Assembly (NCBI GenBank): GCA_016900015.1
Contig: JACJJM010000032.1
Coordinates: 1 to 35,525, forward strand
Origin: Phocaeicola coprophilus
GTDB taxonomy: Bacteria; Bacteroidota; Bacteroidia; Bacteroidales; Bacteroidaceae
Reading direction: 5' to 3'
Length of the DNA: 35,525 nt
Part shown: piece by piece, positions 1-35,525 of the stretch
Numbering within the stretch: position 1 is the first letter of the stretch
How the letters are laid out: the number at the start of each line of letters is the position of its first letter
Made by a program: the position numbers and the translations under genes
The notes under the pieces: model-generated
The model's database searches: none
What the model saw: the letters and a program-made list of their open reading frames with translations, nothing else
What the model was told of the DNA's origin: nothing

Positions 1-2
1 CG

Positions 3-76
3 GGTGCGTTAGTTCAGCCGGTTAGAATACATGCCTGTCACGCATGGGGTCACGGGTTCGAGTCCCGTACGCACCG
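3..76 (+). tRNA. tRNA-Asp (anticodon GTC)
   Basis: The 7-bp acceptor stem (3-9 with 69-75) pairs perfectly. The anticodon stem CATGC/GCATG encloses the loop CTGTCAC, which gives anticodon GTC for aspartate. The T arm contains the canonical GGTTCGAGTCC. The discriminator base is G at 76 and no CCA is encoded. An integrase gene starts about 240 bases downstream, so this gene is a candidate attachment locus for the element, although only one junction is visible. Confidence 0.97.
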
Positions 77-99
77 CAACTCGAAAAAGCAGAATTAGG

Positions 100-133
100 A
101 AAAGCTCTGATTCCCAACGGAATTAGGGCTTTT
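100..133 (+). terminator. Intrinsic terminator of tRNA-Asp
   Basis: A 15-base arm at 100-114 pairs with 119-133 (13 Watson-Crick plus two G-T pairs) around a CAAC loop and ends in a T-rich run. It sits just downstream of the tRNA. Confidence 0.75.
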
Positions 134-289
134 TTATTGGTTTTCGGGCGGCAAAAAATAGCGTTTTAGAGAAGTTATGAGGGGCAAATTCAGGGTCCTT
201 TTTAGGGTCACTGAAAAAAGCACCTGGAATGTATCATACTTCGTTGATTTTCATATTTTTGTATAGGATTTACCTGTTCCCTATTTTGC

Positions 290-297
290 TAATTTTG
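290..297 (+). promoter_or_regulatory. Candidate -7 box of the integrase promoter
   Basis: TAATTTTG fits the Bacteroidetes TAnnTTTG -7 consensus and lies 22 bases before the integrase ATG, which leaves a short leader. No good -33 TTTG box was found at the usual 19-21 base spacing, so the call rests on the -7 element and its position. Confidence 0.45.
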
Positions 298-318
298 TAA
301 CGCTAAAAACAAGGTGAA

Positions 319-1554
319 ATGAAACAGGATTCAATGAAGATTTTGTTCTTCATCCGCAAGAGCAGGCTGAAGAAAAACGGCGAGGCTCCGGTGTTCCTCC
401 GGATAACCATCAACGGGCAACAGGATGAGATACGTATCCAGCGTTCTGTACCCATCCATCTGTGGAACAACCTGAAGGGATGCAGCAAGGGAAAGGACCG
501 TGTGTCCTTGGAACTGAATAGCTACATAGAGGCTCTGAAAGTACGGCTGTATCAAATCCATAAGGAACTGCTCTGCCGGGATGCGCTGATCACTCCCAAA
601 AACATGCTGGTCAAGCTGTTCTCTAAGGAGGAAAGACATTTGGTTGTGGAAACAATGAAAAAGTGTATTGATGACTGGCGCTCTCTTATTGGGCAGGAAT
701 ACCAACCGTCTACTATCTCCCGCTATGACAACTGCTACGAATCGCTGAAAACAGTAGTAAAGGAATTCTATAAGAAGGAGGACATCACGTTTTACGAACT
801 GAACGGGGAATTCATTGACACATTTGAAATGCACTTGCGGACGGAGAGGAAACTCTCGCAGAATACACTCACCAAATACATGAGCTGCTTCCGCAAGGTA
901 TTGGGCATAGCCAGGGATAACGGGTGGCTGAACTTTGATCCGCTGGTAGGCAAACGGAAACGGCTGTTCAAGAAAGAAGAGACGTGCCCGACTTTCCTCA
1001 CACTGGACGAACTGCAACGAATCATGGAGAAGGAGTTTTCGACGGAACGGCTGAACCATGTGAAGGACTTCTTCCTATTCTGCTGCTATACCGGGCTCTC
1101 GTACATAGATGTGAGCACGCTGCGTCCCATACACCTGTACCGGGACAACAACGGGAAGCTGTGGATACACAAGTCGAGGGTGAAAATCACGACGAACAAG
1201 GAAACCTGTACGAGTAATGTGCCGTTGCTACCGCCCGCCATCGCTATTCTTGAGAAATACAAGGGGTGGAACGAAAAAGATCCGGACGCACCTTGCCTGC
1301 CCATCCCGTCGAATCAGAAGATGAATGAATATCTGAAGGAAATAGCTACTTTATGCGATATAAAGAAACGCCTGACCGTCCATGTGAGTCGGCACACCTT
1401 CGCGACCACGGTGACGCTCGCCAACCATGTTGCCATCCAGAACGTGTCGAAAATGCTGGGACATTCGTCCACACGCATGACCCAGCATTACGCACGGGTG
1501 CTTGACAACAGCATTATGGAGGACATGAAAGGAGTGGCCGGAGTATTCCGCTAA
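319..1554 (+). CDS. Tyrosine site-specific integrase, IntDOT-like
   Basis: A 411-residue phage-type tyrosine recombinase that would cut and join att sites to integrate or excise the element. Residues 1-100 form the arm-binding type N-terminal domain common in Bacteroidetes integrases. Residues 105-205 form the core-binding SAM-like domain. The catalytic domain has the beta-hairpin lysine near 285, HxxRH at 355-359, GH at 381-382 and the nucleophile Tyr391 in TQHYARV. The usual first catalytic arginine is a serine (TGLSYID, Ser261). A non-arginine at this place is a known IntDOT-family trait. The ATG follows a candidate -7 box, and the gene reads away from tRNA-Asp, as expected at an element end. 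The family call is firm; the attachment target is inferred. Confidence 0.93.
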   Translation: MKQDSMKILFFIRKSRLKKNGEAPVFLRITINGQQDEIRIQRSVPIHLWNNLKGCSKGKDRVSLELNSYIEALKVRLYQIHKELLCRDALITPKNMLVKLFSKEERHLVVETMKKCIDDWRSLIGQEYQPSTISRYDNCYESLKTVVKEFYKKEDITFYELNGEFIDTFEMHLRTERKLSQNTLTKYMSCFRKVLGIARDNGWLNFDPLVGKRKRLFKKEETCPTFLTLDELQRIMEKEFSTERLNHVKDFFLFCCYTGLSYIDVSTLRPIHLYRDNNGKLWIHKSRVKITTNKETCTSNVPLLPPAIAILEKYKGWNEKDPDAPCLPIPSNQKMNEYLKEIATLCDIKKRLTVHVSRHTFATTVTLANHVAIQNVSKMLGHSSTRMTQHYARVLDNSIMEDMKGVAGVFR

Positions 1555-1581
1555 AATATTGCATGAAGTCTGAAATATAAC

Positions 1582-1628
1582 AAAACCAGGAAGGATTGTT
1601 TCTCATAACGACAATCCTTCCTGGTTTT
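1582..1628. terminator. Bidirectional terminator
   Basis: A perfect 18-bp stem (1582-1599 with 1611-1628) with an 11-base loop has A-tracts on the left and T-tracts on the right. It can therefore stop transcription from the integrase and from the convergent helix-turn-helix genes. Confidence 0.9.
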
Positions 1629-1637
1629 TATCTCTCT

Positions 1638-1931
1638 TTACCGGAAAGCTTCCCGCCTGTTCTCTACAAGCAATTTTTCTATGTCTGCTTCCCGATACAG
1701 AATTTTACCGCCTATTTGATAAAACGGGATTTTTCCTGTATTGCGATATTCCTGTAACGTGCGTTTTGTCAATTTCAAGTGCTGTGCCAGTTCGGTGTCA
1801 GTCAGAAAACTTTCTCCATTCAATATCGGTCGCGTATTGGTTTCCAGCATGTCGAGTAAAGCAGATAAATGCTTCATGTCCTGGAAAAACGCAATAGCCT
1901 GCGGATCGTCACGCATTATAACTTTACTCAT
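1638..1931 (-). CDS. Small helix-turn-helix (excisionase/MerR-like) DNA-binding protein
   Basis: A 97-residue protein. Residues 1-35 form a charged helix. Residues 43-92 form an HTH_17-type domain: a helix with TDTELAQHLKL, a recognition helix with TKRTLQEYRNTG, then the wing KIPFYQIGGKILYREADIEKLL. This fold is typical of recombination directionality factors and small regulators of Bacteroidetes conjugative elements. The gene overlaps the stop of the upstream HTH gene by 4 bases (ATGA), so the two are co-transcribed and translationally coupled. Its place beside the integrase suggests control of excision or of element genes. Which of the HTH proteins is an actual excisionase cannot be told from sequence. 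Confidence 0.85.
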   Translation of the reverse strand: MSKVIMRDDPQAIAFFQDMKHLSALLDMLETNTRPILNGESFLTDTELAQHLKLTKRTLQEYRNTGKIPFYQIGGKILYREADIEKLLVENRREAFR

Positions 1932-2242
1932 CTTTCGGACTCCTTTCTCGATTTACGTCTACAGCCTGTCATTCCTAATAATCTCATAATATCGTGCTCC
2001 TGATAATAGGTCCTGCGGTCAATCTGGGTGTAAGACAAAGTACCGTTGCTACGCAAAGATTGCAAGGTTCGTGGCGAGATATGCAATATGGCGCATACTT
2101 CCTGATTGTCCAGCCATTTGTCCAGTCGCTTGGGCAAATGTCTTTGAGACAACGTTTCCACTTTCTTCTTGAGCAATTCCAAAGCCATGCGCATATCTTC
2201 AAATGTTTTAGCCTCTATACATACAAATTCCATACATTTCAT
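1928..2242 (-). CDS. Second small helix-turn-helix regulator of the integrase module
   Basis: From the ATG at 2242 the protein has about 104 residues. A longer reading frame back to 2341 exists, but the consensus promoter at 2255-2285 lies inside that extension, so the start is at 2242 or at the in-frame ATG at 2233. The N-terminal half is a helix rich in Lys and Glu (ALELLKKKVETL). The C-terminal half is the same HTH_17 type as its partner (NQEVCAILHISPRTLQSLRSNG, then TYYQEHDIMRLL). The tail is very basic (CRRKSRKESER). It is first in a two-gene operon and probably regulates integration or excision; this role is inferred from position. Confidence 0.82.
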   Translation of the reverse strand: MKCMEFVCIEAKTFEDMRMALELLKKKVETLSQRHLPKRLDKWLDNQEVCAILHISPRTLQSLRSNGTLSYTQIDRRTYYQEHDIMRLLGMTGCRRKSRKESER

Positions 2243-2254
2243 TTTTAGGTCAGA

Positions 2255-2285
2255 CAAATATAGCATTTGTAACCGTATTGCCAAA
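2255..2285 (-). promoter_or_regulatory. Consensus Bacteroidetes promoter for the HTH operon
   Basis: Read on the minus strand, the -33 box TTTG (2285-2282) is followed by exactly 19 bases and then TATATTTG (2262-2255), a full match to the TTTG-N19-TAnnTTTG consensus. The expected transcript start, near 2248, lies only about 6 bases before the ATG at 2242. This sets the start of the HTH gene. Confidence 0.8.
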
Positions 2286-2493
2286 ATGCATGTCGGCAAC
2301 TGGCTGCCAATGGCATCAAATGTCATAACAAATTCACTCAATTGAAATTTTTCAAGCGGCTACAATGCTCCCTTTTAAGCGTATGCTCGCCTGCGTGAAT
2401 CTAAATATTCACTAAAAACATCTATCCCAAGCGGGGAGTTTATCAAATAATCTCTATTTTAGTCCGTCGTAATATCTAATCTTACCCAAAGGC

Positions 2494-3372
2494 ATGAATG
2501 ATTTTATTCTGACCCTATTGATAAACGGAGGCGTAGTCTTATGCATTGTTGGGCTATGGGCTTATGCCAGGTACTGGCGGCGAAAGGCGGCAAAGGCATT
2601 CCTCCAACATGCTGTGGCCTGCTACAAAAAAGAAGACAGGGAAGAATTAGCCGGACAAGCCGTAATGGCCGGGAGCAGACATGCCGGTTTGTTGTATGCG
2701 CTGACGTGCCCGGAACTGTTTGACATCGTACGGCCGATGCGGGCTTTCCGTTTCGGGAAAATACGTTGCGTGTGTGCCGACTATTATTTTCCCCAACGCT
2801 ATGAAAGCTGGCTGAGGGATGATCAGGCAGACTTTGTACAGGATGTATATGCCTTTAAGGACGGGAAAGAATTATGTCATGACTATTTCTCACAAGCATT
2901 TGAAGTTCTTTCCGTCCATGAGAATGTGACAGCGGTATTCATGCCGTGCAGTACCTCTGAACGGTATTACAGGCGTTTCGCTAAAATAGCCCATTATTTG
3001 GAACGGCATGGCTATGCCCTATCCGGACTGCATCTGATAGAAATCGTTAGGAACCGGGAAAGCAAGCACACTGCCGCCCAACGGTCGAGCGTTGATATGG
3101 CAAACTACTCCATGTCACTGGCATTGCAAGGGAAAAAGGTGGTGATCGTAGATGACCTTCTCACTACGGGAAGCAGCCTGACCGGATTTGCCCGGAATCT
3201 GGAACAGGTTGGTGCGGAAGTGGTTGGGGCAGTGTTTCTTGCCCGCACATTTCAGGTTCCGTCATGGAGGAGGGTTCGTTGGATGGTGTGGAAAAAGTAT
3301 ATTTTGTCTAAACGAATAAAGACATGGGAGGTTTCCTATAGTTCTATCGAACAAAACTCTGTAAAAAAGTAA
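2494..3372 (+). CDS. Membrane-anchored ComF-like phosphoribosyltransferase
   Basis: A 292-residue protein. A hydrophobic segment at about 5-27 is followed by a basic stretch (RYWRRKAAK), so it should be anchored with the bulk in the cytoplasm. The C-terminal half carries the PRPP-binding signature of type I phosphoribosyltransferases at 216-228 (VVIVDDLLTTGSS). Upstream is a region resembling ComF (VFMPCSTSERYYRRFAKIAHYL, then IVRNRESKHTAAQRS at about 184-198). The zinc-finger cysteines typical of the ComF N-terminus are not seen in their usual arrangement. ComF family proteins act in DNA uptake and processing, but the substrate is unknown. It stands alone between HTH genes. The enzyme-family call is good; the role on a mobile element is open. 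Confidence 0.75.
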   Translation: MNDFILTLLINGGVVLCIVGLWAYARYWRRKAAKAFLQHAVACYKKEDREELAGQAVMAGSRHAGLLYALTCPELFDIVRPMRAFRFGKIRCVCADYYFPQRYESWLRDDQADFVQDVYAFKDGKELCHDYFSQAFEVLSVHENVTAVFMPCSTSERYYRRFAKIAHYLERHGYALSGLHLIEIVRNRESKHTAAQRSSVDMANYSMSLALQGKKVVIVDDLLTTGSSLTGFARNLEQVGAEVVGAVFLARTFQVPSWRRVRWMVWKKYILSKRIKTWEVSYSSIEQNSVKK

Positions 3373-3501
3373 TGATTACCCATATGTATGACTTCGCATA
3401 GGTAAAGCCATCCATCCTTAAATCGTTGAAACTGCATAATACATTGACAAAATGGTATATTTGAAAATGATAAAGCTACAAAAAGCGACTAAGGAAAATG
3501 C

Positions 3502-3927
3502 TTACCAAAACATATCGTATAAATCAATACAGGGATAACCGTATTCACGGACGGATTCCATACCTGCAAGTTCCTGCTTACCCAGCCAAAGAATATCCAT
3601 TGCATTTTTAGAAAAGTCATTTTCCATTATCTTTCTACGAAACTGTTCCACCAATCTGCCCAACAGATAATCCGGAGTATAATTGTCATCAAAACAAGCC
3701 CAGTGCTCGTCGGACATGAAATGCTTAGCAGTAGCAAGGGTGAGCTGTATAAACAACCTTGCCGCCTGTTCGTGACAACCTGCATCCAAAAGTTCAGCAA
3801 TGTTATTACAGACCGGTTCCATCGCCATAGCAATGCTTTCACAATCATTATCGAGTGGAGTTACTTGAAATATATTCTCTATGAAATCCGGTATAGCATT
3901 TAATTCGTCTTTGGGATCAACCATCAT
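3502..3927 (-). CDS. Hypothetical protein
   Basis: About 141 residues from the ATG at 3927. An upstream TTG at 3957 would add ten residues, but a candidate -7 box at 3955-3962 makes the later start likelier. The protein is acidic and mostly helical: ESIAMAMEPVCNNIAELLDAGCHEQAARLFIQLTLATAKHF reads as paired helices, with an aromatic C-terminus ending in DMFW. I recognise no family or catalytic motif. It is a single gene between the ComF-like gene and the TGTAAA motif cluster, transcribed away from that cluster. Confidence 0.65.
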   Translation of the reverse strand: MMVDPKDELNAIPDFIENIFQVTPLDNDCESIAMAMEPVCNNIAELLDAGCHEQAARLFIQLTLATAKHFMSDEHWACFDDNYTPDYLLGRLVEQFRRKIMENDFSKNAMDILWLGKQELAGMESVREYGYPCIDLYDMFW

Positions 3928-3954
3928 TTCGTACTGCTTTGTTCCAGCTTTTTG

Positions 3955-3962
3955 CAAAGTTA
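3955..3962 (-). promoter_or_regulatory. Candidate -7 box for the 3502-3927 gene
   Basis: The minus strand reads TAACTTTG, a match to TAnnTTTG, 28 bases before the ATG at 3927. No clear -33 element was seen. Confidence 0.4.
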
Positions 3963-4112
3963 AGGCAATATTCCGATTTTTCCATCCTCACCGGAGAAGA
4001 AAGATTGGATATATAGCTACTTCATCGGGATATGTCACCCCATCTTGTAATTTCAGTCATTTGCAAGCCTGTCACTAGCAATTCATGAAAGTGCAAATTG
4101 AAAGTAAAAGAC

Positions 4113-4173
4113 TGTAAAGTGTAAACTTCCAAACTGTAAATACTGTAAAGGGTTTACAGGATACAGGTTTACA
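4113..4173. repeat. Cluster of six TGTAAA motifs (iteron or operator-like)
   Basis: TGTAAA occurs on the plus strand at 4113, 4120, 4135 and 4144. The inverse, TTTACA, occurs at 4153 and 4168. The last direct and first inverted copies (4144-4158) form a short palindrome. The cluster lies in the roughly 430-base gap between the divergent genes at 3927 and 4358, which otherwise holds only AT-rich sequence. It could be an operator for the downstream HTH protein or part of an origin. Confidence 0.55.
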
Positions 4174-4357
4174 CTTTTATTATGAATGATAAAATTTGAG
4201 CAATTTAACCTGTTGTATATCAAACAGTAAACAAGTCAGCAATCATATTAAAGACATTCTATGGCACGGCATTTTCACTATTATAGCCATATACTCCTCA
4301 TGTGCGCACGGAAGGGGTGATTATTGTATCACTTATTAAAAACATGGAGGAATAACT

Positions 4358-4672
4358 ATGCCTTATATAGACGATGAACTGCTGGAAAAGATGATCAATA
4401 CGATGGCGGAAGGATTTGCGCGTATCGAAAAGAAGCTGGAACGCATGAACCGGCAACGGGACTGCCTGGACGGAGACCAGTTTTTGGACAATGTGGACTT
4501 GGCGGAACTGCTTGGCGTGTCGCAACGGACCTTGGCACGCTACCGGGAAAAAGGGAAAATACCTTATTACTGTGTGGACGACAACGGGCGGACACTTTAC
4601 CTTGCTTCGGAAGTACGGGATTTCATCAAAAGCCGGCAGAAAGGGAAAACCATGAAACCTGACAAGGGTTAG
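4358..4672 (+). CDS. Helix-turn-helix domain protein
   Basis: A 104-residue protein. Residues 1-30 form an amphipathic helix (DELLEKMINTMAEGFARIEKKLERM), likely for dimerisation. Residues 43-93 form an HTH_17/excisionase-like domain: NVDLAELLGVSQRTLARYREKGKIPYY and a wing with TLYLASEVRDFI. It is of the same type as the proteins at 1638-2242, but the sequence is different. It is followed by a terminator and a convergent operon. The TGTAAA cluster upstream is a natural candidate binding site, though this is inference. Confidence 0.83.
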   Translation: MPYIDDELLEKMINTMAEGFARIEKKLERMNRQRDCLDGDQFLDNVDLAELLGVSQRTLARYREKGKIPYYCVDDNGRTLYLASEVRDFIKSRQKGKTMKPDKG

Positions 4673-4833
4673 ACACAGACTGGATGCAACTTGTAAGAGT
4701 GAAGAATCTCATCCAATATTATATAAAGAGACAGTTTTGAATTTTTACAAAAACTTTCCTTGCCAGGACAGCCGTTTTCGCGTATGCTCCAAGCTATAAA
4801 TTCAGAACAGTTTCAGATGTGGATGTTTCATTC

Positions 4834-4882
4834 AAGAGAGCCGTATCATTGCTCAAAAACAGCATGTTGATACGGCTCTCTT
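4834..4882. terminator. Terminator between the HTH gene and the PRTRC operon
   Basis: A 15-bp perfect stem (4834-4848 with 4868-4882) has a 19-base loop. It lies 21 bases beyond the stop of the last PRTRC gene on the minus strand and downstream of the plus-strand HTH gene. Confidence 0.75.
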
Positions 4883-4903
4883 ATTATGCCTAAGCCCCAT
4901 CAC

Positions 4904-5698
4904 TCAGACCGGGACGGCAGTCATGCGCATCGTGTCCAGATTGAGATAGAGCCCCCGATAGAACGTACATCCTTCCCGGATCATCTTCCACAGCAAGCCA
5001 CAACCGGCCTGCGCCAATATGGAATTGATGAAAAGATCCTGTTTCTCCAAGGCTTCCGCCAGCGAACAGCTCGGGCCGGAGTCCTTTTCGTCAATCATGG
5101 AATAGCTGACCTCCTCGGTGATGACATTCAGGTGCGGTGTAGGCTGGTACTGTTCTGAAACGGGCTGATAAATCTTGTTGCGCACGGTACCAACCAGCAC
5201 CTGCCCGGTGGTGCGGGCATTGCCGAAATCCATCCAATAGATCGGGGTGGCCTCATTGATATGGGTACTGTCCCTGAAAGGTTTCAGAAACCGCCAGAGC
5301 GTAAGCCTGGAACGTACATTATCGGTACAGGTGATGATGATGTTCGCCGTACGGTTCTTTCTCTTCCCTGTTTCAGGCATCGGATAACGGCGTGGCTCTG
5401 CCGCCCATGCCGTGCCGAAAAAACGGTTGATCCGTGTGACGAGTGCGACCGCCTTGTTCAGGCCGATTTCCGGCTCGGAAAACAACTGGCGTCCGATGTT
5501 GGACTCGGACACGGTATCAGGGTCGTAAACAGTAACATACAGCCCCGGGTGACCCAATGCCTGCAAAGCCCTGTCCATACGGGCCAATGAAGTGATGACC
5601 TGCGACCCTGTACCGCCGGCACCGATGACGATGACACTGACCGGGTGGTGCGGAGAAAGCAGGTAATTCTCGGTATAATGTATTTTTTTCTTCTTCAT
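4904..5698 (-). CDS. PRTRC system ThiF family protein (E1-like)
   Basis: A 264-residue E1/ThiF-type adenylyltransferase fold. The Rossmann loop GAGGTGS is at 26-32. The acidic strand end and conserved block DPDTVSESNIGRQLFSEPEIGLNKA runs from about 59 to 83, with Arg70 and Lys82 at the places used for ATP binding in this family. A CTDN motif (124-127) follows. E1-like proteins activate a C-terminal carboxylate by adenylation, but the partner for PRTRC ThiF is not known. It is the last gene of the PRTRC run and overlaps protein B by 4 bases. No JAB/Mov34-like PRTRC protein A is seen beside it, although these two often occur together. Confidence 0.88.
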   Translation of the reverse strand: MKKKKIHYTENYLLSPHHPVSVIVIGAGGTGSQVITSLARMDRALQALGHPGLYVTVYDPDTVSESNIGRQLFSEPEIGLNKAVALVTRINRFFGTAWAAEPRRYPMPETGKRKNRTANIIITCTDNVRSRLTLWRFLKPFRDSTHINEATPIYWMDFGNARTTGQVLVGTVRNKIYQPVSEQYQPTPHLNVITEEVSYSMIDEKDSGPSCSLAEALEKQDLFINSILAQAGCGLLWKMIREGCTFYRGLYLNLDTMRMTAVPV

Positions 5699-6399
5699 GA
5701 CAATAAATCTTTCAATGTAATGTTTAACGGTTGCAGTTCCTCTTCGTCAAAGGGAGCGTTGCGGGCATTCTCGGTAACGATGACCAGGTTGCTCCTTGTA
5801 GGGTTGCCTTTCCCTCCCAAATGGGAAAACTCGCTTGTCCAGAAACGTTGTTCCCAATACGCCAGCCAATCGGCATAGGTCGGGTTCTGCGGAACAGTCA
5901 GCGAGGTGCTGCCCAGACAGACCTTACTTTGTGTGACGTTGAAGAACGGAGCCCGGTAAAGCTCCGTCCTTTCTTCCGGCCTGTTCCCCTTGAATGCGTA
6001 GATATCCATCCGTTCCTTTTCCACCTTGTAGACAACGCCCGGAAGATTGAACTCCCCGTCAGCGATGTTCAGCCCCCCGGTGAAGAACATCAGGTGCTTT
6101 CCCGGAGGATTGTACCAGATATACTTCTCATGCCCTTTCCGGGAATTACACTCCAGCAGGTTCGGCGGAATTCTCCCGTACGGTATCCGGCATATCTCAG
6201 CGGAATAGTTGTCCGCCAAAGCCCCGATAAACTCGTGACTGACGGGAATGGCCGCTCCCATACGTCCGTCGGGACTGATGGGACGCAGTTCAAGATGATA
6301 TTTATCATGGACCCTGTAAGTATTGGAATCATACGCATAAGCGATGAGTGCCGCTTTCGGCACCATGATCTCCTGCAATTTGGTTGTCAGTTCATTCAT
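5695..6399 (-). CDS. PRTRC system protein B
   Basis: A 234-residue protein matching the PRTRC B pattern: an N-terminal segment with VPKAALIAYAYDSNTYRVHDKYHLELRPI, a central LECNSRKGHEKYIWYNPPGKHLMFF, and the typical LPGVVYKVEKERMDIYAFKGNRPEERTELYRAPFFNV. No enzyme motif is evident. PRTRC genes are a co-inherited set found on plasmids and integrative elements, and their biochemical role is unknown. The start follows the F-like gene by 10 bases and the end overlaps ThiF by 4, so it lies within one operon. Confidence 0.85.
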   Translation of the reverse strand: MNELTTKLQEIMVPKAALIAYAYDSNTYRVHDKYHLELRPISPDGRMGAAIPVSHEFIGALADNYSAEICRIPYGRIPPNLLECNSRKGHEKYIWYNPPGKHLMFFTGGLNIADGEFNLPGVVYKVEKERMDIYAFKGNRPEERTELYRAPFFNVTQSKVCLGSTSLTVPQNPTYADWLAYWEQRFWTSEFSHLGGKGNPTRSNLVIVTENARNAPFDEEELQPLNITLKDLLS

Positions 6400-6409
6400 T
6401 TTCTTTCAG

Positions 6410-7525
6410 TTAAAAATGTTGTTCAATATACTCTGTAAACTTCCCGAACCACCGGGCGAAACGTTCAGGAAAGTTATCCATACAAAATAGCCTGTCCGTT
6501 TCGGGAGACAACGGCATATAGGTGACAGGAGAAAGGCAATACGTTTCCTGCTGGTCTGAGTTAATAATCTCCATCATATCTTCCGTCAGCACGTCACGGA
6601 TGGAATAGACCAGCATGACCTGTTCATCCAACGGGATGGGCCGGAAATCCGGTTCTTCCTCGTATGCCCAGTCGTACTGGTAAGACATGATAGAAGGCGC
6701 GTCTTTGCCTATGAAAGCCATACCTTCCCGTACCAGTGCCAACAAATTCCGTTCTTCCTTCTTTTCAGGGCAGTATTCCGACAGCAACTTGGTGAATCCT
6801 GAACAGAACGGACGTTTCCACATACGTTTCAGCATCCGGTCAATTCTACCTTTCTCGTAGGACTCTACCAGTTTTTTCCACGCTTTGATTTCCCGCGGTG
6901 TTATGTGCTCGTCGTAATTAGGGCGGCTTTCCAAATTGTCACACGACATTTCATAGTAATATGTTTCTTTCAAATCCCGCATGTCGTGGTGCAGTATGAA
7001 ACGACGGATAAATTCAAGTACCAGCCTCCTTGTCGGCGCAGAAAGCACTCTGGTAAAATCCAAAGGCAGCCAGAAAAGGGTGTGATCCGGCCAGTCGTGA
7101 TGCCGGTAAAGGCAGAATGCCAGATTACCCTTCACCACTTCCAGATTGACAGATTCAGGGACCAGGTTGTCCATCACCTCAAAAAGCCGGACGATGTCCT
7201 GCCTCGGACATCGGCTCCGTCTCTTTTTGGGGAAAGGCAAGCGGACATCCAGCAGACGGGCGTAGTTTACAGCAGAACGATACAGGTAGTCAAATGATTC
7301 CGGTGTAGTAAGATTTATACGGTTATTTTCGTCCCAATCAATACTATAATCCGGTGGTGCAACGGGATATATCCGTTCTGTCAGAAAACCATTGTTGCGC
7401 CGGGTGGCGGCAGTAGCCTTTTTCTGTTGCGCAATGTTCCCCGGCTGATATCCGTCTGCCGTTCGAGTTCGCTGACGATTTGCCGTGCCAGTTCCTGCAA
7501 CTGGTAGTCTGTAAGCTGTACGCAT
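6410..7525 (-). CDS. PRTRC system protein F-like
   Basis: The frame encodes up to 371 residues. From about residue 50 it looks like a real globular protein (YPVAPPDYSIDWDENN, LFWLPLDFTRVLSAPTRRLVLEFIRRF, FCSGFTKLLSEYCPEKKEERNLL). The gene order E, C, F, B, ThiF matches known PRTRC clusters, and that order is the main reason for the F call. The first 47 residues (rich in Thr, Arg, Ala and Gly) look like a shadow of the 61-residue ORF that overlaps in another frame. No ATG is available between 7525 and codon 118. The gene therefore either starts inside its neighbour, uses a non-ATG start, or is joined to that ORF by a -1 frameshift near 7384-7400. Confidence 0.6.
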   Translation of the reverse strand: MRTAYRLPVAGTGTANRQRTRTADGYQPGNIAQQKKATAATRRNNGFLTERIYPVAPPDYSIDWDENNRINLTTPESFDYLYRSAVNYARLLDVRLPFPKKRRSRCPRQDIVRLFEVMDNLVPESVNLEVVKGNLAFCLYRHHDWPDHTLFWLPLDFTRVLSAPTRRLVLEFIRRFILHHDMRDLKETYYYEMSCDNLESRPNYDEHITPREIKAWKKLVESYEKGRIDRMLKRMWKRPFCSGFTKLLSEYCPEKKEERNLLALVREGMAFIGKDAPSIMSYQYDWAYEEEPDFRPIPLDEQVMLVYSIRDVLTEDMMEIINSDQQETYCLSPVTYMPLSPETDRLFCMDNFPERFARWFGKFTEYIEQHF

Positions 7526-7566
7526 GCCTGTTCCTCCTTCTTTTTAATATGTTTCCCTCTTGCCAT
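7381..7566 (-). CDS. Small ORF downstream of PRTRC C, possible N-terminal part of F
   Basis: A 61-residue frame that starts 4 bases after the PRTRC C stop, which is typical operon spacing. It encodes a convincing helical peptide (EEQACVQLTDYQLQELARQIVSELERQ) with a basic N-terminus. It overlaps the annotated F frame by 145 bases. Either it is a separate small protein, or its frame continues into F after a -1 slip; the stretch GGTTTTC just before its TGA could allow one, but is not a classical slippery heptamer. A simple frameshift mutation or sequencing error would look the same. Confidence 0.55.
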   Translation of the reverse strand: MARGKHIKKKEEQACVQLTDYQLQELARQIVSELERQTDISRGTLRNRKRLLPPPGATMVF

Positions 7567-7570
7567 ACCT

Positions 7571-7792
7571 CTATCCTTTTACGCCGGTGGTCGTCTTGAA
7601 TTCATAAACCGCACAATCCTCCTCTATGACAGGGCCATGCACGTTTGCCGTGGTCAGTTCCGGGTAAGTCATGGAATAGAAATCCATCACATCTGCCGGA
7701 GCCATTTCCGGATTCGGATCATTCAAGGCCAGGTAAGTGTTTGCCTTCTTCATTTTGAATACTCGTTTGAGTCCTTTGATTTCGAGTGCCAT
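7571..7792 (-). CDS. PRTRC system protein C
   Basis: A 73-residue protein with the family signature throughout: RVFKMKKANTYLALNDPNPEMAPADVMDFYSMTYPELTTA, then VHGPVIEEDCAVYEF and the glycine-containing end TTTGVKG. The length is normal for PRTRC C. Its function is unknown; the small fold was once likened to ubiquitin-like partners because of the ThiF neighbour, but no C-terminal GG is present here. It lies between PRTRC E and the 61-residue ORF in the same operon. Confidence 0.88.
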   Translation of the reverse strand: MALEIKGLKRVFKMKKANTYLALNDPNPEMAPADVMDFYSMTYPELTTANVHGPVIEEDCAVYEFKTTTGVKG

Positions 7793-7940
7793 ATCTTTTA
7801 TCTTTAAAAAATTAATAATATTATTTGTTTAAGATTCCAGCAAAGGTCTACGATACAGTTTGCCGAAATCTGATACACAGACCTTTGGTGGAATTTCAGT
7901 ATATTTGAAACCTTATTGTTATCAGTTCATTTTTAAGCAT

Positions 7941-9014
7941 TTAACAGCATACCAGTTCCAATTCCTGCTGCGCCTCGTCTTTCATGCGGTTTTCTTCCGG
8001 AAAGTCCGGGTATTCAGCATAAGGGTTTTCGCGGAGCAGTTCACGGTCCTCCTCATCTTCCTTGTCAAAACTGTAAGGGGCTGCCGACTCCTGTGGATGG
8101 GGTTGAAAATCCGGGGTTTTACTAGCCGGACGGTTCGGCGGGGTCTGTACGGGAGCAGACGGCTGTGCCTGCATATACGGATAGGTTCCTGGATACGGAG
8201 GATATGCCTGCCCATAAGGCGGGTATGGTTGTCCGTTAGGTGCAAAGCCTTGTGGCGGCATTGTCGGCGGTTGTTGTCCGTACGGCGCTCCCCATCCGTA
8301 TTCCAGCTGTGGAGACGTGGTTTGCGCGGCCGGTGCCGGTGGAACAGCGGCATTTCTGCCCGCTCCGTGAAACGGCATCGGTCCGGCATCAGTCCTTTGT
8401 ACGGGATTGCCATTGACCGGATGGGCCTGCGCAGACACTTGTTGTGCCGGAGCGGTGGGCGCGACCGGTTGCTGTGCGGATGGTTCAGGTACGACTTCCT
8501 GCCCTCCGAAGAGACTTCCGGCATTCGCTTTGCGCTGAATCTCCTGTATCTTGGCGTCAATTTCTTTCTGTTTATCAGCCGTGGCGAGCAGGCGTGCCTG
8601 CTTTAACCAGGTCTGCGCTTCGGAAAACCTGCTTGCCGCAGCCGCATCGTCCGCTTTCTTCATCAGTTTTTCCATTTTCTCCCGTTTTTCACGGGCTTCT
8701 TTGGACTCTTTTTCGACAGTTTTTCCCGGTTTGGCCTGTGAAGCGGTCTTTTCTGCCGCCTTTTCGAAGGCTTCCAGGTTTGTCAGGATGCCGAGCGCCT
8801 TCTTTACCGGTGCCATGACAGCCTGCAGGAACTCCCGGTCCAGTTCTTCTGGTGTCCCGCTGAGGACGAGAGGCACCATGTGTTGCTGCTTTTCTTCTTT
8901 CAAGGCATTGTTCCGGGGCATAACTGCCACATTCAATTTGTCATTCATCCTGCGGATGTTGATGCTCAGGTCGGTGCCTGTGCTGATCAGTTGGTAAATC
9001 TGTTCAAAAAACAT
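7941..9014 (-). CDS. PRTRC system protein E
   Basis: A 357-residue protein. Residues 1-85 match the conserved PRTRC E head: FEQIYQLISTGTDLSINIRRMNDKLNVAVMPRN, then MVPLVLSGTPEELDREFLQAV. Residues 90-175 are a charged coiled-coil region (KESKEAREKREKMEKLMKK, AAASRFSEAQTWLKQARLLATADKQKEIDAKIQ). The last 180 residues are a low-complexity Pro, Gln, Tyr and Ala tail, longer than in typical members and likely disordered. It precedes C, as in other PRTRC clusters. The C gene starts about 150 bases downstream, with AT-rich sequence between them that could hold its own promoter. Confidence 0.85.
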   Translation of the reverse strand: MFFEQIYQLISTGTDLSINIRRMNDKLNVAVMPRNNALKEEKQQHMVPLVLSGTPEELDREFLQAVMAPVKKALGILTNLEAFEKAAEKTASQAKPGKTVEKESKEAREKREKMEKLMKKADDAAAASRFSEAQTWLKQARLLATADKQKEIDAKIQEIQRKANAGSLFGGQEVVPEPSAQQPVAPTAPAQQVSAQAHPVNGNPVQRTDAGPMPFHGAGRNAAVPPAPAAQTTSPQLEYGWGAPYGQQPPTMPPQGFAPNGQPYPPYGQAYPPYPGTYPYMQAQPSAPVQTPPNRPASKTPDFQPHPQESAAPYSFDKEDEEDRELLRENPYAEYPDFPEENRMKDEAQQELELVCC

Positions 9015-9045
9015 AATTATAAAATTTAGATGGTTATTGATTGGC

Positions 9046-9258
9046 TTATTCTATGACTTCCTGCATGAAAAGTTTCAGCAGTTCAGCCCTGTCCGGTCGT
9101 GAAGCGATATCCAGTAACGGTTCCAGGTAATATCCTATGGTACGCGGTTCGTCTGCCGTGTCCGGAAAACGCCGCTTTACGGGTCGTGACGGGCCACACG
9201 GTGTCGGCCATGCAACGGGCGTGGCGGGTGCAGAAGGGGCAGTTGTTATTGTCTTCAT
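9046..9258 (-). CDS. Small hypothetical protein upstream of PRTRC E
   Basis: A 70-residue protein with a Pro, Ala and Thr-rich first half and a helical second half (DEPRTIGYYLEPLLDIASRPDRAELLKLFMQEVIE). The ordered tail reads as real coding sequence and the spacing to PRTRC E (31 bases) fits an operon. I do not recognise the family. It may be an accessory component of the PRTRC set; that is inferred only from position. Confidence 0.6.
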   Translation of the reverse strand: MKTITTAPSAPATPVAWPTPCGPSRPVKRRFPDTADEPRTIGYYLEPLLDIASRPDRAELLKLFMQEVIE

Positions 9259-9277
9259 GTGTTCTCGGTTTTAACAG

Positions 9278-9490
9278 TTACAATAATATTCCGAATAATA
9301 CCAGCCATACGACTGTCTTGAAGAAGAAACGTATGACACGAAATGCCAACGAAATGATTTTTCCAGCCAACAGGATGGCTACGAGAAGCTTTGCGGATAC
9401 AATCCCGCTTTTCAGCAGGAGAAATGTACCGATGAACAGGCACAGCACCATGACCGTCCTGCCGATGCATTTGATAATTCTGATTTTCAT
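9278..9490 (-). CDS. Small membrane protein
   Basis: A 70-residue, strongly hydrophobic and basic protein with two predicted membrane helices, about 12-28 (TVMVLCLFIGTFLLLKS) and 36-68 (AILLAGKIISLAFRVIRFFFKTVVWLVLFGILL). A competing frame over the same bases is polar and less convincing. It is the most upstream gene before the large inverted repeat at 9552-9681 and lies 19 bases before the small gene at 9046-9258. A short palindrome (ACCCC ATC GGGGT, 9513-9525) sits just ahead of the start. Function unknown. Confidence 0.6.
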   Translation of the reverse strand: MKIRIIKCIGRTVMVLCLFIGTFLLLKSGIVSAKLLVAILLAGKIISLAFRVIRFFFKTVVWLVLFGILL

Positions 9491-9551
9491 ATCTTTTCAT
9501 TTTAAGTGAATGACCCCATCGGGGTATGTTTTCCCGATTTTACAAAGGCGA

Positions 9552-9681
9552 GGTAGTGGATTGCTTTTTCCTGCACAAGGCTTGGCGGGAAAAAATACCG
9601 CAGCGAAGCGAGGATGATTTTTTCCCAGCCAACCAAGCCCCAAGGGGGCTCGCCTTGTGCAGGAAAAAGCAATCCGCTACC
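9552..9681. repeat. Large inverted repeat between topB and the PRTRC operon
   Basis: The 30-base arms 9552-9581 and 9652-9681 match at 29 of 30 positions. A second, inner stem pairs 9587-9596 with 9617-9626 (GGGAAAAAAT against ATTTTTTCCC) around a loop with GCAGCGAAGCG. The whole unit spans 130 bases and can form a long imperfect hairpin or cruciform in the gap after topB. It may work as a strong terminator, a processing site or a protein-binding site. Confidence 0.85.
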
Positions 9682-9794
9682 TTTGCTGCGTAAAACGGAA
9701 AAATATTTTCACCCAAATAAAAAATGCAGACCTTACGGCCTGCATTTCTGTCCATACCATTTATAGGGTTTTGCACCACCAGATGCCTGGAAAT

Positions 9795-11597
9795 TTATTG
9801 GGCGCCATCTTCTTGGACGCCTCTCCCCTTGGAACCGCACAGACGGAATATCTCGTCCGTCACCTCGCCCGCCAGCCTGGATACATCTTCCAGAAATGCT
9901 TCCTGAGAGAGGTTGCCTTGTTCCATGTCCTCCAATTGCGCTTCCCAGCCGGAGGTGAGGGACGGGTCGGCAATCTTCATGCCACGCACCGTCTCGTAGA
10001 TATACAACCCTTTGCGTGTGGGGATGATGTATTTGCCCGAATAACGGATGTATTTGCGGTCAAGCAACGTGCGGAGAATGGCTGCACGGGTGGATGACGT
10101 ACCCAGCCCGGTCTTTTCCATATATTCCACCAGCTGTGCGTCGGTATAGGGCGATGGCGGCAAACCGCAACGGCGTACCAGGCTGCATGCCGGAACCGGC
10201 AGTGTCTCACCGGCGAAAATATCGGGCATGGTCAAGAAACAGGCACTCTCCGGGGCAATGTCGCCCTTCCGACCGAATATGCCTTGCCACCCTTGCTCCA
10301 CTATCCGGAAAGTGTCTGCGCGGAAACGGAGCGCCGCACATACGGCATCCACTGTGGTACACTCCACCTTGCAGGGAGGCATGAAGGCTTCGAGCATCCG
10401 TCCGACCACAAGCAGGTAGACCTGCATCTCGCGCCGGTCAAGTTCCTGCTTTCCGGGACACAGTCCCGTAGCGATGATGGCCGGATGGGCGGCGCTGTCA
10501 CCTCCGACAACATGTTCCGGCAGGCACGTAGGGTCGATGCCCGTTTCCCGCACATAAGCCCGCAATCCGTCCCACGCCAGCATCTTCCCCATAATGTCCG
10601 GCAGCATGGCGGAAACGTCAGGCGGCAAGGTACGGCAGGATGTGCGAGGATAAGAGATGAGCTTTTTCTCATACAGGCTCTGTGCAATGTCATGCACCTC
10701 GCAGACTGTAAGACCATAATGCCGGCTGGCATCCTTCTGCAGTTCACCCAAATTATACAACGCAGGCGGGGGAAGTTCCTTGACCCACCGGGTGACGGTT
10801 GTGATGCGGAGACCTTCGGCATGGCTGCAGTCGCGATGGAACTCTTCGGCACGGCCCCGGTCGTGAAATGTGTCCACGCTGCGTAACTTGAACGGAATGC
10901 CCTCCTTGGCGGTACTGACATAAATGTGCCAGCAGTCTGAGGCGATGTGGTTCTCCCGATCCCGGTAACGTCCGCTGATTGCGGCCAATACGGGAGTCTG
11001 CACCCGTCCTAGGGAATGGTTGCCCAACCCTGTCGCCCGGCAAAGCGCATAGCTCGCGTTCATGCCCAGCAGCCAGTCTGCCTTTGCCCGGCTGTCGCCC
11101 GCCCGGAACAGGCCGTCGTACATCTCCAACGGCTGCATACGGTTCATGCCTTCACGCACTGCCTGCTCCGTGAGCGAGGAAATCCAGAGACGAAGTACCG
11201 GCTGGCTACATCCCAAATACCGGTAAAGCTGCCGGAACAGCAGTTCACCTTCGCGTGATGCATCCGTGGCGGCAATGATGCGGGAACATTCCGGTAACAG
11301 TTTCTCGATGACCTTGAGCTGTTTGACCGCATTGATGTCGGGAATCCAGCCGCTGTCCGTACGGACATGCTTGACCATCAGTTGGAAAGGCCGGGGCACC
11401 AGCGGAAAGTCTTTCCGCTCCACACGTGCTTTGCCATAATCTTTCGGCATAGCCAGGGAAAGCATGTTTCCGAAGGTCCAGGTCACTATGTAGCCGCCGC
11501 CTGCCATGTATCCGTTCCCGCGCTTGTCCGCGCCTATGATTCTTGCTATTGTCTTACCCACTTCGGGCTTGTCTGTCAGTATGAGTGTATGTTCCAT
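9795..11597 (-). CDS. topB: DNA topoisomerase III, conjugative-element type
   Basis: A 600-residue type IA topoisomerase that cuts one DNA strand and passes the other, probably during transfer or replication of the element. Start: the ATG at 11597 gives the normal N-terminus (EHTLILTDKPEVGKTIARIIG); a longer frame to 11654 adds only unlikely sequence. The TOPRIM motif is ATDASREGE at 110-118. The active-site tyrosine is Tyr316 in KKLISYPRTSCRTLP. The signature RAGDSRAKADWLLGMNASYA is near 165-183 and GNHSLGRVQTPVL near 192-204. There are no C-terminal zinc fingers, as is usual for mobile-element TopB. In CTnDOT a topoisomerase of this type (Exc) is linked to excision. Neighbouring genes upstream are the DUF4099 pair. 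Confidence 0.95.
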   Translation of the reverse strand: MEHTLILTDKPEVGKTIARIIGADKRGNGYMAGGGYIVTWTFGNMLSLAMPKDYGKARVERKDFPLVPRPFQLMVKHVRTDSGWIPDINAVKQLKVIEKLLPECSRIIAATDASREGELLFRQLYRYLGCSQPVLRLWISSLTEQAVREGMNRMQPLEMYDGLFRAGDSRAKADWLLGMNASYALCRATGLGNHSLGRVQTPVLAAISGRYRDRENHIASDCWHIYVSTAKEGIPFKLRSVDTFHDRGRAEEFHRDCSHAEGLRITTVTRWVKELPPPALYNLGELQKDASRHYGLTVCEVHDIAQSLYEKKLISYPRTSCRTLPPDVSAMLPDIMGKMLAWDGLRAYVRETGIDPTCLPEHVVGGDSAAHPAIIATGLCPGKQELDRREMQVYLLVVGRMLEAFMPPCKVECTTVDAVCAALRFRADTFRIVEQGWQGIFGRKGDIAPESACFLTMPDIFAGETLPVPACSLVRRCGLPPSPYTDAQLVEYMEKTGLGTSSTRAAILRTLLDRKYIRYSGKYIIPTRKGLYIYETVRGMKIADPSLTSGWEAQLEDMEQGNLSQEAFLEDVSRLAGEVTDEIFRLCGSKGRGVQEDGAQ

Positions 11598-11656
11598 TTT
11601 ATTTGTTATTGGTGTTTCCCCATGCCAGAAGCACGGGGAAACGGGTTTGACCATCG

Positions 11657-11929
11657 TTATTCTTCAAAAGATCCGTTATCAGGGCTGACCCCGTTGATTT
11701 CCATGAGCGCATTTCCCTCCGTACTGCGCACGAGGCGGATGGTAGCATCCATTGTCAGGTCGATAACGGTTGTTCTCAAATGAACGGACAGGACGGCTGT
11801 CTCCTCTCCGGAAAGGAGTGAATCAAGATTGCCGCTGTCTTCCAATTGCTGCCTGCTGATTCCTAAAGACTGAAGCCGTGTCCAGTCCATGTCGGTTTCT
11901 GAAAAAATATAGTTGCTTTTCTTTCCCAT
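11657..11929 (-). CDS. DUF4099-like small protein
   Basis: About 90 residues from the ATG at 11929; the frame extends upstream to 11992, but that would run into the preceding gene. The sequence DMDWTRLQSLGISRQQLEDSGNLDSLLSG and VIDLTMDATIRLVRSTEGNALMEINGV follows the same plan as residues 208-280 of the next gene upstream (MIDWEGLKNIGVSKEMLERMGVLDGML and ATVRMDARLSFMSNSNGEVTLGIHGI), so it is a stand-alone copy of that domain. It probably acts with the large protein and topB in element processing. The function of the domain is unknown. Confidence 0.75.
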   Translation of the reverse strand: MGKKSNYIFSETDMDWTRLQSLGISRQQLEDSGNLDSLLSGEETAVLSVHLRTTVIDLTMDATIRLVRSTEGNALMEINGVSPDNGSFEE

Positions 11930-11972
11930 ATTGTTCTTGTTTAGAAGGGTTCGTGAATGAATGATGTTTCTG

Positions 11973-13835
11973 TCAGACCGCCTGTCTTGCACTGCGTTTC
12001 TGTTGTTGGGACTGATCGGTTTCAGCCTGTGCCGTGTTTCGTGAGATATTACGTTTCCGGTTCGGATTTTCCTGGTAGAAATTCAGGATGCCGGTGCTCG
12101 GATTGACTTTGGCGTAAGAGGAAAACTCCTTTCCGTTTTTCCCTTTCAGGCCGGAAAGAAGCACCGCCTTTCCGTCCTGCAGGTCCGCCCGTTCCTTGGC
12201 CGAAAGCACTTTGCCGTAGACTTCCGCAGGAATCCTGGCTTCCTGCTGCTCGTTGAATCCGTCCGGCGTGCGTGAATACTGCGGATACCCGTTGTTCATG
12301 TTCAGGCGCACAAAAGAGGAAAACTCCCTGCCGTCACGTGAAATCATGTTCTCCAGGAAAACGGGCTGCCCTTTGCGTAGCGCCTCCCTGTCTTCCGGTG
12401 TCAGACGGACTTCGTTGATTTCTTTCGGGATGTAAATTTCACCCGTTTCCGGATTGTGGCGCGTATATTTCAGCTGGTTGGTTGCCGGGTCCTGTGTCAC
12501 AAAGGACGAGAATGTGGTTCCGTTGCTGCGTTTCATATCCTCCACCAGGATGGTATGCCCTTCGCTGAGCATCTTGAGCTGTTCGGGCGAGAGTTTGACG
12601 CCTCCCAATGTCTGTTGGTTGAACACCTGGTCTTTCGGGAAAATATATTCGATGCCCCTGCGTTCCGCGCTGTACTGGATGGTGGCGTTGAACTCCTTGC
12701 CGTTTTTGGACGTCATGCCGTCCACATAGACGGCCTCCCCGTTTTTCAGTCGGGCAATCTCGGCAGGTTCCAGTTTCACACCCTTGATTTCATCCGGAAT
12801 GAACACATGCTCCTGACGTACCGCTACCAGTTCGTTCGTCACCTTGTCCAGCGAGACCAGGCAGGGTTCGGCATTGCCATTGTTCCGGAAGTCCAGATTT
12901 ACCACACGGCCCAGGTTGCCCGACTCACGCAGGTTCTTCTTGTCCTCTTCCGTAAAGATATGCCCGAAATAAGGGCGTTCCAGTTCCGGTTCCTTGCGGA
13001 TGCCGTGAATGCCCAGCGTTACCTCGCCGTTCGAGTTGCTCATGAAGGAAAGGCGGGCATCCATGCGGACGGTCGCCAGGCCGTCGAGATTCAGCGAGAG
13101 CTGCACCAGCTTGTTGGTCTTGTACCCCTTGAGCATGCCGTCAAGCACTCCCATACGTTCCAGCATTTCTTTGGACACCCCGATATTTTTCAGCCCTTCC
13201 CAGTCTATCATGTTCTCGTTATACCGGTAGGACGGTCCTTGCGGCTGTTCTTCCTGTACGGGCTGCTGCGCCTGCTGTTGCGCAGCCTGTTGTACTTCGG
13301 TGTGCTGTTCGGCATACTGGGGTGCCGTCGGCTGTTCGTTTACTGTCTGTTTCTTTGCCATTGTCGCATCTTGTTTTAGATTCTTGTTTTGTTCCTCCTT
13401 TTGTTTTTTCGGACGGACTTCGTAGTGTTTGAGGAACTCTTTCACCGCATCCGTCTGTTTCCCTTCCGCCAGATCCTTTATGGCCTGCTTATTCCGTTTA
13501 TAGTCCTGAAAAGTCAGGCGGATCAGGCGGAAGTGGGTCGGCTCACGGAACTGGCTCCAGAAATTCTTAATGAAATTTTCGAGTATGCTCGAATTCTTGT
13601 CGAACTTCAGGAACTCGTTCTCATGCTGTTCATCAGCAGGCACAGTCTTGCAGTTGCCTTTTTCATCTGCCTCGCTGACAGTCTGAACGCCGGCCTTCGG
13701 GTCATTCTTATTGTGGACCATCAGCAGTTCGCTGATTTGCTCCACATAGGGCGCGGACTCTGCTGCCGGTTTGGCGGCAACTTTACGGGCACGCTTTGTT
13801 CTTGTTTCTTTTTCCATTTCTCTTTTCTGTGTCAT
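11973..13835 (-). CDS. DUF3945/DUF4099 repeat protein
   Basis: A 620-residue protein, very common beside topB on Bacteroidetes conjugative elements. Residues 1-30 are basic. Residues 80-140 form a helical segment. Residues 160-200 are a Gln-rich linker. Residues 208-285 are DUF4099-like. Residues 285-590 hold about five DUF3945-type repeats with a pattern of L-x-P-E, a gap, G-x-x-V/I-x-x-x-x-M/L, then G-x-x-F-x-S/A. The C-terminus is basic (PNRKRNISRN). The ATG at 13835 is used; Met7 (13817) is an alternative. It is the first gene of the long minus-strand operon, and the phased TGTCA motifs lie upstream. The likely role is DNA metabolism of the element; no catalytic motif is visible. Confidence 0.87.
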   Translation of the reverse strand: MTQKREMEKETRTKRARKVAAKPAAESAPYVEQISELLMVHNKNDPKAGVQTVSEADEKGNCKTVPADEQHENEFLKFDKNSSILENFIKNFWSQFREPTHFRLIRLTFQDYKRNKQAIKDLAEGKQTDAVKEFLKHYEVRPKKQKEEQNKNLKQDATMAKKQTVNEQPTAPQYAEQHTEVQQAAQQQAQQPVQEEQPQGPSYRYNENMIDWEGLKNIGVSKEMLERMGVLDGMLKGYKTNKLVQLSLNLDGLATVRMDARLSFMSNSNGEVTLGIHGIRKEPELERPYFGHIFTEEDKKNLRESGNLGRVVNLDFRNNGNAEPCLVSLDKVTNELVAVRQEHVFIPDEIKGVKLEPAEIARLKNGEAVYVDGMTSKNGKEFNATIQYSAERRGIEYIFPKDQVFNQQTLGGVKLSPEQLKMLSEGHTILVEDMKRSNGTTFSSFVTQDPATNQLKYTRHNPETGEIYIPKEINEVRLTPEDREALRKGQPVFLENMISRDGREFSSFVRLNMNNGYPQYSRTPDGFNEQQEARIPAEVYGKVLSAKERADLQDGKAVLLSGLKGKNGKEFSSYAKVNPSTGILNFYQENPNRKRNISRNTAQAETDQSQQQKRSARQAV

Positions 13836-13864
13836 ACGTGTCGTTTTTATGTGTTAACGGTTTG

Positions 13865-13956
13865 TTTTGACACGTCAAAAGTAGGAACATAATTTGAATA
13901 ATCGTTTGATTTTCAATGAAGTGTCATTACATGACATCAGGTGTCATCAAGTGTCA
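13865..13956. repeat. TGTCA/TGACA motifs phased at 10 bp, plus palindrome
   Basis: GTGTCA begins at 13921, its inverse ATGACA at 13931, then GTGTCA at 13941 and 13951, exactly one helical turn apart. Nearby at 13865-13880 is the palindrome TTTTGAC AC GTCAAAA, which shares the TGAC core. Together they lie just upstream of the large minus-strand operon and look like an operator array on one face of the helix. Confidence 0.55.
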
Positions 13957-13965
13957 GGAAAGAGT

Positions 13966-14118
13966 ATGAAACAGACCCGAAAAAGGGAAAAAATTGAGTG
14001 GAAAGCTCATGCGGATGAAGCAAGAAAACAAGTAAGCAGACGGGAACGAATAAAAAAGGAAAGATACCATGCACAGCCCAAGCCATGCAGAGCAGAGGGA
14101 GCTGGAAGCCCCCTGTAA
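13966..14118 (+). CDS. Possible small basic peptide
   Basis: The frame encodes 50 residues rich in Lys, Arg and Glu (KQTRKREKIEWKAHADEARKQVSRRERIKKERYH), with an ATG 10 bases after the last TGTCA motif. The composition would suit a small nucleic-acid-binding or helical peptide, but similar runs also arise by chance in purine-rich sequence. There is no partner gene. The opposite strand also has a frame here, which looks like an antisense artefact. Confidence 0.25.
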   Translation: MKQTRKREKIEWKAHADEARKQVSRRERIKKERYHAQPKPCRAEGAGSPL

Positions 14119-14271
14119 ACTTTATAATGTCGAACACCCAACAACGGAAGTAATGTATAACTGGAGCAATACTGTTGGCTTGAATAACGGTATTAAAAAC
14201 AGGCCGCTGCCTGTTGCCCTGAATCATTCATGCGTCGCGTCGGTCGCAGTTTTGCCCCTGTAATCATTCCT

Positions 14272-14391
14272 TAATTCCGTTTCCGGTTGCCGCCGCGTTC
14301 TTTTTCGTGAGAATTTTCCCGGCGAAGCCGGTTATGGAAAATTCTCACGAAAACCGGTGGAAACGCGGCTGGCAAAACGGAAACGGAATTA
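14272..14391. repeat. Giant inverted repeat (about 120 bases)
   Basis: The left arm (14272-14319) and right arm (14336-14391) are inverse copies with small gaps. The outer TAATTCCGTTTCCG and the inner TTTTCGTGAGAATTTTCC are identical in both arms. The centre (14319-14331) is itself a small hairpin CCGGC GAA GCCGG. It occupies the end of the 612-base gap 13836-14447, at the border between the maintenance operon and the AT-rich cargo. It could end transcription from both sides or be recognised by a protein. The centre GGCGAAGCC resembles the AGCGAAGCG centre of the repeat at 9552-9681. Confidence 0.85.
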
Positions 14392-14447
14392 CCTTTGATG
14401 GAAGGGGAAAATGGAGATATCCATATTCTGATATTACTCCAGATGCT

Positions 14448-16844
14448 CTATGCATTCCTAATTGAACCTGCCTGCGTAAATCCACTATTTAATTTACACA
14501 TCATTTGATAAATTTCCTCTCTTAAACTTATGTATAAATCATTGGATTCAAACATTTCTTTAATGTCTTTTTCGACATATCCTTTTTGTGAAATCTCTTC
14601 CTTTATATAACGCAATTGCTTTAATTGTTTGATTTCCTTTTTGAAATTATTGTCGATTTTTTCCTGAACATTCCCTTGACCTTCAAATTCAATTGGACGA
14701 TAACTGTTATTTTTATAAAGTTCCCAATAATTTTTTACCCTTGTTTCATATTGACTTTGGCTATTGCAACCCTTCAAGAATTCTTCAAAATTCTCATAAC
14801 TGCCAAATATGGAGAAACAATATGGTTCAGGGAAAACCGTATTGAATTCCGGATTAGAGGAACGCCCTGTACGAATAAATTTTTTGAAATAATTTTCGGG
14901 ACATTTCAGAATTTCAATTTTCATTATATCCAAAGCTTCTTGCCTTAAAAACACCTTACCCGTATGTAAGTCAATATGGTCTTGACAATTATAGAACAGA
15001 TGAAACCCAAGCTCCGACAGTTTATCAGGACAATTTTTGAAATACTGTACTTGTATATCAGATAAATCAGGCAGTTTTATCAGTAACTGTTCGGAGGCAA
15101 TATTACTGTTTTGGATATTTTGAATAAATTTGGACAAGGCTGAAGTCATATTACTCTGATTTGTTGTTTCCGACAAAAAAGTATGAACGATTTTTTGTTC
15201 TTCATCCCCTATTTTATGATATAAATTGGACATCAAATTATCCCGTATCAAAATTGATAGCAGGAAATTTTCTGTATCAAAATAGTTACCGGAAGTAAAG
15301 TCCATGAAATTATACAGGTTCAGCAATGCCTTGAAATGCAGATTATTGATACAGCGCAGATTGGCCAAATGGGGGGCTATGGCAACGCTTACTTCCGTCC
15401 TTACTGCCGGCAAATCTATCTTGCATAACTTAGACAATATTCCATATATCATGCGATAATCTACCGGACTATATAGTTGGCCATTTTCATCTTTTTGCAG
15501 CTGTGAAATCTGGTTCAGAAGTGCCGCTATTGTATTCTGAAATTCTAACGGATATTTATTTTCGTATAAACTTTGTACAGCCTCTGAAAATTCATGTTCA
15601 TCTTTAGAAGCCAATGACATAAACTCAGGGACGGTCATAACTTTCTTATCCAGTCTGAACATAAAATATTTGTCATAGCTTCGAAGTTTGTGTATGGAAT
15701 ATACTCCATCGCTAAGACTGAACAAATAATTCAGAATATCATATATGATATCAACATGCTCATTGCCATGCGCCGCATTTTCAATACATGTTTTGACATC
15801 ATTCTTTAATCCAAATTTATCATTATTTAGTTCTAAAAGAGCAAAAGGCTTGTTGCAAAGGAGAGAATATAAATCATTGTATTTGTACCTCAGCAATTCG
15901 ATGTAAAACAAATCTTGAAATTCGATCTCCATTTCTATCTTCTGGTCCTTATAAACCTGAGCAATCATACGAAACGCATTGTGGAAACGGATCACATCCC
16001 GAATTGTATGCAAAACTTTTGGCAGCAAATAGCAACCCATAATGCTATTACTTGGATTATTAGGCGTATAATATATCATCTGAGTGATTTTTTCGTCCTC
16101 CGTGTTAATTCCCCATATATTATTAATGGTTGTGGAAAAACGAGATTTCAACTCTTGGCAAATAATTCGCTCTTCGCTTTTGGGCAAAGCAATTTCTACA
16201 TTAAGGAATTTTTCCAAATAAAGCTCAGGAACACCAATTCCTGAGTTTCTTAAAGCATTGCATACATAATTCTTATCATAAGCAACAATAAATTGTATAT
16301 ATGGGAAATTTGCAGTATTTCTGATTAGACGCAGCACTTCCTTGATTTCATCCGGACTCAATCTGTCAATATCATCTACAAAAACTACAATCTTATGTTT
16401 TGTATTTCTCAATTTCCGCCTGATTGTTTCATAAGGATTTTGATTGCCAATTATTTTTTGAAACGATTTGCTCAATATCTTCAACGGTTTGGCGGATTCC
16501 TCATCCAGCAATATTTGAATGTAATCATTGAATACAGAAGACATGTTCGGGATATAGATTTGCAATTCGTTGCGTAACGATGTAAAAAATGTCCTGACAA
16601 TAGAATCGGGAGTATCATTTTTCCAAGGTTCAAAATCAATGATACTAAGTATGGAAGTGTTTGTTTTATACTTGTCTTTCAAATTATTCATGAAAGTGGT
16701 TTTACCGCTTCCCCAAGTTCCTGTTATGGCCAATGCAAAACTTCCTTCTCCGTAAAAGCAAGTTGTCATTATATTATATGTAGTTTCAACCAATGGAGAA
16801 CGCCCATACGTATCGGAGACTTCTCTACTTTTTTCTATTTCCAA
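14448..16844 (-). CDS. KAP family P-loop ATPase (candidate defence protein)
   Basis: A 798-residue protein. The KAP NTPase domain occupies about 1-340: Walker A GTWGSGKT (42-49), the FEPW motif that often follows it (71-74), Walker B IVVFVDDIDRL (152-162), and ELYLEKFLNVEIALP downstream. The rest is a long region with no motif I know, likely a helical sensor or effector domain. KAP ATPases often carry membrane helices inserted between Walker A and B. Here the insert has none, and a separate membrane protein lies directly upstream. The gene starts at a TTG that overlaps the partner's end by 10 bases, so the two are coupled. PifA of plasmid F is a KAP protein that excludes phage, so a defence role is reasonable but unproven. 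The low GC content suggests recent gain. Confidence 0.85.
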   Translation of the reverse strand: MEIEKSREVSDTYGRSPLVETTYNIMTTCFYGEGSFALAITGTWGSGKTTFMNNLKDKYKTNTSILSIIDFEPWKNDTPDSIVRTFFTSLRNELQIYIPNMSSVFNDYIQILLDEESAKPLKILSKSFQKIIGNQNPYETIRRKLRNTKHKIVVFVDDIDRLSPDEIKEVLRLIRNTANFPYIQFIVAYDKNYVCNALRNSGIGVPELYLEKFLNVEIALPKSEERIICQELKSRFSTTINNIWGINTEDEKITQMIYYTPNNPSNSIMGCYLLPKVLHTIRDVIRFHNAFRMIAQVYKDQKIEMEIEFQDLFYIELLRYKYNDLYSLLCNKPFALLELNNDKFGLKNDVKTCIENAAHGNEHVDIIYDILNYLFSLSDGVYSIHKLRSYDKYFMFRLDKKVMTVPEFMSLASKDEHEFSEAVQSLYENKYPLEFQNTIAALLNQISQLQKDENGQLYSPVDYRMIYGILSKLCKIDLPAVRTEVSVAIAPHLANLRCINNLHFKALLNLYNFMDFTSGNYFDTENFLLSILIRDNLMSNLYHKIGDEEQKIVHTFLSETTNQSNMTSALSKFIQNIQNSNIASEQLLIKLPDLSDIQVQYFKNCPDKLSELGFHLFYNCQDHIDLHTGKVFLRQEALDIMKIEILKCPENYFKKFIRTGRSSNPEFNTVFPEPYCFSIFGSYENFEEFLKGCNSQSQYETRVKNYWELYKNNSYRPIEFEGQGNVQEKIDNNFKKEIKQLKQLRYIKEEISQKGYVEKDIKEMFESNDLYISLREEIYQMMCKLNSGFTQAGSIRNA

Positions 16845-17302
16845 TTTTGGTGAATCCCCGTTTTTATTATTTTTTTCATGTCACGCAGCAGCCAATGTAT
16901 CCATAAGATAAATTCTCCAATGAGAAGAAGAAAAACCAGCAGATTGCTCCAAGCTGTACATCTGTAACCTTCTACTATTGATGTATAATCCCATTTCCCT
17001 GAAAGGAAACAAATCAGGTAAAGCGAGATACCCACCCCAATGCAGACAATTCTAGTAAGGTTTATACTTTCACTTTTTCTGTATATATAAACGTAATACC
17101 CTAATATAAGCATGGAATACAAGATGACTGTCCACCATTCATGCCCATCAAATTTGCTCATGACTGGATCTACCCATATTTTGTTTATCCATCGTTCCCA
17201 GAAATCATCCAGAATGAAGAATGAGATGAATAATGTTACCCCTAAAAACCACAAAACAACTGATTTTGCAATAGATTGCGATAATTTGTATAATGTATTC
17301 AT
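16835..17302 (-). CDS. Four-helix membrane protein coupled to the KAP ATPase
   Basis: About 155 residues from the ATG at 17302; a GTG two codons earlier also fits. Predicted membrane segments lie near 14-34 (VVLWFLGVTLFISFFIL), 58-76 (WWTVILYSMLILGYYVYIY), 84-103 (TRIVCIGVGISLYLICFL) and 120-142 (WSNLLVFLLLIGEFILWIHWLL). The tail is basic and ends in the cytoplasm. It overlaps the KAP gene by 10 bases. It may supply the membrane anchor that many KAP ATPases have built in. I do not recognise a named family. Confidence 0.75.
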   Translation of the reverse strand: MNTLYKLSQSIAKSVVLWFLGVTLFISFFILDDFWERWINKIWVDPVMSKFDGHEWWTVILYSMLILGYYVYIYRKSESINLTRIVCIGVGISLYLICFLSGKWDYTSIVEGYRCTAWSNLLVFLLLIGEFILWIHWLLRDMKKIIKTGIHQNWK

Positions 17303-17706
17303 AAACACTATCTTATTTAGTAGAAATCATTATCTATTATTATTTGAGCACAAAAATAAAAAATCAATATGGGACGAACTATTTTTCGGAAGTTTTTTAT
17401 ACTTTTGTTTTCATCGGACAGAAAAACTACACAATGGAAGAAAAGGAAGCTGAAAAAATGAATATGATAAGAGCAGTAATGGAATGTACAAAGTACAAGC
17501 ATAAACTTCACACCTCTTTTTGCTTGGAACTGTAATCAAAAAAATGAAATCCTATAGAGAAAGAGAAATAATCAAATAAGGTTTTAGGATATTGATTTTC
17601 AACAGTCCTATTTCTCTTCAAGGCTTTGAAAAGAAACTTGCATACGGGTGTGAAGCATTTGAAAATAGTGTTGTGTCAAATATTTCATCCAAAAAACTTT
17701 TTATCA
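17303..17706. other. AT-rich intergenic region between divergent cargo modules
   Basis: No convincing gene is seen. Short frames occur on both strands, but they have phase-shifted low-complexity sequence. A minus-strand TATTTTTG at 17358-17351 could serve as the -7 box for the membrane protein and KAP pair, though without a clear -33 box. No repeat or hairpin of note was found. Confidence 0.5.
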
Positions 17707-17946
17707 ATGTCACCTATAGAAGAAAATAAGATTCAGCCTTTAACGGAGTATATTCAATTAAAAATTGAAATAGCATATCAAAAAGCCATTTCAAGAACGT
17801 CCATATTGCACCGTAAAGAATATATTGATCAATTGGCAATGGAAATATTCATTGACATGATGCGCAATGATTCGCAATTGCGGTATTATATGCAACCAAT
17901 TATAAAGCGAATGGTACAACGGTGCGGTAAAGAATATATCCTTTGA
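17707..17946 (+). CDS. Small helical protein upstream of the toxin candidate
   Basis: 79 residues from the ATG at 17707; the frame is open back to 17626, but the extra part looks poor. It is wholly helical and charged (EENKIQPLTEYIQLKIEIAYQ, RKEYIDQLAMEIFIDMMRNDSQLRYYMQPIIKRM). It ends in CTT TGA TGA, a tandem stop, 4 bases before the first possible start of the next frame. The next frame is +1 to it and is open across the stop, so the two could be one product through a +1 slip at CTT-TGA. Otherwise it is an adaptor or chaperone-like gene coupled to the toxin. No family was recognised. Confidence 0.6.
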   Translation: MSPIEENKIQPLTEYIQLKIEIAYQKAISRTSILHRKEYIDQLAMEIFIDMMRNDSQLRYYMQPIIKRMVQRCGKEYIL

Positions 17947-17950
17947 TGAC

Positions 17951-18430
17951 TTGAGAGAAAAAAACCGGACAGGCATATTTTATACAAATTTAGGAGTCGG
18001 TACATTTTCTGCTTATCTGGTTTATTCAGGCGGATATTATAAATGGAATGAAATTTGGCACAAAACCAAAACCGCAGGAACAGCTTTTCGTTGGGAATCA
18101 AGGTGGAAAAAGCATTTTTCAATACAGCATAGGATTAAAGACGTAAGTAAAGTTGCCAAATATCGCAATATAGCAGGTAAAGTAACCAAAGGGAGCGGTG
18201 TACTTTTAGCTGCAGATGTAATTGTTTCTGGCGAAATAAGACCTTCACATTTTATAAATGGGGCGATGCTTGGAGCATCAACCACTGGCATTGGTTCAAT
18301 TATTGCTGCTATTTGGTTTGCTGCAGATTTGGGAACTATGGGTATCAACATATTAATAAATGGAGAAGCAAAAGGCTTAGGGGATATTATTGACGAAGGA
18401 TTGAGCGATTACTGCTATAAAATATATTAA
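17951..18430 (+). CDS. Candidate membrane-active polymorphic toxin
   Basis: 159 residues from a TTG at 17951. There is no ATG in this frame, which stays open back to 17906. The first half contains aromatic motifs (GGYYKWNEIWHKTKTAGTAFRWESRW) like those of small orphan toxin proteins of Bacteroidetes. The second half (about 75-137) is a Gly and Ala-rich hydrophobic region (GKVTKGSGVLLAADVIV, then GASTTGIGSIIAAIWFAADLGTMGINILI) ending in GLGDIIDEGL. This matches the style of C-terminal tips of Rhs and similar polymorphic toxins that insert in membranes. A small multi-helix membrane protein follows 22 bases on, as expected for immunity to a pore former. The call rests on pattern and context, without a named family. 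Confidence 0.55.
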   Translation: MREKNRTGIFYTNLGVGTFSAYLVYSGGYYKWNEIWHKTKTAGTAFRWESRWKKHFSIQHRIKDVSKVAKYRNIAGKVTKGSGVLLAADVIVSGEIRPSHFINGAMLGASTTGIGSIIAAIWFAADLGTMGINILINGEAKGLGDIIDEGLSDYCYKIY

Positions 18431-18452
18431 ATAACTTACTTTTGGGAACAAT

Positions 18453-18833
18453 ATGAAATTCAACTTGTCTTTAATTGATTATGTCTGGTATACCGGAGAG
18501 CGCTTTCATCAACAAGAACACAATCCCGGAGATGGGACTATGCTAATAATGATAAGTTGGTTTTGTACATTATTCCTTCCTTTGTTATCTATTGTCTATA
18601 AATTAAAGACTTCCCCCATAATACAAATAATAGCTTCAATCATTCTTCTTCTTTTCCCATTCCTATTCTGCCACTTCAGATACACTCCAAAACATAAGGA
18701 AGCTCTTAATTTGAGGTATAAAAATAAGAAAAATTGGGGGCGTCGTCTGTTGATAATATGGGGAAGTTTAATCATCATAGTTGCAATAGAAGTGTTTCTC
18801 TTGTCCCAATTCGGAGTCTGGCATATAAAATAA
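18453..18833 (+). CDS. Candidate immunity protein, three membrane helices
   Basis: A 126-residue protein. It has a soluble N-terminus with YVWYTGERFHQQEHNPGDG, then membrane segments at about 30-49 (MLIMISWFCTLFLPLLSIVY), 56-75 (IIQIIASIILLLFPFLFCHF) and 98-118 (RLLIIWGSLIIIVAIEVFLLS). The loop between the second and third helices is strongly basic (KHKEALNLRYKNKKNWGRR). It lies 22 bases after the toxin candidate on the same strand. Small integral membrane proteins of this kind commonly protect against pore-forming toxins. Low GC and its place as the last gene of the cassette support one acquired unit. Confidence 0.55.
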   Translation: MKFNLSLIDYVWYTGERFHQQEHNPGDGTMLIMISWFCTLFLPLLSIVYKLKTSPIIQIIASIILLLFPFLFCHFRYTPKHKEALNLRYKNKKNWGRRLLIIWGSLIIIVAIEVFLLSQFGVWHIK

Positions 18834-19132
18834 GAGGTGATAATCTCATATTGTCCATATCTTCCATGCAATGAAATATCGGACTCCTTTTCCTGTAGTT
18901 CCACATAAAGATGTCCGGATAGTACAAATATGCTTGCGATGAAGTATGATGGTTATAAACACCTGCTTTTCGTCATGCCCATGTCCCGGTTCTTCCTAAC
19001 GAATTTACTCTTTACTGAGGATGAAGCATAAATGGCAAACCAGTACATTATAAATTTCCTAAAAGCAATTGTAATTTTCCCTGATATTTCATCTAACGGT
19101 GATTTAAGTTTTGCAAATATTTAACCCGTTAG
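18834..19132. other. Intergenic region before the IS982 element
   Basis: No gene, hairpin or repeat could be supported in these 299 bases. The sequence is AT-rich and may hold decayed remnants of earlier cargo. Confidence 0.5.
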
Positions 19133-19139
19133 TTAATAA
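19133..19139. repeat. Left target-site duplication of the IS982 element
   Basis: TTAATAA, identical to 20213-20219 on the other side. Confidence 0.8.
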
Positions 19140-20212
19140 TGCGAATCAGGAGTTGAAAATAGCTTCTGATTCAAGTTTTAAAAGTTTGTAATTCAGTTGA
19201 TTATCTCATTGTTTTATTTCGTAATCTCCTTGAAAATCAGTATATTAGAACAATAATTCCACTTATTTTCTAATTATGATTCCCAAGGAGAAAAAGTTAA
19301 AACTAATAAGTTTGTATATGTATATCTGTGATGTCTATAAGTCTTCTTTGCGTTTCTACTGCCAGAGATTCAGCAACAACTCCAATCCCGAGTTTACGGA
19401 CGAGGAGGTTCTTACCGTCTATCTGTTCTGCGGTTACTGCCAGAAATACTTCGGCATCAGAGAGATCCATACTTTCGCCAAGGAGTATCTGTCATCGTGG
19501 TTTCCTAAGCTGCCGTCTTACCAGACATTCAATACACGTTTGAACATGCTTTCAGAAGCCTTTAAAGTGTTGGCGGAAACCATGATACAATCATTCAAGC
19601 CTGAGGATTGCGACTCTCTCATTTCCATTGTGGATTCCATACCGATTGTTACCTGCAAAGGAAAGAACCGGGAAGGGAAAGTGGCAACGGAGATAACATC
19701 AAAAGGATATTGCTCTACCAAGAACATGTACTACTATGGCATGAAACTGCACATGGTAGGACAGCGGAGGAAGGGTACAATACCTTTTCCTGAGATGATA
19801 GTTCTGACACCGGCTTCGGACAACGACCTGACAGTATTCAAAAACGAATGCGCGCCATACCTGTCCGGAAAGACCGTGTTCGGGGACAAGATTTACTGCG
19901 ACTTTTCTTTCTTCAATGAGAGTAATCCGGTTAAAGTCCTTACCCCGCATAAGGAGATTAAGGGAGAGCCGGAAGTGCTCAAACAGAGGAATAAAGCAGC
20001 CAGAGACCTGTTCTCACAAGCTGTGTCCAAACTCAGACAACCCATCGAATCATTTTTTAATTGGCTGAATGAAAAAACAGAAATTCAAAGAGCATCTAAA
20101 GTAAGAGCTACCAAAGGCTTGTTGATACATACCTTTGGAAAGTTGGCCATTGCTCTACTTACATTTGTCAATTTTTAATCTTTTGAACCAGGAAGCCAAC
20201 TCCTGATTCGTA
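19140..20212 (+). mobile_element. IS982-family insertion sequence (intact)
   Basis: A 1073-base element bounded by 16-base terminal inverted repeats, TRCGAATCAGGAGTTG at 19140-19155 and its inverse at 20197-20212 (15 of 16 identical). It is flanked by a 7-bp direct repeat, TTAATAA, at 19133-19139 and 20213-20219, as expected for the 6-9 bp duplications of this family. It contains one complete transposase gene. It lies between the toxin cassette and the T6SS operon promoter. Confidence 0.88.
19276..20178 (+). CDS. IS982-family transposase
   Basis: A 300-residue DDE transposase of normal length. The acidic triad is visible as Asp120 (SIVDSIPIVTC), Asp204 (VFGDKIYCDF) and Glu258 (RQPIESFFNWL). 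The family blocks YYGMKLHMVG (about 153-162) and the PEMIVLTPASDNDLTVF stretch (172-188) are present. The N-terminal part (TDEEVLTVYLFCGY) is helical. The gene has no frameshift or internal stop, so the element should be able to move. It is alone within its inverted repeats, and the start ATG lies 121 bases after the left repeat. Confidence 0.93.
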   Translation: MIPKEKKLKLISLYMYICDVYKSSLRFYCQRFSNNSNPEFTDEEVLTVYLFCGYCQKYFGIREIHTFAKEYLSSWFPKLPSYQTFNTRLNMLSEAFKVLAETMIQSFKPEDCDSLISIVDSIPIVTCKGKNREGKVATEITSKGYCSTKNMYYYGMKLHMVGQRRKGTIPFPEMIVLTPASDNDLTVFKNECAPYLSGKTVFGDKIYCDFSFFNESNPVKVLTPHKEIKGEPEVLKQRNKAARDLFSQAVSKLRQPIESFFNWLNEKTEIQRASKVRATKGLLIHTFGKLAIALLTFVNF

Positions 20213-20219
20213 TTAATAA
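20213..20219. repeat. Right target-site duplication of the IS982 element
   Basis: TTAATAA, identical to 19133-19139. Confidence 0.8.
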
Positions 20220-20505
20220 GGATTCAATGGCATGACTGCAAGGCTGAATCCTCTTTTGACAGGTATTCCGTATCAAACGGCCTGCAACAAACACGTTGCT
20301 GCCTCTGCAACTTATTGTTCATTAAATTCTATTTGAAATTATGAAAATTAGTTATACCATTCCACCTCTTACTTTTTAAAAAGCGGCGTATTTTACTAAT
20401 TTAATTTGAACCGGCAAAATTTTCCACGAAATATTTTCTCTAAAAGTGTTTAGTCTTGGCGTTAAAATGCTATATTTGCAAGGTAGAATGTAAATTCGCA
20501 GAAAA
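20220..20505. other. Region between IS982 and tssE, holding the T6SS promoter
   Basis: No gene is seen. An 8-bp stem (AGGATTCA at 20219-20226 with TGAATCCT at 20245-20252) next to a CTTTT run may be a weak terminator left from before the insertion. The rest is AT-rich and leads into the tssE promoter at 20471. Confidence 0.5.
20471..20478 (+). promoter_or_regulatory. Promoter -7 box of the T6SS core operon
   Basis: TATATTTG is an exact TAnnTTTG match 27 bases before the tssE ATG. A weaker TTTA lies 18 bases upstream at 20449-20452 as a possible -33 box. The next 13 kb of genes have short or overlapping junctions and one direction, so this promoter probably drives the whole core operon. Confidence 0.65.
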
Positions 20506-20925
20506 ATGAGTTACATAAAGCTACCCATGAATCTACATGCTGCTGTGGACGGAAGGCTAAAACGCTGTTCCTATGAGGAATCCATAGCACAGCAGATAAT
20601 GCTTCTGATCGTTTCCCATCATGGAGAAGTGGTTGGACGGGAAGATTACGGTTCTGCTATTTGGGACTTGGAATTCAATCAGTTGGTGAAGATTAATGAA
20701 TGGGAAGAAAAGGTTCAAGTTTCTTTAATAAAAGCTATTCAGCTTTATGAAAAGAGATTGAAAAACGTCAGTGTAAAAGTTGTCTTATCAGAAATAGAAG
20801 ATGAGAACAAGAAGAACATACATGTACGACGCAAGGCACAGATTACGGTAACCGGCAACATCGTTTCTACAGATTTGCCTTTCCATTTTAATACACTTGT
20901 ATATATCAGTCCGCTTTCACAATAA
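20506..20925 (+). CDS. tssE: T6SS baseplate wedge protein TssE (gp25-like)
   Basis: A 139-residue protein of the gp25-like baseplate family, which sets the start of sheath assembly on the baseplate. The family motif GREDYGSAIWDLEFNQLV runs from 44 to 61 with Arg45 and the Glu/Asp pair intact. It is preceded by helices with IAQQIMLLIVSHHGEV and followed by KVQVSLIKAIQLYEKRLKNVSVKVVLSEI, as in the fold. It is the first gene after the promoter at 20471 and is 13 bases before the original tssF start. tssB and tssC, often near tssE, are not upstream here; an IS982 element is there instead. Confidence 0.9.
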   Translation: MSYIKLPMNLHAAVDGRLKRCSYEESIAQQIMLLIVSHHGEVVGREDYGSAIWDLEFNQLVKINEWEEKVQVSLIKAIQLYEKRLKNVSVKVVLSEIEDENKKNIHVRRKAQITVTGNIVSTDLPFHFNTLVYISPLSQ

Positions 20926-20938
20926 AACATAAACAGAT

Positions 20939-20957
20939 ATGGCAGATAAAAAGCTGA
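20939..20957 (+). pseudogene. tssF: Detached first codons of tssF
   Basis: ATG GCA GAT AAA AAG CTG A is the original tssF start, cut by the IS1595 insertion. Removing 20958-22055 rejoins it in frame to the main tssF body, giving Met-Ala-Asp-Lys-Lys-Leu-Ile-Glu-Ile-Lys. On its own, translation from here runs into the insertion sequence. Confidence 0.85.
20950..20957. repeat. Left target-site duplication of the IS1595 element
   Basis: AAAGCTGA, part of tssF codons 4-7; identical to 22048-22055. Confidence 0.92.
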
Positions 20958-22047
20958 AATGAATGTCCGCATGTTACCAAATTAGCAAAGTTTAAACTGC
21001 CCAATTGCCCCACAGGCATGTTTTGGAACACTTTATGCAGGATATAAAACGTAAGACAATAAACATATGCATTATGAACCTGCTTGATTTTTACCGTCAA
21101 TATCCCGACGAGGCATCCTGTGAGGAAGCCCTTCGCCGTTTCCGTGAGCATCATGGCCTGTTCTGTAGTCAATGCGGCGGTTTGCGCCTGAGCTGGAATC
21201 CGAGCCACAAGTCCTGGACGTGCATGGATTGCAAACATGAGATGCAACTTCGTTCCGGTACGGTAATGCAAGGCAGTCATCTGCCTGTTCGTGACTGGTT
21301 TGCTGCCATGTTCCTTCTGACGGCGACAAAGCGTGCCATATCCACCAAGGAGATACAGCGCCAGATTGGCCGTAAGCGTTACCAGCCTGTATGGGAGATG
21401 GTACACAAGCTGCGCGACGTGATGGGCAAGCGCGACGGACGCTACCCTCTCCATGGGGACATGGAGGTTGACGAGGGCTTCTTCTCCACGGAAACGCCCG
21501 AAGAACAGAAAGATTGCCCGTTGAAGCGCGGACGGGGAAGCCAGCGCAAGACCCCTGTCCTTGTCATGGCGGAAAGCAGCCTGCCAAAGACGCCTCCGGC
21601 CAAGAAGTACAGTACGCCCAAGAGTGTCGGGCATATAAAGATGCAGGTCATCGATGATTTCAAGGCTTCCACCATTACCGGCAAGATTAGGCAAGGAACG
21701 GACGGGAATGCCGATGTGACCACGGACGGGTTCAGCAGCTATGCCTCTCTTGGAAAGGACGGGGCGGCATCCTCCCATCATGCCGTCGTTACGGACGACA
21801 AAAGGAGTGTCGGGAAAGTCCTGCCATGGGTACACATTGTCATCAGCAACGCCAAGAGGAGCATACTGGACACTTACCATGACATAAAAGCGGAGTTCCT
21901 CCAGCTCTACCTCAACGAGTTCTGCTACAAGTTCAACAGAAGGTATTTCGGATGTAGCCTCTTTGAAAGGCTTGAACTTTGTGCGTGTTCCTATAGGGCG
22001 GACTTCAAACATAGAATTTACTAATTGGCAACTTGCGGACATTCATT
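20958..22047 (+). mobile_element. IS1595-family insertion sequence inside tssF
   Basis: A 1090-base element. The ends are inverted repeats starting AATGAATGTCCGCA and then GTT.CC, at 20958-20977 and 22028-22047, differing at two of the first 20 positions. It is flanked by a perfect 8-bp duplication AAAGCTGA (20950-20957 and 22048-22055), the usual length for this family. It holds one complete transposase gene in the tssF direction. The clean ends and identical duplications suggest a recent insertion. Confidence 0.93.
21074..22024 (+). CDS. IS1595-family (ISXO2-like) transposase
   Basis: 316 residues from the ATG at 21074; upstream in-frame sequence to 21005 is not typical for the family. A zinc ribbon holds Cys31, Cys34, Cys50 and Cys53. 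The catalytic domain has Asp133 in DMEVDEGFFS, Asp218 in VTTDGFSSY, then VISNAKRSILDTYHDIKAEFLQLYLNEFCYKFNRR with candidate third residues Asn259 or Glu282. The order and length fit IS1595/ISXO2 transposases. Its stop TAA (22022-22024) directly abuts a TTG that is in frame with tssF. The gene is intact. Confidence 0.93.
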   Translation: MNLLDFYRQYPDEASCEEALRRFREHHGLFCSQCGGLRLSWNPSHKSWTCMDCKHEMQLRSGTVMQGSHLPVRDWFAAMFLLTATKRAISTKEIQRQIGRKRYQPVWEMVHKLRDVMGKRDGRYPLHGDMEVDEGFFSTETPEEQKDCPLKRGRGSQRKTPVLVMAESSLPKTPPAKKYSTPKSVGHIKMQVIDDFKASTITGKIRQGTDGNADVTTDGFSSYASLGKDGAASSHHAVVTDDKRSVGKVLPWVHIVISNAKRSILDTYHDIKAEFLQLYLNEFCYKFNRRYFGCSLFERLELCACSYRADFKHRIY

Positions 22048-23818
22048 AAAGCTGATTGAAATAAAAGAACGCATATTGAAGTATGCAATGGAACTGTGGG
22101 GCATTGAGGATGCCAAGAATATGGATCCAGTCGTTGATTTGCTGCTGGATGTGTTCGCCTATGAATCGGCCAGACTCCATAACGAAATCGAAGAATCAGA
22201 CTCACATATCCTTTCCCGTTTGTCCCAAATACTAACAGGCGACAAATGGTCTTTGCCTACACCGGCCCATGCCTTGATGTCCATAAACCCCAACCGAGGT
22301 GAAATGCGTCTATTAGATGCGGAAGATCATTTTTACGCTGAAAAATACATTTTTGGCAAAGGAAACACCCAAGTCTTTTTTACTCCCCTTTTTTCATATC
22401 CGTTAGTGGATGCCCAATTGCGTATGACCGTTTTTGGCAATACAGTCAGGGAGTATAAAGACAAACAAACTTTTTCCTCGTCCATCCTTCAACATGATAA
22501 GGAAACGCCGTTTGATACCCGTTCCATCTGGCTGGGAATAGCAATTAGTGATGAACAACTGCAAAAGTTGCAGGACCTCACACTCTGCATTATCCCTAAA
22601 GACCTGTCTTTACTCGCTTTTTTGAAAGCTCTTCGATTTTGTGATTACCAGGGAAAGAATTTGTCGGTACACATAGGACTTGATGTAAAAGACCCATTCA
22701 ATAATGCCCATTATTTTGAAGAAATCAGACGTTATTACAATGATTATTATTTCAAAGTAGAAGTAGCGAAAGCAACGAAAGCATTCTTTTCCCTCCAGCA
22801 AATGCTTCCAGATTCAAATCCTGTCAATGAAAATGTGGATACGACTGTAAAACTTTGGTGGATAAAGATAGAATTGCCGGAAATCTTCAATTATGACAAT
22901 ATAGGGAATTTGCAAATTTACCTGAATACCTACCCAGTGGTGAACAGGCAATTGGTTTATAAGCAGCATAATTTCTCCAATAGTGGAAGAATCATACCGC
23001 TGCCATGCCCTAAAGAATGTCATTTCCTCAACATACGCTCAATACAAGATAATTCAGGAACGGAATATGTCAACCGTCTCCAGCAATATGATGAACATCC
23101 TACCGGCGTTTTCAGTCTCTATTTCGGAGATCTGGAACGGTTTGATTCTGATGATGCGTCATCATTGATATCCAAAACATTGCAACGCATACGAGAAGAC
23201 GGGAATGCCTTTGCTGCCATGAATCCTGACATGCTTGCGACCCAGCTTCAAGACTTGTCTGCAAAGCTCAAAGAGTTTGAAAAAGATGTGGAATCGACAG
23301 ATACGGACAAAGACGGCCGAAAGCAACGGGTCTTTGTACTTACTGTTCCCAAACCGGAAGCAAGCAGTGCAGAGATTAAATTCTGGGTAACACTCGGTGA
23401 ATTTGAATGTGAGTTCAATGAAAGGACTTTTATACAACAATTCAATATAGACAAATACGATGCAGGAAGTTTCCAATTCAGAACACCTGTTCAAAAAGGA
23501 GTTGTCCATACTGAAGAAACAGACTTAATAAACAATCTGAGATACGGTCTGGTCAGCCGCGACAGAATTGTCTCTAAAGAGGATATACATAATTATATCT
23601 TGCATAAAATTGGCAGCAATGTCAAATCTATAGAGTTTAAGGATGGTGTAGAGATGGCACCAGAGAAGAAAAAAGGTTTCGTACGAGTTATGCAGATTGA
23701 AATCAAACTGGACGGGAACCATACGTATTCTGATTTGTCACCACTTGCCCATTTCCTTGAAACAGATTTGACAGAGCGGTCGGTATGTAATTCATCTTAT
23801 AAAATAATATTCTTATGA
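22025..23818 (+). CDS. tssF: T6SS baseplate protein TssF, N-terminus replaced by IS end
   Basis: A 597-residue reading frame from a TTG inside the right end of the IS1595 element; all tssF codons from the fifth (Lys-Leu-Ile) onward are intact. The family head ILKYAMELWGIEDAKNMDPVVDLLLDVFAYESARLHNEI is seen at about 18-57, followed by SLPTPAHALMSINP and the beta-rich body. TssF forms the baseplate wedge with TssG, TssE and TssK. The native start at 20939 is cut off. The new N-terminus (Ala-Thr-Cys-Gly-His-Ser-Leu) would replace Met-Ala-Asp-Lys, and the TTG follows the transposase stop with no gap, so coupled restart is possible. Otherwise Met at about codon 22 is the next ATG. Whether enough protein is made cannot be seen. 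Confidence 0.85.
   Translation: MATCGHSLKLIEIKERILKYAMELWGIEDAKNMDPVVDLLLDVFAYESARLHNEIEESDSHILSRLSQILTGDKWSLPTPAHALMSINPNRGEMRLLDAEDHFYAEKYIFGKGNTQVFFTPLFSYPLVDAQLRMTVFGNTVREYKDKQTFSSSILQHDKETPFDTRSIWLGIAISDEQLQKLQDLTLCIIPKDLSLLAFLKALRFCDYQGKNLSVHIGLDVKDPFNNAHYFEEIRRYYNDYYFKVEVAKATKAFFSLQQMLPDSNPVNENVDTTVKLWWIKIELPEIFNYDNIGNLQIYLNTYPVVNRQLVYKQHNFSNSGRIIPLPCPKECHFLNIRSIQDNSGTEYVNRLQQYDEHPTGVFSLYFGDLERFDSDDASSLISKTLQRIREDGNAFAAMNPDMLATQLQDLSAKLKEFEKDVESTDTDKDGRKQRVFVLTVPKPEASSAEIKFWVTLGEFECEFNERTFIQQFNIDKYDAGSFQFRTPVQKGVVHTEETDLINNLRYGLVSRDRIVSKEDIHNYILHKIGSNVKSIEFKDGVEMAPEKKKGFVRVMQIEIKLDGNHTYSDLSPLAHFLETDLTERSVCNSSYKIIFL
22048..22055. repeat. Right target-site duplication of the IS1595 element
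   Basis: AAAGCTGA, identical to 20950-20957, in frame with the tssF body. Confidence 0.92.
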
Positions 23819-26250
23819 AAGAAAGCGATTATAGTCCCAGTTTGCTCGTAGCCATCAGAACAGCCCAAGCAATGGCCCGGCACGAAAGGCAAAGCACCTA
23901 TGGTGTACCGCATCTCGTTTTGGCTATGCTGACAGGAGATACGGGGCTAAAAGATATATTAGCATCCATGCAGAAGGACGTTGCATATATTCTGGAATGG
24001 TTTGAAACCCATAAAGAAATGTACTCATCACCGGAAAGTGATTCTGACTCCCCCAGTCCGGATGAAGAACTCTCCAAAGTATTAGACGAGGCAGAACGCT
24101 CCAAGATAAAGCTGGGATTCGACCAAATTGATGCACTTTGCGTGTTTGCAGCCATTTCAAGGGAAGGTGTCATTTATTCCCACAATCAGATTGAAATGCT
24201 GGGAGTCAGTGAAGAAGATATACTCCAATTCTATAATGCTTCCACTTCCGTACTTTCCTACCAAGGAGAAGAAAATCAAGTGCTGGCTTCTGTCCCTTAT
24301 GCGGACAATCTGAAATCGGAAGCTATCATAAAAGCCGGAGAAATAGTTATCGGACGCGACAAGGAAGTACGTACTATGCTGGAATGCCTTGAACGGTCTG
24401 AAAACAAAGGAATTATGATTGTAGGCGATTCGGGCATTGGTAAAAGCGCCCTCATCCAATCCTTTGTCAAGGAGATTTGCAGGAATCAAGATGAAATGCT
24501 GCAACAGTTACCGATTGTCGGTCTGAATGCAGCCAAATTGCTGGCCGCCACCTCCTCTGAGAATGAGATAGCACAGAAAATTGTGGCACTCATACATAAG
24601 CTGGAACAGTTGGAACAAGTTGTGCTGGTCATAGACGATCTGCATGTTTTGTTGGCAAACGGACATGGGGGCAAAAGCGATGTTCTGGTCAACATTCTTA
24701 ATTCGCAAATCAGTGAGGGACAGTGCAACCTAATACTGACAATGACAAACGATGCCTATCGCAAATACATCGAAAAGCATTCTATCGAAAGCCGGTTGGA
24801 TGTCATAAAAATAGAAGAGCTGGATGACTCCACCTTGAAAAGCGCCCTGCGGCTTCATCAACAAAAGATCGAAGAACATTACGGACTGAAAATCGCGGAC
24901 AATTGCATTCCAGATGCCATTCAATTATCCAAACGATACTTTAAGGAAAAAAGCCTTCCTTCTGCCGCAATAGATTTGCTGGACAGGGCCTCTGCAGTAG
25001 TGCGCCTCTGCAATAAAAACGTAAAATATATCATTGAGAGATTCATTTCGGACTTCAATAAGCTGAAAGAAAGCGGAAACTGGGACGAATCAGCTTTATA
25101 CCTTCTTTATCGCACCATATTCAACAAGACCAGCGTTGTACTTACTACCAAGCTTTCCGTAGCTTATACCTGGAACAAGGATGACAGCGACGAGACAAAG
25201 CTTCAATGGCTGGAACGGATTCTTTCCGAACTTTCAATTCTGGCTTCCCGCAATATCGAAGAGGTCACCGGTGCCGAACTGGAGGCAATCGTAGCTGAAA
25301 GTACCCATATCCCTATCGGAAAAATACAAGCCCGTGAAAAAGACAGACTTTTGGGTATTGAGAGTAAGTTACAGGAACGGGTCAAAGGACAAGGACGGGC
25401 CATATCCACTCTTTCCGATGCTATCATAGAATCGCGCAGCGGATTGAGCGATCCTAAGAAACCTATCGGTTCCTTCTTTTTTCTGGGTCCGACCGGCACC
25501 GGCAAAACTGAGTTGACCAAATCGTTGGCTGAACTGTTATTTGACGATGAATCAGCCATGATTCGTTTTGACATGTCCGAGTTCAAGGAAGAACATTCAG
25601 CCGCCTTGCTTTACGGTGCTCCTCCGGGATATGTAGGTTATGAAGAGGGAGGTTTGCTTGTCACCCAAATCAGGCAAAAGCCTTATTCAGTCGTGTTGTT
25701 CGATGAAATCGAGAAGGCTCATTCCAGCGTATATGACGTATTCCTCCAAATGATGGATGAAGGGAAGATTCATGACAAACTGGGACGTGAAGGAGACTTT
25801 TCCAACTCCATAATCATCTTTACTTCCAATATCGGAAGTCAATGGATTGTAGATCAGATACAAGCCGGACATACCCCAACTTCTGCCAAATTGATAGAAG
25901 TGATGTCACAATATTTCCGTCCTGAATTTTTAGGCCGATTGACTGAAGTCGTCCCCTTTTCTCCCATTAACGAGGAAATCGCACAGGAAATATTCCTGTT
26001 GCATTTTTCACGTCTGCAAGAACAACTGTTGAAGCAGAAAAACATACGTCTGGACCTCTCGGAAGAAGCATTGCAATATTTGTCAAAGAAAGGATTTTCA
26101 CCCAAATACGGAGCAAGACCGATTGCCGGCGTCATACGAACTTATATAAAGAAAAACATATCCAAACTGATTGTCGCTGAAAGCGTCAAACCTGGAGACA
26201 AAATCATTGTTAACTTAAAGAATGAAGAGTTGGTATGGGAACTTCTGTAG
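23815..26250 (+). CDS. tssH: T6SS sheath-disassembly ATPase TssH (ClpV)
   Basis: An 811-residue Clp/Hsp100 ATPase that recycles the contracted sheath. The N domain (1-150) has two Clp-N-like repeats. The first ATPase domain has Walker A GDSGIGKS (204-211) and Walker B VVLVIDDLHVL near 268-278, where the usual Glu after Asp is Asp. The middle region is about 380-530. The second domain has Walker A GPTGTGKT (near 561-568), the pore loop GAPPGYVGYEEGG, Walker B VVLFDEIEKAHSSVYDVFLQMMDEG and the sensor TSNIGS. The C-terminal D2 small domain holds ARPIAGVIRTYIKK. The start overlaps the tssF stop by 4 bases and the end overlaps tssG by 16. The call is firm. Confidence 0.95.
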   Translation: MKESDYSPSLLVAIRTAQAMARHERQSTYGVPHLVLAMLTGDTGLKDILASMQKDVAYILEWFETHKEMYSSPESDSDSPSPDEELSKVLDEAERSKIKLGFDQIDALCVFAAISREGVIYSHNQIEMLGVSEEDILQFYNASTSVLSYQGEENQVLASVPYADNLKSEAIIKAGEIVIGRDKEVRTMLECLERSENKGIMIVGDSGIGKSALIQSFVKEICRNQDEMLQQLPIVGLNAAKLLAATSSENEIAQKIVALIHKLEQLEQVVLVIDDLHVLLANGHGGKSDVLVNILNSQISEGQCNLILTMTNDAYRKYIEKHSIESRLDVIKIEELDDSTLKSALRLHQQKIEEHYGLKIADNCIPDAIQLSKRYFKEKSLPSAAIDLLDRASAVVRLCNKNVKYIIERFISDFNKLKESGNWDESALYLLYRTIFNKTSVVLTTKLSVAYTWNKDDSDETKLQWLERILSELSILASRNIEEVTGAELEAIVAESTHIPIGKIQAREKDRLLGIESKLQERVKGQGRAISTLSDAIIESRSGLSDPKKPIGSFFFLGPTGTGKTELTKSLAELLFDDESAMIRFDMSEFKEEHSAALLYGAPPGYVGYEEGGLLVTQIRQKPYSVVLFDEIEKAHSSVYDVFLQMMDEGKIHDKLGREGDFSNSIIIFTSNIGSQWIVDQIQAGHTPTSAKLIEVMSQYFRPEFLGRLTEVVPFSPINEEIAQEIFLLHFSRLQEQLLKQKNIRLDLSEEALQYLSKKGFSPKYGARPIAGVIRTYIKKNISKLIVAESVKPGDKIIVNLKNEELVWELL

Positions 26251-27173
26251 AACAACGGAAAGACAAGATCACCCGACTGAAACGAAGCAAAGCTGGTGAT
26301 TATGTAGCGGAAATCTTCTTCGACGAATTACAGTTTGTCCTGAACGAAGACTTGCTGGAGCATATCCTTGTGGTATGCCACGGCATGAATACCCGTGTAA
26401 AATCGAAAGATGTCCTGAATGTTTCCTTGCGCTATTTTCCCACTACAAATTCACATAAAGAATTTGTCACTTTGCATCTTGCCCGCAACAGCATGTATCA
26501 CCAGCTGCCTGAATTCCTGTTCCATCCTCTGGTTATCAGTATGCCCGGCATGAGCAACAAGGAAATCGTGGACGCCATCCGGACCAACAAGAAGCAAGAA
26601 AGGGAGCAGATAGCCTTTTTTTCTTTTTTTGACACGGCATTCTTCAAGGAACATGTCAATATCATCAATCGACATTTGAATTTCTTTTCCAATCCGATAT
26701 CCAGGCAGAACCTGAACCGGGCAATCAAAAAACTTCAAAATGTCCCCTTGTCCATTTCCTCTTATGAAAGGTACAAGTTATTCCTGTTTTTGTGCCAAGC
26801 GGAAAAATACAAAGAGAACCTGCCTGCGATTGAAAAACTTTTTGCCATCGTACTAAACCTGGAAGTTTCGCTCAGATATGTACCACACTACATTACAGCT
26901 CCTATTTATCAACCGGTCGGAAAAGGCGTTTTAGGTTTTACAATCGGATTGAACGGTAATATCCAATGTGAAGAAGATAACCTGGAAGCGGTTATAAAGC
27001 TCAAAGAACATGCGGATGATTATGCTTACCTGAATCAGTTGGTATCGACAGTAACCGCTATTCTCAACTTTTTTATTCTTTCCATCCGGAACATAACTGT
27101 AAAATATGTTGTTCTCAATGATTATGGCTGTATATTGGGGAAAAACCGTTTGGGATATGATACGAATCTGTAA
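26235..27173 (+). CDS. tssG: T6SS baseplate protein TssG
   Basis: A 312-residue protein of the Bacteroidetes TssG type, partner of TssF in the baseplate wedge. Supporting regions are the N-terminal DYVAEIFFDELQFVLNEDLLEHILVV, the block EFVTLHLARNSMYHQLPEFLFHPLVISMPGMSNKEIVDAIRTNKKQEREQIAFFSFFDTAFF (about 75-138), and the C-terminal PIYQPVGKGVLGFTIGLNG. It starts within the tssH end (16-base overlap) and is followed 19 bases later by tssN. The position right after tssF and tssH, as in other subtype iii loci, supports the call. Confidence 0.87.
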   Translation: MGTSVEQRKDKITRLKRSKAGDYVAEIFFDELQFVLNEDLLEHILVVCHGMNTRVKSKDVLNVSLRYFPTTNSHKEFVTLHLARNSMYHQLPEFLFHPLVISMPGMSNKEIVDAIRTNKKQEREQIAFFSFFDTAFFKEHVNIINRHLNFFSNPISRQNLNRAIKKLQNVPLSISSYERYKLFLFLCQAEKYKENLPAIEKLFAIVLNLEVSLRYVPHYITAPIYQPVGKGVLGFTIGLNGNIQCEEDNLEAVIKLKEHADDYAYLNQLVSTVTAILNFFILSIRNITVKYVVLNDYGCILGKNRLGYDTNL

Positions 27174-27192
27174 CGATAAAATTTTATAGACT

Positions 27193-28071
27193 ATGGAAAT
27201 GTTAGTGTCTATTTTTGCCAAATACCTGCTTATGCCGCTGTTTGTGGTTGTCATTCTGTTTGTTCTGAACGGAATGAGGACGCTCAAACGCAAGCTGAGC
27301 ATGAAGAAAGCAATCATATTCATCTTGATTGCCGCTCTGATAATGGCTCTTCCCTCCTTGTTTGGGCTTTTGCGCAATGAATTTGTTTGGGGAGGGTTAA
27401 TACTTACCGTACTGAGCTATATCGGTTTAGGATTTATTTTGTGGAAATTTACCAAAAGCAACCTGTTCAAATCCATTGGTATTGACAAGTCAACCGTAGG
27501 GACAATCTTATTGCTGATTGTAACAGGGCTATTAGGTGGCTGGATATATTATCTGGTGTTTGAACGAATAAGCAAGCTACCTTATGTTCTCTGGTGTACC
27601 CTGAATGTATTCTGGTTCATTGTGCCTTATATGATTATGTGGAGCAAACAGTTGTTCTCACTGATTCCACCTCCTATTTACGAACCGTGGGAACTGAATT
27701 TAGGAACTTTTGACCGGAATTATTGGGACAATATCGATAGTTATAGTTCCAAGTCCGTAAAAGTAAAAATCAAACGTAGGCTTAGTGACCGTTCTTACGT
27801 TTCACTGGTAGTCCGCTTGCCGGACGGGATCTCTTTGGGCAATTGGTTCAACTGGTTTATCGAAGACCAAAACAGGCGTTATCCACAAAATAAAATCGAA
27901 ACCGGTGATGCCAATAACAAAATCGGATGGACCTTCTATACGTCCAGAGGCTTTAATTTCCCTTTCCTCATCCGTATATTAGATCCGCTTAAAACCAGCG
28001 AGCAAAATAAAATAAGGAACAATCGAACCATATATATACGCCGAGTAAAAGTCGAAACAACAAACGAATAG
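27193..28071 (+). CDS. tssN: T6SS subtype iii membrane protein TssN
   Basis: A 292-residue protein. The N-terminal half is membrane embedded with about five helices (near 5-26, 36-58, 65-85, 98-120 and 128-148). The C-terminal half is soluble, starting IPPPIYEPWELNLGTFDRNYWDNIDSYSSKSVKVKIKRRL and including LPDGISLGNWFNWFIEDQNRRYP. TssN is one of the components found only in Bacteroidetes systems, which lack the TssJLM membrane complex, so it is thought to help form the alternative envelope anchor. The gene lies between tssG and tssK, the usual order. Confidence 0.85.
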   Translation: MEMLVSIFAKYLLMPLFVVVILFVLNGMRTLKRKLSMKKAIIFILIAALIMALPSLFGLLRNEFVWGGLILTVLSYIGLGFILWKFTKSNLFKSIGIDKSTVGTILLLIVTGLLGGWIYYLVFERISKLPYVLWCTLNVFWFIVPYMIMWSKQLFSLIPPPIYEPWELNLGTFDRNYWDNIDSYSSKSVKVKIKRRLSDRSYVSLVVRLPDGISLGNWFNWFIEDQNRRYPQNKIETGDANNKIGWTFYTSRGFNFPFLIRILDPLKTSEQNKIRNNRTIYIRRVKVETTNE

Positions 28072-28090
28072 TAAATGAATATTACAATAT

Positions 28091-29242
28091 ATGAATAAGA
28101 TAGAACACTTGCCTATCAATTGGGCAGACGGTCTGAAATTGAGAGCCGAACATTTGGTGGAGAATTATTTCAGTATTCTCGAATCAAATTACCGAACTGT
28201 CAGCCAATCCCTGACCAACTACAATTATGGTCTGGGAGATGCCCTGGAAAATTCCGGAGAAAGTATTGAAATCGAAATCAGCGGAATGACCGTTGATACC
28301 TTATCCGTACATTTGAAATCTTGTAATGCATTGACCAGAAGCGGCATACCCATCCTGTTTTATGACGGATTGTATGGGGACTACATACCTTCAGCCACTA
28401 TGGCAGCCAACGGCTACTCCACCATTGGCGACAATGCATTCTATATTCTTGTCTCCGTCAATCCCTATCGGTTGATTCCCGTAGGAGAACCAGATCCTGA
28501 CGAAGTGCCACTGCGACATCCGAATGTTTTGCCTGAAATCGGCATGCACCTTGTTCCGAAAAATCAAGTCAACAAGGCGTTTTATAACAAGAATTTTCTG
28601 ATTGTCGGTGAGATCCAGACACAAGGGAACTCTTTTTCAGTCAACAGGCAATATATACCGCCTCTGCAAAAATCAGCCTATCACGATGGTGTAAGAAGTT
28701 TTCTCAACCAACTGAACCATACGCTTCATGCTATCCGGGATGACATCCGCTTGATTTATAACCGGAACATATCCGATAAGCGCAGGGATATACTGGCCAA
28801 CAACACATTCGTTCTCTGTGAGGCTTTTAACAGCTTCTATGACAGCCGTATATTCTATTTGGAACAGATTGCAGAAGAGCAGCCCCCTATATTTATCGTA
28901 CAAGCCATCAACGAACTGGCAAACAAGCTGGCTTCCGCCTTGCAGACCATTTCAGAGACCGAACGAGAAGAATTGCTGCAATACTACTATGAATGGACGG
29001 ATATCACTCCTTCCGATTTTATGCGAGACATGGAAAATGTCGTATCCTTGAAATACAACCATACAGAAATCATTGATTCGCTAAATGTATCAGGGGCGTT
29101 TATCACCCTTCTGCGCAAGATGTTCCATAAGATGAGCGAACTGGAATATATCGGTCTGGTACGCGAAAACATTGTTATGGGCGAAGAACACAAAACTCCC
29201 CTTTCACAGCAGAAGAAAAAAAGATGGTTCTTCATGGAATGA
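28091..29242 (+). CDS. tssK: T6SS baseplate protein TssK
   Basis: A 383-residue protein. The N-terminus (INWADGLKLRAEHLVENYFSILESNYRTVSQSLTNYNYGL) is the Bacteroidetes version of the TssK shell domain, which begins with a W-x-x-G-x-x-L-x-x-H/E-H type motif. The middle is beta-rich (FYDGLYGDYIPSATMAANGYSTIGDNAFYILVSVNPYRLIPVGEPDPDEVPLRHP). The C-terminal half is helical. TssK links the baseplate to the envelope complex and may bind effector cargo. It is 19 bases after tssN and 29 before tssO. Confidence 0.9.
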   Translation: MNKIEHLPINWADGLKLRAEHLVENYFSILESNYRTVSQSLTNYNYGLGDALENSGESIEIEISGMTVDTLSVHLKSCNALTRSGIPILFYDGLYGDYIPSATMAANGYSTIGDNAFYILVSVNPYRLIPVGEPDPDEVPLRHPNVLPEIGMHLVPKNQVNKAFYNKNFLIVGEIQTQGNSFSVNRQYIPPLQKSAYHDGVRSFLNQLNHTLHAIRDDIRLIYNRNISDKRRDILANNTFVLCEAFNSFYDSRIFYLEQIAEEQPPIFIVQAINELANKLASALQTISETEREELLQYYYEWTDITPSDFMRDMENVVSLKYNHTEIIDSLNVSGAFITLLRKMFHKMSELEYIGLVRENIVMGEEHKTPLSQQKKKRWFFME

Positions 29243-29271
29243 CAATATAATAACCTTAAAATTAAAGAAGA

Positions 29272-29766
29272 ATGGAAACTCTAAATACAGACGACCGCAA
29301 GCAGAAAAAGGCCATTTTCTGTTTAGTGTTTTTTATCACCCTTCTGTTAACAGCACTTTGCGGGAGCGCATCTATCGTCACAGCACAAAAAGGAATTTCG
29401 CTCCTTAAAGAAAAAAAAGCAGAATACGATGAAATGTTCAAAAAACAGGCCGAACTGAATTTCCAAATGGAAGAGCTTTTCAAAGACCTGAACAATTTGA
29501 AGATGAAGCAGCGCAACACGAGCGAGCACAAGCATATGCAGCAGCTAATCACCCGAAAAAGGCTGCGCATGGAAGATGAAATATCCCTGATTGAATGGGG
29601 GAACTATGAGATATACCAACAAATGCTTGAGCAAATCAAGGTCATTCAATCCACCATGGACAACCTTGACCGAGAGAACAAAAAGCGTGAATCCAATATG
29701 GAACAATTGGAAAAATGCCGTATGAAATATCAGGAACTAACCAAACAACAATCAACAAAGCCATGA
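29272..29766 (+). CDS. tssO: T6SS subtype iii protein TssO family
   Basis: A 164-residue protein with a single membrane helix at about 15-38 (AIFCLVFFITLLLTALCGSASIV), then long coiled-coil stretches (LLKEKKAEYDEMFKKQAELNFQMEELFKDLNNLKM, and the region from 105 to 160). This is the architecture of TssO and related small inner-membrane proteins unique to Bacteroidetes T6SS. The gene overlaps the next one by 4 bases (ATGA). The next gene has the same design, so which of the two is the orthologue of the named TssO cannot be settled by eye. Confidence 0.7.
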   Translation: METLNTDDRKQKKAIFCLVFFITLLLTALCGSASIVTAQKGISLLKEKKAEYDEMFKKQAELNFQMEELFKDLNNLKMKQRNTSEHKHMQQLITRKRLRMEDEISLIEWGNYEIYQQMLEQIKVIQSTMDNLDRENKKRESNMEQLEKCRMKYQELTKQQSTKP

Positions 29767-30209
29767 CAAGAGACGAAACCATTTGGACAAACATACGTTT
29801 TACCTTGCTCCTTGTTTTTTCGGTAGCAGTTATCTTCATATTGCTGGTCAAATACGTTTTTGATGTACCGATGGAAGAAAGTTCAGACTTAATCAAGGAC
29901 ATCAACCATTCTGAAACGGTATTCGAGCAGCAAAAGGAACTTGCTGAGAAAGCCGCCATCGTATGGAGTGAAGTCGATTCACTGGACTTCAATGTGTATC
30001 AAGTGCAGCGTATGGATGAGATTAAAGGTGAAATATCCTCGCTCAGAGATATTTATATCAAGAACAACATGAATTCAAAGTTCTTTTTCAGCGTATTATC
30101 TTCACGGACATTGAAATTTCAATTTGACATCCGGGAAGAGCTTAACAGTGTCATCCACAACAACGAGCTGATAGAAGAAGATTTGGAAGAATGTAAAGCA
30201 AACTTATAA
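29763..30209 (+). CDS. Small T6SS membrane protein, TssO-like
   Basis: 148 residues from the ATG at 29763 (a longer frame from 29715 lies inside the previous gene). One membrane helix at about 12-31 (FTLLLVFSVAVIFILLVKYV) is followed by a periplasmic helical domain with EESSDLIKDINHSETVFEQQKELAEKAAIVWSEVDSL. It has the same plan as the preceding gene, suggesting an ancient duplication or a pair that forms a hetero-oligomer. It belongs to the Bacteroidetes-only set (TssO, TssP, TssQ and so on); the exact letter is uncertain. It overlaps the preceding gene by 4 bases and is 5 bases before the PKD gene. Confidence 0.65.
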   Translation: MTRDETIWTNIRFTLLLVFSVAVIFILLVKYVFDVPMEESSDLIKDINHSETVFEQQKELAEKAAIVWSEVDSLDFNVYQVQRMDEIKGEISSLRDIYIKNNMNSKFFFSVLSSRTLKFQFDIREELNSVIHNNELIEEDLEECKANL

Positions 30210-30214
30210 CTGAT

Positions 30215-31156
30215 ATGGACGATAAAAGAAAAATAACGATTATTGCTTTGGGCGTGCTGGCAGTTTGCGGCATTCTCATCATCCTGTTGTTGCCCTCAAA
30301 ATCTGAATTCAGCCATATAGACTTCTATATTTTTGACTCCAATGACAATTATCACTATGAGGTGAACGAACGTCTGGAGTTGTTAGTCAACGATACAACA
30401 GCGATTCAAGGCAAGAAACTCTTATGGCAAATGGGTAACGGCGATACACTGATGAGAAGCAAGAATGTGGTATACGCCTATAAGAAACCAGGGAAATACT
30501 TGATAACCCTCAATGTCAATGACGCTTATTCCATCAGCAAATACATCAAAGTAGTTTCCGGAACGGAAAGAGCAGCCATTGATTCCGTCCCGCACATCTA
30601 TGGAGTATCCGAAGGATACCAAGGAGAAGAACTGGTATTTGCGGCAGAAGGGTATGGTATGGACACCTGGCTATGGGAATTCGGCGAAAGCGGCACGGTC
30701 GATGCATACGACCAGCAAGTTGTCTATACCTACGAAACCCCGGGCGAATACACCATTCTCCTACAGACCAACACCACCAAATACCCTATCAAGCATCCTA
30801 TCACCATCCTGCCACGCTTTGAGAAGGTGGAAGAGATGGTTGTGGTGGACTCTTTGACTTTGGCCCAGGACGATATCCGAAAGCATCTGCAAGCCATTGC
30901 GGACGCAAAGGTCTCCCAGCGTTCGGTCTATTATGAACATACCAATTATATCCGCAATAAATATTTCTGCATTCCGGCAGACCAAGTGGCCGTTGTGGTC
31001 AATGGAGAAAAATACAATGATTTTACGGGATATTGCCAAGGGCTTCATTTCCTCGAAAGCAACAATAAAAAACGGGTGCACATAGACGAAGTGCACATTG
31101 ACAATATAAAGTGTGTATCAACAATACAGGTCACTCAAAGCTATATGGAACCATGA
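30215..31156 (+). CDS. T6SS-associated PKD-domain membrane protein
   Basis: A 313-residue protein. A membrane anchor lies at about 7-27 (ITIIALGVLAVCGILIILLLP). Two PKD-type beta domains follow: the first near 45-115 with LLWQMGNGDTLMRSKNVVYAYKKPGKYLITLNV, the second near 130-200 with TWLWEFGESGTVDAYDQQVVYTYETPGEYTILLQT. Each has the W-x-F/M-G-x-G/S core and the Y-x-K/E-P-G-x-Y ending of the fold. The C-terminal part (205-313) has no known motif. Subtype iii loci usually carry a PKD protein at this place, probably in the periplasm as part of the envelope-spanning structure. It overlaps tssR by 4 bases. Confidence 0.75.
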   Translation: MDDKRKITIIALGVLAVCGILIILLLPSKSEFSHIDFYIFDSNDNYHYEVNERLELLVNDTTAIQGKKLLWQMGNGDTLMRSKNVVYAYKKPGKYLITLNVNDAYSISKYIKVVSGTERAAIDSVPHIYGVSEGYQGEELVFAAEGYGMDTWLWEFGESGTVDAYDQQVVYTYETPGEYTILLQTNTTKYPIKHPITILPRFEKVEEMVVVDSLTLAQDDIRKHLQAIADAKVSQRSVYYEHTNYIRNKYFCIPADQVAVVVNGEKYNDFTGYCQGLHFLESNNKKRVHIDEVHIDNIKCVSTIQVTQSYMEP

Positions 31157-33489
31157 TACGATTATATAAATATATCCATACAATATACATGCCGCTCGTC
31201 GTACTGGCCGCATGCGCGTCTCCCTTATCCGGTTTCGGGCAAGTATCCGCATGGGACAGAATCCGGATTGTCGGTAGAAACAGTTTTAATTATGACATCG
31301 ATGCCTTGAACCCTCCAACGTTAAGGAAAAACCGTTCCAGCCTGGTCGTTTATTCGGACAGAAATAACAATCAGGCATACGAAGACCCCTATTTCCAGCG
31401 AAAAGCGAAACAGCAAGAAATGGGTACAGCCTATTACGTCATCGGTGAAGAAAACGATAACTATGAATTAGTATGTGCCGATCCGGGTATTTTGGGCAAA
31501 CCCAAGATCTTTTTCAGTTTTCTCCTCAATAAGAAAAGGCATTTCAAAACACCAGAATCAGTGAAATACGTAGGCTGGATACCCAAAAACAACCTCCTGG
31601 CATACAGCCATGCCTTTGTGGACGAGAAAAACAATCTTCCCATAAAATACCGCATAGGAATAACCCATCCGGGAAGGCTGTTCAATCTATCAAAATATTT
31701 CAGAGGCGATACCCTAACCGTCTATAACGAACCATTCCTGAGAAACAAAATAGCCGGAGGCTTGCAAAACGGCCAAATCGTTTATGTCTATAAATACGAC
31801 CCAAGCGGACGTGCCGCCTTGGTATCGGATTGTCCGTCTTTGGAGGACACCTCACGGAAAATACTCGGCTGGGTACCTGCCGATTTCGTAGCCAAGGCTG
31901 GGCAACAACAGACATTTTTACTTCATACAGACAATTGGCGCGATTCCATACCCGGAATACAAAACCTGGCCGATACTTTTTACATTCATGAATACGATCT
32001 CCAATCGAAAGCCTTATTCAACTATCAAGGCAATACGACTTGTGAAGGTGATGATACGGAAATCAACTTTCCCGTAGCAGTCTGGAACCGTCACTCCAAT
32101 AACCTGATCAATATCAAAGGCGGAAATATTCCGGCAAGCGATATCCGGCGTATGGAAGCAGAGCATTCACAAATCAACATCCATTTTCTATTCTTTGACG
32201 GAGACAGCCCACAAGCAAACAGATTCAGCAATACACTTCAGAACCTAAAGTTGAAGCTGTTTCCAGAAAATTCATACGCTTTTACAGCCACCCTCATTTC
32301 GCCCGACGGCAACCGTTATTCTTCCCTTACTTCCGGCTTTGCTGAATGGCTTAATTTCATCAGTGATGCCACTACCCATAAAGAGCGGCTTCCCCAAGCG
32401 GACCAAGCCGGTCTCAATCCTGCCCTACAACATATTCTGGAAGCTGTCGGAGAATCAGCATTCAGTAGAAATATTTTTATCATTCTGGGCAGCAACCAAG
32501 ACTTAAACATCCGCAAAGACATTGTAAGGCATATCGCAAAGAAATCGGGCAGCTTCCTATTCGTCCAGACAAAACGCTCTACGGATAAGCCTTATCAAGA
32601 CTTTATTCTGCAAGCCAAATCCATTCAAAGCTATTTTTCGGAAGCTTATGTCGATTTTATCACCAATTACATTGTAGACGACAATTTGGTGAAACCAGAA
32701 TTCTTCCAAAACGTAGCTATGGAAGATGCCAATATTTACCTGTATGATGCCCCGGCAAACAGCCTTTCCGTCGGAGGAATCATTTTCCCCAAAGGACGAG
32801 GAATGTTACAGAACACGTCACTCGACCTGGCTCTGGACTCTCTTCACTCACAAATCCGCCAGGTAGACCAAACCTTGTTGAAATCCTTACATTTTTATGA
32901 ACATAAAATCGGCACCCTCCGTAGCAGTCCGACCAAGGGAATAGAAGAAATTCTTGCACGCTCAAGCCTGTCTGATACCCTCCCGTTGACCAATATCAGT
33001 CGCAACAGCATCCAAGACACCTACTATATCCGGTTGTCTGTTCCCGACTCTATATTGACCCGATACAAGAACGGCTATTTGTTCAATGCTTCAGAACTCG
33101 AAAACCTTTTGCAGAGATATAGAGGACTGCTACCGGAATTCACTGACAGTATCCGTAAAAAAGAGTTCCGGGTACTCCGCAGAGTTTACAGGAAACAACG
33201 GAGAAGCATTAACAAGGACTTTCACCGTAAGGTATTGAAGTTGAACCCAACCGTTGCAGACCTCTTCTACTACCGGACAGGCATCCAAGCCAATGAAGAA
33301 TTGCTTCAGACATTGAAAATTCGCCGTCTGAAGGTACGCAAGTGCAAAAAGAACGGCTTCCATGAAACATATTCGGTGCTGGTTGACAAGATGAAAAAAC
33401 TGGAAGATCTATACATGCAAAATGAATTTGAAACGGTAGATTTATCAGGAGATACTTATTACTTTATACCCAAACAATTCTTATTATAA
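31153..33489 (+). CDS. tssR: T6SS subtype iii protein TssR family
   Basis: About 778 residues from the ATG at 31153, which overlaps the PKD gene stop; an upstream frame to 31111 is not needed. An N-terminal signal (IYMPLVVLAACAS) contains a lipobox-like Leu-Ala-Ala-Cys, so it may be a lipoprotein, or cut as a normal signal peptide after SGFGQ. Two SH3-like segments precede a VWA-like region at about 335-500 (INIHFLFFDGDSPQANRFSNTLQNL, FSRNIFIILGSNQDLNIRKDIVRHI). The C-terminal 200 residues are helical and basic. TssR is unique to Bacteroidetes T6SS and would lie in the periplasm or at the outer membrane. Length and context fit. Confidence 0.83.
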   Translation: MIRLYKYIHTIYMPLVVLAACASPLSGFGQVSAWDRIRIVGRNSFNYDIDALNPPTLRKNRSSLVVYSDRNNNQAYEDPYFQRKAKQQEMGTAYYVIGEENDNYELVCADPGILGKPKIFFSFLLNKKRHFKTPESVKYVGWIPKNNLLAYSHAFVDEKNNLPIKYRIGITHPGRLFNLSKYFRGDTLTVYNEPFLRNKIAGGLQNGQIVYVYKYDPSGRAALVSDCPSLEDTSRKILGWVPADFVAKAGQQQTFLLHTDNWRDSIPGIQNLADTFYIHEYDLQSKALFNYQGNTTCEGDDTEINFPVAVWNRHSNNLINIKGGNIPASDIRRMEAEHSQINIHFLFFDGDSPQANRFSNTLQNLKLKLFPENSYAFTATLISPDGNRYSSLTSGFAEWLNFISDATTHKERLPQADQAGLNPALQHILEAVGESAFSRNIFIILGSNQDLNIRKDIVRHIAKKSGSFLFVQTKRSTDKPYQDFILQAKSIQSYFSEAYVDFITNYIVDDNLVKPEFFQNVAMEDANIYLYDAPANSLSVGGIIFPKGRGMLQNTSLDLALDSLHSQIRQVDQTLLKSLHFYEHKIGTLRSSPTKGIEEILARSSLSDTLPLTNISRNSIQDTYYIRLSVPDSILTRYKNGYLFNASELENLLQRYRGLLPEFTDSIRKKEFRVLRRVYRKQRRSINKDFHRKVLKLNPTVADLFYYRTGIQANEELLQTLKIRRLKVRKCKKNGFHETYSVLVDKMKKLEDLYMQNEFETVDLSGDTYYFIPKQFLL

Positions 33490-34283
33490 TGAATATGGAA
33501 CCAACAAAAGAACAATTGCAAGAAGAAATAATGGAGATATTGTATCAGAAAAGCCTCCAAAAGCCCCTTTGGGTAACATGTTCGGAAGTATATTGGAACA
33601 TCAAGAATATCAAAGTCAGCGAACGCAGCGTGCGCGAAGCGTTGGACTGGCTGGTGAAGAACGATGTTGTCATTTGTCAAGCCGAAAAATACCAGATCAG
33701 CAAACGAGAATTTATAGAAATGTCCGAGCGAAAAAAAACAGAAACAGATCATCCAGTTTCCCGGCAACCGGAAACAAAATATGCGAATACTTCGCAACAG
33801 GCGGAACATGCCCCTTCTCTGCGAACATCGCACAGCAGGAACAACCTGTTTTTCGTTATCATCGCACTTATCGCTTTCCTGTTAAGCGGAATCCTTATAG
33901 GCATTTTGCTTTTCAATCATTATGCCAAAGACGAAAATATCCATTCTGTTCCACAACTACAAATCACCCAAGAAGCAGACAGCATAACACTATCCAGCCT
34001 ACATGTACGAGGAATGGGATATATACAAGAAGAATACACCTTAAACCAAAATTTCAAGAACTTATCCCGTTCATTGAATGAACAGCAAGGCATTAACCAA
34101 GAAATTTTAGCCCAGTTACGTGTCCAACAAGAACAGATAAACTCATTGATGAAATACAATGAACAGCAAGCTTGTGCCATTGAACAGTATCAAAGACAGA
34201 TACATATCTACCTGTGGATATTGGGAGCAGCCGCACTTGTGACCAGCTCGCTCCTAATAGCCTGGTATGGTCGGCGCAATTAA
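33489..34283 (+). CDS. T6SS-locus winged-helix membrane protein
   Basis: A 264-residue protein. Residues 8-72 form a winged-helix-like domain (EEIMEILYQKSLQKPLWVTCSEVYWNIKNIKVSERSVREALDWLVKNDVVICQAEKYQIS). A charged linker follows, then a membrane helix at about 119-142 (LFFVIIALIAFLLSGILIGILLF), a periplasmic part with a Gln-rich coiled coil (about 185-232), and a last helix at 240-259. A winged-helix domain on the inner face of a membrane protein is unusual; it may be a protein-binding fold. Proteins of this design occur at the end of subtype iii operons (DUF5457-like). It starts one base before the tssR stop ends (TAATG). Confidence 0.65.
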   Translation: MNMEPTKEQLQEEIMEILYQKSLQKPLWVTCSEVYWNIKNIKVSERSVREALDWLVKNDVVICQAEKYQISKREFIEMSERKKTETDHPVSRQPETKYANTSQQAEHAPSLRTSHSRNNLFFVIIALIAFLLSGILIGILLFNHYAKDENIHSVPQLQITQEADSITLSSLHVRGMGYIQEEYTLNQNFKNLSRSLNEQQGINQEILAQLRVQQEQINSLMKYNEQQACAIEQYQRQIHIYLWILGAAALVTSSLLIAWYGRRN

Positions 34284-34331
34284 AAATTGTGCGCCTGATA
34301 TGTTAAATAGAGCAAAAATAAAAACCGGGAA

Positions 34332-34362
34332 TTGGATTTATGAATTCAATTCCCTATATTTG
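34332..34362 (+). promoter_or_regulatory. Promoter of the Hcp-like gene
   Basis: TTGG (34332-34335) is followed by 19 bases and then TATATTTG (34355-34362), a near-consensus Bacteroidetes promoter. It lies about 190 bases before the hcp ATG, so the transcript has a long leader. Confidence 0.7.
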
Positions 34363-34433
34363 CGATTAGCCGAGATGACGTTTTATTTTCCTTCTCTTTC
34401 TCCCATAAATAAACCAGATCGGTGAGTAAACAA

Positions 34434-34476
34434 GAGGGAATTTCAAAACAGTCATTTTGAAGTTTTCTCTTTTTTG
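34434..34476 (+). terminator. Terminator-like hairpin in the hcp leader
   Basis: A 15-bp stem with three G-T pairs (34434-34448 with 34455-34469) and the loop CAGTCA is followed directly by six T and then GTTT. It lies between the promoter at 34355 and the gene at 34552, so it could act as an attenuator or end a short RNA of about 105 bases. Confidence 0.6.
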
Positions 34477-34551
34477 TTTCAATGGGGATTCCAACATATC
34501 CAGCGCAAGAAAGAGAAGTTTCATTTGTTGTTTTAACTTAAGATTAATATT

Positions 34552-34929
34552 ATGAGTTCATCTGGAGGCATATTAGAATTTATAGGTTCAGAATTCAACG
34601 TATTATACTTGAAGCATGAGCCCAAACACCCGACTGATTCTAAGGATCCAACTTCTACAGCAGGAACCATTCAGGTCGTCATTGAACCCAATGAGAAGGT
34701 GGCTCTTATAGAAATCATACTGACCGCACAGTTCCGTCCGATGGAAGGCAAGATCCTTTACAAACTAACGGATGAAAGGGAAAAGATGGAAAAGTTCGTT
34801 TTCAAGAAAGCTTATATAACCAATTATCATACCGTTGAAGCCGATGAAAAGCTTCCGAAGGGAATCTCCATCACCTTCTCAGCAGAATCCATTGATAAAG
34901 GAGAAACGGAATCAAACATAGACCAATAG
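34552..34929 (+). CDS. tssD: T6SS tube protein TssD (Hcp-like)
   Basis: A 125-residue protein of the size of Bacteroidetes Hcp. The beta pattern GILEFIGSEFNVLYLKHE, then VALIEIILTAQFRPMEGKILYKL and the C-terminal FKKAYITNYHTVEADEKLPKGISITFSAESIDKG fits TssD, whose C-terminus has the same strand, Y-x-x-x-Y and Thr/Ser-Ala-x-x-Ile ending. The N-terminus lacks the most typical Hcp start, so this may be a divergent or special tube protein rather than the main one. It has its own promoter and leader and is followed 21 bases later by a PAAR-type effector gene, which suggests it carries or pairs with that effector. Confidence 0.72.
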   Translation: MSSSGGILEFIGSEFNVLYLKHEPKHPTDSKDPTSTAGTIQVVIEPNEKVALIEIILTAQFRPMEGKILYKLTDEREKMEKFVFKKAYITNYHTVEADEKLPKGISITFSAESIDKGETESNIDQ

Positions 34930-34950
34930 TTACCCATAAAATCCCTTATT

Positions 34951-35525
34951 ATGTCCACAGAAACGAGTTACTTCGACCAGGTGAGCGCTCAGCTCGAATC
35001 GACGGTGGGCGCGCAGGTGTCGGGCGTGGTGTCGGGCGTTTCCGAAAACGCCGAGGCGGGCGTCTCCCCGTCGGTGAACGCCCTCGACACGGGCCTGAAG
35101 GCCGCCGCCGCGCTGGGCGGGCTGGCAGACGGCGTGTGCGAGGCCGCCGCCGTGCCCGTGCTGGCGTCCCTGGGACTGAAGGGACAGGCGTGCCTGCCCG
35201 TTTCCAAGCAGCTCGACCCGGTCATCGGGGTGGACATACACCTGGTGAACATCCCGCCCGCCACAAGCGTGCCCATGCCGCACCCCTACATGGGCGTGCT
35301 GCTCTGCCCGCAGGACTTCCTCACGGCGGCCGTCTGCTCGTACATCCCCCCGCCCGGCCCGGCGTCCGAGGGAGGGGACGCGGACGCCGCGAAGCTCGCC
35401 GGGGCGGGGCACGCCGCCCTGACCATGGCCGTGGGCATGCTGGGCGCCACCGTCAAGATCGGGAGCTTCATACCCCGCGCCGTGGCCTCGACCCCCACGC
35501 GGAGCATCCCGCACGTGCCCATGGG
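34951..35525 (+). CDS. PAAR-like N-terminus of a large (Rhs-type) T6SS effector, partial
   Basis: The frame from the ATG at 34951 stays open to the window end (191 codons seen, no stop). It begins with a Ser, Val and Ala-rich segment. A region with KQLDPVIGVDIHLVNIPPATSVPMPHPYMGVLLCPQDF (about 79-116) and GATVKIGSFIPRAVASTPTRSIPHVPMG follows, which is the PAAR-like spike domain found at the start of Rhs proteins (conserved HPY/HPF and V-x-I-G-x-x-x-A). Two weak helical hydrophobic stretches lie near 40-60 and 150-165. The gene is strikingly GC-rich compared with everything to its left, a sign of separate origin. It follows the Hcp-like gene by 21 bases. Confidence 0.75.
   Translation, partial: MSTETSYFDQVSAQLESTVGAQVSGVVSGVSENAEAGVSPSVNALDTGLKAAAALGGLADGVCEAAAVPVLASLGLKGQACLPVSKQLDPVIGVDIHLVNIPPATSVPMPHPYMGVLLCPQDFLTAAVCSYIPPPGPASEGGDADAAKLAGAGHAALTMAVGMLGATVKIGSFIPRAVASTPTRSIPHVPM

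What the first reader, a model, noticed from the sequence alone, without database searches (positions are those of the whole stretch)
20939..22060. IS1595 insertion in codon 6-7 of tssF, with in-frame rescue by the IS end
The 8-bp duplication AAAGCTGA and matching inverted repeats prove the insertion at 20958-22047. Removing it restores an ATG-started tssF 13 bases after tssE. The right IS end is open in the tssF frame: the transposase stop TAA abuts TTG GCA ACT TGC, which reads straight into tssF. The baseplate gene may thus survive through stop-restart coupling with the transposase, or the T6SS may be off until the element leaves. This would tie T6SS activity to an IS.
Basis: partly seen in the sequence, partly recalled or inferred. 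Interest (0 to 1): 0.8.

Follow-up and report, generated by a model that had tools for sequence, protein, structure and literature searches.

The report
Mobile element inserted in tssF start
A jumping gene landed, very recently, seven codons into a gene for a bacterial weapon carried on a mobile DNA element shared between Bacteroides-like bacteria; it cuts off the gene's normal start and happens to leave a weak substitute start in frame, so the weapon is probably weakened or off, an ordinary kind of event.

Summary
A 1090-bp IS1595 element (20958-22047, 21/23-bp inverted repeats, 8-bp duplication AAAGCTGA) sits after the first base of codon 7 of tssF in a Bacteroidota T6SS on an integrative element. 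An uninterrupted natural copy exists in Bacteroides mediterraneensis An793: its contig matches the window on both sides at 99.97-100% and lacks exactly the IS plus one 8-bp copy. The interruption is a recent insertion. Chromosome beside the element is only 68-78% alike, so the element moved between genera. The in-frame TTG abutting the transposase stop is real: it would give TssF with residues 1-4 replaced by (M)ATCGHSL and 5-593 native, just ahead of the first invariant residue, Ile9. But all three frames of that IS end are open with TTG or GTG, the TTG lacks A at -3 and -6, and no promoter was recognised in the IS. 'Rescue' is possible, not shown; a switch has no support. IS present on only some copies of such elements are published (PMC8102008, passages). 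Most likely a fresh insertional weakening or knock-out.

The parts
20506..20925 (+). tssE-like baseplate gene (gp25 family), intact, 13 bp upstream of the old tssF start
   Evidence: PF04965 E 6.9e-11; TIGR03357 E 2.6e-6 but below its cut-off
20939..20962 (+). severed native tssF start: ATG, codons 2-6 and the first base of codon 7; now runs into a TGA after MADKKLK
   Evidence: uninterrupted in L006
20950..20957 (+). left copy of the 8-bp target duplication AAAGCTGA
20958..22047 (+). IS1595-family insertion sequence, 1090 bp, co-directional with the tss genes
21074..22024 (+). IS1595 transposase, 316 aa
   Evidence: NF033547 E 3.3e-62; same-length gene annotated IS1595 family transposase in NZ_CP045613.1
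22025..22047 (+). right terminal inverted repeat; begins with the in-frame TTG directly after the transposase stop
22048..22055 (+). right copy of the 8-bp target duplication
22025..23818 (+). open chimeric tssF frame: (TTG)ATCGHSL + native TssF residues 5-593; next in-frame ATG at 22088 (native Met18)
   Evidence: PF05947 30.6 bits, cut-off 25

Best explanation
An IS1595 element inserted, very recently, into the 5' end of tssF on a T6SS-bearing integrative element that had itself just moved between two genera of one Bacteroidota family. Shown: the insertion, its recency, the natural empty site, the loss of the native start and the open in-frame junction. Inferred: TssF output is strongly reduced, so the T6SS of this strain is weak or off. 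Transcription probably still passes through (transposase and tss genes point the same way), and a little chimeric TssF may be made from the TTG, but as leakage, not as regulation.
For: Natural empty site at 99.99% identity on both sides with the 8-bp overlap. Differences from An793 over window 3-35525 outside the IS: two bases in the tRNA at the edge, SNPs at 3657 and 24998, one homopolymer length change at 16877. Chromosome next to the element only 68-78% alike; An793 is genus g13, the window's genome g1. Five of 8 other IS copies with both ends placed have perfect 8-bp duplications, so the IS behaves normally. Native ATG frame stops after 7 codons. No other tssF match in this genome at E 0.001. 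TTG start has T at -3 and -6. [quoted passage not shown]
Against: The insertion falls before the first invariant TssF residue (Ile9) and in the frame that keeps it, the mildest kind of site in the gene. Stop-to-start distance is zero, in the range where translational coupling works in E. coli (under 25 nt optimal; PMC7538156, passage). Start context is a weak predictor here: 4 of the 10 downstream tss starts tabulated lack A at -3, and 2 of those 10 (tssG, tssK by position) lack A at both -3 and -6, like the TTG.
Confidence: 0.65

Rival explanations
1. In-frame rescue: ribosomes ending the transposase restart at the abutting TTG and make a working TssF with an 8-residue IS-derived tip in place of MADK; the T6SS stays active, coupled to transposase translation.
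For: Open frame and abutting stop-start; residues 2-8 vary in sequence or length among 16 aligned TssF and Ile9 is the first invariant residue after Met1, so an altered tip should be tolerated (inference).
Against: TTG with T at -3/-6; transposases are usually poorly translated (general knowledge); frame match is 1 in 3 and the IS end offers TTG or GTG in every frame; no population or expression data.
Confidence: 0.2
2. Internal start: TssF lacking 17 residues is made from the ATG at 22088 (native Met18) and is partly active or inactive.
For: An ATG stands at this place in the window and in 10 of the 20 relatives read.
Against: It removes Ile9 (invariant) and Arg12 and Ala17 (nearly invariant); start context G at -3, T at -6.
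Confidence: 0.1
3. Reversible switch: the T6SS is off until the IS leaves precisely and on afterwards.
For: An empty copy exists in another genus.
Against: The empty copy in another host is most simply the ancestral state; regulated precise excision of such IS is not known to me; no mixed site could be looked for here. Junction and empty-site patterns had 0 matches in viral contigs, which says little.
Confidence: 0.03
4. Assembly artefact joining an IS to tssF.
For: Draft assembly of 254 contigs.
Against: Exact 8-bp duplication and inverted repeats at both junctions; the full IS occurs once in the assembly, as expected of a copy that could be assembled through.
Confidence: 0.02

Closest known systems
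IS1595 family insertion sequences
   Same: Transposase matches the IS1595 model and ISXO2-like DDE domain; 8-bp duplications at 5 of 8 other copies with both ends placed; a 95.8% copy on Bacteroides xylanisolvens plasmid NZ_CP045613.1 is annotated IS1595 family
   Different: Nothing unusual found; only remote DNA similarity to plasmid copies annotated ISBbi1 (69% over 13% of the query)
T6SS-iii loci on integrative elements of gut Bacteroidales (GA1/GA2 type)
   Same: TssE, TssF, TssN and TssD matches above cut-off, ClpV- and TssK-like genes, a tyrosine-recombinase-like ORF near the tRNA (my reading), near-identical copies in two genera and an IS on one copy only. PMC8102008 passages report near-identical copies across species, IS on some copies, and integrases for GA1/GA2
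   Different: One end lies at tRNA-Asp; the passages seen name tRNA-Phe, -Lys and -Pro for GA2 and a 7-bp pattern for GA1. Subtype not determined
T6SS loci broken in gut Bacteroidales
   Same: PMC8102008 (passages) reports tssC and vgrG frameshifts and loci frameshifted, truncated or replaced by a transposable element, in strains holding both GA1 and GA2 elements
   Different: Here the gene body stays open and in frame behind the IS, and this genome shows no second tssF

Membership tests
IS1595 family IS | IS1595-type DDE transposase | tested here: met
   NF033547 210.1 bits, cut-off 75; PF12762 88.4 bits, cut-off 27
IS1595 family IS | 8-bp target duplication (recalled) and terminal inverted repeats | tested here: met
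   Window copy; duplication perfect in 5 of 8 other copies with both ends placed, absent in 3
IS1595 family IS | N-terminal zinc ribbon | tested here: inconclusive
   PF12760 E 0.0014, 19 bits, below its cut-off of 25.4
Bacteroidota T6SS-iii | TssN and other phylum-specific genes beside baseplate genes | tested here: met
   TssN PF17555 E 7.3e-66, TssD PF17642 E 1.2e-13. TssG had no match; TssO/P/Q/R were not searched; all these are named by position only
TssF | TssF domain | tested here: met
   PF05947 30.6 bits, cut-off 25; but TIGR03359 18.8 bits, far below its 260.3 cut-off, and solved TssF 6giy only at E 0.7, beside an unrelated protein at E 0.6: a divergent TssF
Functional TssF from the chimeric frame | Translation from TTG 22025 | not testable with these tools
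   Needs ribosome profiling, proteomics or a reporter
GA1/GA2 integrative element | Published integration site | tested here: inconclusive
   22-bp tRNA-Phe site of GA2a/b/c: 0 matches with up to 3 mismatches in the window; one end at tRNA-Asp. tRNA-Lys, tRNA-Pro and GA1 sites not searched; other end not examined

The most novel reading that the evidence does not exclude
The IS has captured tssF: the baseplate protein is now made only by restart behind the transposase, with an IS-coded tip, so firing of the T6SS rises and falls with translation of the transposase.
Probability: 0.1. Interest if true: 0.6.

Novelty: new member of a known kind. Interest (0 to 1): 0.25.

Why it matters
It is a cleanly dated case: a T6SS element passed between genera and one copy then acquired an IS in a structural gene, with almost no other change. 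Such pairs make it testable whether a newly acquired T6SS is kept or silenced in a new host. If the restart worked, it would show an IS taking over translation of a secretion-system gene.

Tried and rejected
Outward promoter at the right IS end: no TAnnTTTG motif inside the IS on the + strand (the only one in 20401-22300 is at 20471, upstream of tssE) and no + strand sigma-70-like site in the IS (3 sites in the region on both strands, shuffles mean 3.7). The motif is recalled, so an unrecognised promoter remains possible. Terminator blocking read-through: one + strand terminator-like site, 21142-21156, inside the transposase gene; 4 in all against 2.6 (sd 1.7) in shuffles, not convincing.

Argument that the benign position proves selection: rejected. 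One insertion has nearly the same probability at this site whether or not the T6SS is constrained (inference). Target preference does not explain the site well either: it is somewhat AT-rich (70% in 40 nt; 11% of tssF windows reach that), but the 5 other clean duplications are 87.5-100% AT and this one 62.5%.

Other carriers: junction and empty-site patterns, 0 matches each in viral contigs; IS in phages, no match. Structure prediction of the chimeric TssF was asked 8 times and never started, machine busy. Rfam found only the tRNA. Literature searches: no listed title or abstract start describes an IS that replaces the tssF start; of these only listings were seen, apart from passages of PMC8102008, PMC6847099, PMC7538156, PMC12694586, PMC4714493 and PMC10781749. 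Passages of PMC4714493 and PMC10781749 gave nothing on IS in tssF.

Full report
The observation. The sequence holds what was described. The IS spans 20958-22047, with matching ends and an 8-bp duplication AAAGCTGA on both sides. It encodes a 316-aa transposase that passes the IS1595 model. It lies after the first base of codon 7 of tssF, 32 bases behind tssE. The native frame now ends after MADKKLK.

Proof of insertion from nature. A peptide-pattern scan of the genome collection (one genome for each of 84,980 species) returned one relative: Bacteroides mediterraneensis An793, 100% identical over 585 residues; records near the window's own genome may be left out, and the scan reaches close relatives only. 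Its contig is collinear with the window: 99.97% over 3-10964, 99.99% over 10964-20957, 99.99% over 22048-33815 and 100% over 33815-35525, without the IS and with one copy of the 8 bp. Outside the IS the differences are two bases in the tRNA at the edge, SNPs at 3657 and 24998 (the latter clpV Ala395Val), and one homopolymer length change at 16877. A further 14,001 bases of the An793 element are present at 100% on another contig of the window's genome.

A mobile element between genera. The two genomes fall in different genera (g1 and g13; An793 is taken to be G248 from its 89,917-base contig and 100% match). The An793 chromosome beyond the tRNA matches another contig of the window's genome at only 68-78%, against 99.97-100% inside. 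The element thus moved recently, and one end is at a tRNA-Asp gene. The TssF search gave matches in 20 of 399 genomes of the family (own included), none of them among the 14 other genomes of the genus (2 of 61, own included).

The IS. 31 of 399 family genomes (own included) match its DNA, most over a part only; five near-full copies at 94.8% or more occur in four other genomes. Of the 11 regions fetched, 8 have both ends placed, and 5 of those have a perfect 8-bp duplication, 3 not. A 95.8% copy is on a conjugative B. xylanisolvens plasmid. In the window's genome there is one full copy and one 76% fragment.

Could TssF survive? The frame is open from TTG 22025 to the stop at 23818. Relative to An793, residues 1-4 (MADK) become eight residues and 5-593 are unchanged. 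In an alignment of 16 TssF (An793 and 15 relatives) the first invariant residue after Met1 is Ile9, and positions 2-8 vary in sequence or length. Of the 21 loci read (An793 among them as L036, aligned as L006), five were left out: the window's own, two that look near-identical to aligned ones at the N-terminus, and two with short matches only, whose N-termini look different; so invariance is not claimed for those. A TTG-started product should fold, by inference; structure prediction never ran. Starting at the next ATG would lose Ile9, Arg12 and Ala17.

Why this is not yet rescue. The right end of this IS is open in all three frames with a TTG or GTG in each; the left end, read outward, offers starts in two of three frames, ATG included. 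That the frame fits is a 1-in-3 matter. TTG 22025 has T at -3 and -6; the native ATG has G at -3 and A at -6, the ATG at 22088 G and T. In F. johnsoniae, A at -3 and -6 favours initiation and Shine-Dalgarno sequences are lacking in the phylum (PMC6847099, abstract and passages). For coupling, E. coli work gives under 25 nt as best and favours new initiation helped by melting of mRNA structure over true restart (PMC7538156, passages). I searched for no Bacteroides coupling data beyond. Against my reading: of the 10 downstream tss starts tabulated, 4 lack A at -3 (clpV, tssG, tssK and the gene at 30215) and 2 of these (tssG, tssK) lack A at -6 too; mean pairing from -20 to +20 is alike for the TTG and the native ATG (0.44 and 0.43), though from -5 to +5 it is higher at the TTG (0.54 against 0.36).

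What is known. [quoted passage not shown] A mouse-gut preprint (PMC12694586, passages) cites inactivating T6SS mutations arising over time and found that P. vulgatus carrying such an element was eventually supplanted by its parent. So the event is ordinary; the tidy in-frame end is the only unusual detail.

Verdict. Observation confirmed; insertion and recency near certain. Most likely effect: weakened or lost TssF (0.65). Restart with function: 0.2. Switch by excision: 0.03.

Noticed in passing
window 3-77: tRNA-Asp at one edge of the element; identity with An793 drops from 99.97% to 68-78% beyond it. The passages seen of PMC8102008 list tRNA-Phe, -Lys and -Pro for GA2 elements, so tRNA-Asp may be a further integration site.
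   Followed up: partly
window 19276-20178: IS982-like transposase (NF033520 E 2.3e-31, below its cut-off) just upstream of tssE, in the stretch shared with An793, hence older than the transfer; might affect the tss promoter.
   Followed up: no
window 24998: clpV Ala395Val is the only base difference from An793 in the 11.8 kb behind the IS.
   Followed up: partly
window 16877: A run of T is one shorter than in An793, near the 3' end of a short ORF (16835-17308, minus strand) that looks membrane-bound by eye.
   Followed up: no
window 34949-35525: Contig ends inside a stretch that has a second, 90.6% identical copy further along the An793 element, a likely cause of the assembly break.
   Followed up: partly
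window 17951-18833: Two small ORFs upstream of the IS982-like gene; the first (17951-18430) had no Pfam match, the second was not searched. Function open.
   Followed up: no
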